The notes beneath the pieces were generated by a model. That model did not search any database and had not been told where the DNA came from. It worked only from the letters and a program-made list of their open reading frames with translations. A program made the position numbers and the translations under genes. Positions 1 to 64,000 of a stretch of 64,000 bases of DNA are shown piece after piece. The first letter of the stretch is position 1; each line of letters begins with the position of its first letter. This DNA is from Clostridiales bacterium (GTDB taxonomy: Bacteria; Bacillota; Clostridia; Lachnospirales; Lachnospiraceae): NCBI GenBank assembly GCA_012839295.1, contig DUNO01000015.1, positions 1 through 64,000 on the forward strand. The letters run 5' to 3'.

Positions 1-2
1 GG

Positions 3-39
3 CCTCCCATGCTTGCCTGCACTTGGCAAGCATGGGAGG
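3..39. other. Perfect 15-bp inverted repeat at window edge
   Basis: Two 15-base arms (3-17 and 25-39) are exact reverse complements around a 7-base loop. It may be a transcription terminator for a gene outside the window. The plus side has no T-run, and the minus side leaves the window after two bases, so direction cannot be judged. Bases 40-181 show no gene. Confidence 0.5.
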
Positions 40-181
40 TTAAAGGCAAGCCCAGGTAGATATAGATACCCCCGGATCCACCTCACAGCCTAGCCCCGCC
101 CATTTATACATAGAATAAAAAAGCGAACCCTCCCCATTATCCATGGTTATAGGTCCACTATTCCTTATCCCTGCTTCATCC

Positions 182-1747
182 CTACTTCGTGTCAAGCTCA
201 AACCAAAATTCAACTCCTACCGGCCTGTTAATCACCCCGCATTCACGGTTATGCGAATTCATGATCGCTTTAACAATGGAAAGCCCAATACCGCTTCCAC
301 CGTATTCCCTTGTTCTTGCCTTATCCACCTTATAAAATTTAATCCAGATTTTATCCAGGTCATCCTCAGGAATATTTTCTCCTGTATTAAATACCGCAAT
401 GCGCACCGTATCCTCACGCGGAATCAGCTTTATTTCTATAATCCGGTTGCCGCTTACGTGATTCAAGGCATTGCTGATGTAATTGGTTACCACCTGCTCA
501 ATCAGGTATTCGTCAGCCCAGACATAGACCGGCTCCTGCTGACCAAAATGAAGTGTAACCTCCTTTTGCCGGAACAATATTTCCGAGGAGCTCAGCACCG
601 TCCATATCATGGCTACGATATCGAACCGTTCAAAGTTGACCTGCCCGCTTCCGAACTCCAATTCATTCAAGCTTAACAGCTTTTTCACCATCTGGTTCAT
701 TTTACCCGCTTCATCTATGATTACCTCACAATAGAAATCACGGCTTTCTTCATCCTCATTGACGTTTTCCTTCAGTCCTTCCGCATAGCCCTGTATCAGG
801 GAGATCGGGGTCTTTAGCTCATGGGAGACATTCGACAGGAATTCCTTCCGCATCTCATCTATCTCCGTTTTCTTTTGTATGTCAGTCAGCAGCTCGTTAT
901 TGGCCTGCTTTAATTCCGTGATGGTTGATTCCAGCTTGTCGGACAAAGTATTAATGCTCTTACCCAATTCCCCGATTTCATCCTTGGATTCTACCTTATA
1001 TTTTACTTCAAAATTCAGATCCGTCATGCTTTTTGCTATTTCTGCCAGTTCATGGATTGGCTTCGTGAACTTTTTACTGAAGATGAACATCGCAGTGGAG
1101 CCAAGGATTACGGCCACAATTCCGACATAGGCAAGAAAGCGGTTAGCCACCGCCACGCTTTCCTCAATACTCTCAAAGTTCGTACGCAGCAATACGATAT
1201 TATCATCCTCCCCGCCATAATTTCGCATTGAATTATCCTGCGGGGATGGAGAGGCGCCATCCGTCTTCCCATTCCCGATGATCCGGCCGACCATATCGAT
1301 AAAGCTGGCATCGGTCCTATAATCATGGATACTGTAAATGATATAGTTATTAGCCTGCTTTAAGATATTCCTTCGGCTAAAGGCAGCATTGGAAAAGCCA
1401 AAGATAAACATTTCCGTATCCTGCATCTTCGCTTTTTCCCTTAAACCGATGTTATCCGCCTCCGGATATACCATTCCCTGGGTTGAATTATAAATATATA
1501 CATCCACATTATAGCTGAAGGCCAGCTGTTCCATCAGCTCCGTATTTTCGTCAGAGAGTGTATAGTCCTCGTCACTTTTGGAATAGACATCAAGCACCTT
1601 ATGGTAGACTTCATCCAGGTTATTAACCTTGCTATGGATGTAGAAGTCCGATAAAAAGGTCCTGTTAATAAACCAAGTGAGGAATATCGTCAAGACCACC
1701 ATTGCCGTTAAGAAAAATGTTATTTTAAACCGGATGGAATGTTTCAT
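182..1747 (-). CDS. Membrane sensor histidine kinase with HAMP domain
   Basis: This is the kinase partner of the OmpR-type regulator upstream (2020-2697). A short N-terminal tail leads into a first membrane helix (about residues 8-28), then an extracytoplasmic sensor region of about 175 residues, a second helix near residue 210 and a HAMP domain. A HisKA motif follows, with the phospho-accepting His in NVSHELKTP. The C-terminal ATPase domain shows the N box (NYISNALNHV) and the GSGIGLSI G box. I start at the ATG at 1747 (MKHSIRFK). An in-frame ATG at 1759 lies only five bases after the stop of a micro-ORF. Both have an imperfect AGAGGG ribosome site, so translation is probably coupled to the upstream micro-ORF. 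The signal sensed is unknown. The DNA between kinase and regulator is a triplicated 92-bp unit. Confidence 0.93.
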   Translation of the reverse strand: MKHSIRFKITFFLTAMVVLTIFLTWFINRTFLSDFYIHSKVNNLDEVYHKVLDVYSKSDEDYTLSDENTELMEQLAFSYNVDVYIYNSTQGMVYPEADNIGLREKAKMQDTEMFIFGFSNAAFSRRNILKQANNYIIYSIHDYRTDASFIDMVGRIIGNGKTDGASPSPQDNSMRNYGGEDDNIVLLRTNFESIEESVAVANRFLAYVGIVAVILGSTAMFIFSKKFTKPIHELAEIAKSMTDLNFEVKYKVESKDEIGELGKSINTLSDKLESTITELKQANNELLTDIQKKTEIDEMRKEFLSNVSHELKTPISLIQGYAEGLKENVNEDEESRDFYCEVIIDEAGKMNQMVKKLLSLNELEFGSGQVNFERFDIVAMIWTVLSSSEILFRQKEVTLHFGQQEPVYVWADEYLIEQVVTNYISNALNHVSGNRIIEIKLIPREDTVRIAVFNTGENIPEDDLDKIWIKFYKVDKARTREYGGSGIGLSIVKAIMNSHNRECGVINRPVGVEFWFELDTK

Positions 1748-1752
1748 GCATA

Positions 1753-2028
1753 TGTCCATGCCCTCTACCACACAAACTGCCACAAGAGTGTTGGCATGGA
1801 CCCGGCCCTCCCTTCGTTTATCAATCCTATTTCCTTCAGCCTTATGTCCATGCCCTCTACCACACAAACTGCCACAAGAGTGTTGGCATGAACCCGGCCC
1901 TCCCTTCGTTTATCAATCCTATTTCCTTCAGCCTTATGTCCATGCCCTCTACCACACAAACTGCCATAAGAGTGTTGGCATGGACCCGGCCCTCCCTTCG
2001 TTTATCAATCCTGTTTCCTTCAGCCTTC
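1753..2028 (-). repeat. Three tandem copies of a 92-bp unit between regulator and kinase genes
   Basis: The copies start at 1753, 1845 and 1937, with a period of exactly 92 bases and only a few substitutions. The unit is the regulator-kinase spacer itself: read on the minus strand it begins at the regulator stop codon and ends at the kinase start. This implies a single spacer that was amplified in place. Because 92 is not a multiple of three, frames shift from copy to copy. Each copy carries a GGAGGG site and a 10-codon ORF. Confidence 0.95.
1765..1981 (-). other. Triplicated 10-codon micro-ORF (MPTLLWQFVW)
   Basis: On the minus strand each 92-bp copy encodes ATG-CCA-ACA-CTC-TTR-TGG-CAG-TTT-GTG-TGG-TAG. 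The three copies are at 1765-1797, 1857-1889 and 1949-1981. A GGAGGG sequence lies about 8-9 bases before each ATG. The only difference among the copies inside the ORF is the synonymous TTG/TTA. Five bases after each TAG comes another ATG. In the kinase-proximal copy this is a possible kinase start. In the other two copies it opens a 28-codon frame that runs into the next micro-ORF. Function is unknown; a leader peptide or translational-coupling role is inferred. Confidence 0.5.
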
Positions 2029-2697
2029 CACCTCGAATTTATACCCGAGACCCCATATGGTCTTGATATAGTCGCCCTTGGCTCCCATCTTGCTTCTTAA
2101 TTTTTTCACGTGGGTATCTATGGTTCTCGCGTCCCCGAAGTAATCATAGTTCCACACATTATTTAATATTTTCTCCCTTGAAAGGGCTACTCCCTGGTTC
2201 GTAACAAAATAGGTCAGCAGCTCGAATTCCTTATAGCTTAGCTCTACCTCAACCCCGTCTATTTTTACCTGATGGGCAGCTTTGTCAATCAGGATCCCCC
2301 CGATTTCAATGGATTCTCCCTCCGCTGAGGTTGTCCTTCGTAGCACAGCCTCAACTCTTGCTACTAAGATCTTGGGGCTAAAAGGCTTTGATATGTATTC
2401 GTCCACTCCCAAATCAAAGCCCTGTAATTCGTCCTTTTCATCGCCCTTTGCCGTCAGCATGATAATAGGAACCTTGGAGTATTGCCTGATTTCTTTCACG
2501 ACACCCCATCCGTCCAGCTTTGGCATCATTATATCAAGTATGATCAATGCAATATCCTTTTTTGAAAAAAACAGTTCAATTGCCTGTTCCCCGTTCTCCG
2601 CTTCAATTACCTCATAATTTTTACGTACCAAAAAGTCTTTTACAAGCTTTCTCATCCTGCTTTCATCATCTACTACTAAAATCTTCAGCTGATCCAT
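2020..2697 (-). CDS. OmpR/PhoB-family response regulator
   Basis: This 225-residue DNA-binding response regulator pairs with the kinase at 182-1747. The receiver domain (about 1-120) has the acidic pair in VVDDE, the phospho-acceptor Asp in LIILDIMMPKLDGW, the Thr in MLTAKGD and the Lys in SKPFSP. The winged-helix domain (about 130-225) has the family's YKEFELL and RTIDTHVKKLRSK segments and ends in GYKFEVEG. The ATG at 2697 (MDQLKIL) is chosen because GGAGGTG sits five bases upstream; a longer frame from 2721 has no such site. The stop codon lies at the edge of the triplicated spacer. Confidence 0.95.
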   Translation of the reverse strand: MDQLKILVVDDESRMRKLVKDFLVRKNYEVIEAENGEQAIELFFSKKDIALIILDIMMPKLDGWGVVKEIRQYSKVPIIMLTAKGDEKDELQGFDLGVDEYISKPFSPKILVARVEAVLRRTTSAEGESIEIGGILIDKAAHQVKIDGVEVELSYKEFELLTYFVTNQGVALSREKILNNVWNYDYFGDARTIDTHVKKLRSKMGAKGDYIKTIWGLGYKFEVEG

Positions 2698-2785
2698 TTG
2701 GCACCTCCATGGTTTATTCATAGTCCTATTCCATTTAGAAGTATAACATCAATTTATGTAAAAATTGTGAAATAATCCGCAGAAT

Positions 2786-3349
2786 TTATGGCTTCTTATT
2801 CAAATCTGCTTCCAGGGCATCCAGCTTCGCTTCCCGGGCATTTAACTCTTCCTCCCAGGCGGAGTATTTATCGAGGACCTGGTTTTCGTAGTCTGTAAAA
2901 ACACCCTTATCACTGAAGGCAGAGATGAACAGCATGGCTATAATGATAACTGCCAAAAAGCCGCAGACAATCCAGGAGTTACGGAGCTTTACCTTATAAT
3001 CCGCCAGGACCGCCTCATGCTTCTTCTCCCTCTCATGGTCCAGCTCCCCCGAATATACCTTTATCTCCTTTTCCTTTCTTTCCACCGGGATCGGGGGGAT
3101 GTTGTCTTCACTGACGATTTCCTCTTTCCTGATCCTGTTTTGCAGCTCCTTTAAGAACTCAAAGCCCACAACCGTTTTTAACATCTTTCTCGCAGTCAGC
3201 TTCTGGTATAATTTAATCACCTTGGTCAAATCATTTAAATCCGTATTGGCTTTGATATACTGTACCGTTTCCTCTTCCCTTTTTGCTTCTTTGTAGTCAT
3301 AAGCCTCAGTGAAGCTATAACCGGCCACTATATATTTATTTTCCTTCAT
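2786..3349 (-). CDS. Unrecognised protein with one membrane helix and a coiled-coil tail
   Basis: I do not recognise this 187-residue protein. The N-terminal ~120 residues are charged and soluble. One clear membrane helix (about 127-145, VCGFLAVIIIAMLFISAF) follows, then a Glu/Ala/Leu-rich tail likely to form a coiled coil and ending in KKP. There is no signal peptide, so the long N-terminal part is probably cytoplasmic. The start is well supported by GAGGAG six bases before the ATG. It lies upstream of the two-component genes on the same strand, 88 bases before the regulator start, so it may be co-transcribed with them. Confidence 0.8.
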   Translation of the reverse strand: MKENKYIVAGYSFTEAYDYKEAKREEETVQYIKANTDLNDLTKVIKLYQKLTARKMLKTVVGFEFLKELQNRIRKEEIVSEDNIPPIPVERKEKEIKVYSGELDHEREKKHEAVLADYKVKLRNSWIVCGFLAVIIIAMLFISAFSDKGVFTDYENQVLDKYSAWEEELNAREAKLDALEADLNKKP

Positions 3350-3543
3350 ACCCCACTCCTCTATATTTATATCAGAAAATTTCCTGGGGATATTTCAGCC
3401 CCGGCTTCCCCATATGAGGGCTCCGATATATATATCATCAATTTCCGGATTCTTTGTTGCTGTGCTACAGCAGCTCCTCTCATTATTTTACACTTGCAGC
3501 GTCATAAAATCAAGCATCTGGTAATTTCTCCCCCCGGAGCAGC

Positions 3544-4398
3544 TTAAGAAATCAGCTCATACCCGTAGCTTTCTCCCGCTACATTGTAGCCTACCTTTTC
3601 ATATGCCCTATGGGACAGCAAATTGTCTTTATCAACGAATAGCGTGCAAAACTGATATCCCTCTGCTAAAAGGGATTTACTCAGGTAATACATATTAGTA
3701 GCTGCATACCCTTTTCCCCTGTATTCCTCAGGAGTATATACATAATCTATTGCAATGCCGTGCGGCAGCCTTCTGGTGGTCACTGCCATGGTCACGACCT
3801 TTTGGTCCTCTGCCTCAAATACATACACATCCCCGGAAGCAACGGCCTCCTCGGCCTTTGCTAATGCGGCCTCATAGTCCAGCTCGCTTGTAAGGGTTTC
3901 CATCTGAAATTCTATCATCCAATCCGCTATCATTTTAACCTCGTCGGTATGGGCCTTGCGCTGGATGCCCTCTGACGGCCAGATTTCATTCAGAAGCCGC
4001 AGCTCCATAATATCTGACGCCAGCTTTTCAATAAAAATTCCTTCCGTCGTCTTCTGGTACTGGTTTATAAATCCCTGGCAGACATCCTTCCTTCCAAGGA
4101 TCCCTTGAATTTTTACCTGCTGCTCCAAAATGTAGTCAGCCAGGACAGCAGCCGCTTCCGGCCCCTTTTCCTGCAAAACCGTATGGATGGTCAAATCATG
4201 GGGTATTACATTACAAAACAACAACAAAATTGTATCCCCTTCCATTACTGCCCCAAAAGTGCCGTCCCCGGCCTTTTCACCGTCCACTTCCCGGTATGCA
4301 AGATAAAGCACCAGCTGGCTCACCGCTTCCTGCTGCAGCATAATATCCTCATAGCTCTCTAAAAATTCCTTTGCACCGGAAACTACTTCTACCTTCAT
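3544..4398 (-). CDS. GNAT-family N-acetyltransferase
   Basis: This 284-residue protein has a C-terminal GNAT fold. The acetyl-CoA pyrophosphate-binding loop is visible as YTPEEYRGKGYAATNMYYLS (about 220-240), preceded by the beta-strand VVTMAVTTRR and followed by LFVDKDNLLSHRAYEKVGY, a typical GNAT C-terminal helix and strand. The N-terminal half lacks a recognisable motif and may be a diverged second GNAT domain. The ATG at 4398 (MKVEVV) has AAGGGG just upstream and is preferred over 4416. The substrate cannot be inferred from neighbours. Confidence 0.88.
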   Translation of the reverse strand: MKVEVVSGAKEFLESYEDIMLQQEAVSQLVLYLAYREVDGEKAGDGTFGAVMEGDTILLLFCNVIPHDLTIHTVLQEKGPEAAAVLADYILEQQVKIQGILGRKDVCQGFINQYQKTTEGIFIEKLASDIMELRLLNEIWPSEGIQRKAHTDEVKMIADWMIEFQMETLTSELDYEAALAKAEEAVASGDVYVFEAEDQKVVTMAVTTRRLPHGIAIDYVYTPEEYRGKGYAATNMYYLSKSLLAEGYQFCTLFVDKDNLLSHRAYEKVGYNVAGESYGYELIS

Positions 4399-4492
4399 GA
4401 CACCCCTTCTTTCCATAATTTGTACTTTCTTTAAGATAATATCCCATATTTCTTTTCTTTAAACAAAATACGAAAATTAAGTTTTATTCTGC

Positions 4493-4555
4493 AAAAAAGA
4501 AGCATATTGTCTTCTTTGCCCCCTGGTTAAGTCAGACATCCTATGCTTCTTTTTT
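4493..4555. terminator. Bidirectional hairpin terminator
   Basis: A 14-base A-rich arm (4493-4506) pairs with a T-rich arm (4542-4555) around a long loop, giving a T-run on both strands. On the minus strand it ends the 4573-5247 gene and insulates the acetyltransferase gene. Confidence 0.75.
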
Positions 4556-4572
4556 ATTTTTGGACTTTTATT

Positions 4573-5247
4573 TTATTTCATTGATTTTTTTAGGTTGCTG
4601 CGGACCAGCATGCCGCCAAGAACCCCGGTTGCACCTATGGCCAGGGCCAAAAAGACGATATACGCGGTATTGCTTGTTTTCTCGCTGGTCTGCCCGGGCA
4701 GATTGGAGCTTTCTGGATTGGAAACGGTCTTAATATTCGCAGCGGCCTGGTCACTCTCAATGCCAGTCGTGTAGAATATGACATCCTCACCCGTACCTGT
4801 ATCGGTACCCTCTATCTGATCTGGCTGATCCTGGACAGTTTCTCCCTTATAAGACTTCTCCTCCATAACCGGTCCGGAAGCGTAGATCACACTCTGGTCA
4901 AATTCTACTACCTTTACCTCATCCTTTCCGAAAATACCGTATAGGTAGTCAGCATTTTCATCACTATAAGGAGAGATTCCGATCTCAACATAGTCTCCAA
5001 CTACGCCGGTGTAATTCACGAATATGTCCTTTTTCTCTAAATCCTTCGCATGGTCCTTGAAAAGATACTGGTCTATTTCCCGCTGCTTTTCCATCAGCGC
5101 CTTTTGACCTTCCGACTGTACTTCCTCACTGGAAACCGACGTATTATCCAAGGTCTCGCTTGGAACTGCCTGTGCAAAGACAATACTTGTCGAAAATGCC
5201 GATATACATAATCCTAAAACAATTCCTTTTAAATATTTTAACTTCAT
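4573..5247 (-). CDS. Secreted, C-terminally membrane-anchored protein of unknown function
   Basis: This 224-residue protein has a signal peptide (MKLKYLKGIVLGLCISAF, cleavage likely after IVFAQA). An exported domain follows that contains VNYTGVVGDYVEIGISPY and YLYGIFGKDEVKVVEFDQS. A linker rich in Asp, Thr and Ser leads to a single C-terminal membrane helix (AYIVFLALAIGATGVLGGML) with a basic end. It is not an LPXTG protein. The ATG at 5247 has AAGGAGG seven bases upstream. It is divergent from the rubrerythrin gene. The family is not recognised. Confidence 0.85.
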   Translation of the reverse strand: MKLKYLKGIVLGLCISAFSTSIVFAQAVPSETLDNTSVSSEEVQSEGQKALMEKQREIDQYLFKDHAKDLEKKDIFVNYTGVVGDYVEIGISPYSDENADYLYGIFGKDEVKVVEFDQSVIYASGPVMEEKSYKGETVQDQPDQIEGTDTGTGEDVIFYTTGIESDQAAANIKTVSNPESSNLPGQTSEKTSNTAYIVFLALAIGATGVLGGMLVRSNLKKSMK

Positions 5248-5267
5248 AATGTACCTCCTTACTATGT

Positions 5268-5375
5268 AACCTGCCATATCTGAGCCGTCATAGTTTTCTT
5301 ATTCCTGTTTTTGGTTGCCGTAACCGTATGGGTTCACCCGCCTTCTTAGGTACCTTAAGAGGCTGGGCTTTTTAC
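5268..5375 (+). ncRNA. Candidate structured leader ending in an intrinsic terminator
   Basis: On the plus strand, 160-270 bases before the rubrerythrin gene, a run of small helices (GGTTGCCGTAACC, then GGGTTCACCC) is followed by an 11-bp stem with one mismatch closed over GGTACC, and then TTTTTACTTT. There is no plus-strand gene upstream that would need a terminator here. The layout suggests an attenuator or small RNA in the divergent spacer. I could not match it to a riboswitch class I know. Confidence 0.4.
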
Positions 5376-5538
5376 TTTACCATGTTCCGCTTACATACAT
5401 TAGACGTAACAGCCGATTTATCCGTTCCATGATTCTGAAAATGTAATTAATTCCATAAACAAAAAAGCAGGATAAATATTCCACAAGCCTCATAAGATAT
5501 ATCAAGTTAAGGAATGCTAACCAGGAAAGGATTTTTAT

Positions 5539-6078
5539 ATGGATTTTCAGCAAAGCAGAACATACAGCAACATCGACAGCGCTTACCGAAGTGAATCCAT
5601 CGTCCACACCCTGTACCAGATCTATGGCGATAGGGCCAGGGTGGACGGTTTCGAAGAAATCGGGAATATTTTTGATACAATAGCAAGAAATGAGAAGGAG
5701 CATGCCAGGATTTTCTACCGGCTATTAAACGGCGGCTTGGTTCCAGATACCCAGCAGAACCTCCTTCGGTCCAGCGAGCTGGAAACATCAAAGGCTGACG
5801 AATACAGGGTCTTTGCCCAAACGGCCCTTGAGGAAGGCTATGATGACATAGCCGCCCTCTTCAATGGAATTGCAAATATTGAGCTAAACCATGACCTGCA
5901 ATTCCGTTCTTTACATGAGAATGTCGTACGTGACCAGGTATTTTGTAAGCCAACGGAAACTTTATGGATCTGCATAGAATGCGGCAATATCATGAGCGGT
6001 CCCTGTGCTCCTGAGGTCTGCCCCGTCTGCCAGTTCCCCCAGGGCTTTTACCGTGTTTATCAGGGTGTCAGCGAATAG
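5539..6078 (+). CDS. Rubrerythrin-like diiron/rubredoxin protein
   Basis: This 179-residue cytoplasmic protein should reduce peroxide in anaerobes. The N-terminal four-helix diiron domain keeps the first Glu ligand (RSESIVHTLY), the EKEHA motif (ARNEKEHARIF), a central Glu (DEYRVFAQTA) and an ExxH (ANIELNHDLQF). The C-terminal rubredoxin-like domain has two Cys pairs (CIECG and CPVC) in the usual WxCxxCG...APEVCPVC layout. An AAAGGA site precedes the ATG. A candidate structured leader with a terminator lies upstream and a terminator immediately follows, so the gene is monocistronic. Confidence 0.93.
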   Translation: MDFQQSRTYSNIDSAYRSESIVHTLYQIYGDRARVDGFEEIGNIFDTIARNEKEHARIFYRLLNGGLVPDTQQNLLRSSELETSKADEYRVFAQTALEEGYDDIAALFNGIANIELNHDLQFRSLHENVVRDQVFCKPTETLWICIECGNIMSGPCAPEVCPVCQFPQGFYRVYQGVSE

Positions 6079-6112
6079 GTCCAAACGTGTGCCCAACGGC
6101 ACTCGCAGAAAG

Positions 6113-6143
6113 AAAAGGTGACTTTCCCAAGCCACCTTTTTTT
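6113..6143 (+). terminator. Rho-independent terminator after rubrerythrin
   Basis: An 8-bp stem (6113-6120 with 6133-6140) is followed by a T-run. It lies between the convergent rubrerythrin and VanY-type genes. Confidence 0.75.
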
Positions 6144-6145
6144 GT

Positions 6146-6766
6146 TTAACAGTTAAGGACTGCATAGTAGTATTCATCATAGGTCATGCCGCTCCTGTAA
6201 ATCTTCTCTGCCAGGTACCTTCCCACATAGCGGAAATGCCAGGGCTCATAGCTATAGCCTGTGATGGCTTCCTTGCCCTTCGGATACCGTAGGATGAACC
6301 CAAAATAATGGGCATTGCATGCCAGCCAGCGTCCAGCCGGGGTATCAGCAAAGGTTTCCTCCAAATCATTGATATCCACCGCCAGGCCTGTTTGGTGCTC
6401 ACTATGCCCCGGCCTTGCAGATACCTGGTCCCTCTGCCGCCTGTATTCTTCCAATGGAATCCCTTCGGTCCAATTTTTCATATATACGGTGCTTTGGTAG
6501 GAATAGCTCCGGAATGCCGAGACCGCCTCCAGGAGGATCCCCTGCTGCTTTGCCACGCAGCACATTTCTTCAAATGCAATCCGCGCCTCCCTTCTCAGCA
6601 GCAGCCGCATGGGATTAAATTCTTCATGGATCATCTCTAAATCGTAAGGGACATATTCCTCATCCAGTTGGTTAAATTTGTCCACCAGAACATAAATGCT
6701 GTCCGGATCCCTTACCTTATTAATATTTACATAATACTGCCCCTCGTTGCAAAGCCTCTCTTCCAT
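6146..6766 (-). CDS. VanY-type D-alanyl-D-alanine carboxypeptidase (M15B)
   Basis: This 206-residue zinc peptidase is expected to trim the terminal D-Ala from peptidoglycan stem peptides. The M15 motifs are present: SARPGHSEHQTGLAVDI carries the first zinc His and the Asp, and EPWHFRYVG carries the catalytic Glu and the last zinc His. A GGAGAGG site seven bases upstream supports this ATG. No signal peptide or membrane anchor is visible at this start, which is unusual for an enzyme acting on the wall. Either export is non-classical or the substrate is intracellular. It is convergent with rubrerythrin and lies downstream of the CAP gene, separated by a terminator. Confidence 0.9.
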   Translation of the reverse strand: MEERLCNEGQYYVNINKVRDPDSIYVLVDKFNQLDEEYVPYDLEMIHEEFNPMRLLLRREARIAFEEMCCVAKQQGILLEAVSAFRSYSYQSTVYMKNWTEGIPLEEYRRQRDQVSARPGHSEHQTGLAVDINDLEETFADTPAGRWLACNAHYFGFILRYPKGKEAITGYSYEPWHFRYVGRYLAEKIYRSGMTYDEYYYAVLNC

Positions 6767-6889
6767 AGTGGTTCCTCTCCGGCAGTCCTTCCTTCTGGGC
6801 AGGGCTGCCGCATGCTCTTCAATGGTAATATATGATGCTTAAAACAATTTCTTTCCCCTAAATTCTTTCTTATCTTTTCCGGATAGCAC

Positions 6890-6934
6890 AAAAGAAGCCC
6901 TCCGCAATATTTTTTGCCGCGGAAGGCTTCTTTT
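6890..6934. terminator. Bidirectional terminator between CAP and VanY genes
   Basis: Long arms (6890-6905 and 6919-6934) pair almost perfectly with T-runs on both sides. On the minus strand it ends the CAP protein transcript. Confidence 0.85.
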
Positions 6935-6976
6935 ATGTGTGCCAAAGGGCACACTGGTTCATATTAATAATTCATA

Positions 6977-7762
6977 TTAATTCGTAAATTCCTGTGTCCA
7001 GTAGATAACCCCGTTGCTCTGGTATACGCCTACTCCTAATTTACTAAAATTAGAATTCAGGATATTTGCCCTATGGCCTGTAGAGTTCATCCAACCTGTC
7101 ACTACTTCCTGTGGTGTCTTTTGGCCGTATGCGATATTCTCGCCTGCAGCACGGTAGGTAACTCCATACTCGCCAAGCACTGTCTGGAAGCCGCTTCCAT
7201 TCGGTCTTGTGTGGGAGAAGGATGTCTTTATTTCCTGGGCCCGCTTATTCGCTGCTGCCGTAAGGCTCTGGTTCGTCGTAAAGGCCGATAAACCTGCTTT
7301 CGCACGTTCCACATTCACGAGCCTGAGCACCTCGCTTGCATAGCTGCTGACTCCGGTATTGCTTGTGTTGTCAGCTGGTGTGGACGGCTTCGGTGTTGGT
7401 GTAGGGGTTGGTGTCGTTGTGGGTGTTGTCGTAGGGGTCTGGGGCTTAGTGGTCGGTGTCGTCACCTTCGTGCCTGTTGATTGATTGCACTTTTGGTTGT
7501 TATTTACATATTTGACTACATCCTTCACGCTGTCCATTTGTTTTACTTTACTTAACACAGCGTTGCTGCATCCGCTTTTCTTCAGTACTGTTACGACCTG
7601 TTTAACAGATTTACAGTTGGACAGGTTCACTGCTTTTGCATTTATGTTAGTAGTTGTGGCTGCATATACTACAGCTTTTGTCTGACTATCACCCATTAAT
7701 CCGAAAATACTAGATAGTGATAACACGAGTGTACATGTTGATACTGCTAAAAACTTCTTCAT
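6977..7762 (-). CDS. Secreted CAP/SCP-domain protein (YkwD-like)
   Basis: This 261-residue exported protein starts with a signal peptide (MKKFLAVSTCTLVLSLSSIFG, cleavage near VVYAA). A ~70-residue N-terminal region rich in Lys, Val and Asn is followed by a Thr/Pro linker (about 100-130). The C-terminal CAP domain (about 140-261) has the hallmark VNVERAKAGL, FSHTRPNG, GENIAYG, GWMNSTGHRANIL and YWTQEF motifs. Clostridial CAP proteins of this layout are usually envelope- or spore-associated; their biochemical role is unsettled. GGAGG lies six bases before the ATG at 7762. The 330-base upstream region holds a perfect palindrome but no motif that I can identify. Confidence 0.93.
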   Translation of the reverse strand: MKKFLAVSTCTLVLSLSSIFGLMGDSQTKAVVYAATTTNINAKAVNLSNCKSVKQVVTVLKKSGCSNAVLSKVKQMDSVKDVVKYVNNNQKCNQSTGTKVTTPTTKPQTPTTTPTTTPTPTPTPKPSTPADNTSNTGVSSYASEVLRLVNVERAKAGLSAFTTNQSLTAAANKRAQEIKTSFSHTRPNGSGFQTVLGEYGVTYRAAGENIAYGQKTPQEVVTGWMNSTGHRANILNSNFSKLGVGVYQSNGVIYWTQEFTN

Positions 7763-8094
7763 GTTTTCCTCCATTTCACCACTCTACAGTGGCCCGTTGG
7801 TTTTTTGCCTCCCGGGAGGCGGTTCCTTATTGCCCCCTTAGAGTAACACATAGGATATAGGGGTTCAATAGTTAGATGCTGGTGGCATAAACAGGATTTT
7901 CCTGTCAGGTGACAGGGCCTTACCCCTTGAAATTTGGCATTTTTCATTCCATATTTTTCATCTAAATTGAAAAGCAGGCCGTGCTCATTTTTTGGAAATT
8001 TCCCATTATTTTTCACGGTATTTTAAAAAGCAGCGGGAATACTAATTAACAAAGCTAGTGCAAAGTATTGGTATTATGGAAAGTGAGGAAGCAT
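7763..8094. other. Divergent intergenic region with a GC palindrome
   Basis: This spacer lies between the divergent CAP and DUF2680 genes. GCCTCCCGGGAGGC at about 7808-7821 is a perfect palindrome, and CCTGTCAGGTGACAGG near 7900-7916 is a second dyad. I looked for cyclic-dinucleotide and cobalamin riboswitch signatures and found none. Confidence 0.4.
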
Positions 8095-8487
8095 ATGATT
8101 AGATCTAAATTATGCGGCGTTGCCATGGCATCAATGATCGGATGCTTTAGCATGAGTCCTATATCAGTCGTTGCAGCTGAAACAAATATGGAAACAGTAA
8201 CATTGTCTGAGAGCAATAGGGAGAACAATCAAACTTCTTTCGACCAAATCATGAAGGATGCCAGTGAAAAATGGAATTCTCTAAACGACAGGCAGAAAGC
8301 AGAAGTATATTCCTTAATGGAAAAGGAAATGAAAACGGAAGTAAAATTAATGGACAAATTAGTTGATCTCGGTATCATGAATAAGGAAGATGCTTCCATG
8401 CTGAAAGCACGAATGCAGGAAAGATTTGACGAGCTGAAAAAGAATGGTGAATTTCCATTATCCAGGCCAAAGCGCCCTAAAAAATAA
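8095..8487 (+). CDS. Small secreted DUF2680 (YckD-like) protein
   Basis: This 130-residue protein begins with a signal peptide (SKLCGVAMASMIGCFSMSP, cleavage near VVAAE). After a polar linker, residues 60-120 form the helical DUF2680 repeat: LNDRQKAEVYSLMEKEM, then KLVDLGIMNKEDASMLKARM and FDELKKNGEFP. This is a pattern found in many small exported Firmicutes proteins of unknown function. The ATG at 8095 has GTGAGGAAG upstream and is chosen over 8068. It is divergent from the CAP gene and ends in a basic PKRPKK tail. Confidence 0.85.
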   Translation: MIRSKLCGVAMASMIGCFSMSPISVVAAETNMETVTLSESNRENNQTSFDQIMKDASEKWNSLNDRQKAEVYSLMEKEMKTEVKLMDKLVDLGIMNKEDASMLKARMQERFDELKKNGEFPLSRPKRPKK

Positions 8488-8594
8488 TTAATTGCTACTT
8501 TCAAGCAGGTTACGGTTATAATACAAATACCGCGCGCTAGCTTTTTATTTATATATATGCAGGTAGACCATATCCATAGAAAGGAGCCAGCCCT

Positions 8595-8753
8595 ATGACC
8601 AGACAGGATGACATATTTAACAAGGAGGAATTACCCCAGACTACAAATGAGGAACCCAGGATTGAAAATGAATACGCTCCCCACCCGGAGATTGAGCAAC
8701 CAAGCCCGGATACTGCTACTCCATCCATTCCTGCGGAAATACCGACGAGATAA
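8595..8753 (+). CDS. Small acidic, Pro/Glu-rich protein
   Basis: A 52-residue frame (MTRQDDIFNKEELPQTTN... ending AEIPTR) sits behind AAAGGAG eight bases before its ATG. The composition (Glu, Pro, Thr, Asn) predicts a disordered soluble peptide. It shares the strand of the DUF2680 gene, 108 bases downstream. No family is recognised. The ribosome site and clean in-frame length are the main support. Confidence 0.6.
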   Translation: MTRQDDIFNKEELPQTTNEEPRIENEYAPHPEIEQPSPDTATPSIPAEIPTR

Positions 8754-8889
8754 GGCGGAGGGTTAGTGCAGCCGGCTAAGGGATTCTAAAATGTCCCCCT
8801 TCAGCCGCTGCCTTCCGGTACATACCTTTGAAAACGATCCCCTGGAGGAAGCCTTCCTCCCGCTAATACTGCTTTTATGCAAAGCGGTA

Positions 8890-10023
8890 CTAGCAGCCTG
8901 GCTTCACATAAATTCCGTTTACCTCCACCTGGTCCGTAATCTCAATTACAAGGCACCTGCGCCCGTCCACCATCTTTGTCTGGACCAGCTCCGTACGCTC
9001 GGGATTAACCTTTATCACCACGTCCGGTGTCTTTACCTCGAATACCCTGGTGCTCGCCACGTTTGCCGCCAACAGGGCTACGTTTTCTCCTGCTACCTTC
9101 TCATAATTTTTCTCAAATTCCTGGAGCTTCTCCTCCTCCACACCGCTTTCTGCGAACAGGTTCTTCACCTCCGTCTTATCCAGTGTCAAGGGCTCCGCTA
9201 TCTCCTTCATCTTGTGCTCTTCCAGGATTTCATTTAATTTTTCATGGATATTTTTCACGATTTCGTATTCACATTCTTCCCCGAGAGTCTCCACAATCAG
9301 GGTCTGGAAGGTTTCCTTCTGCCCTCCTGCCGACATGGGCACAGTGCAGCCAAGAAGCTCTGCGGCAAAATCATTATGTAGGTCTTCGGATTCCTTGGCA
9401 TAATACAGGACGCTGTGGATATCCGTGCTGCGGTCATTAAAGGCAGGAAACAAAAAGCCGTTCACAGGAGCCCCTACAACCCAGTCCTGCACCCTTTTCT
9501 GGATCATATTCATATCCTCATTATAGCTCAGCCCCGGCTTTGAGAGCTTCACCGGACAGATGGAACAAAGGAGGAAGCGGTAAACCTCATCAGAGGCATC
9601 CTCCATCATGAGCTTATCCCTGGTTTTTCCCGGAACATCATAGGCTGCATAGATTAATAGAATCAGATAATTCCCTACAAAATCGTAAGAGCTGATCACC
9701 TTTTCATAAAACTCATCCAGCAGGGTCTCATCCTTTAATTCGCTGTCTCTTAAATTTAACAAAAACTGCTGTGTTCCCCCGTTAAATTCGGTCTCCGTCG
9801 GAAATTCCATATTAATCAGGTTCTTCCCTATGGTGCCCGACAGTGTCTTTTTAAATATTTCAAAATATTTGAAGGTCTCTTCTTCCGGCATACATAGGAA
9901 GGTTTCCGTGAATTTTGTCTTTACTGTCTTTTCTCCATCGACATAACAGCCGCTGAACTTTGTAATCGAGCTGTTTTCATGCTTGAATTGCTTTCTGATC
10001 TCTAAAACCTCACTATTTACCAT
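8890..10023 (-). CDS. DUF4317-family protein
   Basis: This 377-residue soluble protein belongs to a family common in Lachnospiraceae and relatives. The N-terminus (VLEIRKQFKHENSSITKFSG, then GCYVDGEKTVKT and FKYFEIFKKTLSGTIGKNL) matches what I know of DUF4317. There is no signal peptide or membrane helix. The function is unknown. The C-terminal third contains a charged helical segment and ends with a short beta-rich part. GGGAGAG precedes the ATG. It is transcribed alone; the chemoreceptor gene upstream has its own terminator. Confidence 0.85.
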   Translation of the reverse strand: MVNSEVLEIRKQFKHENSSITKFSGCYVDGEKTVKTKFTETFLCMPEEETFKYFEIFKKTLSGTIGKNLINMEFPTETEFNGGTQQFLLNLRDSELKDETLLDEFYEKVISSYDFVGNYLILLIYAAYDVPGKTRDKLMMEDASDEVYRFLLCSICPVKLSKPGLSYNEDMNMIQKRVQDWVVGAPVNGFLFPAFNDRSTDIHSVLYYAKESEDLHNDFAAELLGCTVPMSAGGQKETFQTLIVETLGEECEYEIVKNIHEKLNEILEEHKMKEIAEPLTLDKTEVKNLFAESGVEEEKLQEFEKNYEKVAGENVALLAANVASTRVFEVKTPDVVIKVNPERTELVQTKMVDGRRCLVIEITDQVEVNGIYVKPGC

Positions 10024-10107
10024 GGTCTCTCTCCCTTACTTTTTTATCTGTCCATTAGTCTAACATGCCATTTTTTATTACGCAAGCAGTTGTTTACACT
10101 GTAATAA

Positions 10108-10142
10108 AAAAGTACCTAAGCCAGAATAACAAAGGTACTTTT
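10108..10142 (-). terminator. Terminator of the chemoreceptor gene
   Basis: Ten-base arms (10108-10117 and 10133-10142) pair exactly. On the minus strand the stem is followed by TTTTTTATT. Confidence 0.8.
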
Positions 10143-10191
10143 GAAATGCTTTATTCAGTTTTGTAATGCTTTACTTGGATATGGAATCCTC

Positions 10192-12312
10192 TTAGAAAAT
10201 AAACCGGCCTGCACTTTCATCCATTTCAGCCGCCATTTCAGCCAGCAGCCTGCTATGCCCTGCTATCCTCCCTAAATACTCCGTCTGCTCCTGCACGGAC
10301 TGGGATACCTCCTCCGTCCCCGAGGCATTTTCCTCGGAAGCCGCTGAAAGATCCATCATAACCTTCACTACCTTATCCTTTTTCTCCGCCATCTCGTTAA
10401 TGGAATGGTTCAAGGTATCGATATTTTCCCTGGTCTCCTTTATGGCATCTGCAATTCCAATAAACTTTGATTGGGTCAGCTCCACGCTTTGGGCCTGCTG
10501 GGTGACGGTTACAGATATCATATCGACCTTATCAACGGATGAAAGTGTTTTTTCTCCTAATTCCAGAACCAATGCCGCAATTTCCTTCGAAAGCTTGTCA
10601 GCCTCCTCCGCTAATGCTTCGACCTCCTTCGCAACTACGGAAAAGCCTTTGCCGCTCTCTCCGGCCCTGGCAGCTTCTATGGAGGCGTTGAGGGCAAGGA
10701 GCTTTGTCTGTTGGGTGATACCGCCGATGCTCCTGCTGATGGATTCAATTTTCCCTGCACTTTCATTGGTTTCCTGGAATACCTGGCTAATCTCCCTGGA
10801 AAGCTCACTGGTTGCTTTCGTCTTCGCTACCAAATCCTTTAAGCTGGCAAAGCCTTCCTCCTTTAACTGCTCCACTTTGTCGGAGGACTTCTGCAGTCCC
10901 TGCATGTTCTGGCCTTCCTGCTCAATTAATTCCTCAACGTCCCCGATTTGGCGGGTACCGAACTGGGTGTGCTCTGCCTGTTCCATATTCCCGGCAGCAA
11001 TCTGCTCAACCGCTATCGAAACCTCTTTCATTGTAGTGGACAGCTTTTGCAGCATCCGGTCCATTTCCATGGAGGAGTTCGCTATCTTCCTTGAAACTTC
11101 CTTATTCTCCCGCAGCAGTAATTTAACCATGCTTGTTATGGAATGGAATGCAGCTGCAAGCCTTCCTATTTCATCCCGGCGCTTCCTATACTTTTCTTCC
11201 GGTTCAATAGTAAAATCACCGGTTGATATTTTATGGCAAAGCTCCGTCAAATACTCTATCGGCTTGGCTATCTTCTTCACCGCCACATATACGATGGCTA
11301 ATCCTGCCAGGCAGAACAAAATTGCAATCACTATAAAGTTAAACATAAGCTCATTGATACTTGCAAGTGCCTCTGACCGGTTGATCTCAAGCCCTATGGA
11401 CCAGCCGCAGCTTGTAACCGGTGCATAGCCCATGATCTTGCGGACGCCCTCAAATTCATATTCACCGTATCCGGGCTTTCCTTCCAGCATGCTCCTTTGG
11501 ATTTTATCAAAGTTTGAATATCCAAGCAGGTTCTGCCCGTCCTTCTTCGAATCCGGGGCTGCCCCGTCTTCCGCCTCCACAGTCTGGGTTGCGGAGGATA
11601 CTGCATCCGTCGCAGAGGATACCCCATCTGCTTCTTTGCCTTCCACAGCACCGGCACTGATCGTGAAGGAATCCAGCACATGGTTCATAATTTCCTGGTT
11701 GGAATGGGCTATGGTATTGCCGGACTGGTTGACAATAAATGCTGTTCCAGAAATCCCGGAAGCCGACGCCCCAGCCAGTTTTCCCAGCTCAAAGCCATCC
11801 CTGATCCCCAGAATCACACCATCTGCCTTATCCCCTTCCTTTACCGGCACGGCATAGACCATAGCAATACTACTGTCACCTAACAGCATAGGCTCTGTTA
11901 CTACTTTTTCTCCCTGGATTGCTTTTTGGTAGTAGCTGGCATCCTTTACATCCGCATAGCTTCCATCCTCGTATAATGCCTTTCCAGCCTGATCCACATA
12001 GGCCATATGTACATATCCACCCCTGGCGGCTTCTGTTTTTAATGCCTTCAGGATATTCTCCTCTCCGGCTTCCTGGTTCCCTGTATGGTGGAACACCTCA
12101 TTGTACGAAAGTGCATCCAGTGTATTGAGATAATTAGAGAGCTCCGCATCCACTGCCTGTCCGGCCTGAACGGCCAGTTCCTGCATAGAGGTTTCCGTTT
12201 TCGAAATGAGGGAAACCTCCGCCGTACCAAAGGATACTGCAGCAAGACCCACACAAAGTAATACCAGAAGTATACCGATCAATAAAGTCATTCTCATTTT
12301 AATTGTCTTCAT
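10192..12312 (-). CDS. Methyl-accepting chemotaxis protein with Cache-type sensor
   Basis: This 706-residue transmembrane receptor has an N-terminal helix (about 8-28), an extracellular Cache-like sensor (about 35-310) and a second helix ([20 protein letters not shown]). A HAMP domain and a long cytoplasmic signalling domain follow. The signalling tip contains [20 protein letters not shown], the conserved hairpin that docks CheA and CheW. Inside the sensor lies a low-complexity insertion ([16 protein letters not shown]). AAGGAG eight bases upstream supports the ATG at 12312. No che genes are nearby. The ligand is unknown. Confidence 0.93.
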
Positions 12313-12365
12313 AATCCAATCTCCTTGGGCGATAATTTATATATGGCGCAAAAAACTACGCCTTT

Positions 12366-12394
12366 TATGAGAAGTTAGAAAGCAACTTCCCATA
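12366..12394 (-). promoter_or_regulatory. Hairpin in the chemoreceptor leader
   Basis: Eleven-base arms (12366-12376 and 12384-12394) pair with one G-T wobble, 54-82 bases before the chemoreceptor start. A T-run on the minus strand follows only after a 10-base gap, so this is not a convincing terminator. It could influence message stability. Confidence 0.3.
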
Positions 12395-12521
12395 ACTTAA
12401 TATTATTTTATTCCATTCCTAGCATCCATCATGTTATTGCCTTATATGATAAGAAGTTCTTTTAGTAACCCTTCCTGTATCATTGTCAATAACAGTATTA
12501 TTATATCAATTTTAAATGACA

Positions 12522-12566
12522 AAAAAGTGACAAACTCTCCGGTTTTTCGAGATTTTATCACTTTTT
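12522..12566. terminator. Terminator downstream of the receiver/wHTH regulator
   Basis: Nine-base arms (12522-12530 and 12558-12566), extended by imperfect inner pairs, are flanked by T-runs on both strands. It lies just after the stop of the minus-strand regulator. Confidence 0.7.
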
Positions 12567-12587
12567 CAGTAATAATTATCATTATTT

Positions 12588-13706
12588 TTATAAGCTTTTT
12601 CTTAAGCTTTTGCAATGGTCCATGAAATCCCGGTCTGGCATAACCCCCAGCTCTTCCTCCAAAAGCCCGCAATACTTCCCATAATAACCATCAAAGGCCT
12701 TCCTATCCTTTAAGCTGGCATATAACCTCAGGAAAAGATATGCCGTTTCCTGGTCCAGTTCATTCAAGGACTGTAATTTCTTCAGTATGTATAATACGGA
12801 GCTATATTTTTCTGTAATATTCTCCGCCAATATATAATTACACAAGCCCTTGGCAAAGCCCTTATATAAATTAGTGAGACAGTTGCGCTCATCATATGCC
12901 CATCTGTAATCCTTGTCTCCATATAATTCACCCTGGAACAGCTGCTCCGCCCCTATCCCGTCCTCCAGGAAGTCCGGTTCCCATCGGTCTATCCGGGATA
13001 TCCTGTTTTTCATATCTATATAATCGATGTATATTTGGGAGCTGTCAATAAAATATCCCCCGTTTGATTGGATTACGGTATCCTTTACATCATTTAAATT
13101 CAAAGCCCTTCTTAATTTATATACCGTTGTTTTTAGATACCCCTCCCCATTAGCCGGGGTCAAATCCGGGAACAAATCATCAATGATCTTCCACTTGCCG
13201 ATGATTTTCCCATGGTGATATAACAGGTAAAATAATAGCTCTTCACTTTTAGAGGAATAGAATTTGACAGGCTTTCCAGAGGAATCCTTTACGTTACAGC
13301 CCCCTAAGGTATATACGGAAAGTGTTTTCTGCTCCTGTATGCTGCTACGGATATACCCTTTTGCTTTCTCTATGGTAGTATTTAACCGCTCGGCAGAAAT
13401 GAGCTTTACCATATAATCAAGGGCATAGAGGTCAAAGGCCTCCAGGGCATATTCCCTATGGGATGTCATGAATATAATAATTATTTCCGGATATAGTGAC
13501 CGGAAATACCTGGCAACCTGTATCCCATTTTCTTCCTGGATAACGATATCCACCAGAATGACATCTACAGGATTGTTTAATAAATACCCTTCTGCATCCC
13601 GGCTGTTTGAAAAGGCCTTCACCGCCCCTACCTCCGGGATTTTAGACAGCATTTTCTCGGCAATATACCGTGCCGCAGCATCATCATCAATTACAACAAT
13701 ATTCAT
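12588..13706 (-). CDS. Response regulator with winged-helix and bacterial-activator-like domains
   Basis: This 372-residue regulator is probably controlled by the kinase immediately upstream (13744-15117). The receiver domain (1-120) has VIDDD, the acceptor Asp in VILVDIVIQEENG and MTSHREYALEA. The central winged helix (about 140-225) is of the OmpR/SARP type: LLFYLLYHHGKIIGKWKII and GYLKTTVYKLRRAL. A helical C-terminal region (about 260-372) resembles the bacterial transcriptional activation domain found in SARP-type regulators. The ATG at 13706 (MNIVVIDDD) is chosen; GGGTGATG lies upstream. The usual receiver Lys motif is replaced by YMVKLISAERL. Confidence 0.87.
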   Translation of the reverse strand: MNIVVIDDDAAARYIAEKMLSKIPEVGAVKAFSNSRDAEGYLLNNPVDVILVDIVIQEENGIQVARYFRSLYPEIIIIFMTSHREYALEAFDLYALDYMVKLISAERLNTTIEKAKGYIRSSIQEQKTLSVYTLGGCNVKDSSGKPVKFYSSKSEELLFYLLYHHGKIIGKWKIIDDLFPDLTPANGEGYLKTTVYKLRRALNLNDVKDTVIQSNGGYFIDSSQIYIDYIDMKNRISRIDRWEPDFLEDGIGAEQLFQGELYGDKDYRWAYDERNCLTNLYKGFAKGLCNYILAENITEKYSSVLYILKKLQSLNELDQETAYLFLRLYASLKDRKAFDGYYGKYCGLLEEELGVMPDRDFMDHCKSLRKSL

Positions 13707-13743
13707 AACATCATCACCCTTACTTTTTATCATAAATGTATTT

Positions 13744-15117
13744 TTAATGTTTACTTTCTGCCGGAAGGGCGATATAAAAGATGCTTCCCGATCCCGGCTC
13801 CGAGGTGGCCCATATCCTCCCCTTATTTTTAAACATCATCTCCTTGCAGATTTGGAGGCCTATCCCGGTTCCCTGTTCCCCCTCCGTCCCTTCAATGGAA
13901 GTGATAATATTCTTAGAATCAAAAATTTCCTCTAAACGCTGCCTGTCCATACCGATACCCTTATCTTCAACCTCAATTATGATTTCCCCGCCCGATTGAT
14001 TCCCTCTTATATGAATAATATCCCCCCGTTTCGTATACTTTACTGCGTTATAGAGTATATTCCGGATTACCATGCCGATCATATCCCGGTCTGCCAATAC
14101 AATAAGCTCAGTATTACTGTCTATCTCATTGCTGATGTGGATTTCCTTGGAATCCGTTCTAATTTTACTTATCTGGATGCTTTCCGCTATGACCTCCTGC
14201 AGGTTCATAAGCACCGGTATGTAATTGAATCCGTCTTTTTGATGCTTGCACCAGTTAAGAAGATTGTCCGTCATATGAAATGACTTTATCATCTGCTCCC
14301 TGACATGGAGTACAATACCATGGAAATCCGCATCCATCGGTTCGACCTCTGCCATAATTTCCGTCAGGCTTAAGGCATTCGCCAAAGGCTGTCTTACGTC
14401 ATGGGTAATGATCGAGATCAGCTTATCTTTTATGTCATTACTTTCTGATAATTCCTGGTTTTTTGCCTCAAGGATCCCATTCTGCCTGGCAATGAACTGT
14501 TTTTGATTATAATGCTCCAGATAATGGCCCCATAGCAGCAGGGAGGTACAAAAACTGATTGCTACCGCGGTAATCGAATTCGCTTTATTCGTTAAATATA
14601 TGATAGAATCCGTCTGGACCAGCTTCATCATAACAATAAATAAAATATAAGCTGTCAGATTCAGCAGCAGAGCGAACCTCGGCTCCATTAAAATAATTAC
14701 CGCAACAGCCATACATGCGATTAAAAACGGGGTAATATTATCCGTCACCAGCTGGTCAATTCCTGTAATGATAATACCGGCACCAACTGCTACAGCTACC
14801 GCAAGTGTAATCAGTATTTTTTCCAGCTTCACCATTCTATTTTTACAATTGATCAGCGCATAGGAAGCTATTATAAAAAAAAGCATGACAAGAATAAGTA
14901 TGGTATGTACCTTCAATATACCATTCCTCCAAAGCAGCTCTATCGGGCTTTGATGTTCCTTGTCAGCTAAGAACATGGCTATATTTACCAGGCTGGCCAG
15001 AATACAAATGAAAGAAAAGATAAGGATCCTCCTCAAATTAATGTGATATAATTCATACTCCATATCCACTTTGCTATTTCTTCCAAAGAATGCAACCAAC
15101 GCATTTTTTATCTTCAT
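13744..15117 (-). CDS. Polytopic sensor histidine kinase
   Basis: This 457-residue kinase has about six membrane helices in its first ~210 residues and little extracellular sequence, so it probably senses the membrane or a small diffusible ligand. The HisKA His lies in IITHDVRQPLANALS. The ATPase domain shows NILYNAVKY (N box), VEDKGIGMD (G1) and GTGIGLQI (G2). AAGGAG seven bases before the ATG supports the start. It lies 37 bases upstream of its regulator gene and the two form an operon. The promoter region at 15156-15227 contains a palindrome. Confidence 0.92.
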   Translation of the reverse strand: MKIKNALVAFFGRNSKVDMEYELYHINLRRILIFSFICILASLVNIAMFLADKEHQSPIELLWRNGILKVHTILILVMLFFIIASYALINCKNRMVKLEKILITLAVAVAVGAGIIITGIDQLVTDNITPFLIACMAVAVIILMEPRFALLLNLTAYILFIVMMKLVQTDSIIYLTNKANSITAVAISFCTSLLLWGHYLEHYNQKQFIARQNGILEAKNQELSESNDIKDKLISIITHDVRQPLANALSLTEIMAEVEPMDADFHGIVLHVREQMIKSFHMTDNLLNWCKHQKDGFNYIPVLMNLQEVIAESIQISKIRTDSKEIHISNEIDSNTELIVLADRDMIGMVIRNILYNAVKYTKRGDIIHIRGNQSGGEIIIEVEDKGIGMDRQRLEEIFDSKNIITSIEGTEGEQGTGIGLQICKEMMFKNKGRIWATSEPGSGSIFYIALPAESKH

Positions 15118-15155
15118 TAAAATTCTCCTTGCCAGACCCGGACAGATTAGAATTC

Positions 15156-15227
15156 AACATACTAATATGTTAAAGTTTTTTTTATTATAACACCTTTAAC
15201 ATATATGGTAAATACTATCACTGTCAA
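15156..15227 (-). promoter_or_regulatory. Probable promoter and operator of the kinase-regulator operon
   Basis: On the minus strand a TTGACA box (15227-15222) is followed by AT-rich sequence, and a TATAAT lies at 15189-15184. Just downstream, AACATACTAATATGTT (15156-15171) is a 6+4+6 palindrome. ATATGTTAAAG occurs in both orientations around the -10 region, which suggests a dyad operator. Exact -35/-10 pairing is ambiguous. Confidence 0.5.
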
Positions 15228-15315
15228 TACTCTCTTTTGTTTTTGTAAAAAGTAACAATTCGTATTCTTCGTTATGTTCCTTTTCATAATATGTTTGATA
15301 TGGCGGACTGGTTTC

Positions 15316-15822
15316 CTATCCCATACATTTCCTGGCAGCCTCCAAATCAGGAAGCTCATGGCTGAAGATCATAAGGGACAGAAGGCTGGCGGCTGTATGG
15401 TCTATTCCACCGGTTTCTTCTAAAAGCTCCGTGGCAATATGCTTGGTGTAGGGTATCACCACGATGCAATCATACCCGACCTCCTCCGTCACCTCTAAAG
15501 CCAGGCTCCCAATGACGCTGCCCGGCTTTGTTACTAAGGGGAATAAGGGACTGATATAGCATAATTTCTGGACAATGTCACCGTCCCATTCATTGATTCC
15601 AACTAAAACCGGAAGCCTCCCAAGTTCCATACATTTAGCAAGCCCCTCTTTTATTCCATTGATTACACTATCCTGGTCAGTTTTTAAAACACCATCAACC
15701 TCCTTTTGCTTAATTTCAAACTGATGCACCTTTTCAAGCTGCAGCTTGCCGTCAACCAGGTACCCAAGGGTTTGCTTCCCCTCCTTTTCTCCGATATCAA
15801 CAGCCATATAATTGTTACCCAT
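15316..15822 (-). CDS. Internally deleted rhamnulokinase-like protein
   Basis: This 168-residue protein resembles two separate parts of a FGGY-type rhamnulokinase. The N-terminus (MAVDIGEKEGKQTLGYLVDG, then KVHQFE and LPVLVGINEWDGDIVQ) matches the RhaB start, where a normal enzyme has a GxDxW strand. It then jumps to PGSVIGSLALEVTEEVGYD, which matches a segment normally ~130 residues further on, and ends soon afterwards. The catalytic Asp and nucleotide-binding second domain are absent, so kinase activity is not expected. It has no stop or frameshift and keeps an AAGGGG site, so it may be expressed. Confidence 0.65.
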   Translation of the reverse strand: MGNNYMAVDIGEKEGKQTLGYLVDGKLQLEKVHQFEIKQKEVDGVLKTDQDSVINGIKEGLAKCMELGRLPVLVGINEWDGDIVQKLCYISPLFPLVTKPGSVIGSLALEVTEEVGYDCIVVIPYTKHIATELLEETGGIDHTAASLLSLMIFSHELPDLEAARKCMG

Positions 15823-15878
15823 TGCGATTACCCCTTTCATCCTATCTAAATTATAGATAGTCATGACGGACAAAAAAA

Positions 15879-15904
15879 AGAACACCTAATATTTCAGGTG
15901 TTCT
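15879..15904 (-). terminator. Terminator of the small 65-residue gene
   Basis: Nine-base perfect arms (15879-15887 and 15896-15904) are followed on the minus strand by eight T residues. Confidence 0.85.
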
Positions 15905-15912
15905 CTTAAATC

Positions 15913-16110
15913 TTATTTCTCCTTCGAGGGTTCCTGGGAGAATTGGTGGCTCGAGGATGACCATTCGGCATCACCGCTTACATAACTTCTTGTATTGTCC
16001 AGCGCATTCTTATACCGGTTCATATCATCCCCTGTTATATTTCTTTCCGCTGTTCCGTTATCATTTTGAACTGTATTGTTCGGATTCTTACTGTTTTTTG
16101 TATCCGGCAT
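15913..16110 (-). CDS. Small Asn/Ser-rich hydrophilic protein
   Basis: This 65-residue frame (MPDTKNSKNPNNTVQND...) has GGAGGT four to five bases before its ATG and its own terminator nine bases after the stop, so it is very likely expressed. The sequence is polar and probably disordered and matches no family I know. It is not an alpha/beta-type small acid-soluble spore protein, since the GPR cleavage motif is absent. Bases 16111-16324 upstream show no gene. Confidence 0.65.
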   Translation of the reverse strand: MPDTKNSKNPNNTVQNDNGTAERNITGDDMNRYKNALDNTRSYVSGDAEWSSSSHQFSQEPSKEK

Positions 16111-16324
16111 AATGACCTCCATTATAAAGCATTGAAGATATTATGTGTTGCTTCGGAAAAACTATTCAAATGCCAGGCCTCAATCCGTCACCAGGAACAC
16201 GCCATAGAACCTATAGAGAAGGAGGACTCCTTGCCCATACTTATTAAAGTCAGGTTATGAGCGGAAGATATACTCCGACCTTTGAGATTTTGAGGGGTTC
16301 CATAAAGACAACGTAAATACCGGC

Positions 16325-17536
16325 CTATTCTTCCCCTGCCTTAAAATTATAGATGGGCTTAATTACCTTAACTATGTCCGCTGTGTCCTTAATGTTAGCT
16401 ATAATATCCTCCATGCCCTTGTAGGCCATTGGGCATTCATCCAAAGTGTCCGCATTCACTGACGTAGTATAGATTCCGGACATCTGCTTCTTAAACTCTG
16501 AAACAGTGAAGGTATTCTTGGCCTTTGTTCTGGACATCAGCCTTCCGGCACCGTGGGGCGCAGAATAATTCCAGTCCTCATTTCCCTTGCCGATACAGAT
16601 TAGGGAGCCATCCCTCATGTTGATGGGGATCAGGAGTTTCTCGCCTGCCTTCGCTGAGACAGCTCCCTTTCTGAGTATCAGCTCCCCGGTATCAATATAG
16701 TTGTGGATGGTGGTGAATTCCTCCTCCACCTTTAGCTTCATGCCTCTTATGATCTCCTCCATCATGGCTTTCCTATTCAGCATTGCAAAATTCTGGACAA
16801 GCTTCATATCATGGATATAATCCTCCATAAGCTGTCCTGACAGATAGGCAAGGGACTTGGGAATCCTGGTCTGCACCTGGGCCTTTAAGGTATTTACTGC
16901 CGTCTGGATCTCCTTTTCCTTTCCTGCGGATTTATATTCTTGAATCAGCCGGTTGATGTCCTCTGCCGTATTGCCATTCAAGAATCTATATGCCTGCTCC
17001 TGGTAGAAGGTAGCTACCTCCAGCCCAAGATGCCTGGAGCCGGAGTGTATGACAATGTAATTCCTTCCCTCCTCATCCCGGTTCGCCTCAATAAAATGAT
17101 TGCCTCCGCCCAGGGTGCCCAGGGACTTGACGGCCCGGTCCAGGTTAATCCTGCCTTCCTTCCTGCACCTGAGCTGGCTTAAATCGATCTCATCATTGTA
17201 CTTATGTATTGTCTCCCTGATATGAAAGCCCGACGGGATCCTGTCATAAATCAATTTATCCAGCTTTTGCAGCTCGATATGTTTATTCTTTATCTGTATA
17301 GTTTCCATTCCGCAGCCGATGTCCACTCCCACAAGGTTTGGGACGATACAGTCCTGAATCGTCATTGTCGTTCCTATGGTGCAGCCTGCCCCGGCATGGA
17401 CATCCGGCATAATCCGGATTCTCGCGTTCTTTACGTATTCCTGGTCGCACAGGGTTTTGATCTGTTCCAGCGCAGTCTCTTCCACAACTTCCGTGAAGAC
17501 CTTTGCGGTATTGTATTTTCCTTCTATTATTTGCAT
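16325..17536 (-). CDS. rtcB: RtcB-type RNA ligase
   Basis: This 403-residue enzyme belongs to the RtcB family, which joins RNA 2',3'-cyclic phosphate (or 3'-phosphate) ends to 5'-OH ends using GTP and Mn2+. Family motifs are intact: IRIMPDVHAGAGCTIG, the metal Cys in GVDIGCGM, GTLGGGNHFIE, HSGSRHLG, and APHGAGRLMSR with the His that becomes guanylylated. GGAGG lies five bases before the ATG at 17536. It follows a small Cys/His-rich gene by 11 bases, forming a two-gene operon. No archease or RtcA is nearby. Confidence 0.95.
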   Translation of the reverse strand: MQIIEGKYNTAKVFTEVVEETALEQIKTLCDQEYVKNARIRIMPDVHAGAGCTIGTTMTIQDCIVPNLVGVDIGCGMETIQIKNKHIELQKLDKLIYDRIPSGFHIRETIHKYNDEIDLSQLRCRKEGRINLDRAVKSLGTLGGGNHFIEANRDEEGRNYIVIHSGSRHLGLEVATFYQEQAYRFLNGNTAEDINRLIQEYKSAGKEKEIQTAVNTLKAQVQTRIPKSLAYLSGQLMEDYIHDMKLVQNFAMLNRKAMMEEIIRGMKLKVEEEFTTIHNYIDTGELILRKGAVSAKAGEKLLIPINMRDGSLICIGKGNEDWNYSAPHGAGRLMSRTKAKNTFTVSEFKKQMSGIYTTSVNADTLDECPMAYKGMEDIIANIKDTADIVKVIKPIYNFKAGEE

Positions 17537-17547
17537 TGAAGCCTCCA

Positions 17548-17760
17548 TTAATAATTTTCTTTTTTGGCGAAATCCTTCAAATCAGCCAGCTTATAATTAT
17601 TCCTGCTGATTTTCCTCTTTCTGTTTTTCTGTATTCCCTTCGCCCTGGGATAATATTTATCACATTTCTGGCAATAGTGCTCGTGGCCGGCATTCCTGCC
17701 TTTTTTACATTGACCTAAAGCCATGTAATGAATACAAACAACTTCCCTATATTGAGCCAT
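17548..17760 (-). CDS. Small Cys/His-rich (probable zinc-binding) protein upstream of RtcB
   Basis: This 70-residue basic protein has Cys and His residues spaced as CIH...GQCKKG...HEHYCQKCDKYYPR, consistent with a compact zinc site. A strongly basic stretch (KGIQKNRKRKISRNN) could bind nucleic acid. GGAGG precedes the ATG at 17760. The tight operon with rtcB suggests a role in RNA repair, which is inference from position. It is not a known RtcB cofactor family that I can name. Confidence 0.8.
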   Translation of the reverse strand: MAQYREVVCIHYMALGQCKKGRNAGHEHYCQKCDKYYPRAKGIQKNRKRKISRNNYKLADLKDFAKKENY

Positions 17761-17843
17761 AATTTTAATTCCTCCAAACTAATTAATTGCATCCTATGGA
17801 TAAGATAAACCAATAGGCTGATTTAACTTGCTATAAACAAAAA

Positions 17844-17887
17844 GAGCCGGTTACAGGGTGATACAATGTACCACAAAGAATCGGCTC
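17844..17887 (-). terminator. Terminator-like branched hairpin
   Basis: GAGCCG (17844-17849) pairs with CGGCTC (17882-17887) around an inner 7-bp helix. On the minus strand the stem is followed by TTTTTG, which suits termination of the 17953-18099 gene. Confidence 0.65.
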
Positions 17888-17952
17888 CAAGCTTTATGTT
17901 TATATGGTTGCCGATAGCACTGAACTATGCTATCGTTTTTAAACGGCTTTAT

Positions 17953-18099
17953 TTATGATAGGGATCCATTGTATGAAATGCAACCGCTATCATAATTATA
18001 GCATATTCCAGGCCTTGCTTTTATTCTGTTGTTACTTAGCTGCTGACGGCTTGTATTTCTTGTGTTTTTTATTGTATTAATTGTATAGGTTGATTTCAT
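17953..18099 (-). CDS. Possible 48-residue basic peptide
   Basis: A short frame (MKSTYTINTIKNTRNTSRQQ...) has AAAGGAG nine bases before its ATG and a terminator-like hairpin downstream. It is polar and basic with two Cys near the C-terminus (GICYNYDSGCISY). No family is recognised. Expression is supported only by the ribosome site and terminator. Confidence 0.45.
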   Translation of the reverse strand: MKSTYTINTIKNTRNTSRQQLSNNRIKARPGICYNYDSGCISYNGSLS

Positions 18100-18278
18100 T
18101 GCAATGTCTCCTTTCTTTTTTATTTTGAATACAAAAGCTGCTTTTTGACTATAACACATAATTCCCAGGCTGTAAAGACATAAAACTCAAGTCAGCCCAA
18201 GTAGACTTAACAGACATAGCATAAATCCTAAGTCAGACTGAACGGCATAAAACCCAAGCCAATTGCCCAGGTATTTTA

Positions 18279-18458
18279 CTACCACCAGGAGTAGTACGGG
18301 TTATCTTTTTGCTTCTTACCTCTGCCCTCACTGCCTGACGCGTTACTGGCATTACTGTTCGTATTGCTGCCTGCATGACTACTTGTACTAATGTCACTGC
18401 TGTTATTTACATTGATACTTGTATTATTCGAATTTCGTGTGCTGCGTTTCTTTGGCAT
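18279..18458 (-). CDS. Small Ser/Asn-rich protein
   Basis: This 59-residue protein (MPKKRSTRNSNNTS...) has GGAGGT seven bases before its ATG. It is a low-complexity Ser/Asn/Gly chain with a basic start and the aromatic end NPYYSWW. It probably is disordered. The composition resembles small spore-coat-associated peptides, but there is no motif to assign it. The flanking spacers hold no other gene. Confidence 0.6.
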   Translation of the reverse strand: MPKKRSTRNSNNTSINVNNSSDISTSSHAGSNTNSNASNASGSEGRGKKQKDNPYYSWW

Positions 18459-18555
18459 ATGATTTACCTCCAATTATAATTTACTATTATTATCTGTAAA
18501 CCGCATCGAATAATTCTTCCAATTAAATGAAACAGCAGCTATAAATTAACATTCT

Positions 18556-18627
18556 GTAATTTAATATGTAATTCAATATATAATTCAATATGTAATCCCA
18601 TATGTAATTTCATATATAATTTAATAT
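18556..18627. repeat. Six tandem copies of a 12-bp AT-rich unit
   Basis: Exact period-12 units run from 18556 to 18627 with consensus RTAATTYAATAT. The units are GTAATTTAATAT, GTAATTCAATAT, ATAATTCAATAT, GTAATCCCATAT, GTAATTTCATAT and ATAATTTAATAT. They lie directly after the stop codon of the FMN-binding protein gene and are non-coding. Confidence 0.9.
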
Positions 18628-18630
18628 CCA

Positions 18631-19086
18631 CTACTCAGTAGTATAAAAGCTTTTCCTGTGAGTATCATTCTCAAAATCAAAAAATTCCTGATATGGCTCC
18701 CCGTTCTCATAACCCCATAGGGAAATAAGCTTTGGCTGTACTTCAAGCACTACTTCATTATCCATATGGGAATATTTATCGAAGGAGCCTTTGAAATATT
18801 CATTATACTTATTTGAAAAGCTACTGTTTTCAGCGCTGAGAGGATGCCCCTGCTCTTTGCATATCCCTTCAATCTGTATGTTATTAAAGCATAGTGCAAC
18901 CCTTGGGTTTCTTACTATTTGATTATATTTCAGAAACTGTCTGTCCGTTTGAAAGTAAAACTTCTGCCCCATAACAATAACACTCATAGAGCGGGCAGTT
19001 ACCCTATCTTCACTGGATGTGGCCAAGCACATAATCTGGCTCTCTCCTAGCTTCTGGAAAATTTCTTCTAATCTTTTATGAAACAT
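18631..19086 (-). CDS. Pyridoxamine 5'-phosphate oxidase-like FMN split-barrel protein
   Basis: This 151-residue cytoplasmic protein has the split-barrel pattern: SQIMCLATSSEDRVTARSMS near the N-terminus, then KFYFQTDRQFLKYNQIVRNP and VALCFNNIQIEG. Such proteins usually bind FMN or a deazaflavin and reduce small molecules; the true PdxH signature is absent. GGAGG precedes the ATG. The gene stands alone and its stop is followed by a 12-bp tandem repeat. The substrate is unknown. Confidence 0.88.
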   Translation of the reverse strand: MFHKRLEEIFQKLGESQIMCLATSSEDRVTARSMSVIVMGQKFYFQTDRQFLKYNQIVRNPRVALCFNNIQIEGICKEQGHPLSAENSSFSNKYNEYFKGSFDKYSHMDNEVVLEVQPKLISLWGYENGEPYQEFFDFENDTHRKSFYTTE

Positions 19087-19228
19087 TTTTCGCCTCCACC
19101 CTTCTCCAACACTCTATCAATGAATTACAAGAATTTTGATTTACTAATACTCTAAAAACAATTCTTCATACAAAAAACCCACCTGATATAAATGTCTTTC
19201 CATTACTGTATCACAAACAAAATAAAAA

Positions 19229-19259
19229 GTCATGTATGAGTTCTAATCCCATACATGAC
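19229..19259 (-). terminator. Terminator of the HtrA gene
   Basis: Ten-base perfect arms (19229-19238 and 19250-19259) are followed by TTTTTATTTT on the minus strand. Confidence 0.88.
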
Positions 19260-19353
19260 CCCAGCTTGAGAAGTTAGGTGAATATAGCTGTCACCCATTA
19301 AGCCGTACCTCTATCTCTATTTCTAAATTCCACTTTTTTGCACCTTACAGGAT

Positions 19354-20580
19354 CTAACCCTTGAGCTCGCTTAAAGTGATTGAAACCGTCAGGTTTTGAT
19401 TGTTACGTGAAACGGTGATTTGAATTGTGTCACCCACCTTGTGCGATTCCATAACGGCGTTATAGCCTGCCATATTGGTTATTTCGGTTCCATCAATCGA
19501 GATAATTCTATCGCCGGATTTGAGCTTGCTGTTGGTGGATTTGTAGATATATAAGCCGGTTTTGTTTACACGGTACATCATGGCTGTCTGTGCGTTTGTG
19601 AGGTCTATAAGTGTAAAACCGGTGTCAATACGCCCCTGCACATATCCATACTTGATAATGCTTTCAATTACAGTTTTTGCGCTGTTAACCGGGATTGCGA
19701 ACCCAAGCCCTTCAACATCAGTGCCTGAGGATTTGGCATTTACAATGCCGATCAGTTCCCCGTAAAGGCTGAACAGTCCGCCGCCCGAGTTACCGGGGTT
19801 GATAGCCGTGTCGGTTTGCAAGAGCCGCATAGCTTCTCCATCGATGGTGATTTCGCGGTCAAGTGCAGACAGGATGCCACTGGTTACTGTACCACCCAGC
19901 TCACCGAGGGGATTGCCCACCGCAATCATCGTTTCACCGACCTTAAGTGAGGAGGAATCTCCCAATACTGCAGGTGTCAGGCCGGTTGCGTTAATTTTAA
20001 GCACCGCAAGATCGGATTTTGCGTCTGTGCCAACCAGGGACGCCGTATATTCCGTCCCAGCGGATAAGCGTACCGTGATGCTTCTCGCACCTGAGACTAC
20101 ATGATTGTTGGTAACAATATAACCGTCAGAGCTGATGATGACGCCGCTTCCGGCTCCCTCGCTGATAAGCTGTCCCATCCTGCCATTGGTAGTCATAGTT
20201 TCCGTGGTAATCTCAACGACCGTCTGTTTTACCGCGGCTGCAACTTCCGGAACTGTCATGGCTGCGTTTGCGGAGCTCCCACTGGAAGCAGCCGTGTGTA
20301 TAAAGGACTGTGATAACGCTTCGGTTTGGGAAACGGCTGCTGCATCGGTAACTGTTATGGACGATGCTCCTTGCAGCTGGTCCGAAACATACCCGCCCGC
20401 AAAACCGAACAGTCCGGATGCTGCGACACAGGCTGCAAGCGCAAGGGCTGGAAACTTGGATCCCAGCTTCCTTGAACCACCCTGGGACTGCACTTCATTT
20501 GTCGTCCCAGGGATATTGGAGCCCGTGTAATTTTGAACAAAAGCGTTGTCTTCCTGGGTGTGGATATTGTCTTCAAACAT
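19354..20580 (-). CDS. htrA: HtrA/DegP-type membrane-anchored serine protease (S1C) with PDZ domain
   Basis: This 408-residue envelope quality-control protease has a short cytoplasmic tail and a signal anchor (FPALALAACVAASGLFGFAG, about residues 50-70). A trypsin-like domain follows with its triad visible as His in VTNNHVVSG, Asp in KSDLAVLKI and Ser in INPGNSGGGL. The C-terminal PDZ domain (about 315-405) includes LKSGDRIISIDGTEI. The ATG at 20580 has AAAGGA upstream. Its promoter region carries the operator-like sequence (20645-20690) also found before the glycosyltransferase gene and, in part, before the nearby response regulator. It is therefore probably under that two-component system. 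Confidence 0.95.
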   Translation of the reverse strand: MFEDNIHTQEDNAFVQNYTGSNIPGTTNEVQSQGGSRKLGSKFPALALAACVAASGLFGFAGGYVSDQLQGASSITVTDAAAVSQTEALSQSFIHTAASSGSSANAAMTVPEVAAAVKQTVVEITTETMTTNGRMGQLISEGAGSGVIISSDGYIVTNNHVVSGARSITVRLSAGTEYTASLVGTDAKSDLAVLKINATGLTPAVLGDSSSLKVGETMIAVGNPLGELGGTVTSGILSALDREITIDGEAMRLLQTDTAINPGNSGGGLFSLYGELIGIVNAKSSGTDVEGLGFAIPVNSAKTVIESIIKYGYVQGRIDTGFTLIDLTNAQTAMMYRVNKTGLYIYKSTNSKLKSGDRIISIDGTEITNMAGYNAVMESHKVGDTIQITVSRNNQNLTVSITLSELKG

Positions 20581-20644
20581 GATTATCGTCCTTTCCATTT
20601 TAATGTATTTGCTTTTTGATTATAGAATAGCATTCCATTTTGTG

Positions 20645-20690
20645 GACATCTCCGAAAATCAAAAGCGATTTATACGCAAAACATACGAAA
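20645..20690 (-). promoter_or_regulatory. Operator-like element A, upstream of htrA
   Basis: GACATCTCCGAAAA (20645-20658) and TATACGCAAAACATACGAAA (20671-20690) occur here with starts 26 bases apart. The same pair with identical spacing occurs at 23221-23266. ATACG is repeated with an 11-bp period, as expected for an OmpR-family dimer site. A TATAAT lies downstream on the minus strand near 20623. Confidence 0.75.
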
Positions 20691-20698
20691 TAGGTATC

Positions 20699-21124
20699 TT
20701 ATGGCAATTTTTCCGTCCCGTGCTTTATTTTTGAATCTTTCAATATATAAACTGACAGACCTGTTAATGTGAACCCAAACCCAGCAAACCAATACACCTT
20801 TAACAGATCATTCGTTGTCCCGTAAATATCAAGCACGCCCTGCATAATACTGCCGACTGTGAGCGTTGCGATTCCGGTATTATAGAGATTCAAAGACAAT
20901 CTGCCCGGCAACCGCCTGCAGCCGGACACCGACAGCATCATATACGGCAATGTCCCTCCGGCCAGAGGAAATGCGAAGGCATAAATCATATAGCCCGAAT
21001 ACACCTCATGGCTAAAACGCTCATATACCGCCCCAAACAGCGCACAAAAAAGCGCAATAAGCAAATATACAAAGCCGGTTTTATTTATTTGTCCATACCG
21101 TCCCTCAATATCCGATGTATACAA
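20699..21124 (-). CDS. Four-helix membrane protein of unknown function
   Basis: This 141-residue protein has about four membrane helices: TGFVYLLIALFCALFGAVY, GYMIYAFAFPLAGGTLPYMM, a helix around ATLTVGSIMQGVLDIYG, and VYWFAGFGFTLTGLSVYIL. Its start at 21124 overlaps the end of the phosphodiester glycosidase gene by 20 bases, so the two are translationally coupled. It is the last gene of the glycosyltransferase operon. I do not recognise a family. Confidence 0.8.
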   Translation of the reverse strand: MYTSDIEGRYGQINKTGFVYLLIALFCALFGAVYERFSHEVYSGYMIYAFAFPLAGGTLPYMMLSVSGCRRLPGRLSLNLYNTGIATLTVGSIMQGVLDIYGTTNDLLKVYWFAGFGFTLTGLSVYILKDSKIKHGTEKLP

Positions 21125-22076
21125 TGTCGCTCACACTCCTTTCGCTGATCCGGTTTCCGCCTGTTGTTGGATTGTTGATGACCTCGCCTTGAAACACCAT
21201 TGTGGAAGAACCGCCTCCATCCAGATTATAAGCGATATCTGCACCAAGCCCCTGCATAAATTCTGCCAGCTGGTACAAGGATAAACCTCTGCTATCACTG
21301 GTGCGGCCATCCGAAACAATAAAAATATAATGCAAGCTGTCAATGATCCCGATCGCAGTCCGGGGATTGCTTGCTCTTGCTTTATCGACCTCATCGTTTT
21401 CCGATACTGCAATACTCCCGTCTTCAACCAAAGCCGGTCCAAAAGATAAAACCTGGGCTGCACCTTGTTCCAGCAGCTTTGATGCCGGGCTGTCGTCCTC
21501 TGTAATAATCTCAAAAGAGCCGTCACTCCGGATAACCAGATCCTCTTGCCCGCTGTCGGCACTTTCCCTGTAAAGTGTGCCGTTGCGCAGGACATAACCT
21601 TTTGTCTGAGCGCCGTAATAGTCTCCATTTATGGCCAATACCGCTTCGTTTTTTTCGGCTATGGCAGACGTTTTTTCAGTGATGTTTTTGCCATATGCAC
21701 TCTGCGCAAACGCTGTTTTTAAGTATTCCGGCGATGATACCTGGACATCCGCCACATATATGGTTGTGTCGTATTCCTGATACTCTGTAATGGTTATGGT
21801 GATATTGGAGTCACTGTATGTGTTCTCTGTAATTTCCGCCTCCGTGGCAGCGGGTGGCGCTGCTTCCTGCGTCGCGCCCGGCTTCACTGTTGCTGCTTCA
21901 CCATCCTTTGCCTCCGGTTCTGAAGCCGAAGTATTTTGTGGGAGGCTGTCCTGCTCTGCCACTATCGAATACACCCGTGTTATGACGAAGGTATCCAGCG
22001 CTACATATAATGTAAACGAAGTAAGCACAATGGCAAACAAAACCGCCCAGACGTATTTCTTGAAGAAAATATTCAA
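21105..22076 (-). CDS. Phosphodiester glycosidase (NAGPA-like) exoprotein
   Basis: This protein of about 323 residues has an N-terminal membrane anchor (KKYVWAVLFAIVLTSFTLYV) and an Ala/Glu/Thr-rich linker. A C-terminal NAGPA domain (about 130-320) follows, marked by EAVLAINGDYYG, NPRTAIGI, IVSDGRTSDSRG, YNLDGGGSSTMV and ISERSVSDIVYIGY. NAGPA-type enzymes remove sugar residues from phosphodiester linkages, so an action on wall or teichoic polymers is plausible. I prefer the TTG at 22076, because AAGGAAG lies six bases before it. A GTG at 22106, inside the end of the upstream gene, is the alternative. It sits between the GT2-GtrA gene and the small membrane protein. Confidence 0.88.
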   Translation of the reverse strand: MNIFFKKYVWAVLFAIVLTSFTLYVALDTFVITRVYSIVAEQDSLPQNTSASEPEAKDGEAATVKPGATQEAAPPAATEAEITENTYSDSNITITITEYQEYDTTIYVADVQVSSPEYLKTAFAQSAYGKNITEKTSAIAEKNEAVLAINGDYYGAQTKGYVLRNGTLYRESADSGQEDLVIRSDGSFEIITEDDSPASKLLEQGAAQVLSFGPALVEDGSIAVSENDEVDKARASNPRTAIGIIDSLHYIFIVSDGRTSDSRGLSLYQLAEFMQGLGADIAYNLDGGGSSTMVFQGEVINNPTTGGNRISERSVSDIVYIGY

Positions 22077-22080
22077 AGCA

Positions 22081-23145
22081 TCACTTCCTTTTCGTTGTTT
22101 TTTCACGGTTAAAGATGACGAAATGCTGCACGGACCAGCTTAGGGCAAAGAAAAATAGTTCGACGAGCAGCTTTGCCGCATAACGGTTCATCCCAACCTG
22201 CCCAACGAACATGCTTAGCGCGAATGTGTTTCCGGCCAGTACGACAACCGCCAGTGCAAAATATTTCAAAGCGGATTTCGTGGCATCCGTTTTGCTCTTA
22301 AACACCCATTTGCGGTTTAAAGAATAATTCATGCTTGCGCTCAAAACCCGCGCTATCACATTTGACACCGTAAGGCTGACGCTTGCACCAAGCCCTCCCG
22401 TCAACACGCTCATCAGGCTGTAAATGCTGTAATCCACCAGAAAGCTCAGAAGCGAGGAGGCTGAGAACTTAAAAATTTCTTTATAGATACGGAAGGAATC
22501 CTTAAACGTATCAAAATGCGAGCCCGCGTTATTGTCGATGTATATCGTCGTAATCCCAATTTCTTCAACCGGTATTTTTTTGCGGGTAAACTCAAGCAGC
22601 ACATTCATCTCATACTCGTACCGCTCGCCCGTTATTTCAAGCATTGCCGGTATGAGCGAGGTTGAAAAAGCGCGCAGGCCGGTCTGTGTATCGTATATGT
22701 TTTGTCCTGTTGAAAGGCGGAAGACGTAACGGGTAACAGTATTGCCGAAGCGGCTTCTCAGCGGCACATGATCTTTTAGCTTACGGCTTCCCAAAATCAG
22801 CGCATCGGAATGCCGTTCAGACACTCCGCAGACCCGGATGGCATCTTCAATCCTGTGCTGCCCATCCGAATCCATAGTTACTACGGTGTATTCATCCGCA
22901 ACATTCTCAAAAATATATTGCAGGCCTGTCTTGATTGCGCGGCCCTTGCCGTAATTTTGCGAGTGCCTTAATACGACTGTCAGCTCTGATACCTTTTTAA
23001 ATAATTCCGTATATTGGGAACCGCTTCCGTCATCCACAACAATGGACCGGAAACCTGAATTGCTTATTTCCCCGACTAAATCAAGTAATGAGTTTTCCGG
23101 TTGATACGCCGGGATGAGAGCTATCCTGATCCGGTTTTTTAACAT
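22081..23145 (-). CDS. Fusion of GT2 glycosyltransferase and GtrA-like membrane domain
   Basis: This 354-residue protein has an N-terminal family-2 transferase domain (about 1-225) with IALIPAYQPENSLLDLV, the nucleotide-sugar VVDDGSG, the metal-binding MDSDGQH and the QTGLRAFS region. This layout is typical of dolichol/polyprenyl-phosphate sugar synthases. The C-terminal ~125 residues form a four-helix GtrA domain with the family's SASMNYSLNRKWVFKS motif. It probably charges a lipid carrier with a sugar and helps flip it for envelope decoration. AAGGAG before the ATG at 23145 sets the start. An operator-like element lies 76-121 bases upstream. Confidence 0.93.
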   Translation of the reverse strand: MLKNRIRIALIPAYQPENSLLDLVGEISNSGFRSIVVDDGSGSQYTELFKKVSELTVVLRHSQNYGKGRAIKTGLQYIFENVADEYTVVTMDSDGQHRIEDAIRVCGVSERHSDALILGSRKLKDHVPLRSRFGNTVTRYVFRLSTGQNIYDTQTGLRAFSTSLIPAMLEITGERYEYEMNVLLEFTRKKIPVEEIGITTIYIDNNAGSHFDTFKDSFRIYKEIFKFSASSLLSFLVDYSIYSLMSVLTGGLGASVSLTVSNVIARVLSASMNYSLNRKWVFKSKTDATKSALKYFALAVVVLAGNTFALSMFVGQVGMNRYAAKLLVELFFFALSWSVQHFVIFNREKTTKRK

Positions 23146-23220
23146 TATGCTCAACTCCTTATGCTTCAATGTGAAATATTCCATCTGCATTACATGAAAA
23201 ACATATCACTTTTTTTAACC

Positions 23221-23266
23221 GACATCTCCGAAAAGAAATGGTAGTTTATACGCAAAACATACGAAA
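23221..23266 (-). promoter_or_regulatory. Operator-like element B, upstream of the glycosyltransferase operon
   Basis: GACATCTCCGAAAA (23221-23234) and TATACGCAAAACATACGAAA (23247-23266) repeat element A exactly, including the 26-base offset. The 12 bases between the two blocks differ from those in A, so the two blocks rather than the whole stretch appear to be under selection. Confidence 0.75.
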
Positions 23267-23267
23267 A

Positions 23268-23292
23268 GAGGCCTGCATTAAATGCAAGCCTC
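23268..23292 (-). terminator. Terminator after the envelope histidine kinase
   Basis: Twelve-base arms (23268-23279 and 23281-23292) pair with one mismatch; the innermost bases form the loop. TTTTCG follows on the minus strand. Confidence 0.65.
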
Positions 23293-23327
23293 CCATTACA
23301 GCTCCCCGTTATCTTAAGTCCGCCCTT

Positions 23328-24716
23328 TTACTGATTAAAAATTATTGTAAAGCAAGTTCCACTGCCGCAGCTGACTGAGATCTTACCCCCGTGAAGCTCA
23401 ATAACAGACTTTACAATAGCCAGCCCAATTCCATGCTTGCCGTCTCTTCCCTTGTAAAACCGTTCAAATATATGCGGGAGGTCCTCAGGCGATATCCCTT
23501 TACCGTCGTCAATTACAGATACCTCAATCTGTTTCCCGGATTGATGGCAACGGAGCGTCACATTTGTCCGGGCATACCGCAGCGCGTTGGAAATGAGATT
23601 TGATAAAGCCCGGTACATGTGCTTTTCATTATAGGAGAACATGACGGGATTATTATCGAAGAGATACTTAAACCGTATGCCGTTTTTATCAGCCAGGGGC
23701 TTTTGCGCCTCAGCGCACAGGGCAAAGGTGTCGCGCAAATCATTCTCATGCTTTTCCACATGGCCTGAAATGCTGTCAACGCGTGAGATATACAATAAAT
23801 CCTCAACCAGCCCGCTCAGGCGGTCTGTCTCGGTTATGATGGTAGCGCCTGATTTTTTGGCGTCCATCAGACCGCATTCCACCCCTTCGGCGTAGCAGCG
23901 GATGGACTGGAGGGGAGTACGCAGTTCATGGGATACATTTTGGAAGAAGGCCCGCTGGTCCTTGTCGTATAAATCCAGCTTCTCAGCTGACTGGTTCATT
24001 GCTTCACCAAGCTCATCAAACTCAATATCGCTGAAATCAAATCTGTTTCTCGTAAAATTTCCTTTTCCGATATCTTCGGCAAACTTTGAAAGCCTTTTAA
24101 GCGGCTTTGTCACGGAGCCGGCAATCAGGTTGGCAATGACAAAGCAAATCAGCATAGCGATAGCCACGATCACCGCCATTGCAAGGTTGATTGCGTCCAC
24201 CAGGTTATTTATTCCCGCAACACTTACATAGAAAACAAAATAGCTCTCCGGACGATTTGCGTCTTTGATTGACGACACGTAGTATTCGCCTTCCGCTGTA
24301 TTAACCCGCACATATTCCGCGTTAGCCAAATCAATGTTTTTATTTTTTAGATAATTTGCGATTTGTGCCAACTCGTCCGTATCTTCGCTTATGCTAAAGG
24401 TATTGTATTCTTTTACCTCATAATCGGAATTCAGAATAATAACCTCGCCACGCGCGCCGATCCTGTTACGCCGCTGGCCTGAAAGATCCGGCAGCCGCAA
24501 TTCGTCTTGCGGATTGTTCTGATGATTGCCGCCAGGCATGCCAAAATTATTCGTCAGGTCATCAAGCTGCATCTCCACATTGGAACGGATATATTGGTTG
24601 GTAAAGAGGTTAAACGCGATATAGATACTGGAAAATACCATGGCCATCATCAGAAGAAGCATGGAGAAAATCCTCGGTTTTATATGCCATTTCCGGCGAA
24701 GCAGTTTTTTAACCAT
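23328..24716 (-). CDS. Sensor histidine kinase of the envelope module
   Basis: This ~462-residue kinase has a first membrane helix (RIFSMLLLMMAMVFSSIYIA), an extracytoplasmic region of ~120 residues and a second helix (VIVAIAMLICFVIANLIAG). A HAMP domain, HisKA (NVSHELRTPLQSIRCYAEG) and an ATPase domain (SNLISNALRY, IDDGKGISPEDLPHIF, GIGLAIVKS) follow. Its start overlaps the stop of its response regulator gene, so the two are coupled. I start at the ATG at 24716; a GTG at 24725 is equally possible. The pair probably senses envelope stress and controls the neighbouring htrA and glycosyltransferase genes. Confidence 0.93.
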   Translation of the reverse strand: MVKKLLRRKWHIKPRIFSMLLLMMAMVFSSIYIAFNLFTNQYIRSNVEMQLDDLTNNFGMPGGNHQNNPQDELRLPDLSGQRRNRIGARGEVIILNSDYEVKEYNTFSISEDTDELAQIANYLKNKNIDLANAEYVRVNTAEGEYYVSSIKDANRPESYFVFYVSVAGINNLVDAINLAMAVIVAIAMLICFVIANLIAGSVTKPLKRLSKFAEDIGKGNFTRNRFDFSDIEFDELGEAMNQSAEKLDLYDKDQRAFFQNVSHELRTPLQSIRCYAEGVECGLMDAKKSGATIITETDRLSGLVEDLLYISRVDSISGHVEKHENDLRDTFALCAEAQKPLADKNGIRFKYLFDNNPVMFSYNEKHMYRALSNLISNALRYARTNVTLRCHQSGKQIEVSVIDDGKGISPEDLPHIFERFYKGRDGKHGIGLAIVKSVIELHGGKISVSCGSGTCFTIIFNQ

Positions 24717-25419
24717 CCGCGTCACGCACCTTCAGCCTAAACCCAAACCCCCATACGGCCTCAATGAGAACATTGCTTTGCTCCAGCTTTTTTCGGAGCC
24801 TGCGTACCGTATCGTCCGTCGCTCTTGTCTCAATCTCAGTATTGTAGCCCCAAATGCTCTCCAGCAGTTCATCGCGTGAGACAGCCTGGTCGTTGCGCTC
24901 GATCAGGTATTTCAACAAACCGTATTCATTCGGTGTAAGCATGACATCCTGTCCGGCGGCTTTCACGGTTTTCCCTTTGATATCAATCGTAATATCTCCG
25001 AAGCTAAGCTCACGTAAGCCGTCTGTCTGCCCGCTGTTTTGCTTTTCAAACTCAATACGCCGGAAGATAGCCTTAACACGCATGACAAGCGACATGGCCG
25101 AAAATGGCTTTGTGAAATAGTCGTCGCTGCCGAGGCTAAGCCCGGTTGCGTAATCAAGGTCGGAATCCCGGGCGGTCAGCATAATAATCGGAACCGTGCT
25201 CAGCTTGCGTATTTCTGAACAGACCGTAAAGCCGCTGGAGCCCGGCATCATAACATCAAGGATAATTAAATCGGCAGGCTTTTTCTTGAAATGTCCCAGC
25301 AGAAGGTCACCGTTTTCAAAAGCGGTGACCTCGTACCCGTCACTCATAAGAAATGTCTTAATAGCCTCGCGTATGTTCTCTTCATCGTCAGCAATATATA
25401 TACTTTTTTTTATTTCCAT
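24709..25419 (-). CDS. OmpR-family response regulator of the envelope module
   Basis: This 236-residue regulator has a receiver domain with YIADDEEN, the acceptor Asp in LIILDVMMPGSSGF, MLTARDSD and TKPFS. The winged-helix DNA-binding domain (about 135-236) contains MLTPNEYGLLKYL and ATDDTVRRLRKKLE. GGAGATGGGAAC precedes the ATG. An operator-like direct repeat 80 bases upstream (25499-25518) matches elements A and B, which points to autoregulation. The family domain and the shared sites make it the best candidate for binding all three. Confidence 0.95.
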   Translation of the reverse strand: MEIKKSIYIADDEENIREAIKTFLMSDGYEVTAFENGDLLLGHFKKKPADLIILDVMMPGSSGFTVCSEIRKLSTVPIIMLTARDSDLDYATGLSLGSDDYFTKPFSAMSLVMRVKAIFRRIEFEKQNSGQTDGLRELSFGDITIDIKGKTVKAAGQDVMLTPNEYGLLKYLIERNDQAVSRDELLESIWGYNTEIETRATDDTVRRLRKKLEQSNVLIEAVWGFGFRLKVRDADG

Positions 25420-25498
25420 GTTCCCATCTCCCGACCGCTCCTTATATAGCTATTCTAGCATATAAGAACAAGTTTTTTACCTGAAAGCTGCGGTTTTC

Positions 25499-25518
25499 TA
25501 TACGCAAATTATACGCAG
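25499..25518 (-). promoter_or_regulatory. Operator-like element C, upstream of the response regulator
   Basis: TATACGCAAATTATACGCAG is a direct repeat of ATACGCA with an 11-bp period. It matches the TATACGCAAAACATACGAAA block of elements A and B. The GACATCTCCGAAAA block is missing here, so only the direct repeat is shared by all three sites. Confidence 0.65.
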
Positions 25519-25526
25519 ATGCAATT

Positions 25527-26369
25527 CTAAACGCTACGGAAGCCTCTTCCTATGATTTCTGTCGTATTGTTAGCAATAACAAATGCTCCCGGATCAATTT
25601 CATTGACCTTTCTCTTTAAGCGTACCGCCTCTATTCTTTTGCACACCGTCATAATCACTTTCTTGTCCTCACTGGTATAGGCTCCTGTAGCATCAACCAC
25701 CGTTGCACTATGGTTCATATCGGAAATAATGTATTTACATATTTCATCAGGCTTGGTTGTGATGATCATAAAGGATTTGCACATGTCCAGGCTTTCCACC
25801 ACGGAATCAACAACAAAGGCTTTCGCGAACAGGCCAAGAAGCGAAAACAGTCCTGCTTTAAGATCGAAAACGATAAAGGTAGGTATGGTGATCAGAAAAT
25901 CCGTAATCAGGAGGGTCTTTCCTACATCCAGCTTTGTATATTTCTTCAATATCAATGCCACAATATCCGTCCCCCCTGAGGACGCATTACAGTGAAATAA
26001 TATGGCCGACCCGAAGGCTGTGAGCAAAATGGCATATGCCAGCTCTAAAAGCGGCTGGTCTGTCAGAGGTTTTGTAATCGGCAGAAGGATTTCCAGCACC
26101 CACATAGACAGGGAAAACAGTATGCTGCTGTACGCCGTATAAACAACAAAGCTTGTCCCCAGGAACAGGAGTCCGATTATCAACAATAATAAATTAATGA
26201 TGGTAATCAGCATTCCCGGTGTTACACTCGATATCGCCTTCCCAAGCACCGTTGCAATACCTGATACACCTCCGGTTGAAAAACCGTTAGGGATTTTAAA
26301 TAGATACACACCAAAGGTAATCATTAAGGTACCTATGGTAATTTTTAAATATTTCATTATGGTCTGCAA
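25527..26369 (-). CDS. YitT-family membrane protein (DUF161 + DUF2179)
   Basis: This 280-residue protein has about five or six membrane helices in its first ~190 residues (the DUF161 part, starting ITIGTLMITFGVYLFKIPNG with the family's GGVSGIA). A C-terminal cytoplasmic DUF2179 domain follows: SFMIITTKPDEICKYI, then RGFRSV at the end. Function of the family is not established. The start is a TTG at 26369 with AGGAGG seven bases upstream; the next ATG at 26357 has worse spacing. It lies upstream of the two-component operon with its own promoter region. Confidence 0.93.
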   Translation of the reverse strand: MQTIMKYLKITIGTLMITFGVYLFKIPNGFSTGGVSGIATVLGKAISSVTPGMLITIINLLLLIIGLLFLGTSFVVYTAYSSILFSLSMWVLEILLPITKPLTDQPLLELAYAILLTAFGSAILFHCNASSGGTDIVALILKKYTKLDVGKTLLITDFLITIPTFIVFDLKAGLFSLLGLFAKAFVVDSVVESLDMCKSFMIITTKPDEICKYIISDMNHSATVVDATGAYTSEDKKVIMTVCKRIEAVRLKRKVNEIDPGAFVIANNTTEIIGRGFRSV

Positions 26370-26489
26370 AATTAAATCCTCCTGCGTAATAAATACTTCT
26401 ACTCACCTATACCGCCCAAAGCCCTGTCACTTTGGCATAACCAGCTGTATCAATAATTACAATTCTGGTCAATTCTCTTTCTAATTAAA

Positions 26490-26987
26490 CTATCTCGCCC
26501 GGTTCTCAGGCAGCCCCAATCCATATCTTTTGACCTGCTCCACCATATGGCCGATATTTCCTTCCCCTGCAAACCTGGCGGAGTCAAAAAAGTCCTCCTT
26601 CATATCCAGCCAAACAAGGGGATGTGCCTCCTCATGTAAGGTAGTAATCCCAGCACTTAAATATCCCACATATACTTCTACATAACAGTTCTGGTTATAA
26701 TAAGTAAAATCCATCATGTGGCTTAGCTGTATATGATCAGAGCCGATTCCTGTCTCTTCTTTTAATTCCCGATAAGCGGCATCGTAGCCGTTCTCCCCTT
26801 TCTCGATCTTTCCTCCAACAAGATTGTATAAACCCAGATAGGGTTCTTTTGTTCTTTTACAAAATAGCAGCCTGCTTCCATCATGGTTATAAACCATGAT
26901 ACAATTAAATCCTTGCATATACCCTCCAATTATGTATCTCATGGGTGCTTTATCGGTTATGGTTACCAGCTTGTTATCATTTTCCAT
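26490..26987 (-). CDS. Nudix hydrolase
   Basis: This 165-residue protein hydrolyses a nucleoside-diphosphate-linked substrate, to judge from its complete Nudix box GGKIEKGENGYDAAYRELKE followed by ETGI (about 68-92). The first strands (GFNCIMVYNHDGSRLLFCKR) and the phrase GLYNLVGGK resemble clostridial MutT-like proteins acting on oxidised or non-canonical nucleotides, but the substrate cannot be fixed. The ATG at 26987 (MENDNK) is chosen; the longer frame has no ribosome site. It is monocistronic. Confidence 0.92.
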   Translation of the reverse strand: MENDNKLVTITDKAPMRYIIGGYMQGFNCIMVYNHDGSRLLFCKRTKEPYLGLYNLVGGKIEKGENGYDAAYRELKEETGIGSDHIQLSHMMDFTYYNQNCYVEVYVGYLSAGITTLHEEAHPLVWLDMKEDFFDSARFAGEGNIGHMVEQVKRYGLGLPENRAR

Positions 26988-27160
26988 TATAACAAAATCC
27001 TCGACAGTAAAAAACAAATTTCTAAAATAGAATGTTTAAAATGGGAAAGCCCCCAAATCATTAACGCCTTTATTATAGACGCATCTCTTTTTATTTACAA
27101 ATGTTATTTTTTGCTGTACTCTTTCATGGGAAATATTCCACATCCTACAGGAGGGATACC

Positions 27161-27267
27161 ATGAAAAAATATTATCTGCTATTCTTATTTTGGCTTTATT
27201 AATCCTTTTTAATGTATCAGGCGCGGCATTTGCAGCAACCAAAACCTATAATATTTCTTCTATTTAA
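27161..27267 (+). pseudogene. Frameshifted remnant of a small secreted protein
   Basis: AGGAGG lies seven bases before ATG-AAA-AAA. Read as is, it stops after 13 codons (MKKYYLLFLFWLY). Adding one A to the A6 run restores a signal peptide (ILSAILILALLILFNVSGAA, then FAATKTYNISSI) ending at TAA 27265-27267. The ribosome site and intact signal sequence indicate a former exported peptide, broken by a one-base homopolymer loss and truncated. A phase-variable switch is possible but unproven. Confidence 0.55.
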
Positions 27268-27394
27268 AAGCATTACTGCCAACCGGCGCAAAATAACTCT
27301 TTCCCCCGCTGACCGTTATATTGCCTACATTTTCACAGATTTTTTCAAGATGCTCCAGTTCCTTTAATTTATATAGTGTCTGGTTTTCATCCAT
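27260..27394 (-). CDS. Possible 44-residue protein
   Basis: A minus-strand frame (MDENQTLYKLKELEHLEKIC... ending GSNAFK) has GGGGTGG nine bases before its ATG. It looks like genuine protein, with an amphipathic helix and then GNITVSGGKSYFAPVG, but may be a leftover of a longer gene. Its last bases overlap the end of the plus-strand remnant. No family is recognised. Bases 27395-27665 carry only the promoter region of the rhodanese gene. Confidence 0.45.
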   Translation of the reverse strand: MDENQTLYKLKELEHLEKICENVGNITVSGGKSYFAPVGSNAFK

Positions 27395-27665
27395 CAGTAT
27401 AAGCCACCCCCAAACACAATAAAAACACCAAAGCTTCAGAATATGATCCTGCTGCCATTCTGCTGCAGACTATCACTATCCCATAGTATTATATTCCGCG
27501 TTTTTGTTGCTCAATGGATAAAAATACTTTATTATATTGCTATAAAGCCTGATAAAGTTCCAAGATACGAATTTCTGCCCTAAGGATGCCTTGGTATTAG
27601 CCTTGTTCTAATTGCCGGCGGGCAGTGTAGGCAGTTATACTTTATATGGAAAGGGGTTCTTTATA

Positions 27666-28121
27666 ATGAAGATTATCATGAAAAGCAAGAATTTACTGAT
27701 TTTATTTCTAATCCTTATCCTATTAACAATCATCGGATGCAGCTCCCAAAAGGATGCTTCTGTCCCTGAATATTCAAAAATCACTGTAAAGGAAGCAAAA
27801 GAAATGATGGATCAGGACAGTACAGTCACTGTTTTAGATGTCCGGACAGAGGATGAATATAATTCCGGCCATATTGAGGGGGCAATACTTATTCCTGATA
27901 CGGAAATCTTAGAAAGGGCTGAAGAAATATTGGCGGACAAATCCGCGACCATCCTGGTATATTGCCGGAGTGGCCGCAGAAGTGCCCTTGCCGCCGCTGA
28001 CCTTGCCAACCTTGGATATTCCAAGGTATATGATTTTGGCGGCATTATCGACTGGGAATATGATATTGTTACTGAGGGTTATTCACATTGGACGTCTAAA
28101 TTCCACATCCATATTAGCTAA
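27666..28121 (+). CDS. Rhodanese-domain lipoprotein
   Basis: This 151-residue protein begins with a lipoprotein signal (LLILFLILILLTIIGCSS; lipidated Cys about residue 25). A single rhodanese domain (about 40-140) follows, with VTVLDVRTEDEYNSGHIEGA and an active-site loop CRSGRRS that carries the sulfur-accepting Cys. It should act on the outer membrane face as a sulfurtransferase or persulfide-handling protein. AAAGGGG precedes the ATG at 27666. It is transcribed alone and is convergent with the PAP2 gene. Confidence 0.92.
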   Translation: MKIIMKSKNLLILFLILILLTIIGCSSQKDASVPEYSKITVKEAKEMMDQDSTVTVLDVRTEDEYNSGHIEGAILIPDTEILERAEEILADKSATILVYCRSGRRSALAAADLANLGYSKVYDFGGIIDWEYDIVTEGYSHWTSKFHIHIS

Positions 28122-28174
28122 GTTGCCGGACTGGCACATAATATAATAGGTTAGCCTGAGGAAATATCCCGCTT

Positions 28175-29032
28175 TTATGATACCTTTTTTCTTGCCTCTT
28201 GCTTTTCCTCCATCTTTTCCTTCACGGGCTTGAATGCCTTACAAAGCAATAGGAAGAATGCCAGTGTGATCGTAACACCCACCATAACATCGGAGGCAAA
28301 ATGCGCACCCATCACCACACGTGAGAACATCACCAGCAGCGTCCATACCATCGCTCCGATAAAGAGAGGACGCTCCTTACCCTTAAGGGATGGAAGGAAG
28401 GTAGGTAACAGGCTAATCCAGATAACCACTGCCGAATTAGCGGAATGCCCGGATGGGAAGGAACGGAACTCCTCACCGGAAGCAATCCCCTGGGGCAGAT
28501 ACCAGGCTGTAAAGTTAAGTAACGGATCCACCATGCTCCTAAAGCGAGGCCTGCCCCAGAAATTCTTAATAATATTGACAATAATGATTGCACAGAGGAA
28601 AGTAAACAGTCCTATGATAGCTGCTCTTTTCAGGGCTGTGCGATGCTCCGGTTTTATTTTGCCTGCCCCGTAAAGGCAGAGACCTATAAGCAGCACAGCA
28701 ACCACCGGAATAAGAGGTTTTGGTCCTCCAAGATAATTAAAGGGCATTACTGCATTCATCAGGCCAAATAATACAAGCAGAATTCCATATCCGATGATAC
28801 TTACGGCGCTCTTCCATTTAACAGTCCGGTTTCGGGTAATTATTAGCGCCGCGATAGAAAAGGTTCCTACCAATATCCCGGGGAACTCACCGAACGCCTC
28901 AAAAAATTTACCATACAGGCTTTCCGGATTATAGATTGCCGTGGATATGGCCAAATCCGTAAAACTAAAGATTATCATCAGTACCACCAAAAGTCCTACC
29001 GCACACAACACTATCTTTTTTTCTGATTTCAT
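28175..29032 (-). CDS. PAP2-family membrane phosphatase
   Basis: This 285-residue protein with about six membrane helices carries the three PAP2 motifs: KNFWGRPRFR, RSFPSGHSAN and SRVVMGAHFASDV. It should dephosphorylate a lipid phosphate such as phosphatidate or undecaprenyl pyrophosphate. The C-terminal tail is highly charged (KPVKEKMEEKQEARKK). I start at the ATG at 29032 (MKSEKK), which has GGAGAG nine bases upstream; in-frame ATGs at 29041 and 29053 are less well spaced. Its gene is divergent from the AraC regulator. Confidence 0.92.
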   Translation of the reverse strand: MKSEKKIVLCAVGLLVVLMIIFSFTDLAISTAIYNPESLYGKFFEAFGEFPGILVGTFSIAALIITRNRTVKWKSAVSIIGYGILLVLFGLMNAVMPFNYLGGPKPLIPVVAVLLIGLCLYGAGKIKPEHRTALKRAAIIGLFTFLCAIIIVNIIKNFWGRPRFRSMVDPLLNFTAWYLPQGIASGEEFRSFPSGHSANSAVVIWISLLPTFLPSLKGKERPLFIGAMVWTLLVMFSRVVMGAHFASDVMVGVTITLAFFLLLCKAFKPVKEKMEEKQEARKKVS

Positions 29033-29182
29033 AAATAACATCTCTCCTCTCAATTTGTATTAGAACATATGCCGTTCTTTCCTTTCATTTTAGCCTTGTA
29101 TTGTTTTATTCGCTATCATATTTTTTTGAATATTATCCTATAATTTCTTGAACTTGTGCAAATTTCCTGATATTATTTCTCT

Positions 29183-30007
29183 ATGATCAAAAAATTATAT
29201 TTAAATAGCATAAACCTTGACTCCATGGGAGATATTACACCGGATTTTGTAGCAGCTGAATTTGAAAAGGGTACGGCGTATCGAAGGGAGACGCTGGAAA
29301 ACCATATGTCCTATGAGGAAGAAACACAGTTGCTGCTGCTTGTAAAAAACGGTGATGTCGAGGGTGTCCAACAGCTGCTGCAGCATCTGGGCAGCCTGGG
29401 TGTCGCCGTGGGGAGCATATCCGAAAGTAATTTGAAGCAAAGCAGGTATCTCTTCCTCTGCGGCATTACCATGTTTACCCGTGCAGCCATCGAAGGAGGC
29501 CTTAACGAAGAACTCGCCTATGACCTTAGCGATGCCTATATTAAATGTATGGACCGGCTGGAAAATCAGAACCAGGTTCTGGAGCTTTCTTTCATCTCCG
29601 CGCTTGATTTTGCCAAACGTGTGCGGCGGATGCGAGTTTTACGCAGTATGCCCATTAAGAAATGCTGCCGATATATCAATAACCATCTGCACAATAAAAT
29701 AACCCTCAGCGATCTTGCAGCTTACAGTGGCTGCTCTGAGAGTTATTTATCTACGATATTTAAGAAACAGATGGGTATTGGCCTTAATGAATATATTCTT
29801 CATGAAAAGCTGGAAGCCGCAAGGAAGGTGCTGCTTTATACCGAGCTGCCGGTAGCTGCCATAGCCGCCCAGTTCCATTTCTGCACCCATAGCAATTTTT
29901 CTCTGCATTTTCGCAGGATATACGGCACTACTCCGGCTAATTACCGAAACAGCACCCATAGTTTAATCTGGAAAGAATTAAATGCCAGGGACAAAGGTAT
30001 CACTTAA
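29183..30007 (+). CDS. AraC-family transcriptional regulator
   Basis: This 274-residue protein has a C-terminal double helix-turn-helix domain (about 165-262): KITLSDLAAYSGCSESYLST, EKLEAARKVLLYTE and HSNFSLHFRRIYGTTPANYR, the latter being the AraC signature. The N-terminal ~160 residues are helical, with no cupin-type motif; they resemble the regulatory part of clostridial AraC proteins. No good Shine-Dalgarno is visible before the ATG. Its last 30 bases overlap the convergent LysM-GH18 gene. The regulated genes are not evident. Confidence 0.88.
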   Translation: MIKKLYLNSINLDSMGDITPDFVAAEFEKGTAYRRETLENHMSYEEETQLLLLVKNGDVEGVQQLLQHLGSLGVAVGSISESNLKQSRYLFLCGITMFTRAAIEGGLNEELAYDLSDAYIKCMDRLENQNQVLELSFISALDFAKRVRRMRVLRSMPIKKCCRYINNHLHNKITLSDLAAYSGCSESYLSTIFKKQMGIGLNEYILHEKLEAARKVLLYTELPVAAIAAQFHFCTHSNFSLHFRRIYGTTPANYRNSTHSLIWKELNARDKGIT

Positions 30008-31276
30008 TAACTTGGCTGCATGGTGCGTAGAGTTAATGACTGTCCAGGTCTGGGGGCCATAGTCCATAATACTCCAAACACTGATCCCCCTTAGGTGATA
30101 CCTGTTAACTAAATCTAAAATACCAATAATTGTCTTAGCATCCTTAAACCAGACAAAATGTTCTATTCCATTAATGGTATAATAGAAATATGGGGTTTGG
30201 GTTTCCTCATCAAACATGACATTCGCTCCCAAGTCATATGCTAGATTTAAGGATGAACTATTTGTAAGAGTATTTACATGGGATTTATTTTCTACATAGG
30301 GCAGCTCCCAATCATATGCAACCCTTGTAATACCTACAAGTATTTTCTCTGGCGGTATTTGTGTAACCGCATATTGTACATATCTTTCAAGAAACTTAAT
30401 TGTCGTTTGTTCTACCAAAGACATATATGCATATGTCCATTGATACGAAATCAGTATTACTCTATCCGCTATTTGGCCAATTTGATAAAAGTAAGTTGAA
30501 TCAATATTACCATCTGGAATAAATCCATGTGTGGAAGGCACAATTGTAATAATTACAATATAACCTTCATCTTGCAAACGTAATTTTACCTCTGCCATAA
30601 GATGTATATAACTTTGCAAGTCCTCCTGCAGGATATATTGACATCCAAAGTTTATTCCCGATAAATTATATTGCCTTAAGACCCGTACTATATTATTAAT
30701 GTAATTATTCCGGACATTATTGTCGTTCAATATTTTATGGGTTATTTCATAGCTTCCTATTCCTTGTTTATTTAAAGTCGAACACATCATTAGAGGTGCA
30801 ACACCATATCCCCTTGCGAGTTCAATGATATTTGCAGCATCCGGGACAGTTATATCTCCTGTAGCCGTTATTTGATAGCCCGTGATAGATAAATAGGTCA
30901 AAAACGGTAAAGTCTTTTTTAATGTGTCAATATTAATGTGAGGAAAAACATAAGCGTTTATTTCGATTTCGTCCTCTTTTGCATAACTAATAATGACCTC
31001 TTCACCTGTATTTAAGTAGCCTCTATCGGAAAGCTGCGGATTATTTTGCAATAATTGAATAATAGATACACCAAATGCTTCAGCTATACTTTGAAGTGTA
31101 TCGCCGTCCTGAACATAATAAACTATTTCCGGATAAGTTATAAAAAGATTTTGTCCAACAACTAAACCGTAATTTGGCTGTGTAATGTTTTGTTGAAGCA
31201 ATCTCATATATGGAACATTAAATTTTCCGGCTATCGTATATATAGTATCACCCGGTTGAACTGTATAAACGGTCAT
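29978..31276 (-). CDS. LysM-GH18 spore-type protein lacking the catalytic acids
   Basis: This 432-residue protein has two N-terminal LysM domains (YTVQPGDTIYTIAGKFNVPY and YYVQDGDTLQSIAEAFGVSI) and a GH18 barrel (about 105-430) of the YaaH/SleL cortex-hydrolase type. Like those proteins it has no signal peptide. Active homologues carry DGVNIDFE (the DxxDxDxE signature). Here the same strand reads LSGINFGCQYI, so all three acids are changed and the catalytic Glu is Gln. Other barrel motifs (VPSTHGF, ISYQW, IPPEKILVGI, GISVWSIMDYG) are kept. It probably binds peptidoglycan or assembles in the spore coat without hydrolysis. Confidence 0.88.
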   Translation of the reverse strand: MTVYTVQPGDTIYTIAGKFNVPYMRLLQQNITQPNYGLVVGQNLFITYPEIVYYVQDGDTLQSIAEAFGVSIIQLLQNNPQLSDRGYLNTGEEVIISYAKEDEIEINAYVFPHINIDTLKKTLPFLTYLSITGYQITATGDITVPDAANIIELARGYGVAPLMMCSTLNKQGIGSYEITHKILNDNNVRNNYINNIVRVLRQYNLSGINFGCQYILQEDLQSYIHLMAEVKLRLQDEGYIVIITIVPSTHGFIPDGNIDSTYFYQIGQIADRVILISYQWTYAYMSLVEQTTIKFLERYVQYAVTQIPPEKILVGITRVAYDWELPYVENKSHVNTLTNSSSLNLAYDLGANVMFDEETQTPYFYYTINGIEHFVWFKDAKTIIGILDLVNRYHLRGISVWSIMDYGPQTWTVINSTHHAAKLLSDTFVPGI

Positions 31277-31398
31277 ATCTACCTCACGTTATTATTTATA
31301 CCATTATATGCACTGTGATAAATATATAATTTTATTTGTTAATACATTTATGCCGAAAAGTCAGAAGAGGCAGGGTATACAGCAGGAGCGGATAGTTA

Positions 31399-32799
31399 TT
31401 AAACAAAGATCAATGCCTTAAAATTAAGACTTCCAGTTCCATGAAAGAAGAAATATAAATTAGATATTCCAGCAGGATTCTGTAAATCTATAGCAACAGG
31501 AACCCACTCCTCTGCATCCATATTAATATTCATCCTTCCTAATTGCTGATCCCCTTCCCTGTCTGCGCATACTGATATGTTTCCCTCTGCCTGTCCTTTC
31601 AGAACCAGCTGTATGGATACATTCTTATCCAGGTCGAATGCATGATATCCCCACTTAGTATTATTGATAATATTGGCTATATAATGCTCGAGGCCATTTT
31701 CTGTCCTGTTTTCAAAGAAATATGGCTCCGTTTCTTTATAGTCTTTACCATATGACATTTTAGGCTGGGTATCGCTTCTTTCCAAATAACATGCAATATA
31801 TGCAGGATATTCCCCCTTCCCTTCAAAGGGCTTTCCCCTTAATCCATATGAGGTAACCGGCACCTGTTCTATCGCCCCATCCTCTTTTATTACAATTCTC
31901 TCTGCGCACCCCTGGCGTGAGGTTGCGAGCCCATGGGTATTCCTGTGATAAAAGATATACCACTCCCCCTGTATCCCGACTAATCCGCCGTGGTTTGTAC
32001 CTACATAGTTTACAGCCTTCTGATTTCCCCGGTATCCTATATCGCCATTCGATATGATAACGCCCCTGTACGTAAAATCCTTATCCGGGTATCTGCCCGT
32101 CGCATAGCAGAGCTCATGCTGGCTTTGGCTGCTGTAGACCAGGTAATACAGGTCATTTATCTTCCTCATGGAGGGCGCTTCAAAATAAGCATGCTCCGGC
32201 GGGCAGGAGGCATCCTCACAGGACAGGCAGACCTTAGGCTCTGTTTTTATCGTCAGCATGTCATCCTCCAGCTGGACGACCATGCACCCAGGGCTTGGCG
32301 TGATCTTCCCAAAGGATCCGCTGATGAAATGGGCGGAAAAGCCATAATACAGATAAATCCGCCCATCATCATCGATTAATACGGATGGGTCATAGGGAAA
32401 GAATTCCTTGAGCAGGCTGCCGTCCTGCCTCCTCACATGCCCATAAAAGGTGAAGGGTCCCTGGGGCTGGCTGCTCCTTGCGACGCCGAATTCCTCCAGA
32501 AAGTCCAGGCAATAATACAAATAGTAATTCCCATCCTTGCCTCTTACAACATCAGGGGCAAACAATGCATGTGCCCCATCCTCATTATGGGGATCCTCCG
32601 TCCTTTTATAGCTGATGCCTTCATACTTCCATTTAGAAAGATCTTCACAGGGAGCCGACCACACGACATAATCCTCTACACAAAAGCCTGGGTTGTTCGC
32701 CTGGTCATGGGAGCCATATATGTAAAGCCTGTCTTGAAACACATAGGGCTCTCCATCCGGTACATATTCATAGGGTGGTAAATAGGGATTACAGATCAT
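31399..32799 (-). CDS. GH43-like glycosidase with C-terminal carbohydrate-binding domain
   Basis: This 466-residue protein has a GH43-type five-bladed propeller (about 1-310): NPYLPPYEYVPDGEPYVFQD with the early catalytic Asp region, HALFAPDVVRGKDGNYYLYY with the second Asp, and EAPSMRKINDLYYLVYSS with the candidate acid Glu. The C-terminal ~120 residues form a jelly-roll domain of CBM6 type. There is no signal peptide, so it acts on imported oligosaccharides, probably arabinosides or xylosides. The start is the ATG at 32799 with AAAGGA upstream. It is the last gene of the importer operon. A 93-bp copy of its 3' end occurs at 62156-62248. Confidence 0.88.
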   Translation of the reverse strand: MICNPYLPPYEYVPDGEPYVFQDRLYIYGSHDQANNPGFCVEDYVVWSAPCEDLSKWKYEGISYKRTEDPHNEDGAHALFAPDVVRGKDGNYYLYYCLDFLEEFGVARSSQPQGPFTFYGHVRRQDGSLLKEFFPYDPSVLIDDDGRIYLYYGFSAHFISGSFGKITPSPGCMVVQLEDDMLTIKTEPKVCLSCEDASCPPEHAYFEAPSMRKINDLYYLVYSSQSQHELCYATGRYPDKDFTYRGVIISNGDIGYRGNQKAVNYVGTNHGGLVGIQGEWYIFYHRNTHGLATSRQGCAERIVIKEDGAIEQVPVTSYGLRGKPFEGKGEYPAYIACYLERSDTQPKMSYGKDYKETEPYFFENRTENGLEHYIANIINNTKWGYHAFDLDKNVSIQLVLKGQAEGNISVCADREGDQQLGRMNINMDAEEWVPVAIDLQNPAGISNLYFFFHGTGSLNFKALIFV

Positions 32800-32827
32800 T
32801 TTTCGCCCGTCCTTTCTGCTGTAAATT

Positions 32828-33871
32828 TTATGCCTTTGACAATTCCGCTCTTCTCTTCCTCGCCAAAGCAATCCTCGCCTTTTTTTCCTTCGTGATATTC
32901 AAATTTGCATATCTCTCCTTAAAAATAAGGAATATGATAAATATAACATAAATAATAACTGTCTGAACGCTGCTGCTAAGTCCTGATTTCGCCAGCCCCA
33001 GCGTTATAAGCTGTACGGATAAGGAGCTGCAGAAAATACCGACGACCATGTTCGACCACTGCCCAATAAATATCCCTAAGAATAAGGCAAACAGATTCCC
33101 CGTTACGGCACTGATGGTAGACAATCCGAGCTCCGGCAGGATTGTCCCGGCATATGCCGCATCGAACACGCCAGCGACGCCAGCCAGCCCTCCTGCAAGC
33201 AGATAGCAGATAATGCAGTTCCTAAAAATATTGATGCCGCTGTTTGATGCAATCTTTTGATTGCCCTGTATGGCACGCCACTCATATCCAAAGCTTGTAT
33301 AGTTGCAGATATAGCTCATCAACAGGATGACTGCCAAAAACACTAAGCCGATGAACCAAAGCTCGGACAGCAATTCCGCTCCGGGAATACCAAAAAGGAT
33401 TAATCCGTTTGAATTGAAGCTGGCGAAGCATATGCACTCAAGAACCATGGCAATTCCTAATCCATAAACCATCGGCAGGATACGCATCCTGGTAAATAAG
33501 GCTCCAATCGCATAGCCTGATAAAAGGCCTATTGCAACAGCGCATACAATAATGCTGATGCCGATATTAAGCCCCGTCGCCTGGGACAGCAGCTTTCCAA
33601 GGTTACCCCCGATGATCGTTCCAAAGAGCACCTGGGCACCCATGGAAAAATCAAAGCGTCCATTAAAAAAATTCAAAGCGACTGCCAGGGAAAAGGAGAA
33701 GGAATATACCCATGTCCTTGCAAGATTTTTAAAATCGACCGTATATGCTAACAATCCTACTCCGGCGGTCATTTTAGAAAAAATATGCATGCATATGTAA
33801 ACCGCCAGAGGGATGGCCAAGGTCAAGGACACGTTCTTTAGCAGGAAGCTTAAATTACTTTTGTCTTTCAA
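32828..33871 (-). CDS. Sugar ABC transporter permease (second subunit)
   Basis: This 347-residue protein has about nine or ten membrane helices of the ribose/branched-chain (BPD_transp_2) permease class. The coupling loop region is visible near EWRAIQGNQKIASNSGINIF, and NFFNGRFDFSMGAQVL corresponds to the conserved N-terminal segment. The start is TTG, with GAGGAG seven bases before it. With the permease at 35399 and ATPase at 36360 it completes a heteromeric importer; the binding protein is 34049-35386. A structured element lies between it and the binding-protein gene. Confidence 0.92.
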   Translation of the reverse strand: MKDKSNLSFLLKNVSLTLAIPLAVYICMHIFSKMTAGVGLLAYTVDFKNLARTWVYSFSFSLAVALNFFNGRFDFSMGAQVLFGTIIGGNLGKLLSQATGLNIGISIIVCAVAIGLLSGYAIGALFTRMRILPMVYGLGIAMVLECICFASFNSNGLILFGIPGAELLSELWFIGLVFLAVILLMSYICNYTSFGYEWRAIQGNQKIASNSGINIFRNCIICYLLAGGLAGVAGVFDAAYAGTILPELGLSTISAVTGNLFALFLGIFIGQWSNMVVGIFCSSLSVQLITLGLAKSGLSSSVQTVIIYVIFIIFLIFKERYANLNITKEKKARIALARKRRAELSKA

Positions 33872-33917
33872 AGAAAGCTCTCCTCTCTATGTTCTTTTTC
33901 TGTTATTCCATAAAACC

Positions 33918-34029
33918 GCAGATTAGGAACGCACGAACTTCGTCCGCTCAGGTTGCACTTCCCCGTGAAATTCAAGAAATTTGCCTGAGCAAGCTCAGCA
34001 AATTCCTTAAATCCCACGGACTAATCTGC
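33918..34029 (-). ncRNA. Structured multi-branched element between importer genes
   Basis: An outer 9-bp stem (33918-33926 with 34021-34029) encloses a second stem (33963-33967 with 34015-34019). Inside lies a long inner hairpin (33978-33990 with 33993-34104 region arms: AATTTGC/GCAAATT and TGAGC/GCTCA) and a short ACGAA/TTCGT hairpin. No T-run follows. It may stabilise or process the message, keeping the binding protein more abundant than the permease, or be a dispersed palindromic element. Confidence 0.5.
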
Positions 34030-34048
34030 TCATCGTGGATATTATGCC

Positions 34049-35386
34049 TTAATTAAATAAAGAGTTCAGATCCTGGCTATAGTATTCCCCGACCTTTTCC
34101 GCCGTAATGTCTGGCTTAAACATGCCAAGCATTTCTTCCATATTAGAGGTCTGCATTACCCATGAGCCGGGATCTGTAGGGACATCCTTTGTATTAATTT
34201 TTTGCATGTCCTCTGTTGTGGTTACTAAGAAAGAGCCTGCGATATATTCAATTGAGTTTCCATCCGCCTTTACATAGGAAGCCTCATGGCCAGTTAATGC
34301 ATTGATGATCGGGATCACCAGGCCGCCGATAACCCATGTGCCAGGCTTGATTACCGCCGCATCCAAGGTCAGGTTGCCAAAGGAATCCGTGTTGGTCATG
34401 GCTGTCTGCAGGTCTGCACCGACAGCTGCAACGGAGATCAATTTAATGTCTTTTTTCAGGGCCTTTTCCGCCTCATCAATAACCGTCATCATTTGGGAAT
34501 ATGCGGTTGTAGAGGATACCACCACATTGTACTTGCCCGTCATCAGCTGTGCTGACAGCCCTGCAAGGTATCCGTCCGTATTAGCTACCGTACCCGGATA
34601 TACATAAATCGGAAGGTTCTTTGAATTCTCAACCGCCAGGGCTGCTGAGCTTGTCACGATCTCCTGGGGATCCTTTGTATAGGTTAAGCCAGCCATAGCC
34701 GCCACACCATCCAAAATATTTAAGCCGGTCTCTATGTGCTGGAGATTTCCCTTCGCCGCTACGGCAGTGGTAAGGATCAAGCCTTCCAGCTCCTGGCCTT
34801 CCATAATTGCTGCAAGCCCTTTTCCATACTGTTCACCAATCAGGTTGCTGTCCGCATATGCTGCACCTACAAAATAGTCGTAAGACAATAGCTCTTTTTC
34901 ATCCTCCAGCAAAGGAGCCTGCATGGTCATATAAATCCCCAGCTCATTGCAACGGTCCGCAATCTGGTACTTATCATTGCTCGCAAAATCAATGAAGCCA
35001 ACTGCTCCCTGGGCACTGCAGCTTTCCAGGAAGGAAATCTCTCCTGTAATATCCTCAACCTGCTCAGAAAAAATGAATTTCAGATTGTACTTTGGTGCTA
35101 CATATTTCTCTAAAAAGGCCTTATATCCATTATATTCATCATTAATCTGTGCAAAGCACACTCCGATCACCGCCGGCTTTTGTGCCATCCATTCATCGTA
35201 GGACATGCCCGCAGCTCCTTCTGCATCCTTGTTCCCTGCATCCTCACCTGCTTTTGCTCCCTCCGGTGTTACCGTTTCGTCCTTTTTCATTTCCGTTCCT
35301 GCCGTTTCCTCCGATGCTGATTTACAGCCAACCAGGGAGAAAACCATAGCTACTGCCAACAATAATGCTATTACTGATTTTTTCAT
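34049..35386 (-). CDS. Sugar-binding lipoprotein of the ABC importer
   Basis: This 445-residue lipoprotein has a signal peptide with lipobox (ALLLAVAMVFSLVGC, Cys about residue 21) and an acidic linker. A type I periplasmic-binding-protein fold follows: PAVIGVCFAQINDEYNGYKA, GAVGFIDFASNDKYQIADRC, NLPIYVYPGTVANTDGYLAG. It captures the sugar for the importer encoded on either side. AAGGAGG eight bases before the ATG gives strong translation. It lies between the two permease genes, an order (ATPase, permease, binding protein, permease) seen in clostridial sugar operons. Confidence 0.92.
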   Translation of the reverse strand: MKKSVIALLLAVAMVFSLVGCKSASEETAGTEMKKDETVTPEGAKAGEDAGNKDAEGAAGMSYDEWMAQKPAVIGVCFAQINDEYNGYKAFLEKYVAPKYNLKFIFSEQVEDITGEISFLESCSAQGAVGFIDFASNDKYQIADRCNELGIYMTMQAPLLEDEKELLSYDYFVGAAYADSNLIGEQYGKGLAAIMEGQELEGLILTTAVAAKGNLQHIETGLNILDGVAAMAGLTYTKDPQEIVTSSAALAVENSKNLPIYVYPGTVANTDGYLAGLSAQLMTGKYNVVVSSTTAYSQMMTVIDEAEKALKKDIKLISVAAVGADLQTAMTNTDSFGNLTLDAAVIKPGTWVIGGLVIPIINALTGHEASYVKADGNSIEYIAGSFLVTTTEDMQKINTKDVPTDPGSWVMQTSNMEEMLGMFKPDITAEKVGEYYSQDLNSLFN

Positions 35387-35398
35387 GTCTTATCCTCC

Positions 35399-36346
35399 TT
35401 ATGAAAATTGATTTCTACTCGGTAAAGTATCCGGATGATCGCTGGTAAGGTATACAATTGCCAGGAATAGAATCCCCCTTACCCCCTGTATCAACGTATT
35501 GCTTACACCAAGCATTAATAAACCGTTGTTCAAAATGACAACGATAAACGCTCCAATTACGCCAGAATAACAATTCGATTTATGTCCGCCAAAGATTGAC
35601 ATGCCGCCCAATACCGTTGCCAGCATCAGGTCACTTCCCATGCTCGATGGCACTGACGAGATATTCCCATTCCGGATTAAGGTAAATGCACATGCAATTC
35701 CTACAGCCAAGGAAGCCATGATATATCCGATGGATATAATCTTCCTGTTATTGATGCCCACCGTAGCCGCACATCTTTCATTTCCGCCGGTAAACCGCAG
35801 TGCACGGCCTATCTTGGTAAAATGGAACACCACCAGGCATACGAGAAATAAGCCTGCAAAAATGATGAGCCGTATGTTGCTGTTTGAAATTTCCTTCATG
35901 GATCTGTAAATGCTGATCGTCTCGGCTCCTAAAAACTCAGCCCCTACCGCATTGTAGATATTCATCATCAGGATGGCCGCCATTACTGTCTTTAGTCCCA
36001 GGGTCGCACTTAGGACATTGTTTAAGTAAAGCATGGCTGCCCCAGCGGTGAAGGAAATCAAAAACAACAAGACCACAGAGCCAGTCGCCGCCCATACCTT
36101 ACCGGCGATTACCCCGGACAGCATAATAATGGAGCCAACGGACATATCAATATTTCCTGTGGTGTATATAAATGCAATTCCAATGGCTGAGACCGCTACA
36201 ATCAGGCTTTGCTCAAAAATTGCGGAAAGGTTATTATAGCTTATGAATTTACCGCCTGTAAGCGCTGTAAAAGCTATTACTACCGCGACTAGCAAAAGCA
36301 GAGGAAGTGCTATACCCACATATCGATTTCTAATTATTTTTCCCAT
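35399..36346 (-). CDS. Sugar ABC transporter permease (first subunit)
   Basis: This 315-residue BPD_transp_2-class permease has about eight to ten membrane helices. The conserved ASAIGIAFIYTTGNIDMSVG-type segment is present (AIGIAFIYTTGNIDMSVGSI), as are the loop GGNERCAATVGINNRKIISI and LATVLGGMSIFGG. AAAGGGGGTG before the ATG supports the start. It follows the ATPase gene by 13 bases and precedes the binding-protein gene by 12 bases. Confidence 0.93.
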   Translation of the reverse strand: MGKIIRNRYVGIALPLLLLVAVVIAFTALTGGKFISYNNLSAIFEQSLIVAVSAIGIAFIYTTGNIDMSVGSIIMLSGVIAGKVWAATGSVVLLFLISFTAGAAMLYLNNVLSATLGLKTVMAAILMMNIYNAVGAEFLGAETISIYRSMKEISNSNIRLIIFAGLFLVCLVVFHFTKIGRALRFTGGNERCAATVGINNRKIISIGYIMASLAVGIACAFTLIRNGNISSVPSSMGSDLMLATVLGGMSIFGGHKSNCYSGVIGAFIVVILNNGLLMLGVSNTLIQGVRGILFLAIVYLTSDHPDTLPSRNQFS

Positions 36347-36359
36347 CGCTTCACCCCCT

Positions 36360-37868
36360 TTAAATCATGCACTCAATTATTTCATGCTCACTAAATCCAT
36401 CCTTACGGAAAAACTCCCCGTTTATTTCACCATCCTTCAAAATCAGCAGGCGGTCACACATCCCCATCAGCTCCGGCATTTCTTCGCTGATCATGACGAT
36501 GGATTTCCCTTCCTTCTTCATCTCATAGATCAGCTGGTACATAGCCGCCTTAACGCCGATGTCGACACCGCGGGTAGGGCAGTCCATAATTAAAATGTCA
36601 GCGTCATATGCGATCCATTTTCCAAACACGACCTTCTGCTTATTTCCTCCTGACAGCTCCTTTACCAGCTGGTATTGGTTCTGGCACTTGATCGAAAGGC
36701 CTTTGACCTGCTTTTTGACATAGTCTCTTTCCTTTCTCCCTGAAATTAAGCCTCCCAGGGTACGGTTAATCTGGTAGCCCGTGCTGGCGATATTGGCCAG
36801 GATGGATGCATTCTGCTCCAGGGATTCCATATCCCTGTCCTTAGAAATATAGCCCATGCCGCTTTGGAAGGCCTGCTCCGAGGATTTTATCCTTAGCCCC
36901 TGGCTGGCGAGGACAACCTCCCCGTCCAAAACCTTTTCCAGCCCGAACAGCGCATGTCCCAAGGTATGCATCCCACAATCGGAAAGTCCTCCGATCCCGA
37001 GTATCTCCCCCTTATGCAATTCCATGCTAAAGCACAGGAGATCCTTGGTTGTAGTAACCATATCGGCTCTCAGCACCACCTCTTCCCCATAGCCATCCTG
37101 GTCGGAGCGGTAAAAATTATCCTGCACCTCCCGGCCTACCATCAATCTCTTGACCAGGCCCGGTTCAAACTGCTCCCTCCTCAAATTATCGATGACGGCT
37201 CCGTCCCTTAAGATCGTTAAGGTATCACAGTGCTCCATCATTTCATCCAAGTCATGGGAAATGATTAATACGGTCTTTCCCTTCTCCGCTACCTCATGCA
37301 TGACGGAATATAAGATGTCACGTCCGCTCTGCCCCAGGGCTGTTGTCGTCTCATCAATGATGAGGATATCAGGATCATGGTTCATAATCCGCGCAAGCTC
37401 CAGCAGCTTCCGGCTCTGCATGTCCAGCCTTCTGACGGGCCAGGAGGGATTAATGTCCCTTATGCCGATCCTTTCCAATACTTTTTTGGCTTCCTTCACC
37501 ATCGCATTCTTATCGATCAGGCCAAACCTCTTAAACTGCTTATACTCCCCCAGAAATAAATTTTCCGCTACCGTAATGTTCCCCAGGGTTCCGGCCTCCT
37601 GCACCACCATTCCTATCCCATGGTTCATGCCATATAATACAGAAGATGGTTCCCATGGCTTCCCGTGAAATGTCATAGCACCACTTGTTGCACGCTGCAT
37701 GCCGGATATGATGGACGAGATCGTTGATTTCCCGCTTCCGTTTTCTCCGATCAACCCTCTGATTTCCCCGGCCTCAATTTTCAGGCTTACATGATTTAGC
37801 GCTATTGTTTCACCGAAGTTTTTGCACATATCATGTACCTCCAGTACAACATCATGTGATTGTGGCAT
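36360..37868 (-). CDS. Sugar ABC transporter ATPase (two fused ATPase domains)
   Basis: This 502-residue protein has two ABC domains. The first has Walker A GENGSGKST and Walker B ILIIDETTTAL but a divergent signature (RLDMQSRKLLELA). The second has a degenerate Walker A (GLSDCGMHTLG), a good signature (ELSGGNKQKVVFGKW) and ILIMDCPTRGVD. This asymmetry is normal for RbsA-like importers. The ATG at 37868 (MPQSHDVV) has AAAGGAGG just upstream and is preferred over 37961. It is the first gene of the importer operon, followed by both permeases and the binding protein. Confidence 0.94.
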   Translation of the reverse strand: MPQSHDVVLEVHDMCKNFGETIALNHVSLKIEAGEIRGLIGENGSGKSTISSIISGMQRATSGAMTFHGKPWEPSSVLYGMNHGIGMVVQEAGTLGNITVAENLFLGEYKQFKRFGLIDKNAMVKEAKKVLERIGIRDINPSWPVRRLDMQSRKLLELARIMNHDPDILIIDETTTALGQSGRDILYSVMHEVAEKGKTVLIISHDLDEMMEHCDTLTILRDGAVIDNLRREQFEPGLVKRLMVGREVQDNFYRSDQDGYGEEVVLRADMVTTTKDLLCFSMELHKGEILGIGGLSDCGMHTLGHALFGLEKVLDGEVVLASQGLRIKSSEQAFQSGMGYISKDRDMESLEQNASILANIASTGYQINRTLGGLISGRKERDYVKKQVKGLSIKCQNQYQLVKELSGGNKQKVVFGKWIAYDADILIMDCPTRGVDIGVKAAMYQLIYEMKKEGKSIVMISEEMPELMGMCDRLLILKDGEINGEFFRKDGFSEHEIIECMI

Positions 37869-38050
37869 ATGTTCTCCTCCTTTCCTCTGTATTTCATTAT
37901 AGACATCCCCATTCCCCTTCTCTATCAGGGACAGGTCGAAAATTGTTTGCTTTCCGACCACTTTTATTTCGTTGTTGTTTTTCCGATATGATTTTGTTGT
38001 TTTCCTGATATTTCTTTGGCCGGCGGAGGTGGCGAAGGGTCCAACGTAAA

Positions 38051-38084
38051 GGGCACCTTGGAAAACTGACCCTCCAAGGTGCCC
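38051..38084 (-). terminator. Hairpin after the solute-binding protein gene
   Basis: Twelve-base perfect arms (38051-38062 and 38073-38084) lie just after the stop at 38090. The T-run is weak (TTTA), so termination may be partial and allow read-through into the importer operon. Confidence 0.55.
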
Positions 38085-38089
38085 TCATG

Positions 38090-39496
38090 CTAATGCCTAT
38101 CAAACTGTTTTTGCTTCTCTTTTATTATCTTATTAACCCCTGCCTCCTCCAGCTCCTTTCGCATTTGCGGAATCGCTAAGTCCGGGTTAATCTCCCCAGC
38201 CATCAACGGATCCCTGTATTTTTGTATAATCACCTCACATAAATCCATTTCAACCTGTACGCTGGAGGCATCAAACAGAAAGCCATAGGCAGGGGAAACC
38301 TCGGCAGCTCCTTGCCCCAGCTCCTTGGAGCTAAGCTCCGGCCAGACCCAGCCTGAGGTTTGATACACTCCCCCTTCCTTACGCAGCATGCGGTAGGTTC
38401 CATCCTCCTGGCGCTCATAATCGATGCCCTCCTGCCCGAACCTGCACAGATCGTTCACCTCCTTGTCCGTAAACAACAGATTCAGGAAGGCTATGGTCTT
38501 CCCAGGATATTCGGCATTCGGTGAAACACACCAGTTTATGGCATTTAAGGTATTGTCAATCAAATCATTGCTCAGACGGATGACCTCCAGCTCCTCGCCG
38601 AGAAGATACTCATTATTTGCCACAACATAATCCTTTACGCGGGCAAAATAACCAAAGCCATCCATGGACATATATTCCGTCTGCGGCCCCTTGTTCTGGG
38701 TCAGGTATTGATCCAGCAGTCCTTCCTGTCTCCACCCATACATCCTCTTGCACCAATCATAAAATACATCGCTGGCATAATAATTCTCGAATTTGTCCCG
38801 GAATTTTCCTTCTTCATCACGGGTCAATACTGCTAACCCATCCCCCACCATATCTTCCCCGATACTTTCTGTGATTTCCCCTAGATGGGATACCACCGGC
38901 ACTGCCTTCGGATGCGCATCCCTGACGGCCTTAAGAATATCATGCAATTCATCCAGGGTATAAATCTTATCAGGCTCTATTGCCAGCCCGTCCAAAAGCT
39001 TTTTCCTGCATACAAAGCCTAAGAAATAGCTCCGGTCCTTATTATCAGGGATCGCGTATATTCCAGAAGAGGTACCAATCCTCCAGACGCTGCCCGCTAC
39101 CTCCTCCTCAAGCTTCGGGTATAGCTCCATATAGTCATCCAATGCTTGTGCATAGCCCCCGGAAATAATATATTTCAGGTCTTCGATCTCCCATACAAAA
39201 AAGGCATCTGCTTCTTCATTCCCAAGCACCTTCCGTCTCATTTCGCTGCGGTAGATACCGCCATTAATTAGTTTTAATTCTACGCTGCATCCAAGCTTTT
39301 GCTCTGTAATTTCACTAAGTGCCTCCGATACCCTGGCGGCTGTCTTCTCACTGACGGAGGAGCCAGGAAACATAATTGTTATCTGCGGCAGCTCCTCATG
39401 CTCTTTCCTGCTTCCAGATAAAAAGAAGGTTACAGCTCCTATGATTACAATGACTACCAGCAATATCCCAAGCATTCCTATTCTTTTTTGCTTCAT
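38090..39496 (-). CDS. Membrane-anchored extracellular solute-binding protein (family 1 type)
   Basis: This 468-residue protein has an N-terminal signal anchor (GILLVVIVIIGAVTFFL) but no lipobox Cys. A family-1 (maltose-binding-type) fold of the clostridial lipoprotein/DUF3502 class follows: QITIMFPGSSVSEKTAARVS, AIPDNKDRSYFLGFVCRKKL, NAINWCVSPNAEYPGKTIAF and PAYGFLFDASSVQVEMDL. It starts two bases after the stop of the YesN-like regulator. Since the nearby importer has its own binding protein of a different fold, this one may serve as ligand sensor for the kinase or work with a remote permease. Confidence 0.88.
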   Translation of the reverse strand: MKQKRIGMLGILLVVIVIIGAVTFFLSGSRKEHEELPQITIMFPGSSVSEKTAARVSEALSEITEQKLGCSVELKLINGGIYRSEMRRKVLGNEEADAFFVWEIEDLKYIISGGYAQALDDYMELYPKLEEEVAGSVWRIGTSSGIYAIPDNKDRSYFLGFVCRKKLLDGLAIEPDKIYTLDELHDILKAVRDAHPKAVPVVSHLGEITESIGEDMVGDGLAVLTRDEEGKFRDKFENYYASDVFYDWCKRMYGWRQEGLLDQYLTQNKGPQTEYMSMDGFGYFARVKDYVVANNEYLLGEELEVIRLSNDLIDNTLNAINWCVSPNAEYPGKTIAFLNLLFTDKEVNDLCRFGQEGIDYERQEDGTYRMLRKEGGVYQTSGWVWPELSSKELGQGAAEVSPAYGFLFDASSVQVEMDLCEVIIQKYRDPLMAGEINPDLAIPQMRKELEEAGVNKIIKEKQKQFDRH

Positions 39497-39498
39497 GG

Positions 39499-41052
39499 CT
39501 ACGACCCCCTAGTATCTATTGGCCTTTCTCCGGTTAATTTTTTATAGGCCTGGGAAAAATGGCTGAAATTATCATATCCTACCATGGAGGCTATAATGCC
39601 GATTGGTAAGGATGTGGTTTTAAGCAGGACCTGTGCATGGTTCATTTTTTGCTTTAATATATATTCCTTTAATGACAGGCCAACCTCTTTCTTGAATAGC
39701 TTAGAGAGGTAATCCGGGTTCAAATGTACGGATTTCGCCACATCCTCCCTGTGCAGCTCATCCTTGATATGCTCCTGGATGTAGCGCTGCGCATTATGCA
39801 GGACATTTTCCGAGGCCTCGCGGTTGCCCTTGTTGTCCGTTAACGCATCGATAATTCTGTCGATGAGGATTTCCATGGATTCCACTGATTCATATCCATG
39901 ATAATATAGGTCAAAATCCTGGGGCGAGATTAATACCTTTTCCATCAGGTCAATCTCAGCTCCTGCTGCCAGAAAGGACAGCTGCAGGAAGTCGGAATAA
40001 AACCTCTTTAAGACCTCCTTCGTCAGGATCCCGGCTTCAGCCATACCCTCGATATGTTTTTTGGCTTCATATTTTGTCGTCTCCCCGTAGCCCTCTTTTA
40101 ATTGGCTCAGCCATCTGTTCTTATAGATAAACCGGTACTCTGAGCTCTGGTTCGGCTTCTCTAAGAAAATCCCGGAGGAAAGCATCACGTTTTCTTCCCG
40201 CATGCTGCATAGCTCCTGCCAAATATGGGATATCTGGGAGCGCTTTTCTCCCTTGCGTATATAGATGGCCAGCCCAAAGGCACCATACTGCCCGCATACC
40301 GATATAAAGAATTCCATCTGCCTTGAGAGCAGCAATTGGGAAATCAGCTCCTCCGGACTCCAGACAATTGCGGTACAGGTATCCTGGTTACATAATGTCA
40401 CCAGGTAACTCTGCTTATATGCCGCCAGCAATTCTTCACATACATTATCGATGGCAAATACCAGCTCCTCCTCGGTCCAATGCTCCTTTCCCCAGGAAGT
40501 AACATGAAAGGAAACCAGCCAGAAGGGTTGGTTTTTCTCAGGGATCAGCCCCAGGGAATCCAGGAAGCCATAATCATTGCTCTTCCCCTGTAAGATGGAG
40601 AAGAATAATGCCCTCGCAATGGCGATGCTGTTATCACAGATATTTTTCCCGATATCGCTTAAGGAATATAGGATCCGCTCCCTTTTAATGCCCTCTGCCG
40701 CCTTTAACACGGCTTCCCGGATATCCTCATATGCCGCCGGCTGCAGGATGTAATCAATGCTTCCTAATTTTAACGCCTGCTGCGCATAGGAAAATTCCGC
40801 ATGGGCGGTCAGCATGATACAACGGACCGGCAATTCCCTCTGATTAATCCATTCCAGCAAATTAAGCCCGTTCTCATATGGCATCTCAATGTCGCACAGC
40901 ATGATATCGATGCTGTGCATTGTCAAAAACTGCTTCGCTTCAATTGCGCTGTAAGCGCAGAACACCTGGTTGAAGCCATATTTCTTCCATTCAATGGAGT
41001 TGACAATTCCCTCCGCCACACTGACCTGGTCATCTACTACCAACAGATTCAT
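39499..41052 (-). CDS. YesN-like AraC-type response regulator
   Basis: This 517-residue regulator has a receiver domain (1-120) with VVDDQ, the acceptor Asp in DIMLCDIEMPYENGL and MLTAHAEFSYAQQAL. A long middle region of unknown role and a C-terminal AraC domain (about 415-515) follow, with HREDVAKSVHLNPDYLSKLF and SHFSQAYKKLTGERP. The receiver Lys position reads YILQPAAYED, so the usual Lys-Pro is Gln-Pro. The ATG at 41052 has AAGGGGTG upstream. It lies 35 bases after the kinase gene in an operon that starts at the sulfatase. Confidence 0.93.
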   Translation of the reverse strand: MNLLVVDDQVSVAEGIVNSIEWKKYGFNQVFCAYSAIEAKQFLTMHSIDIMLCDIEMPYENGLNLLEWINQRELPVRCIMLTAHAEFSYAQQALKLGSIDYILQPAAYEDIREAVLKAAEGIKRERILYSLSDIGKNICDNSIAIARALFFSILQGKSNDYGFLDSLGLIPEKNQPFWLVSFHVTSWGKEHWTEEELVFAIDNVCEELLAAYKQSYLVTLCNQDTCTAIVWSPEELISQLLLSRQMEFFISVCGQYGAFGLAIYIRKGEKRSQISHIWQELCSMREENVMLSSGIFLEKPNQSSEYRFIYKNRWLSQLKEGYGETTKYEAKKHIEGMAEAGILTKEVLKRFYSDFLQLSFLAAGAEIDLMEKVLISPQDFDLYYHGYESVESMEILIDRIIDALTDNKGNREASENVLHNAQRYIQEHIKDELHREDVAKSVHLNPDYLSKLFKKEVGLSLKEYILKQKMNHAQVLLKTTSLPIGIIASMVGYDNFSHFSQAYKKLTGERPIDTRGS

Positions 41053-41087
41053 CCTAGCACCCCTTCGTGTAAACATACATAACTGGT

Positions 41088-42743
41088 TTAACCATCAATA
41101 GGAAAATATAAATCTACTACAGCCCCGCCCTCATTAAAAAAGCCATAAAAAAATTCATTTTGGTATAGTAATTTGCAACGGTATAAGACATTATTGATTC
41201 CGACATGCTCCGTGGGACCAAACTCCCGGTCTTTTCTGTTTAAAATTTCAAGCATTTCCTGGCTGAACCCATTGCCGTTATCCCGGAAGGTAAGATTGAG
41301 CTTCGTCTTTTGCTCCACCTTGATCTTTCGGGCCGTAACCCCTATTTTCAATGCACCCTCCTTCAAATTGCTGTATTTGATGCTATTTTCTAAAAAGGTG
41401 AGCAGGCTGATGGGGGGAACTAAGAAATCCATCAGCTCCTCCGACACCTCAATGTTCAGGAACACTAAGCGGGAGAAATTGCACCGGTACAGCTCCACGT
41501 AATTGTCAATAAAGGATAATTCATTTCTTAGGTCAATTTTAGCCTCATTGATAGCAAAAATATACCGTAAATGCCTCGATAGAGCCAAGACAGTATTCTT
41601 AATGCTTTCATACCGCTCCTTTTCTGCGAGCGCATACACATTTTTAAGGCAATTCAGGTAGAAATGGAGCCTGATCTGCCCTTGCAAATTCGTCAGCTGG
41701 AGCTTCTGGGCTTTTAATTCATTCTCATACTGCTCAATCTGAAGATGCTTTATTTCCAGCATCATCTTATTAAAGGTTTCACTGAGCTGGATGAACTCCT
41801 CGCATTGCAAATCCTCCCCCGTACCGAATTCCTTCTGACCCTTGCTGATGGCATCCATCGTATCTACCAATTGGTTGACAGGCTGTAGGATGCGGCGGTT
41901 TATCTGCCTCCAGACAAGTACGATGAGTATAATCAACAGGACGGAGCCTAAAATCAAGCCGATAATCCAGACCCTCCCATATTCAAATAATAAGCCATGC
42001 CTTAATTCCAGGCCCATGCGTAACGGCCCCATGGCTTCCCCATAAACCATTGCAGAATTTATGGAGATATTGTTGTTGCTTATGACCTCACCGTCCTCCT
42101 TTTGAAAAAAGAGAAAATAGGGGGAATCCTCATCCGCATGTCCCTCTAAAACCATATCCAAATCAAATACTGCGGTACAATAAACCCCTTCATAGCGCAC
42201 TGTTTTATATAGTAAATACTGTCCGTTCTCCTCTTTGAAGCTCCAGGACTTTCTGCTATACGGCTTTTCCTCTAATGCCTCTGCAAAGCTAGTCCTGACA
42301 CTTTTTATGAATTTCTGCCGCTCCGATTGTGTCATATAGTTCAGGTTGCCATAGCTTAAATATTCCAATTGGTTTGGGGCGCTATAAATTATAATCGCGT
42401 TTAAATTGCTGCATATATCCAGCCGGTTGCTGAATTCCTTCTTAATTGTGCTGACATCATCAAATACCGCGAGCTCGCTTCCCTTGACCCCGAGCCTGTG
42501 GAAGGCGGCGTGGTCAATCTCTAAGGATGCCATATAGGTATCCACCCGTTCTATTTGGGCTTTAAAATCAGTGGCAATCAGCTCTAATTGGCCCACACCC
42601 AGGTTATTGACTTCCTCCCGCAGGCTTAAAATCATGTTAACCCAGAGGATTGTCCACAGGATGATCAGCAAAAAAATTAAAGTCAAGGTAGATTCCTTTA
42701 ACACGAACCTTACTGAGATATTTTCTTTTTTATGAATTAGCAT
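41088..42743 (-). CDS. YesM-like sensor histidine kinase
   Basis: This 551-residue kinase has two membrane helices (LIFLLIILWTILWVNMIL and WIIGLILGSVLLIILIVLVW) around a ~220-residue outer sensor. A HAMP-like linker, a His_kinase domain and an ATPase domain (ENSIKYSNLKEG, FRDNGNGFS, GINNVLYR) follow. The phospho-accepting His is kept but its setting is unusual: LQGQIRLHFYLNCL, where YesM proteins normally have QINPHFLYN. I choose the second of two adjacent ATGs (42743), five bases after AGGAG. It pairs with the regulator at 39499. Confidence 0.9.
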   Translation of the reverse strand: MLIHKKENISVRFVLKESTLTLIFLLIILWTILWVNMILSLREEVNNLGVGQLELIATDFKAQIERVDTYMASLEIDHAAFHRLGVKGSELAVFDDVSTIKKEFSNRLDICSNLNAIIIYSAPNQLEYLSYGNLNYMTQSERQKFIKSVRTSFAEALEEKPYSRKSWSFKEENGQYLLYKTVRYEGVYCTAVFDLDMVLEGHADEDSPYFLFFQKEDGEVISNNNISINSAMVYGEAMGPLRMGLELRHGLLFEYGRVWIIGLILGSVLLIILIVLVWRQINRRILQPVNQLVDTMDAISKGQKEFGTGEDLQCEEFIQLSETFNKMMLEIKHLQIEQYENELKAQKLQLTNLQGQIRLHFYLNCLKNVYALAEKERYESIKNTVLALSRHLRYIFAINEAKIDLRNELSFIDNYVELYRCNFSRLVFLNIEVSEELMDFLVPPISLLTFLENSIKYSNLKEGALKIGVTARKIKVEQKTKLNLTFRDNGNGFSQEMLEILNRKDREFGPTEHVGINNVLYRCKLLYQNEFFYGFFNEGGAVVDLYFPIDG

Positions 42744-42803
42744 CATATCTCCTTTTTCATCCAGAGCTTCCGAGAGTACTCTAGGGCAAGCTGGCAGGCT
42801 TAA

Positions 42804-44411
42804 CTAATTATGTTTTATGGCACGGCAATACTGGATTAATTCAATGAAGCTTACCTTATTTTCTATCATTTTCTTTACCTCTTCTTCCTTTTCCGGCGGC
42901 ACAAGTGATTTTACCCTTGCCCAGGTCATCGCGGGGGTAAACCTTTGGTCCTGTTCAAAGGGGACGATATCAGAAGTGGCCTGCAGCCATTTCAGCAAAT
43001 CCTTTTGCATTTTGAGGACCACAGCATGATAAGCCGGATTATTAATCTCGTTGCTCCGCTCCTGAGGATCCTTTTGCAAATCATAAAGCTCATCCTGTCC
43101 CAGGGTACGGCTGATATATTTATAATCGGTACTCCGTATCATTATGCCCTTTGCATGCGCTTCATCATCGGACTGCGCCTTCATTTTTGGCCAATATACG
43201 ATTTTCTCCGAAACGGTGGATCCGTCATTATTATGGTATTCATCGCAATGGGTTTCTCCTGGCTGGCGTCCGCCTTCACAAAAAACATATTCCTTGCCTG
43301 GCTTCCTCCGGTCCGCAATCACTTCCCTCAGGCTCTTCCCAAAATGCGTATGAGATGGCTTTATTCCGGCGTAATCCATGACGGTCGCATAAAAATCCAC
43401 TAATTCCGCCAGGGAAGAGGTGATTCCCGGATCAGTCTTCTCATTTTTCGGCGGTTTTATTAACAGGGGAACCTTCGTCAGGCATTCCTCAAAGGAATTC
43501 TGCGCCTTCTCGACCAACCCATAATCGCCTGTAAAATCCCCGTGGTCGCTGAGGAAGAATATGGCACAGTCATCGTAGATGCCCGCATCCTTTAATGCCT
43601 GCAGCATCCGTCCAAACTGCTCATCAAGCTTCATGCACATGCCAAGGTATACCGCCCGGAGCTCATCCCAGTCCTCCTCCGAGAACTGATCCATTCCCTG
43701 GTATTTGCGTATTTCGTCTAATATTTTTGCTTTACCGCTGCACTCCTCGGGACGGACTCTCGGCGGGAGCTTGTCCCGGTCAATGGCTGAATAATACGGT
43801 TCCTCCACACCATAAGGTGTATGGGGATACATGAGCCCCAAAAAGAGGCACAATGGCCTGTCATCGGCAGGATGAAGGATGCGGTCGATGGCTGCATCCA
43901 CGATTTCATCGTCCCCATTGTAGTGCTTTCCAGCCTCGTCAAGCTTTAGTCTTCCCTCAAAGTGGGAATAATAATATTTGCTCCCTGGATTTCCCCTTAG
44001 GTTCGGCTGCTCAGGCCCGGGTCCAAGCTTTGCCTGTCCGCCATAATAGATCTCATCCGCATGGGCTTCTGTCCAACCGGGGATCTGGCCTGCCGTTAAA
44101 TCATTGCGGTCATTCATCCATACATAATAGCCGCCGTCATGCAGCTCCTTCAAAAGCGAATCCTCTCCAGGCTGCAGCAGGTACCCCATCGTGCGGTGTC
44201 CCCTCACATGGGGATAAAGGCCGGTGAAAAAGCTGCAGCGGGAAGGAACGCAGACGGGATTCTGGCAATATGCATTAGAAAAAGAAACCGCCTCTTCGCT
44301 GGCAAAACGGTCCAGGTTTGGCGTGATTGCCGCCGGATTCCCCAAATGCCCTAAGGTATCCCCCCTCATTTCATCCGGATTAAAAATTATAATATGTGGC
44401 TTTCTTCCCAT
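42804..44411 (-). CDS. Cys-type sulfatase
   Basis: This 535-residue sulfatase should remove sulfate esters from a glycan or aryl substrate. The maturation motif CVPSR (in NPVCVPSRCSFFTG) is present; the Cys is converted to formylglycine, in anaerobes by a radical-SAM enzyme that is not encoded here. Metal ligands lie in IIIFNPDEMRGD and FFLSDHGDFTGDYGL. No signal peptide is seen, so the sulfated substrate is probably imported first. It is the first gene of the locus, 60 bases before the kinase gene. Together with the importer and GH43 it suggests use of a sulfated oligosaccharide. Confidence 0.92.
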   Translation of the reverse strand: MGRKPHIIIFNPDEMRGDTLGHLGNPAAITPNLDRFASEEAVSFSNAYCQNPVCVPSRCSFFTGLYPHVRGHRTMGYLLQPGEDSLLKELHDGGYYVWMNDRNDLTAGQIPGWTEAHADEIYYGGQAKLGPGPEQPNLRGNPGSKYYYSHFEGRLKLDEAGKHYNGDDEIVDAAIDRILHPADDRPLCLFLGLMYPHTPYGVEEPYYSAIDRDKLPPRVRPEECSGKAKILDEIRKYQGMDQFSEEDWDELRAVYLGMCMKLDEQFGRMLQALKDAGIYDDCAIFFLSDHGDFTGDYGLVEKAQNSFEECLTKVPLLIKPPKNEKTDPGITSSLAELVDFYATVMDYAGIKPSHTHFGKSLREVIADRRKPGKEYVFCEGGRQPGETHCDEYHNNDGSTVSEKIVYWPKMKAQSDDEAHAKGIMIRSTDYKYISRTLGQDELYDLQKDPQERSNEINNPAYHAVVLKMQKDLLKWLQATSDIVPFEQDQRFTPAMTWARVKSLVPPEKEEEVKKMIENKVSFIELIQYCRAIKHN

Positions 44412-44637
44412 CTCTCTACCTTATATAATGCAAATATGCAAATGCATTAATTCCTTTCCCCTGAATTTTTATCTGTTATTAGTTATAGTTATTTTTATTA
44501 TAGTAGGTTAAGGGGGGCTTTTCTATCAGTTTTAAGATTTGTTTTTTCGATTATAAGACCTTTTAGCCTCTGTTCTGGCGTTTGCATGCCTAGAAGAATG
44601 CAGCGCTTCCTTTTGCCCAACCGGCAGTAAGCCAGCA
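44412..44637. other. Promoter region of the sulfatase operon
   Basis: No gene is seen. On the minus strand a CTATAAT sequence near 44500 is the best -10 candidate, with no clear -35, which fits an activator-dependent promoter. ATGCAAATATGCAAATGCAT at 44428-44447 is a short direct repeat and dyad just before the sulfatase start. Confidence 0.35.
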
Positions 44638-44772
44638 AAAAAGCTCGGCAACACCGCAGTGTTACAAAGCTTTTTTATCACCTATCTGCTATGATCTCTC
44701 TTAACACTGATACATAATGGTTTGGGCAATGCCAATAAAATACTCCGATCCTCTAATGATATAGTTAACTAC
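44638..44772 (-). pseudogene. 3' remnant of a DUF2935 gene with its terminator
   Basis: About 135 bases are clearly homologous to 61580-61716, the terminator and last ~24 codons of the DUF2935 gene. The minus-strand translation reads VVNYIIRGSEYFIGIAQTIM then YQC and a stop, against VVNHIIRESEYFIGIAQTIM then YQC in the intact gene. The terminator arms (44639-44647 and 44668-44676, AAAAAGCT/AGCTTTTT) are kept. Nothing of the rest of the gene remains, so a duplication or deletion left only this tail. Confidence 0.8.
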
Positions 44773-44815
44773 AAACCATACGCATCTTATTAAGACATAC
44801 GCTTACCAATTATAA

Positions 44816-46066
44816 TTATAACGTCAAGACAGGCAATATAGAGCCCCCGTGCGGAATTAAAATAACTTTCGCATGACTCCCCAATATCTCCAACGCCTGC
44901 TCATAGGCATCCTGTATATCCCCATAGGGTTCGAGGAATATTTTCTTTACAAAATCCGGCTCCAAATCCGATACCAAGAAAACTCTTGAGTTTTGAAGTA
45001 CCATTGCAATGGCTGCTGCCTTATGGCCCCCCAGTTTAAAATCCGCTTTTACTCTTTCTATCAACTCTTCTGATTTCTCCGCTCCTAAAATCCACTCTTC
45101 AAATACTTCTTCGCCTAACCCTTCTTTACAGGAAGCTACAAGTATAATGATACCGCCTTTCTTAACAGCATGCTTGGCATTATCTAATGCTTTCTGCGCC
45201 TGATACATGTTTAGGTCCTTTGGAAATCCTCCGGCACAGGTAATAACGATATCTGCTTTTTCCTTTATCCCTATTTTATAAAAACTATCCAAAAAATTAC
45301 AGCCTTCCCTATGCGCCTCTATATAATGTCCCGCCACCGCATTAATGATCTCCTTTTGCTCATTCAATACCACATTGACGATAAAGTCTATGGGTACAAA
45401 TGGTATTGTCGCTTCAATATCGTTTCTCACCGGGTTCGTATTCAGGTTGCCTGCATGGGCCTTTTCATCCACCATTCTGCTGTGGTTAGCCTGTATTGCA
45501 CCTCTCGTAGATACGCCCGGCATGATGGCTTTCGCACCTCCGCTATACCCTGCAAAATAATGGAATTCTATGTTCCCTACGCATATTCTTCTATCCGCCT
45601 TTGCTACCGGTGTAAATATATCAATGGGCGTTCCATTTTCTGTATAGCCAAAATGCACAAAGTCTTTCATATCACTGTCTATACATTTGATTCTATTGTA
45701 AACACCCTCACCCACCAGATATTTTTTTTCCTCTTCTGTATGGTTTCTATGACAGCCTAAGGCAAATACAATGGTCACATCTTCATCCTTAACCCCAGCC
45801 CCAGTTAATCCCTCCAATATACATGGAATAATAACTTTACTTGGCAGAGGTCTTGTGATATCACTTGTAATGATAACTATTTTTTCTCCCGGCTTTACCA
45901 GGTCTTGCAGTTTTTTTGTCCCTATCGGGTTTTCTAATGCCCTTCTTACTTCCTGGGCACCTGTAAGCTTGACATCCACTTCGTTTGCATGCAGTACACC
46001 TAATAGATTTTGGTCATCAATGGCCACTTTCATGTGCGTTTTGGCAAATTCCAACTTATACTCCAA
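44816..46066 (-). CDS. larA: LarA-family nickel-pincer racemase/epimerase
   Basis: This 416-residue protein belongs to the LarA family, which interconverts alpha-hydroxy acids (lactate, malate and others) using the nickel-pincer nucleotide. Signature parts are FALGCHRNHTEEE (catalytic His region), IEFHYFAGYSGGAKAIMPG (second His and the Lys that tethers the cofactor) and QANHSRMVDEKAHAGNLN. The larBCE cofactor genes are not in the window. It is the last gene of the malic enzyme-GAPDH-PGK-transketolase operon, after a hairpin. Given malic enzyme in the operon, malate or a related hydroxy acid is a plausible substrate; this is inference. Confidence 0.9.
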   Translation of the reverse strand: MEYKLEFAKTHMKVAIDDQNLLGVLHANEVDVKLTGAQEVRRALENPIGTKKLQDLVKPGEKIVIITSDITRPLPSKVIIPCILEGLTGAGVKDEDVTIVFALGCHRNHTEEEKKYLVGEGVYNRIKCIDSDMKDFVHFGYTENGTPIDIFTPVAKADRRICVGNIEFHYFAGYSGGAKAIMPGVSTRGAIQANHSRMVDEKAHAGNLNTNPVRNDIEATIPFVPIDFIVNVVLNEQKEIINAVAGHYIEAHREGCNFLDSFYKIGIKEKADIVITCAGGFPKDLNMYQAQKALDNAKHAVKKGGIIILVASCKEGLGEEVFEEWILGAEKSEELIERVKADFKLGGHKAAAIAMVLQNSRVFLVSDLEPDFVKKIFLEPYGDIQDAYEQALEILGSHAKVILIPHGGSILPVLTL

Positions 46067-46106
46067 TTTTTACCCTCCTTAAAATGATGGTATATAAAGA
46101 AAGAAA

Positions 46107-46134
46107 CCCCGGATTTGATGGATGCAAACCGAGG
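46107..46134 (-). terminator. Hairpin between transketolase and larA
   Basis: Arms at 46107-46117 and 46125-46134 pair over ten bases with one bulge. On the minus strand a pyrimidine-rich GTTTCTTTCTTT follows. It may be a leaky terminator or processing site that lowers larA expression relative to the upstream genes. Confidence 0.45.
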
Positions 46135-46201
46135 CTTTCCTCCTTAAAACAGGCTTATTTGTTCTATCAGTCCTTAATTGCTTATTATTCCTAAATGCGT
46201 G

Positions 46202-47179
46202 TTACCTTTTATTTTTTCTTTCTATTGCTTTTTTAGCCTTAATGACAATCTCTTCTGCTGTTAATTCAAACCTTTCCCTTAAGTAACTTACCGGCCCTAC
46301 TTCTCCAAACAGGTCCTTTACACCTACCCGCTCCAAGGGAACCGGTAGGTTCTCTCCAAGTACTTCTGCTACTGCAGAACCCAAAGCATTGATGATGTTA
46401 TGGTTTTCAGCCGTAACAATTGCACCTGTTTCTTCTGCACTTTTTATAATCAGTTCCTTGTCAATGGGCTTTAAAGTAAACATATTGATGACTCTTGCCG
46501 AAATGCCCTCTTCTGCCAGCTTTTCAGCTGCATCCAAAGCTTCCTTTACCATAATGCCTGTTGAAATGACCGTTACATCCTTGCCTTCTCTTAAGGTCAC
46601 ACCTTTGCCAATCTCAAAGGCGGAACCTTCTTCATATATTTTGACGGCATTCTTTCTTAATAATCTGATATAGAACAGGCCGTACATCCCCGCCGTCTGA
46701 ATCAGTAAATCTTGAAGCATCACCGTATCTGCCGGCTCCAGGATTGTAATATCCGGAATATTGCGCAGTATCCCCAGGTCTTCAAAAGGCATATGGGTGC
46801 CGCCATTGAACGCTGCTGTGATACCTGGGTCACTTCCTACGATCCTCACATTTAGCTTTGAATAACCTACGGATAAAAAGATTTGGTCATAGCATCTTCT
46901 TGAGGCAAAGGGTCCAAAGGTATGGGCAAAAGGGATTAGCCCTGTAGCTGATAACCCTGCTGCAACACCAATCATATTAGCTTCCTGTACACCCACATTA
47001 AAGGTTTTCTCCGGATATTTATTCAAAAAAGGAACCATTCCCATTGAACTCATTAAATCAGAGTCTAAAACAACCACCTTGTCGTCCTCAGACGCTAGCT
47101 TAAGCAGGGTTGCGCAATAGGCATCTCTCATTGCCATTTTCTCAGTTTCATGCTTTTCAGCAATAAGTACTGTGCTCAT
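46202..47179 (-). CDS. Transketolase, C-terminal subunit
   Basis: This 325-residue protein corresponds to the middle and C-terminal transketolase domains. It has the catalytic Glu region (GVQEANMIGVAAGLSATGLI), FAHTFGPFASRRCYDQIF and ITAAFNGGTHMPFEDLGILR. Its ATG overlaps the TGA of the N-terminal subunit gene by four bases, and together they make one two-chain, thiamine-diphosphate-dependent enzyme. The gene follows pgk in an operon with archaeal-type GAPDH. The sugar donor and acceptor are not known. Split transketolases often serve special pathways rather than the main pentose phosphate pathway. Confidence 0.93.
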   Translation of the reverse strand: MSTVLIAEKHETEKMAMRDAYCATLLKLASEDDKVVVLDSDLMSSMGMVPFLNKYPEKTFNVGVQEANMIGVAAGLSATGLIPFAHTFGPFASRRCYDQIFLSVGYSKLNVRIVGSDPGITAAFNGGTHMPFEDLGILRNIPDITILEPADTVMLQDLLIQTAGMYGLFYIRLLRKNAVKIYEEGSAFEIGKGVTLREGKDVTVISTGIMVKEALDAAEKLAEEGISARVINMFTLKPIDKELIIKSAEETGAIVTAENHNIINALGSAVAEVLGENLPVPLERVGVKDLFGEVGPVSYLRERFELTAEEIVIKAKKAIERKNKR

Positions 47180-48024
47180 GCCTCCACCTCCTTGTCCAGC
47201 TCCAGTTGCAGCTCTGCTAAACCTTGTGCCATTTGTTCTTTGCTGATTTCCACATGATGGTTTTTTTCTTTGCCTTCCACGAAGGAAACACCTTTACCCT
47301 TTACGGTATCTAAGACAATCACGGTCGGTTTTCCTTTTTCAAGCTTCGCGGCTTCTATGGCTTCATAGATCTGTACCACGTCACTGCCATCAACGTCTAT
47401 GGCATGCCAGCCGAAGCTTTCAAACTTTGCTTTAAAATCAAGGGTATCGTGGATATTCCTGGTAAATCCGTCCAGTTGCTGCTTGTTGTTATCCACAAAG
47501 GCAATCAAGTTATCTAACTTTCTGGCACCTGCAAAGGATACTGCTTCCCATACCTGTCCTTCCTGGGTTTCTCCATCTCCCAGGATAAGATAGGTATAAT
47601 TATTTTTTTTCTGGTATTTATGCCCCAGGGCTACACCTACAGAGGTAGATGCACCTTGCCCTAAGGAACCTGTTGTCATATCAATGCCGGTTGTCAGGTT
47701 ACGGTCACAATGACTTGGAAAATGGGTGCCCGGTTTATTTAAAGTCAATAATTCTTCCACGGGGAAGTAACCTTTTAACGCAAGAGCTGCATAAATTGCC
47801 GGCCCCGCATGTCCCTTTGAGGATACTAACCAGTCCCTATCTTCCCATTTCGGGTTTTTAGGATCAATTTTCATGGCACCACCATAGAGGACGGCAATCG
47901 TATCTGCTATTGACAAGGCTCCTCCTAAATGCCCAAAGCCCAGGGTTCCCATTGCTCTCACCGTTTCCATCCTAATATTTATGGCAAAAATCTTTAATGC
48001 TTTAATTTTTTCTTGGCTTAACAT
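47176..48024 (-). CDS. Transketolase, N-terminal subunit
   Basis: This 282-residue thiamine-diphosphate-binding half shows GFGHLGGALSIADTIAVLYG, SSKGHAGPAIYAALALKGYF, TGSLGQGASTSVGVALGHKY and the ThDP/metal motif GDGETQEGQVWEAVSFAG...DNNKQQ. AGGAGGTGTC precedes the ATG. It lies 19 bases downstream of the pgk gene and overlaps the C-terminal subunit gene. Proteins of this size with a separate C-terminal chain are the standard split form. Confidence 0.94.
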   Translation of the reverse strand: MLSQEKIKALKIFAINIRMETVRAMGTLGFGHLGGALSIADTIAVLYGGAMKIDPKNPKWEDRDWLVSSKGHAGPAIYAALALKGYFPVEELLTLNKPGTHFPSHCDRNLTTGIDMTTGSLGQGASTSVGVALGHKYQKKNNYTYLILGDGETQEGQVWEAVSFAGARKLDNLIAFVDNNKQQLDGFTRNIHDTLDFKAKFESFGWHAIDVDGSDVVQIYEAIEAAKLEKGKPTVIVLDTVKGKGVSFVEGKEKNHHVEISKEQMAQGLAELQLELDKEVEA

Positions 48025-48043
48025 ATGACACCTCCTAAAAAGG

Positions 48044-49300
48044 TTATTTTCTGCTTGCTTTTTTCATGGCTTTAATCAATGGCATTTCTTCCCCGGATAA
48101 AAACTGTACCATAGCTCCGCCCGCCGTGCATACATAGCCAATATTTTTAATATCTATAAATTTTTGTGCAGCACTGACTGTGTCTCCCCCGCCAATAACA
48201 GAGTAACCCTTTGCTTCTGCAATTGCCTTCCAGATTTCTTTTGTGCCTTTTTCAAAAACCTCTTTTTCATAGACCCCGGCTGGTCCATTGACAAAAATCG
48301 TACCTGCTTTCCTTATTTCTTCTGCAAATACAGCAATTGTTTTAGAGCCAATATCAAACAGTGGCGCTTCAACGGGTAAATCTTTCATGTCAACTTCCCT
48401 TCTCTGTCCATTTTCTTCATAGGCTAAATCTACCGGAAAGATGATTTTGCCTGGATACTTGGTTAGATATGTTTTTGCCGGCTCTATAAACACATCTAAA
48501 GACCGGTCTTTAATGAATTTTTCCGTAGGCTTACTTATACTATATCCACTTGCCATCAGCATGATATTCCCTGTCACCCCGCAGGCTAAGATTTTATCCG
48601 CACTGCCGTTCTCCAGCACCTGCTTCATCATGCCAAAGGCATCAGATATCTTAGCGCCTCCAAGGACAAATATGGAAGGCTTCTCCGGACAAGTCATGAC
48701 TTTTGTCAATGCTGAAAGCTCCTTCATCATAAGCAGCCCGCCTGCCGTAGGCAGTAATTCCTGAAAAGCCACCATAGAAGGTGCATTTCGATGGGCTGCC
48801 GAAAAGGCATCATTTACATAATAATCTACCAAGGGTGCGATGTTTCTAACCAGGTACGTACCCAGCATCTGATCAGGCTCCAGCTTAACAGAATTTTCAA
48901 AGGTAGAAATCTCTTCCGTTAAGTAACGTAAATTACCCAGTAAGACCGCTTCTCCCGGTTCTAAATTCTTGATAGCATCCTGTGCTGCGGGTCCTGCCAC
49001 ATCATCCACATATTGTACCGTTATCCCCAGTTTATCGGAAAGCTTTTTTGCATGTTCCGTCATAGGGATTAAGTTTTCATAATCTAAGGTATCCCCCTGG
49101 TGTGCAATAATAACTAATTTGGCATTTTGGTCTAAAATATATTGAATCGTCGGGATACTCATGTTGATTCTATTTTCACTGACGATTCTTTTCGTTTCCG
49201 GATGAAGCGTAGAGTTAATATCCAGTCTTAATAAAACTGTTTTTCCCCTATAATCAAATGCCTCCATGCCTTTTATTCCAAAATCTACTTCTCCAGCCAT
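48044..49300 (-). CDS. pgk: Archaeal-type phosphoglycerate kinase homologue
   Basis: This 418-residue PGK-family protein is of the archaeal type. It has LLRLDINSTLHPETKRIVSE where bacterial enzymes have VRVDFNVP, and YYVNDAFSAAHRNAPS and FVLGGAKISDAFGMM. Glycine-rich nucleotide loops (GVTGNIMLMA, VIGGGDTVSA) are present. An important change is AHQGDTLD: the family normally has AHQGRP, whose Arg helps bind 3-phosphoglycerate. LLENVRF is also altered to LLGNLRY. The Asp, Asn, His and other Arg positions remain. Activity on a different acyl phosphate is therefore possible. Its start overlaps the GAPDH gene by 16 bases. Confidence 0.9.
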   Translation of the reverse strand: MAGEVDFGIKGMEAFDYRGKTVLLRLDINSTLHPETKRIVSENRINMSIPTIQYILDQNAKLVIIAHQGDTLDYENLIPMTEHAKKLSDKLGITVQYVDDVAGPAAQDAIKNLEPGEAVLLGNLRYLTEEISTFENSVKLEPDQMLGTYLVRNIAPLVDYYVNDAFSAAHRNAPSMVAFQELLPTAGGLLMMKELSALTKVMTCPEKPSIFVLGGAKISDAFGMMKQVLENGSADKILACGVTGNIMLMASGYSISKPTEKFIKDRSLDVFIEPAKTYLTKYPGKIIFPVDLAYEENGQRREVDMKDLPVEAPLFDIGSKTIAVFAEEIRKAGTIFVNGPAGVYEKEVFEKGTKEIWKAIAEAKGYSVIGGGDTVSAAQKFIDIKNIGYVCTAGGAMVQFLSGEEMPLIKAMKKASRK

Positions 49301-50313
49301 TTTCCCATCCCCAAATATGTATTTGTCTTTCCAACTGCTTCTAACCGTTCCGACTGCATGCCTAAAGCTGCACGGATGGCATCCATACTTTCAGGAATAA
49401 CAACCGATTCCTGCGGTATATTAATGGCAAACATGATGTCATTCCCGGACTCTACGACGGAATCCTCCCAAACTGCAATTTCATACATGTCCCCTCTCGG
49501 ATTTCCTAAGTCTCTTGCATATCTAAACAAAGAGGCATTTCCAAGGAAGCCTTCCTCTATGCTGACCACCCTGATTCTTGGATGCTTTCTAAAGGTTTCT
49601 AAAAGCTCTGCTTTATTGGCTTTTCTCTTGGTCGTTGCAACAACTGTTATGATATGACCATGGGTTACAGGTGTATGGACTAAAATACCTGTAGCACTGA
49701 TATGGGGCATGATGGTCATTAAATCCAAGGCCTGGTGGCTTGGTGCCTTGTCAATCTGCAGTGCATTGGTAAGACCTCTATGATAATCCCCCGGATCTGC
49801 AACTCTTCGGATGATTGTGATAGCAACCTTTTCTACTCCCATTTCTCTATCCAGACAATCTACTGCGCGAATTAAGCCTGTTGTATTGCAGGAGGTCAGT
49901 TTTAAGAATTGTTTGCCGATACCCTGCTCAAAGTTAGCATAGCCATGGAAAAATACATCTGCCACGCTGTTTTTCTCACCGCCCTGGAAGACAGCTTTTT
50001 TGTGGTACTTTTGATAGATTTCTTTGTTCTTAGCGCCAACTCCGGCACTTGTTGCGTCTAACATAATGTCTACTTTTTGCACCAAATCCTCTAAAGTGCC
50101 CGAAACTTTAATGCCGGCATCTTCAAAAGCTTTATCATTTCCGGGAATTGCGTTGTAAAGATCATAAGGCATTCCTTTTTCTTTTAAGGCTCTTATTGCA
50201 AGAGTTGGTGAAACATCAGCTACTCCTACAAGCTCCATATCCTTTTGTAAAGCTACACCATCTGCAAGTCTCTGTCCTATTACGCCGTATCCGGCAATAC
50301 CTACTTTTATCAT
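49285..50313 (-). CDS. gap: Type II (archaeal-type) glyceraldehyde-3-phosphate dehydrogenase homologue
   Basis: This 342-residue protein belongs to type II GAPDH, the form found mainly in archaea. It begins MIKVGIAGYGVIGQRLADGV (Rossmann loop) and has FQGGEKNSVADV, the catalytic Cys in LTSCNTTGLIR, RRVADPGD, and LGNPRGDMYEIAVWEDS with NIPQESVVIPESMDAIRA near the end. The expected PSHHG stretch reads PSHQALDL. It would oxidise an aldehyde to an acyl phosphate with NAD(P). GGAGG before the ATG at 50313 sets the start. It is followed directly by the archaeal-type pgk, so the two probably catalyse consecutive steps. Confidence 0.92.
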   Translation of the reverse strand: MIKVGIAGYGVIGQRLADGVALQKDMELVGVADVSPTLAIRALKEKGMPYDLYNAIPGNDKAFEDAGIKVSGTLEDLVQKVDIMLDATSAGVGAKNKEIYQKYHKKAVFQGGEKNSVADVFFHGYANFEQGIGKQFLKLTSCNTTGLIRAVDCLDREMGVEKVAITIIRRVADPGDYHRGLTNALQIDKAPSHQALDLMTIMPHISATGILVHTPVTHGHIITVVATTKRKANKAELLETFRKHPRIRVVSIEEGFLGNASLFRYARDLGNPRGDMYEIAVWEDSVVESGNDIMFAINIPQESVVIPESMDAIRAALGMQSERLEAVGKTNTYLGMGKWLEK

Positions 50314-50407
50314 TTTGAAATCCTCCATTTTTAACAATTGATACGTACTTGCTTCCCGCACTTCTTGAATATATTTTGAGAATATGCCATCTTAACTTTA
50401 TGCTACT

Positions 50408-51637
50408 TTATACTTGGTTTAATAATTGTCTTGTATGCTCTGCTACCCATTCAGGTGTCACATCTTTATTTCTGGCTACGCCGGTTTCAATCGCTGCCCT
50501 TGCCACGGCTTCTGCTACCTTTGGTGCTATTTTTAAATCAAAAGCCGCCGGTATAATGTATTCTTCATGTCTCTCTTCATCGGTGATCAGCCCTGAAATA
50601 GCTTTTGCTGCTGCAACTTTCATTTCTTCATTAATTTCACTTGCCCTTACATCTAAAGCACCCCTAAAGACTCCCGGAAATACCAACACATTATTGATTT
50701 GATTGGGGAAATCCGATCTTCCCGTTCCTATGACTCTTGCACCGCCTAATTTTGCTTGATCCGGCATAATCTCAGGATTTGGATTGGCCATCGCGAGTAC
50801 GATGCTGTCTTTATTCATGGTAGCAACCATTTCTTTTGTAAGACAATTGGCTGAAGATACACCAATAAATATATCTCTGCCTTTAATAATATCTTCCAGT
50901 GTCCCTTTTTCTAATCCCCTATTTGTTACTGTTGCAATTTTTGCCTTTGCAGCATTAAGCGTTTCATCGCCTTCACAAAGAGCACCCCGTTTATCACACA
51001 GGATAATATCTTTTGCTCCGGCCGTCAGCAACAGATTAGCGATGGAAATCCCTGCTGCCCCTGCCCCGTTAATGACTATTTTCACTTGATCCAAGGTTTT
51101 ATTGACCACCTTTAATCCATTGTATAAGCCTGCTAAGGTAACGATTGCCGTACCATGCTGGTCATCATGAAAAATAGGGATATCACAAATTTCTTTTAAT
51201 TTCTCTTCAATTTCAAAGCATTCCGGTGCTTTAATATCTTCCAGGTTAATGCCCCCAAAACCAGGCTCCAGTAATTTTACAACTTCAATAATTTTAGCCG
51301 GATCTTTTGTATCGATACATATGGGGAAGGCATCTACACCGCCAAAGGATTTAAAGAGCACTGCCTTACCTTCCATAACCGGAAGCCCTGCGCCTGCACC
51401 GATATCGCCAAGCCCCAGGACTGCTGTACCATTCGTTACAATGGCTACCCAGTTCCCTTTCGACGTATAGTCATAGATCGTATCATAATCCTTTTCTATC
51501 TCTAAGCAGGGTGCAGCTACCCCCGGTGTATAGGCCAATGTCAAATCTTCTTTGGTTGCTACAGGAACTTTACATTTTAATGTAATTTTACCTTCATAAT
51601 CTTTATGGAACTTTAATGCCCTCTCTTTTAAATCCAT
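50408..51637 (-). CDS. NAD(P)-dependent malic enzyme
   Basis: This 409-residue short bacterial malic enzyme converts malate to pyruvate and CO2. It shows LAYTPGVAAPCLEI, the catalytic Tyr/Lys segments, NGTAVLGLGDIGAGAGLPVM, the metal site NLEDIKAPECFEIE with FHDDQHGTAIV, a Rossmann loop (INGAGAAGISIANLLL) and FPNQINNVLVFPGVFRGALD. It is complete and looks ordinary. It precedes the archaeal-type GAPDH gene and follows the truncated chemoreceptor gene by 25 bases. Its presence beside a LarA homologue suggests that malate or a malate-like acid is an intermediate. Confidence 0.94.
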   Translation of the reverse strand: MDLKERALKFHKDYEGKITLKCKVPVATKEDLTLAYTPGVAAPCLEIEKDYDTIYDYTSKGNWVAIVTNGTAVLGLGDIGAGAGLPVMEGKAVLFKSFGGVDAFPICIDTKDPAKIIEVVKLLEPGFGGINLEDIKAPECFEIEEKLKEICDIPIFHDDQHGTAIVTLAGLYNGLKVVNKTLDQVKIVINGAGAAGISIANLLLTAGAKDIILCDKRGALCEGDETLNAAKAKIATVTNRGLEKGTLEDIIKGRDIFIGVSSANCLTKEMVATMNKDSIVLAMANPNPEIMPDQAKLGGARVIGTGRSDFPNQINNVLVFPGVFRGALDVRASEINEEMKVAAAKAISGLITDEERHEEYIIPAAFDLKIAPKVAEAVARAAIETGVARNKDVTPEWVAEHTRQLLNQV

Positions 51638-51662
51638 GTTATAATCCTCCGTAATTTAAAAT

Positions 51663-53324
51663 CTACAATCTAAAGCCTTCTACAATCAGATCCATTTCAG
51701 CTGCAAGTTCATTAAGCTGCATTGCTTCGGCAGTCAATTCTTCCAGGCTGGCTAATTGTTCTTGCACTGCTGCGGAAATACTTTCACTCGATGCTTCATT
51801 TGCAAGAATAATCCCATTGCTTAATTCTGTACTATTGTCCATTTCCCTCATTTTCTGAGTCAGCTTTTGAAGTTCAGCTGAATTTGTGCGCATCTCATGG
51901 TCGACCAGTTCACTGGCCTCTTTAATTTTTTCAAAATATTTTTGCGTTTTGTTAACGATGATATTACCTTTTTCAATTTGAGCCGCATTATCTTGCATCT
52001 GGTCATTCATTTCATTTAATCCTTTTTCAAACTCTTTAATCATTTCCCCGATCCTACTGGAAAAATCCGCAGAATTTGCTGCAAGTTTTCTGATTTCTTC
52101 CGCAACAACTGCAAACCCTTTCCCAGCTTCACCTGCCCTTGCTGCTTCAATTGACGCATTGAGGGAAAGCAAATTGGTTTGGGCCGCGATATCCGTGATG
52201 GCTTGGAGCATATGATTCATCTCCGCTGAGCTTTTGTTGAGCTGCCCGGTCATATGCATGGATAATGCTATTTTCTCACTAATTAAATGCATTTGCTCCA
52301 CAAAATCATGAATATAGTTAGTACCCTTTGTTGCTAATTCAACCGTTCTATGGGCGCTGTCTACGATTTTATGGTCGCTTTGGTCAATTTGCTCTGTAAT
52401 TCGGTAAACCCTTTTAATATGCTCACTATTCTCTTTCGTTTCACGGCCTTGCAATTTAATGCCTTCTACCATTTGTATGACAGATGTAGAAATATCTTCC
52501 CCGGCCTGGCTATTCTGCCCTGCTATTTTTGATAATTGGGTGGAAGCATTATGCACCTGATGGCTGACTTCCCTTATTTTCAACAAGCTCTTTTTAATAT
52601 GATCCACCATTGTATTAAAGGCCATTGCTAAATCCCTGATCTCATCCCGGGTACCGGCCTGCAAGGTTTGTACTGTTAAATCTCCGGATGCTACCTGACC
52701 GGCACTCACGCATACAGCTTTTAATGGTTTGGAAATGTCACTCATTATTTTAGATATCACTAGTAAGGCACTTAGGAACACAAAGCCCAGCAGCATTGAT
52801 GAAACTGTAGCAAAAAAACGTGATTTTCTATCAATCCCATCATTTAAAACCTTTACCTGCTCCAATAAAAAGAACGTATATTTTTGCATGGCTTCCATAG
52901 TAAATCCTACAATTTTTTTAACATTGCTGCATTCGTCAACTGCGTTACCCAGCTGACCCGAATTTCTATATCCTTCTGTCACATTGATACTTTTTTTAAT
53001 GCTTGCCAGAAGTCTTGATGTAGTCTCCAGCATACCAAGACCCTCCTGGTCTGTTGTATTTTCTGTTAATTCACCAAGAATCCCTTCCATTGTCACTATG
53101 TAGGCCATGTAACTTAAATCTCCTGCTGCTTCTCCTTCTAAAACATATTTTCTTAGCTCAGGTTCAATCTGATCGGCTAAAGATATTACTTCGTAAGAAT
53201 CACTGATTTGCCTTAAAACAAGATTATAATCCTGGTTCGTCTGGGCATTAAAGTACATCGTAGACAGGTTCGTGACACCCAATAAAACAATAATCCCAAT
53301 GACAGTTTGACAATTTGCTGCCAA
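51663..53324 (-). CDS. Methyl-accepting chemotaxis protein, N-terminus lost at a deletion junction
   Basis: The open frame encodes 553 residues from a TTG inside the permease gene. A partial first membrane helix ([16 protein letters not shown]) is followed by a helical outer sensor (about 25-165), a second helix ([20 protein letters not shown]), HAMP, and a signalling domain with [20 protein letters not shown]. The natural start and the beginning of the first helix are missing. Homology to a normal receptor starts only at about base 53305, where permease homology stops. Membrane insertion may still work from the remaining helix. It lies just upstream of malic enzyme, suggesting chemotaxis to the substrate of this operon. 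Confidence 0.85.
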
Positions 53325-54235
53325 TAGGAGCTAACATTCATTAAATTGAGCAGATTATTAATAACACCAATAATCATTGCACCTAATAATGTACCTACAA
53401 CCGTGCCCGTACCACCGCTCAAGCTCGTGCCTCCTACAACTACGGCCGTAATTGCATCGAACTCATAAGAAACAGCACCGCCAGGCTGGCCCGAATTAAT
53501 TCTGGACATAAATACGATGCCTGCCACAGCCGTTAGGATACCATTGAAAATAAATGCTAATAGCACAACCTTCTTTGTGTTAATTCCTGATGCCTGGGCT
53601 GCCCTTTCATTACCGCCTACCGCATAAATTTGCCTGCCAAACTTTGTTTTATTGAGTAGAACCCAGGAAATCGCCATAAACAATAATAATATGATAACCG
53701 AAATCGGAACGGGCCCAATGGAATCCTGGCCAATCACCTTAAAATTTCCCAGCCCTGATATTGTCCTGCCTCCGGTGTACAGTAATATTGTGCCTCTTGC
53801 AATTGTTGTCATAGCCAAGGTCATGATAAATGCCGGAATATTAAATTTTGTAATTATGTACCCATTAGCGAAACCAACCACTATCCCCAGCGCAAGCCCT
53901 CCAAGAACTGCTACAAATATGTTTTGGGTATAGTGCATAATACTTGCAGCCATCGTACCTGTCAATGCAACTACAGAGCCCAGTGACACATCAATATGGC
54001 CCAGGATAATAACAAAGGTAACGCCAAATGCCAGCAAGCTGACGACCACCAATTGTTTTAATACGTTTACCAAGTTTGCACCCGTTAAAAATACCGGATC
54101 AATAAGTGAAGCTATAATAAATATCCCGATAAAAATCAATATCGTTCCATACTTACTGTAAACACCTGCAAATCCCATACCCTTAATATGGCTTATAAAA
54201 TCATTTCCGCTTTTGCTTGAATCACTTTTACTCAT
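53213..54235 (-). CDS. RbsC-like sugar ABC permease with a replaced C-terminus
   Basis: This 340-residue permease of the ribose/inositol type has intact helices and the [20 protein letters not shown] loop and [19 protein letters not shown] segment. RbsC proteins normally continue after [11 protein letters not shown] with a last hydrophobic helix and a short tail. Here homology stops at that point, and the frame runs into out-of-frame chemoreceptor sequence ([17 protein letters not shown]...). The final helix is therefore replaced by about 36 unrelated residues. It overlaps the ATPase gene stop by eight bases, with GGGAGG before the ATG. No binding-protein gene follows it. Confidence 0.88.
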
Positions 54236-55763
54236 TTAATTTGCCTCCCGTAGCTAGTGTCATTATCTTTTCTTGGGTAAATTCTTCCCTTCTCAATTCT
54301 CCTTTAATGCGCCCCTCTTGCATTATCACAACCCGGTCACTCATTCCTAATATTTCTGGCAATTCAGAGGAAATCATAATAACTGCCAGGCCACTTTTCG
54401 TGAATTTAGACATCAGCTTATGAATTTCTGATTTCGATCCCACATCAATACCTCTCGTTGGTTCATCCAGCATAAGTACATTCAGTTCACCAAGCAACCA
54501 TTTTGCAATAACTACTTTTTGTTGGTTACCGCCACTTAGGCTGCTCGCTTTTGTGAACATTGTAGGGACTTTCACCTGAAGCATTTCTATCATCCGCTGG
54601 GCTTCTGTTTTTTCTTCGTTACCCTTGATCAGCAATCCAGGCGCAAATTTCCTCAGGTTTGCCAATGAAATATTTTCGAGCACTGATCTGCAAAGAATCA
54701 AGCCTTCATCCTTTCTGTCCTCTGAAATCATAGCAATTCCATTTTTGATGGCATCTTCTGTTTTCGTAATTTTAACCAGCTTGCCATTCAGATATATTTC
54801 CCCGCTGTCTATAGGATCAAGTCCAAAAATCGCCCTAACAACTTCTGTCCTTCCGGCTCCGACCAATCCGGATATCCCAAGGATTTCCCCTCTCCTTACA
54901 TTGAAGCTGATATCTTTGAAGACACCCTCCCGTGTTAGATTTTTAACTTCAAGTACAATTTCTCCTATTTCAGCTTCTTCTTTTGGAAAAATATTAGAGA
55001 TAGTTCGGCCAACCATCAATGACACCAATTTGTTATGATCGTATTCACTTGCTTTATTCGAGTCAATGTATTGCCCATCTCGAATAATTGTAATATCGTC
55101 TGCTATTTTAAATATCTCATCCATCTTATGGGTAATATAAATAATAGCTACGCCTTTCTTCTTCAAATATCCTATCTGTTCGAACAGCATATCAACCTCA
55201 GTATCTGTCAATGCTGATGTTGGTTCATCCATAATGATCAGTTCTGCCTGCCTTGAAATTGCTTTTGTTATTTCAATGAGCTGCATACCTGCCACACTGA
55301 GTTCTTTCATTTTCATGTGCGGGTCATATTTCAAGCCTAAAGTATCAAGAAGCTCCTGTGTTTGTTTGTATAGCACTTTGAAATTAATAAATCTTTTACC
55401 CAAAAACGAAGTTTCACTATAAGTTGGCTCCCTATCCAAAAAAATATTTTCAGCAATTGTCATCTCAAGAACAGGACTCAGTTCCTGATGAATCATTGCT
55501 ATGCCAGCATTTAATGCCGATCTCGCATCCTTATTTTCTAATCTTTCACCCTTAAAGAATATTTCTCCTTCATCAATCTCGTACTCACCGCTTAACACCT
55601 TCATTAATGTTGATTTACCCGCGCCATTTTCACCGCACAGCACATGGACGCTGCCTCCCCTAACCTTTAGGTTCACTTTGTCCAAAGCCAATACTCCGGG
55701 AAATGCCTTTGTTATTGCTTTCATTTCCAGAACATACTCAAGCTTTTCAATCGATTTAAGCAT
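54228..55763 (-). CDS. RbsA-like sugar ABC ATPase
   Basis: This 511-residue protein has two ABC domains. The first has Walker A GENGAGKST, the signature ELSVAGMQLIEITKA (diverged) and Walker B LIIMDEPTSAL. The second has GLVGAGRTE, SLSGGNQQKVVIAKW and LMLDEPTRGID. The start region (MKAITKAFPGVLALDKVNLK) is typical of monosaccharide importers for ribose, xylose or inositol. GGAGG nine bases before the ATG at 55763. It is the first gene of the long operon, 16 bases downstream of a broken LacI gene. An inositol-like substrate is suggested by the neighbouring dehydrogenase. Confidence 0.94.
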   Translation of the reverse strand: MLKSIEKLEYVLEMKAITKAFPGVLALDKVNLKVRGGSVHVLCGENGAGKSTLMKVLSGEYEIDEGEIFFKGERLENKDARSALNAGIAMIHQELSPVLEMTIAENIFLDREPTYSETSFLGKRFINFKVLYKQTQELLDTLGLKYDPHMKMKELSVAGMQLIEITKAISRQAELIIMDEPTSALTDTEVDMLFEQIGYLKKKGVAIIYITHKMDEIFKIADDITIIRDGQYIDSNKASEYDHNKLVSLMVGRTISNIFPKEEAEIGEIVLEVKNLTREGVFKDISFNVRRGEILGISGLVGAGRTEVVRAIFGLDPIDSGEIYLNGKLVKITKTEDAIKNGIAMISEDRKDEGLILCRSVLENISLANLRKFAPGLLIKGNEEKTEAQRMIEMLQVKVPTMFTKASSLSGGNQQKVVIAKWLLGELNVLMLDEPTRGIDVGSKSEIHKLMSKFTKSGLAVIMISSELPEILGMSDRVVIMQEGRIKGELRREEFTQEKIMTLATGGKLNE

Positions 55764-55779
55764 TTTGCAAAACCTCCAT

Positions 55780-56010
55780 TTATAAACTCTCTTTCTGCTT
55801 CGTCAATGCCAGTTTATATCCTACTTCACCAATTATTTCTTTTACCTTTTCTCCCTCTTTACTGCTTATTCCATCCCCGTTATGCAGAACCTTATCTACA
55901 GTCGAACAACGAGCTCCAGCTATCCCAACTATTTGTTTCATGAAAATTCTTATATTTACCCTCTCATCATTATTTTGCCTTGATAACCTTTGTATTACCA
56001 AAATCACCAT
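55780..56010 (-). pseudogene. LacI-family remnant: DNA-binding head only
   Basis: The minus-strand frame contains IVGIAGARCSTVDKVLHNGD followed by GISSKEGEKVKEIIGEVGYK, clearly related to the head of the intact repressor at 57825-58850 (IAEIAGVHRSTVDKVLHNRE). It stops 11 residues later (LALTKQKESL), so hinge and sugar-binding domain are missing. The only good internal ATG is at 55941 and lacks a close ribosome site. The recognition helix STVDKVLHN is unchanged. It is probably a decayed paralogue of the regulator, cut off at the edge of the importer operon. Confidence 0.7.
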
Positions 56011-56020
56011 GAAATCATTT

Positions 56021-56266
56021 ACGAGCTCGTGTCTCTTTTTGTAATCCCTATTCTACACCATTTTTTTCTTGGTGTCAACATTTATTACTAAATTCTTTTC
56101 CCGATTAATAATTTTATTAGTCATTATATACAGTACTAATCAATGAGACATCATTAACTCTAAATAAAAGCCCTATTTTCAGGCTTTTTTTATGAATAAT
56201 TATATCTTAATTTATAAGTTACAATCCAATAAATCACCTGTATATCCAATAAGAGCCCATGCTCGT
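56021..56266. promoter_or_regulatory. Candidate LacI-type operators near the importer operon
   Basis: ACGAGCTCGT at 56021-56030 is a perfect palindrome. GAGCCCATGCTC at 56253-56264, followed by GT, is a near-palindrome with the same GCTCGT half. A third copy lies in the dehydrogenase promoter. LacI-family repressors bind such CG-centred palindromes; linking these sites to the repressor at 57825 is inference. Confidence 0.45.
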
Positions 56267-56419
56267 TATTTTTTTAACGTTATTATGTTTCTATTTTATT
56301 ATATATTTAATAAGCAAAAAAATAATGTAATATTCAACAAATGGTAGCGTTATTTCTTTAACAAACAAGTCATTATTACTTTTATAATCTTTTAAATATC
56401 CAAAATAAGCAACATTCTA

Positions 56420-56482
56420 TTGACAGATATTCTAGCAAGGGTTATAATCTGTATATATTCTACGATTACGTGCTCGTGATTG
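56420..56482 (+). promoter_or_regulatory. Consensus sigma-A promoter with overlapping operator
   Basis: TTGACA (56420-56425) and TATAAT (56443-56448) are both perfect and separated by 17 bases. ACGATTACGTGCTCGTGAT (56462-56480) starts about where transcription should begin and contains the GCTCGT half-site, as expected for a repressor that blocks a strong promoter. It drives the dehydrogenase gene at 56603. Confidence 0.8.
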
Positions 56483-56602
56483 TCCTATATTACTAAAATG
56501 TTAAGCGTGCTTATATCGTTTTAATTACATAAAACGCATAGGTTCGAGATTTATTCCAACATTTTATCTTAAGCAAAAAATTGTATTTAGGAGGTTATTT
56601 AA

Positions 56603-57610
56603 ATGACATTAAAGGTTGGCGTTATCGGTACTGGTGCAATTGGCAGGACACACATTGAGAGAATTAATCATACTTTGCAAGGCGCTCGCGTCATTGCAGC
56701 TGCTGATGACCATATTGAGTTTGGCAAGTCAGTTGCTGAAAAATATGGTCTATTGGCTTTTGAAACCTGTGAAGATTTAATAAATTCCGATGAAGTGGAT
56801 GCAATAGTTATTGCCACCGGCGATGAAACACATGAAAAGCATGTGCTATCGGCTATCAAAGCAGGTAAGTATGTATTCTGTGAAAAGCCTTTAGCTCCAG
56901 ACCAGGCAGGCTGTAAAAATATTGTTCAAGCTGAAATGGCCGGTGGTAAGCAGCTTGTTCAAGTTGGGTTCATGAGAAGATATGACCCTGGTTACAATCA
57001 ACTGAAAAAAGCTATTGAAAACAAAACTTATGGAGAGCCATTAATGTTACATTGCGCTCACCGTAATTATGAGGTAGATGAAAACTATATGACCCCAATG
57101 GCTGTAGAAAATTCCATGATTCATGAAATCGACGTCCTCAGGTGGCTATTAAATGAAGATTACGCTACTGCTGAAGTTGTTTTCCCAAAAAAGACAAAAT
57201 ATTCACATAAAAAACTTCAAGATCCACAAATTATGATCCTTACAACAAAATCGGGTGTACGTATTGATGTTGAAGCATTTGTCAATTGCCATTACGGGTA
57301 TGACATCAAATGTGAAGTGTGTTGTGAAGAAGGGATTATCAATTTACCCGAACCCTCCAATGCAATGGTACGTACAGATGCCGCCAGAATTACCCCCATC
57401 TGCCGTGATTGGTCAGAGAGATTTGTTGATGCCTACAATATCGAACTCCAGGCATGGATCAATGCTACAAAAGAAAACCGTGTAGATGGCCCAAATTCCT
57501 GGGATGGCTATGTAGGCTCCATTACAGCTGCCGCTGCTTCTAAAGCTCGCGATACCCAAACTGTCGTTAAAATAGAAATTGACAAAATGCCTGATTTTTA
57601 TAAAAAATAA
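56603..57610 (+). CDS. Gfo/Idh/MocA-family dehydrogenase, inositol 2-dehydrogenase-like
   Basis: This 335-residue NAD(P)-dependent oxidoreductase begins with a Rossmann loop (VGVIGTGAIGRTHIERI). It carries the catalytic Lys motif YVFCEKPLAPD, the active-site MIHEIDVLRWLL (Asp and the His region) and GYVGSITAAAA near the end, all typical of IolG-like enzymes. Likely substrates are myo-inositol or another cyclic polyol or sugar. AGGAGG precedes the ATG. It is transcribed divergently from the importer operon from a consensus promoter and is followed by a strong terminator. Confidence 0.92.
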   Translation: MTLKVGVIGTGAIGRTHIERINHTLQGARVIAAADDHIEFGKSVAEKYGLLAFETCEDLINSDEVDAIVIATGDETHEKHVLSAIKAGKYVFCEKPLAPDQAGCKNIVQAEMAGGKQLVQVGFMRRYDPGYNQLKKAIENKTYGEPLMLHCAHRNYEVDENYMTPMAVENSMIHEIDVLRWLLNEDYATAEVVFPKKTKYSHKKLQDPQIMILTTKSGVRIDVEAFVNCHYGYDIKCEVCCEEGIINLPEPSNAMVRTDAARITPICRDWSERFVDAYNIELQAWINATKENRVDGPNSWDGYVGSITAAAASKARDTQTVVKIEIDKMPDFYKK

Positions 57611-57641
57611 CCCCCCACTAAGCTACTTTGTACATAACAAA

Positions 57642-57673
57642 AAAATCGGATGTCCCTATAGACATCCGATTTT
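57642..57673 (+). terminator. Strong terminator after the dehydrogenase gene
   Basis: Thirteen-base perfect arms (57642-57654 and 57661-57673) with a 6-base loop include the A/T-rich ends that give TTTTCTTG on the plus strand. Confidence 0.9.
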
Positions 57674-57824
57674 CTTGTTAAACTATTAATCCAATTCACT
57701 TGCCAAACTGTTTCTGTCAAATGATATTCGCATTCTGCCAAGCTACATGCGTGTAACCTAATGCAAGCTGCACTGCCAGTAAGTTACCCTCACTCAAAAG
57801 AGGCGAGGGACTTCCTCCCTTAGG

Positions 57825-58850
57825 TTAAATATCAATATTTTCTTTTAAACGTATTTGTATCGCTGTTTTTATGTGATCGTTTTGAGGTTCCCGGTTATAA
57901 AATAAAAATTCAAAAAGAGTTTTAAGTGCTTTATATCCCTGCAGCTGTAACTCCTGACCAATTGTAAAATTTATTACCCCTTCTTTGATTAAGTTAACAA
58001 TTTCGGGATAAACATCAAAAGTTATTACTTTTATATCTTTATGTCTCCCTTCCAGCTTAATTGCCTTACCGATTTCGCCGACACTGCCGCTGGTTACATA
58101 AATGCCCCGTAGGTCATTTTCACGTCTCAGTAATTCCAAAGTACTTTGAAAAGCTCTATTTTTCGCTTCATATGTTTCAATGACATCTATAATATCTATT
58201 TCCGGATAACATTCACTAATAATATCCTCGAAAGCCTTTTCTCTTTCCTTTGAGCTCAAAAGACTATCTGAGCCTGTTAAGATCGCAACCTTCCCACGGC
58301 CATTTAAAATTTGTCCCATTAACTCGCCTGCAACTCTACCTGCCGCTACCATATCTTGACCTAAAAAACACAGCCTTTTACAATCATTAAGATCTGTATT
58401 CATTGTTACTACAGGTATATTCATATCGACGAAATTATTAATCTTATCTTTTATACTTGGGTGATTGATGGGATGAATGATAATTCCGGCTATATTCTTC
58501 TCTGCTAAAAATCCAAGAACACTTGCTTGCTCTTTCTCATCATCACTATTTGTATAGTAGTATTCCACTTTCAAACCATAATTACTATATTCACTATAGG
58601 CTTCTTCAATACCTTGCTTTAATTCTGTCAATGCATCAACATTAAGTAAAATTACAGCCACAAGTAAAGGGCGTTTCTGAAAAGTTAAGGCTTTACCAAT
58701 GACGTTTGGTTTATAGCCCAACTCATCTATGATCGTCTGAATCCTTTGCCTGACCTGGTCACTAACGCCTTCACGATTGTGTAAGACTTTATCAACCGTG
58801 GATCGATGCACACCGGCTATTTCAGCTATTTGTTTAATAGTAACTTCCAT
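57825..58850 (-). CDS. LacI-family transcriptional repressor
   Basis: This 341-residue regulator has a LacI helix-turn-helix head (TIKQIAEIAGVHRSTVDKVL), the hinge (IDELGYKPNVIGKALTFQ) and a periplasmic-binding-protein-like effector domain of the ribose-binding type. The effector domain contains NIAGIIIHPINHPSIKDKIN, VAGELMGQILNGRGKVAILTG and GIYVTSGSVGEIG. It probably senses the sugar handled by the adjacent importer and dehydrogenase. The ATG at 58850 has GAGAGG upstream. It is convergent with the dehydrogenase gene, so it would act in trans on the operators in 56011-56602. Confidence 0.93.
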   Translation of the reverse strand: MEVTIKQIAEIAGVHRSTVDKVLHNREGVSDQVRQRIQTIIDELGYKPNVIGKALTFQKRPLLVAVILLNVDALTELKQGIEEAYSEYSNYGLKVEYYYTNSDDEKEQASVLGFLAEKNIAGIIIHPINHPSIKDKINNFVDMNIPVVTMNTDLNDCKRLCFLGQDMVAAGRVAGELMGQILNGRGKVAILTGSDSLLSSKEREKAFEDIISECYPEIDIIDVIETYEAKNRAFQSTLELLRRENDLRGIYVTSGSVGEIGKAIKLEGRHKDIKVITFDVYPEIVNLIKEGVINFTIGQELQLQGYKALKTLFEFLFYNREPQNDHIKTAIQIRLKENIDI

Positions 58851-59279
58851 ATATATTATTCCTCTCAGCTGTTCTTTTCCCTTGTCTCTCGAATAAAAAG
58901 CATCCAATAATGAAAGGTCCGTTATTATTATAACATGTCTTTTCGCTTGTTGCATTAATATTTTAGTAAAAGTATCAACTACCTTCGGCAAGCTAATGGA
59001 GGATTAGTCAGGAAGATGTCAGCTCTCAGATTTGTTATCAGGCAGTGGCATATTACAACATGCAGACCATCGCTAACTCTACAATATGCTATTAAACATA
59101 ATTATTCGCAAAATGATCCATGGGAATTAATTAGTATATCAACGACATTGTGTAAAAATGATGACGACGATAACCAACAGATTGCTATACAAAGAAAAAA
59201 CAATAGCCTGGAAATTCAAATTCCAAGCTATTATTTATACTCTTTCAAATCCGCTGTTTAACTGTAAAATAGTGGTTTT
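58851..59279. other. Intergenic region with repressor promoter and a terminator
   Basis: Upstream of the LacI gene a minus-strand TATAAT is seen near 58930. At 59202-59232 a hairpin (AATAGC...TGGAA with TTCCA...GCTATT) is followed on the minus strand by TTGTTTTTTC and ends the aldo-keto reductase transcript. No convincing gene is present. Confidence 0.55.
59202..59232 (-). terminator. Terminator of the aldo-keto reductase gene
   Basis: Eleven paired bases with one mismatch (59202-59213 and 59221-59232) and a short loop, followed on the minus strand by a T-rich run. Confidence 0.75.
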
Positions 59280-60428
59280 CTATATAGAGAAAATTTCAAC
59301 AGCCTTTTTCATGTTATGAATAATAGAAACCGAAAATGGACATTTGCTTTCACAGCTCCCACATTCAATGCAATCGCTGCCATGGGCAGAAAGTTCCCTA
59401 TAGTGCCGGCCTATCCCTTTGCTGACAGCTGTTTGGTCAACCAGGGCGATATCAATGTATTTATTGACTGCTGCGATATCAATATTACTGGGACAGGGCA
59501 GGCAATGGTTACAATAAACACAGTTTCCTTTGAAGTTCTCGTTCATACTGCTGATGGCGGCGGTAAAATCCAGTTCCTCCTCCTGGCTGTTAAGATAAGA
59601 GATTGCTTCCAGCATTTCGGCTCTGCTCTGGCAGCCCACCAATGCGCTGGCAACTCCCGGCCGGGTCAGGGCATAGTGGATGCATTGCTTCGGTGTAAGT
59701 GCTGAGGCAAAGGGGGTATGCTCTTTGGAGAGTAATTTGCCGCCGCCAAAGGTCTTCATGACAGTGATTGGAATATTATGCTGTTCGCAAAAGAGGTATA
59801 GCTCCAGCCTCTTTTCTTCTATCTTGAGCATTGTTTCTTTTTCAAAAGCTTTTGACAGATAGTCCAATACATCGGTACCTGCCGGGACCATATCAAATGC
59901 CGGGTTGATGCTAAACATCAATAGCTCCACAATGCCTGTCTCCACCACCTTTTTAGCAATGGCAGGATTGTGGGAACTGGCACCTATGGCCCGGATTGTG
60001 CCGGACTGCTTTAACTGCTGCGCATATTTAATAAAATCGGAATGGAACACCGCATCAAAATGTTCCTCAGTGTCTATGAAAAAAAGCATCCCCACATCGA
60101 TATAGTCTGTACCCAAATCGGTCAGCAGGTTTTCGAAGTACTTTTTCACTGTGGCCATGTCTCTTGATATATCATATTGCTGGTTAACATCGGTGGAACC
60201 AATATGCCCCTGAATAATCATTTTCTCGCGCCGGCCCTTCAGAGCTTTGCCCAGCTTTTGGCGGATATCGTGCCCGGGCATAAAGGCATCCATTATATTG
60301 ACGCCATTTTCTATTGCGGTATCAAGAGTTTCTTTTACTGCTTCGTAAGGCTTTCCATCCAAATGCTCAGCGCCAAGGCCAATAATGCCGGCCTTCATTC
60401 CAGTGTTGCCAAGTGCACGGTATCTCAT
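59280..60428 (-). CDS. Aldo-keto reductase with C-terminal 4Fe-4S domain
   Basis: This 382-residue protein has an aldo-keto reductase barrel (about 1-280): RALGNTGMKAGIIGLGAEHL, the active-site region GVNIMDAFMPGHDI, and NIPITVMKTFGGGKLL. A C-terminal ferredoxin-like domain follows with two Cys clusters, CVYCNHCLPCP and CIECGSCESKCPF. The usual catalytic Tyr region (D-x-x-x-x-Y) reads DAFMPGHD, so the Tyr is not obvious. The iron-sulfur domain suggests electron transfer to or from ferredoxin. AAAGGAG precedes the ATG. The substrate is unknown. Confidence 0.9.
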   Translation of the reverse strand: MRYRALGNTGMKAGIIGLGAEHLDGKPYEAVKETLDTAIENGVNIMDAFMPGHDIRQKLGKALKGRREKMIIQGHIGSTDVNQQYDISRDMATVKKYFENLLTDLGTDYIDVGMLFFIDTEEHFDAVFHSDFIKYAQQLKQSGTIRAIGASSHNPAIAKKVVETGIVELLMFSINPAFDMVPAGTDVLDYLSKAFEKETMLKIEEKRLELYLFCEQHNIPITVMKTFGGGKLLSKEHTPFASALTPKQCIHYALTRPGVASALVGCQSRAEMLEAISYLNSQEEELDFTAAISSMNENFKGNCVYCNHCLPCPSNIDIAAVNKYIDIALVDQTAVSKGIGRHYRELSAHGSDCIECGSCESKCPFSVSIIHNMKKAVEIFSI

Positions 60429-60693
60429 AATCTTCTCCTTTATTGGGTATATGTAAAAGTATCGATGAAATAGAATTTCTTGTGTAAATTATACCATTTT
60501 ATCTGCATTATGTCACCTATGTCCATATAAACCCGCCACACCCTCCTGCTTCTGCTCAGCCCTGAAGGATGCCGACAGAATCTCGTTTCTTTCCTATGCT
60601 TGACATTCCTCCGTGCTTTACATACACTATAATAAAAAGCCCCCCTTTCCAATCGTTTGAAGGGGATACGATATATGACAAGGAGGTGAGAGC

Positions 60694-60873
60694 ATGCCCA
60701 AAAGTAATAAGTTTGTAAAAGCCCTTTTACCTGCGTGTGGTATTGTATTCGGCGCTGGCGCAGGAATACTGGTGTCAGTATTGTGCGACATCCACATTGG
60801 GGCAGGTACAGTAAGCGGTGCAGCAGCAGGTTTACTGATTAGCCTTATTGCATTAAATTTATTCAGAAAGTAA
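60694..60873 (+). CDS. Small membrane protein with two Gly/Ala-rich helices
   Basis: A 59-residue frame (MPKSNKFVKALLPACGIVFG...) has AAGGAGGTG six bases before its ATG. Two hydrophobic, Gly-rich helices (GIVFGAGAGILVSVLC and GAAAGLLISLIALNLF) predict a small integral membrane protein. It ends 45 bases before the broken CPBP gene and is probably co-transcribed. Function is unknown. Confidence 0.75.
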   Translation: MPKSNKFVKALLPACGIVFGAGAGILVSVLCDIHIGAGTVSGAAAGLLISLIALNLFRK

Positions 60874-60918
60874 ATCGTCCCAAAGGGCAGTGACGGATTA
60901 TGAAAGGGAGGAGCTGCT

Positions 60919-61500
60919 GTGAAAAGGGTGGTGTGGAAAGAAGTGTCCGCATTTCTTGCGGTAACCTTTGGCGTGACTTGGCTTTTTTGGTTTGGGGCAT
61001 CTTTTGACTTTGCCCCTGTTTCCGCATACCTTATTATGACCGGAACGGCAGTTCCTTCCGTGGTTGGTTTGATTTTTACCATTGCGTTTGGAGGAAAGCC
61101 GGAGCTTAAGTCCCTTCTTCGCTCTGCACTGCGCCTTAAGGCTCCGCGGATATGGTGGTCCTATGCCACGTTGCTTTTTCCCGGGATCCTGCTGTGCGCC
61201 TGTGCGATTTTTACTATGAAAGGCTGCTCCCTTCCCCCTGCCCAGTTTCCCATATGGTTTCTCCCTCTCGCCTTTTTTTACATATTTGCCTGCATGGGTC
61301 CGCTTGGGGAGGAGCTGGGCTGGCGCGGCTTTTTGCTGAAACGTTTGCTGTCCCAGTGGAACCCCATAAAGGCCGGAGGGCGTAGCCCCGGTTATCCTGA
61401 CAAAAAGTGGGGCGGCGGTCCTGTTGGTCACCCTCATGTCTACCACCGCCTTCATTGCAAAAACGACGGGAAGATATCAGAAGCCTTCCGCGCCGGATAA
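60919..61500 (+). pseudogene. Truncated CPBP-family intramembrane protease
   Basis: From a GTG with GGGAGG upstream, the frame encodes membrane helices and the first CPBP/Abi motif, GEELGWRGFLLKRLL (about residues 130-145). CPBP proteases then need two further motifs with His/Asn residues in later helices. Here, right after WNPIKA, the sequence turns into a Gly/Pro/Arg-rich tail with no helix. In another frame, bases ~61425-61480 encode a hydrophobic stretch (VLLVTLMSTTAFIAKTTG) that looks like the original C-terminus. A deletion with frameshift explains both. The product is not expected to be an active protease. Confidence 0.75.
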
Positions 61501-61579
61501 GGATGGGCGGCCCAATGGAGATTAATGCCTGAGGGACAATGGCCTCACACCGAATCCAGACTCACACCGAACCCACGCC

Positions 61580-61618
61580 AAAAAAGCTCTGCAACCCTTA
61601 GTATTGCAAAGCTTTTTT
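61580..61618. terminator. Terminator of the DUF2935 gene
   Basis: AAAAAAGCT (61580-61588) pairs with AGCTTTTTT (61610-61618), with an inner TGCAA/TTGCA helix. A diverged copy of this hairpin occurs with the gene remnant at 44638-44676. Confidence 0.8.
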
Positions 61619-61644
61619 ATCATTTCTCTGCTATAATCTGTCTC

Positions 61645-62067
61645 TTAGCACTGATACATAATAGTTTGGGCAATGCCAATAAAATACTCTGATTCCCTAA
61701 TGATATGGTTAACTACCACTTTTCCGACTAAATCCTTCGCAAGCTGAGGACGTGTCAATAAATCATTCAGAAACTGTACGAATTGTTCACTCTCTTGTAT
61801 CGCATATCGGGTAAATTCCATGATATACTGTGTCATCGACTGATTAATCTGGCCCTGTGACCTCACAACTGTTTCGATTAACTGAACTGCTTTTTGCTCC
61901 GTCTGATTAAATTTCAGCTCAAATTTCTTTAGCTGATTTATCGTCGCCGCATCTAAATTTGATACAACTTCTTGAATAACTGTCGTATGCTCTGCTTCCT
62001 GCCGCTTCCAAAACTCTACCTCATCTAATACACGTAAGTAATTCTGATCACCATAATAGAATTGCAT
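61645..62067 (-). CDS. DUF2935-family helical protein
   Basis: This 140-residue protein has the DUF2935 pattern: EVEFWKRQEAEHTTVIQEVV near the start and the related RESEYFIGIAQTIM at the end, both with a His/Glu-containing helix. Members are helical-bundle proteins common in spore-forming Firmicutes and possibly metal-binding; function is not established. AGGGG precedes the ATG. The end of this gene and its terminator are duplicated, in diverged form, at 44638-44772. Confidence 0.82.
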   Translation of the reverse strand: MQFYYGDQNYLRVLDEVEFWKRQEAEHTTVIQEVVSNLDAATINQLKKFELKFNQTEQKAVQLIETVVRSQGQINQSMTQYIMEFTRYAIQESEQFVQFLNDLLTRPQLAKDLVGKVVVNHIIRESEYFIGIAQTIMYQC

Positions 62068-62155
62068 ACTACCCCTGCCATTAGAATCTTATCACTAATT
62101 CATATGAGATATCCTGGGAAAGTATTCGTTTTTAATGTTTTCTGCCGCCTCTTCC

Positions 62156-62248
62156 AGTTATTAAACAAAGATCAATGCCTTAAAATTAAGACTTCCAGTT
62201 CCATGAAAGAAGAAATACAAATTAGATATTCCAGCAGGATTCTGTAAA
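62156..62248 (-). pseudogene. 93-bp copy of the GH43 gene 3' end
   Basis: These 93 bases match 31394-31486 at all but one position. On the minus strand they encode the last 28 residues of the GH43 protein (LQNPAGISNLYFFFHGTGSL then NFKALIFV) and its stop. Sequence on either side is unrelated. The near identity means the copy is recent or maintained by gene conversion. Confidence 0.92.
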
Positions 62249-62369
62249 GCCCAGATAAGTTTGATTTTTTAATGCCTCATATGCTTCTTTATATATTTTT
62301 CGCTGGATATCTAATTATAGGAAAAATAAATCAAAGTGAAGCTGTTCCCCCAATAAATCCACGAAAAAA

Positions 62370-62398
62370 GGGCTTCCACTTTTCATAGCGGAAGCCCT
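62370..62398 (-). terminator. Terminator downstream of tmRNA
   Basis: Nine-base perfect arms (62370-62378 and 62390-62398) are followed by TTTTTTCG on the minus strand, about 60 bases after the tmRNA 3' end. Confidence 0.85.
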
Positions 62399-62457
62399 CA
62401 AAAGGCTCGGATTTGCTGACTTTTTAAGCAACAAATCTTTTTAACTTTAATTTTTAA

Positions 62458-62845
62458 TGGAGCTGCGGGGAGTTGAACCCCGGTCCGAAAGCCCATTCAT
62501 TGCAGTTTCTCCCATTACAGTCAGTCTTTTATGCAATGCCTAAAGTGCTATTAACATAGCGCTTTGCATGCTGTTCCCTCCATCCAACGCCGACAGACAG
62601 GCTCTGGATTTCAGTAGCTTCATAAATCTTTTACCATCTCAAAGCTTTGAAGGTAAAGGTCCCCGCTAATTTGATGCCGAGGTCTTAAGCTGCGAGTTGC
62701 CTAAGGTCGACAAGCTGCATGCTTACGCTGCAGCTAATTCGTAATTATTGTTTGCGTTTAATTTTAGTTCTAAGTTGTTGACGCAGTCCTAGTCTGCGAA
62801 TGGCTTCTACAACTTCAAAACCCCCGTCGAAACCAGTACAACCCC
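62458..62845 (-). ncRNA. ssrA: Transfer-messenger RNA
   Basis: The 5' end (GGGGTTGTACTGGTTTCGAC from 62845 downward) and 3' end (GGGGTTCAACTCCCCGCAGC, to 62458) form the tRNA-like domain. GGGGUUG pairs with CAGCUCC as the acceptor stem, and the T-loop is evident. The resume codon GCA at 62755 opens the tag frame ANNNYELAAA, ending in TAA at 62723. The short hydrophobic Ala-rich end is the usual degradation signal. CCA is not encoded. The gene follows smpB, its protein partner, on the same strand. Confidence 0.94.
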
Positions 62846-63103
62846 GAAAGGTAGGTGCTACGTGGATAGCACTTTGAATATATCCTCTGGTTCGCAAACA
62901 AGCTGTCTGCCCACCCTGACCTATTGTCTTTATAAAGCCATGACCAGGGGTGGCCTGACGCGTTTATCAATTGTCTGAAACTATAATAGCATAGATTATA
63001 AAAAAAATAAAGTGTTTCTCGGAATTTCTTGCTGGCAGCGCTGGTAAAATACAACATGCAACATCTTCCAGCAAGAAACTTGTATCCATTGCTTTTTTAG
63101 TTC
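62846..63103 (-). other. tmRNA leader region with hairpins
   Basis: Between smpB and ssrA lie a GTGCTATCCACGTAGCAC hairpin (about 62857-62874) and a long imperfect hairpin (about 62908-62957). A TGCTATTAT sequence near 62982 is a possible extended -10. The hairpins may belong to an ssrA precursor that is trimmed. No gene is seen. Confidence 0.35.
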
Positions 63104-63568
63104 CTAATATAGATTCTTCACCTTAAAGTCCTTCTCGGCTTCCCTTCGCTGATCCTTCTTGGCAATGTCCTCCCGCTTGTCGTAGAGCTTCTTTCCTCTT
63201 GCCAGACCAATCTCCAGCTTAACCAGACTCCCTTTAAAATACACCTGCAGCGGCACCAGGGTATACCCCTTTTGTACAATCTTGCCTGCAATCTTATTAA
63301 TCTCATACTTATGCATCAATAACTTTCTTACCCTCAAGGGATCCTTATTAAAAATATTCCCTTTCTCGTAGGGACTGATGTGCATATTATAAATAAATAC
63401 CTCCCCTTTCTCAACCCTGAGAAAGGATTCCTTTAAGCTGCATTTTCCCATGCGGAGGGATTTTACCTCCGTTCCATGCAATGCCATGCCAGCTTCATAC
63501 TTTTCCTCGATAAAATAGTCAAAATAAGCCTTCTTATTATTGGCTATTAATTTAAAATTTTCCCCCAC
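63104..63568 (-). CDS. smpB: SsrA-binding protein SmpB
   Basis: This 154-residue protein binds tmRNA and delivers it to stalled ribosomes. The family's segments are present: [60 protein letters not shown] and [20 protein letters not shown], with the basic C-terminal tail. The first codons have a GTG/ATG with a purine-rich region inside the end of rnr; only seven bases separate it from the rnr stop. Gene order rnr-smpB-ssrA is standard in Firmicutes. Confidence 0.97.
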
Positions 63569-63575
63569 TTACTTT

Positions 63576-64000
63576 TCAACTCTCCTTTTTATATGAGGCC
63601 TTGCCCCTATTTTTATGGGGCTTCTCCTCCTTTGTTTTATGAGGCTTTACCCTCACCGTTTTATGAGACTTTACCCCCATCGTTTTATGAGGCTTTACTC
63701 CCACTGTTTTATGAGGCTTTACCCCCATCGTTTTATGAGGCTCTTCCTCCATTGTTTCATGAGGCTCTTCCTTCATCGTTTCATGAGGCTTATCCCCCGT
63801 CTCCTCATAAGGCTCTTCTTCCACAAGGGCAAAGTCAATGGTACGCATTATTTTATCGGCATTCACTACCTGAACCATGACCTTCTGCCCCAATTTATAT
63901 GTTTTTTTCGTGTGTTCTCCTACCATCTGGTAGCGCTCTTCATCATAAATGTAATAATCGTCATTCATTTCACTGACACGGATCATTCCTTCCACCGTAT
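63576..64000 (-). CDS. rnr: Ribonuclease R, C-terminal part (5' end outside window)
   Basis: Only the last ~140 codons are in the window. They contain the end of the S1 RNA-binding domain (EGMIRVSEMNDDYYIYDEER, MVGEHTKKTYKLGQKVMVQV and the conserved MRTIDFALVEE). RNase R is a processive 3'-5' exoribonuclease and partner of the tmRNA-SmpB system encoded next. After the S1 domain comes an eight-fold octapeptide repeat, then ASYKKES. Many RNase R proteins have a basic tail, but a tandem His-containing repeat is not usual. Confidence 0.93.
   Translation of the reverse strand, partial: TVEGMIRVSEMNDDYYIYDEERYQMVGEHTKKTYKLGQKVMVQVVNADKIMRTIDFALVEEEPYEETGDKPHETMKEEPHETMEEEPHKTMGVKPHKTVGVKPHKTMGVKSHKTVRVKPHKTKEEKPHKNRGKASYKKES
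63600..63791 (-). repeat. Eight 24-bp repeats encoding octapeptides in the RNase R tail
   Basis: Eight in-frame 24-base units encode, in protein order, KPHETMKE, EPHETMEE, EPHKTMGV, KPHKTVGV, KPHKTMGV, KSHKTVRV, KPHKTKEE and KPHKNRGK. The consensus is KPHKTMGV. The charge changes from acidic at the start to basic at the end. One His is kept in every unit. Confidence 0.92.

Follow-up and report, generated by a model that had tools for sequence, protein, structure and literature searches.

A minus-strand operon joining type II GAPDH and PGK with a malate racemase as a candidate lower branch of inositol breakdown

Introduction

In a 64,000-nucleotide stretch of DNA from a Clostridiales bacterium (hereafter the window), a single minus-strand operon encodes malic enzyme, type II (archaeal-type) GAPDH, PGK, a transketolase split in two, and a LarAH6 malate racemase. 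The question raised by this locus is what such a combination of enzymes does for the cell. The original prediction was that transketolase releases an aldehyde, that GAPDH and PGK process it with a gain of ATP, and that LarA and malic enzyme follow. This outline agrees with the comparative genomics presented below, but the prediction left the pathway unnamed. We propose, with a probability of about 0.74, that these genes make up the lower part of a different route of inositol breakdown, in which 2-deoxy-5-keto-D-gluconate (DKG) would be converted via malate to pyruvate with ATP gain.

Results

The open reading frames and family scores confirm that five linked steps lie on one strand and that the GAPDH and PGK are of the archaeal type, as had been predicted. 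On the minus strand, malic enzyme (50408..51637; PF00390/PF03949) is 71% identical to the corresponding protein of the Lucifera operon (locus L044). It is followed by type II GAPDH (49285..50361), which scored 424.9 bits against NF003251 (cut-off 185) and 317.3 against TIGR01546 (cut-off 232.9) and, judging from its relatives, probably starts at the ATG at 50313 (MIKVG...). Next come PGK (48044..49300; PF00162, 362.8 bits), the N-terminal half of transketolase (47176..48024; PF00456), the C-terminal half (46202..47179; PF02779/PF02780), and the LarAH6-family nickel-dependent malate racemase (44816..46066; NF052593, 579.9 bits with a cut-off of 500). The best solved match of the C-terminal half is 6yaj (E 2.3e-84), the C-terminal chain of the split transketolase of Carboxydothermus hydrogenoformans. 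Start/stop overlaps had also been predicted; gap and pgk share 16 nt and the transketolase halves share 4 nt. RNA folding in the gap between tktC and larA is unremarkable (z -1.47).

The unit is larger than first described. At its start is a ribose-type ABC transporter (53213-55763), with a ribose/xylose-type ATPase as the operon's first gene (54228..55763, minus strand; 75% to L044) and a permease identified by family profile scan (53213..54235, minus strand). The unit faces a divergent gene for an inositol 2-dehydrogenase-like (IolG-type) oxidoreductase (56603..57610, plus strand). This protein shares 51% identity with its positional counterpart in L044, and its scores are below both family cut-offs (NF052679, 473.6 with a cut-off of 540; TIGR04380, 192.7 bits with a cut-off of 355). 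Beyond it lies a LacI-family regulator (57825..58991, minus strand; PF00356 and PF13407) with 62% identity to the L044 regulator.

Common operator-like sites occur in front of the operon and the IolG-like gene. One palindrome (56021..56034, plus strand) sits just after the operon's promoter-like TTGACA-17-TAGAAT (56078-56050, minus strand), another one or more (56462..56481, plus strand) just after the promoter-like TTGACA-17-TATAAT of the IolG-like gene (56420-56448), and a third site is at 56251..56266 (plus strand). All six matches to the operator pattern in the 64 kb (three sites) are between the IolG-like gene and rbsA. Shuffled sequences had a mean of 1.58 matches and none of 100 reached six, a chance figure that is optimistic because the pattern was picked by eye from the same sequences. 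In L044, all eight matches (four sites) precede lacI and rbsA. A longer pattern derived from L044 matched the window once, with one mismatch, and 18 of 100 shuffles likewise gave one match or more.

Conserved co-occurrence of the genes, which the original prediction had named as a check, was found in relatives. In 25 of the best 80 of 468 related loci, gap, pgk, both transketolase halves, iolD, and larA are on one strand, and 13 of these 25 also have malE. The overlap between gap and pgk is 16 nt in 11 of these full clusters and 10 nt in another 11; the junction is different in the remaining three (L101, L110, and L121). Counted singly across the same best 80 loci, pgk is present in 79, iolD in 42 (at 50% identity or more), iolE in 41, iolG in 35, both transketolase halves in 34, iolB in 33, LarAH6-like larA in 32, and malE in 20. 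The iolD-bearing clusters occur in Clostridia, Anaerolineae, and Spirochaetes. Carriers include Lucifera butyrica, Carboxydocella thermautotrophica, and Clostridium magnum, the last with an E1/E2/E3 variant. In relatives, IolD matches its family strongly (983 and 1003 bits with a cut-off of 715) and IolB belongs to a diverged subfamily (104 and 98 bits, under the family cut-off of 205). The linkage has limits. At the thresholds used, 25 of the best 80 loci are without iolB, iolD, iolE, tktN, larA, and malE, seven of these having a diverged larA, and 12 of the 42 iolD loci, mostly from Spirochaetes, are without the transketolase pair in the stretch examined. In a draw of 398 genomes, iolD was present in only two of the nine with type II GAPDH.

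Most carriers tested have no recognised IolC. IolC was over the cut-off in all 15 genomes of the phylum that have iolD and no type II GAPDH over the cut-off, in neither of the two that have both, in three of 29 cluster genomes, and in two of 21 where the cluster holds iolD.

The membership of the cluster in an inositol operon in relatives points to DKG as substrate and to malic semialdehyde and malate as products, and we infer the substrates and reactions of the proposed pathway as follows. In relatives, IolG, IolE, IolD, and IolB would convert myo-inositol to DKG. By Fischer derivation, DKG has the D-threo configuration beside its keto group, like D-xylulose, so that the split transketolase could act on it without prior phosphorylation. 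The enzyme would move the C5-C6 hydroxyacetyl unit of DKG onto an aldose phosphate acceptor and free (R)-malic semialdehyde (3-hydroxy-4-oxobutanoate), which corresponds to glyceraldehyde-3-phosphate with a carboxylate instead of the phosphate ester. We propose that the window GAPDH is a phosphorylating malic semialdehyde dehydrogenase that would use NAD and phosphate to form malyl phosphate, and that the PGK is a malyl-phosphate kinase that would yield D-malate and ATP. LarA would racemise D-malate to L-malate, and malic enzyme would convert L-malate to pyruvate, CO2, and reduced cofactor.

Both families are named after glycolytic enzymes and the SCNTT active-site motif is retained in the GAPDH, so that the pair might simply be the cell's own glycolytic enzymes. 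It had been predicted that the cluster would be relocated glycolysis if this were the only gap/pgk in the genome and the enzymes were fully active on glycolytic substrates. By contrast, a second, ordinary pair is present at C14:70680-72554, about 20 kb away, and an ordinary PGK accompanies the type II PGK in 33 of 34 cluster genomes examined. The exception, G484, is the only one of the 34 with type II PGK alone; it could be either a case where the type II PGK is the glycolytic enzyme or an incomplete assembly. The linkage of gap and pgk with iol and malate genes and the altered phosphate-ligand position of the PGK (see below) also argue against a glycolytic role, and on the strength of the ordinary genes we rejected this explanation as very unlikely. 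Nine gap-pgk loci without iol genes (L093, L094, L096, L097, L111, L112, L115, L118, and L122) were considered as glycolytic controls. They are unsuitable because eight of the nine genomes have an ordinary PGK, the exception being the genome of L097, which is G484, and because the type II PGKs of these loci have the same Asp.

The Asp in question is Asp70 of the window PGK, which aligns with Arg65 of pig PGK, a position where the organism's own ordinary PGK has Lys. In the part of PMC7729029 available, Arg65, Arg122, and Arg170 are ligands of the 3-phosphate and Asp23 and Asn25 bind the 2-oxygen. Among 88 type II PGK rows (the window and 87 loci, with two genomes counted twice), the Arg65 position holds D, S, G, or N in 76, 6, 5, and 1 rows, and R or K in none. 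Asp23, Asn25, and His62 are retained in all 88, and Arg122 and Arg170 in 85 with a gap in three. If a glycolytic PGK is recognised by a basic residue at the Arg65 position together with Arg122 and Arg170, the window PGK falls outside that class. The solved chain nearest to it is 2cun (E 1.2e-83), a Pyrococcus enzyme; it has Lys rather than Arg at position 65, a point against the proposed reading. The 25 loci without partner genes have the altered residue too, so the alteration is not tied to inositol loci.

The bacterial GAPDHs differ at 23 class-specific residues from four solved archaeal chains (2czc, 1cf2, 2yyy, and 1b7g), including position 33, where Asp replaces Lys. In the GAPDH tree, the 87 bacterial sequences make up a clade with no other members, weakly supported (0.507); after rooting, the four archaeal chains did not form one group. 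The window and Lucifera sequences are a sister pair with a support of 0.994.

For LarA, the best solved match is the malate racemase Mar2 (6d6z, E 5.8e-121). The GHK motif is present, with GGHKAA of the window aligned with GAHKAA of 6d6z. According to the available part of PMC7583248, the lysine of this motif serves the second carboxylate in LarAH6 enzymes, which are malate racemases by measurement. The window genome also has LarC (PF01969, a gene for the NPN cofactor; 441.3 bits at C9).

The window genome has a completeness of 97.9%, and the upper pathway was not found in it. The best matches were 249.9 bits for IolD (cut-off 715), 91.9 for IolE (cut-off 290), and 177.4 for IolC (cut-off 300), and IolB had no match to an 11-row profile that had no control genome. 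A variant in which the ketose cut by transketolase is of the uronate type, for example D-fructuronate, with tartrate semialdehyde and tartrate replacing malate, would fit an organism that lacks iolB, iolD, and iolE. Five loci (L039, L040, L060, L064, and L069) have xylose-isomerase-fold and creatininase-family proteins instead of iolD, the former being IolO-type in L069, and malate racemases also weakly epimerise tartrate (PMC11770544, in the portion available). We consider this variant rather unlikely, given that the window genes are nearest to the Lucifera operon with its iolB and iolD, that LarA scores above the cut-off for malate racemases, and that the operon includes malic enzyme. Carnitine cleavage yields the same malic semialdehyde, so this or a similar compound might take the place of a ketose as its source. 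The chance of this appears extremely small: the unit has a transketolase, a sugar-type transporter, and an IolG-like gene, and no carnitine enzyme is among its scanned proteins.

With its enzyme genes open and none of iolB, iolD, and iolE found, this organism would either supply the proposed inositol module with DKG, or a similar keto acid, from another source or carry it as part of a partly decayed inositol operon. The window genes are closest to those of Lucifera (gap 86%, tktN 74%, and tktC 77%). Compared with that operon, iolB and iolD are missing between tktC and larA. The DNA similarity to Lucifera rbsC does not extend into the last 72 nt of that gene, and a 315-aa gene of Lucifera (solute-binding-protein-like) is gone as well; in its place is a methyl-accepting chemotaxis protein gene (51663..53324, minus strand; from a domain scan and comparison with Lucifera), the 5' end of which is apparently missing. 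The GAPDH is absent from all 33 genomes of the same genus, many of them incomplete. The operon might be a remnant that, after losing iolB, iolD, and the binding protein, has ceased to function as a pathway. We regard this as possible but doubtful, since gap, pgk, both transketolase halves, larA, and malE are all full-length open frames and promoter-like and operator-like sites are present.

Discussion

The reading that we favour, a lower inositol pathway through malate, is most probably a hitherto undescribed route by which inositol breakdown is completed. This combination of genes as a pathway was not among the best matches in the open-licence literature, which does not prove absence from print, and that literature held nothing usable on growth of the carriers on inositol. 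In three loci, E1/E2/E3-type genes replace transketolase. We give about even odds to a broader idea, that the GAPDH/PGK pair was recruited outside glycolysis as a portable, ATP-gaining cassette found in several phyla with different front ends. The cassette would take the semialdehyde to D-malate, L-malate, and pyruvate; the front end would be transketolase acting on DKG or, elsewhere, an E1/E2/E3 complex giving the same aldehyde and glycolyl-CoA.

If the proposal is correct, inositol catabolism in anaerobes of at least three phyla (Clostridia-type Firmicutes, Chloroflexi, and Spirochaetes) has a second lower half, in which the ATP used by IolC is saved and one is gained by substrate-level phosphorylation. 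It would be a clear case of a GAPDH/PGK couple redirected to an analogue of its substrate that bears a carboxylate, and automatic annotation of these genes as glycolysis would be corrected. It would also hint at what LarAH6 malate racemases do in vivo, which the available part of PMC7583248 leaves open.

Several known systems are similar in part. Sulfoglycolytic transketolase (sulfo-TK) pathways use a split transketolase on a ketose with an acidic group replacing the phosphate, as proposed here, but with sulfoquinovose genes, whereas the recognised partners here are iol genes. The Thermotoga maritima inositol pathway uses IolM, IolN, and IolO; IolO-like and creatininase-family proteins occur in some variant loci, but these families are absent among the scanned proteins of the window's unit. 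The archaeal glycolytic GAPDHs and PGK that have been solved belong to the same protein families as those described here. By contrast with these archaeal chains, the 87 bacterial GAPDHs are set apart, and none of the PGKs has a basic residue at the Arg65 position, which is occupied by Lys in 2cun. L-carnitine breakdown is known to lead from malic semialdehyde through D-malate to pyruvate with other enzymes, according to the available part of PMC11353897. That route relies on an aldehyde dehydrogenase dependent on NAD(P) and on a D-malate dehydrogenase, which in the present proposal would be replaced by an acyl-phosphate route that gains ATP, a racemase, and malic enzyme. The canonical inositol pathway (IolG-E-D-B-C-J), as described for Anaerostipes rhamnosivorans in the portion of PMC8355322 available, has the first four steps to DKG in common with the relatives. 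It then proceeds with the kinase IolC, an aldolase, and malonic semialdehyde (3-oxopropionate), whereas 19 of the 21 iolD-bearing cluster genomes have no IolC over the cut-off and would instead use transketolase, GAPDH, PGK, malate racemase, and malic enzyme.

Gene content and control sites of the operon

The six-gene cluster is probably an alternative lower half of inositol catabolism, a reading that is well supported by gene linkage and by a missing kinase. The original prediction came close to this; the cluster that it described is real, but a role in inositol catabolism was not named. Its gene set was confirmed as malic enzyme (malE), type II GAPDH (gap), PGK (pgk), the two halves of a split transketolase (tktN and tktC) and LarA (larA), all on the minus strand. 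These genes belong to a single run on that strand, from an ABC transporter (rbsA-like gene, 54228-55763) down to larA (44816-46066). Upstream of rbsA is a promoter-like site that matches the consensus at 11 of 12 bases (56078-56050, minus strand), and upstream of the divergently oriented IolG-like gene at 56603 is a perfect one (56420-56448, plus strand). Over the region as a whole, promoter-like sites were not enriched relative to shuffles. Immediately after each of these two sites comes a palindrome of the type ACGAGCNCGTGNTC. This pattern has six matches in the window (three sites), all inside 56021-56481, compared with a mean expectation of 1.58, and none of 100 shuffles reached six, a chance figure that is optimistic because the pattern was picked by eye from the window and Lucifera butyrica sequences themselves. 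The locus of L. butyrica (L044), the closest relative, has eight matches (four sites), all before lacI and before rbsA. The LacI-type regulator of the window (57825-58991) is 62% identical to its Lucifera counterpart. A separate cluster at 31399-44411 contains a sulfatase, ribose-type ABC transporter parts, a GH43 glycosidase and, judged by eye, a putative sensor kinase; it perhaps serves sulfated-glycan uptake.

Gene linkage in relatives

Type II GAPDH passed the cut-off in 9 of 398 genomes drawn from the phylum. Among 61 genomes of relatives (own genome included; 33 of the others from the same genus; 35 of the 61 with completeness of 90% or more and contamination of 5% or less), it was found at E 1e-40 in the window's own genome only. 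A nine-GAPDH profile run against genome_contigs gave 468 relatives, and the best 80 were kept as named loci. With eight unnamed loci (two genomes are in both sets), this made 88 loci whose open frames were compared with the window genes and neighbours. The neighbours were first identified by family models, and genes at the loci were called by script-set identity thresholds. The IolD neighbours scored 983 and 1003 bits (cut-off 715), the IolE neighbour 442 (cut-off 290, with a second protein below it at 217) and the IolG neighbour 495 (cut-off 355); the IolB neighbours, at 104 and 98 bits, are below the cut-off of 205.

Among the best 80 of the 468 relatives, we found pgk in 79 loci, iolD in 42, iolE in 41, iolG in 35, both transketolase halves in 34, iolB in 33, larA in 32 and malE in 20, all lower bounds since many loci end at contig ends. 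In 25 of these 80 loci, gap, pgk, both transketolase halves, larA and iolD share one strand, joined by malE in 13. Among the hosts of these fullest clusters are Clostridium, Caloramator, Fonticella, Lucifera, Carboxydocella and Desulfosporosinus, as well as Anaerolineae (Flexilinea, Leptolinea). No pair of transketolase halves was seen in 12 of the 42 iolD loci, mostly from Spirochaetes. In many Spirochaetes, gap-pgk occurs together with iolG, iolB, iolD, iolE and a diverged larA. At the thresholds used, 25 of the best 80 loci have none of iolB, iolD, iolE, tktN, larA or malE; seven of these have a diverged larA (L060, L064, L065, L083, L107, L113 and L114).

In three loci, E1/E2/E3-type complex genes adjoin gap, pgk, larA and malE and take the place of transketolase (L047:885-6060; L038:10625-15340; L037:9761-11591, contig-cut). 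L089 has E1/E2-like genes at a greater distance, and C. magnum has an inositol cluster (L048) besides its E1/E2/E3 cluster (L047). We speculate that such a complex might split 2-deoxy-5-keto-D-gluconate, the proposed transketolase substrate, into glycolyl-CoA and malic semialdehyde. In L039, L040, L060, L064 and L069, gap-pgk occurs with epimerase-like, creatininase or aldehyde ferredoxin oxidoreductase genes. Two other loci, L058 and L100, have a KduI/IolB-family gene upstream of gap-pgk and malic enzyme downstream; L058 additionally has an Asp/Glu-racemase-family gene and L100 an aldehyde ferredoxin oxidoreductase.

The idea that the cluster is relocated glycolysis was rejected. PF00162 and PF02800 each match two genes in the window's own genome, namely the window pair and an ordinary gap/pgk pair about 20 kb away (C14:70680-72554), whose presence elsewhere in the genome the original prediction had suggested checking. 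Ordinary PGK also accompanies type II PGK in 33 of 34 genomes examined, the exception being that of L097 (G484). Nine loci (L093, L094, L096, L097, L111, L112, L115, L118 and L122), from Christensenella-like and other uncultured Clostridia, have type II gap-pgk without iol, larA or malE neighbours; ordinary PGK is present in eight of these nine genomes.

The IolC kinase

IolC passed the cut-off in all 15 phylum genomes with iolD and without type II GAPDH over the cut-off, and in neither of the two with both. Among 29 cluster genomes, some of them incomplete, IolC was over the cut-off in three. The cluster includes iolD in 21 of the 29 (in C. magnum via L048), and IolC was found in two of these 21, those of L051 and L101. 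Judged from gene content, most carriers should make 2-deoxy-5-keto-D-gluconate (DKG) without a recognised IolC, with the transketolase-GAPDH-PGK-malate set in the kinase's place. It is conceivable that an unrecognised kinase acts on DKG in carriers, given that IolC-superfamily sugar kinases below the cut-off do occur in cluster genomes and that some genomes are incomplete. The gut bacterium Megamonas funiformis may be a candidate for the transketolase branch; it is reported to express iolB, iolD, iolE, iolG and iolI, and iolC is absent from that list (excerpt of PMC12130570).

Residue changes in PGK and GAPDH

According to an excerpt of PMC7729029, PGK binds the 3-phosphate by Arg65, Arg122 and Arg170 and the 2-oxygen by Asp23/Asn25. 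In 88 aligned type II PGKs (the window and 87 loci, two genomes being counted twice), the residue aligned with Arg65 is D in 76, S in 6, G in 5 and N in 1; it is K in the organism's own ordinary PGK and in the solved chain 2cun. Asp23, Asn25, His62 and Arg38 are invariant, and 85 of the 88 retain Arg122 and Arg170, with a gap in the other three. In GAPDH, 23 positions are common to four solved archaeal chains (2czc, 1cf2, 2yyy and 1b7g) and different in at least 95% of 87 bacterial sequences. These include His194 to Gln, Leu218-Met219 to His-Gly and Lys33 to Asp (archaeal to bacterial, window numbering). The change at 218-219 adjoins a conserved histidine that we take to be catalytic, and Asp at 33 presumably favours NAD over NADP, judging from known structures. 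The changes in both enzymes fit, and do not prove, an altered substrate. Loci without iol genes share them.

State of the operon in the window's organism

Two parts of the Lucifera operon are absent from the window: iolB and iolD, which in Lucifera lie between tktC and larA, and a 315-aa gene between rbsC and malE. In the window, the interval between rbsC and malE holds a chemotaxis receptor gene without its 5' end (51663-53324, minus strand), starting within the end of the rbsC-like gene (53213-54235, minus strand), whose similarity to Lucifera rbsC stops 72 nt before the end of the Lucifera gene. No IolD, IolB or IolE was found in the own genome over the thresholds used. The IolE search gave nine weak matches of the xylose isomerase fold on one contig (C48:6696-73215), suggesting a large sugar-isomerase cluster. 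LarC is present. That the operon has decayed and is no longer a working pathway in this organism seems possible, if rather unlikely, and can be compatible with an inositol role for the family. In the tree, the GAPDH of the window forms a sister pair with that of Lucifera (support 0.994), and type II GAPDH was not found in 33 same-genus genomes (E 1e-40); together these suggest horizontal transfer.

Proposed chemistry and comparison with known pathways

Read as a ketose, DKG would have the D-xylulose configuration at both carbinol carbons (Fischer projection). Transketolase could then remove a hydroxyacetyl unit, leaving OHC-CH(OH)-CH2-COO- of D-glyceraldehyde configuration, whose aldehyde would be oxidised to D-malate. 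This predicted chemistry would account for the clustering of a GAPDH/PGK pair with a malate racemase and a malic enzyme. The sugar phosphate made from the transketolase acceptor could return via the pentose phosphate pathway. In L035, L048, L049, L050 and L073, larA is followed by a phosphofructokinase-like gene.

Our literature searches of open-licence papers showed no description of such a pathway among their best hits. Inositol catabolism itself is known, and we judge this alternative lower half to be apparently new. Its proposed semialdehyde is also converted to D-malate in carnitine breakdown, according to an excerpt of PMC11353897.
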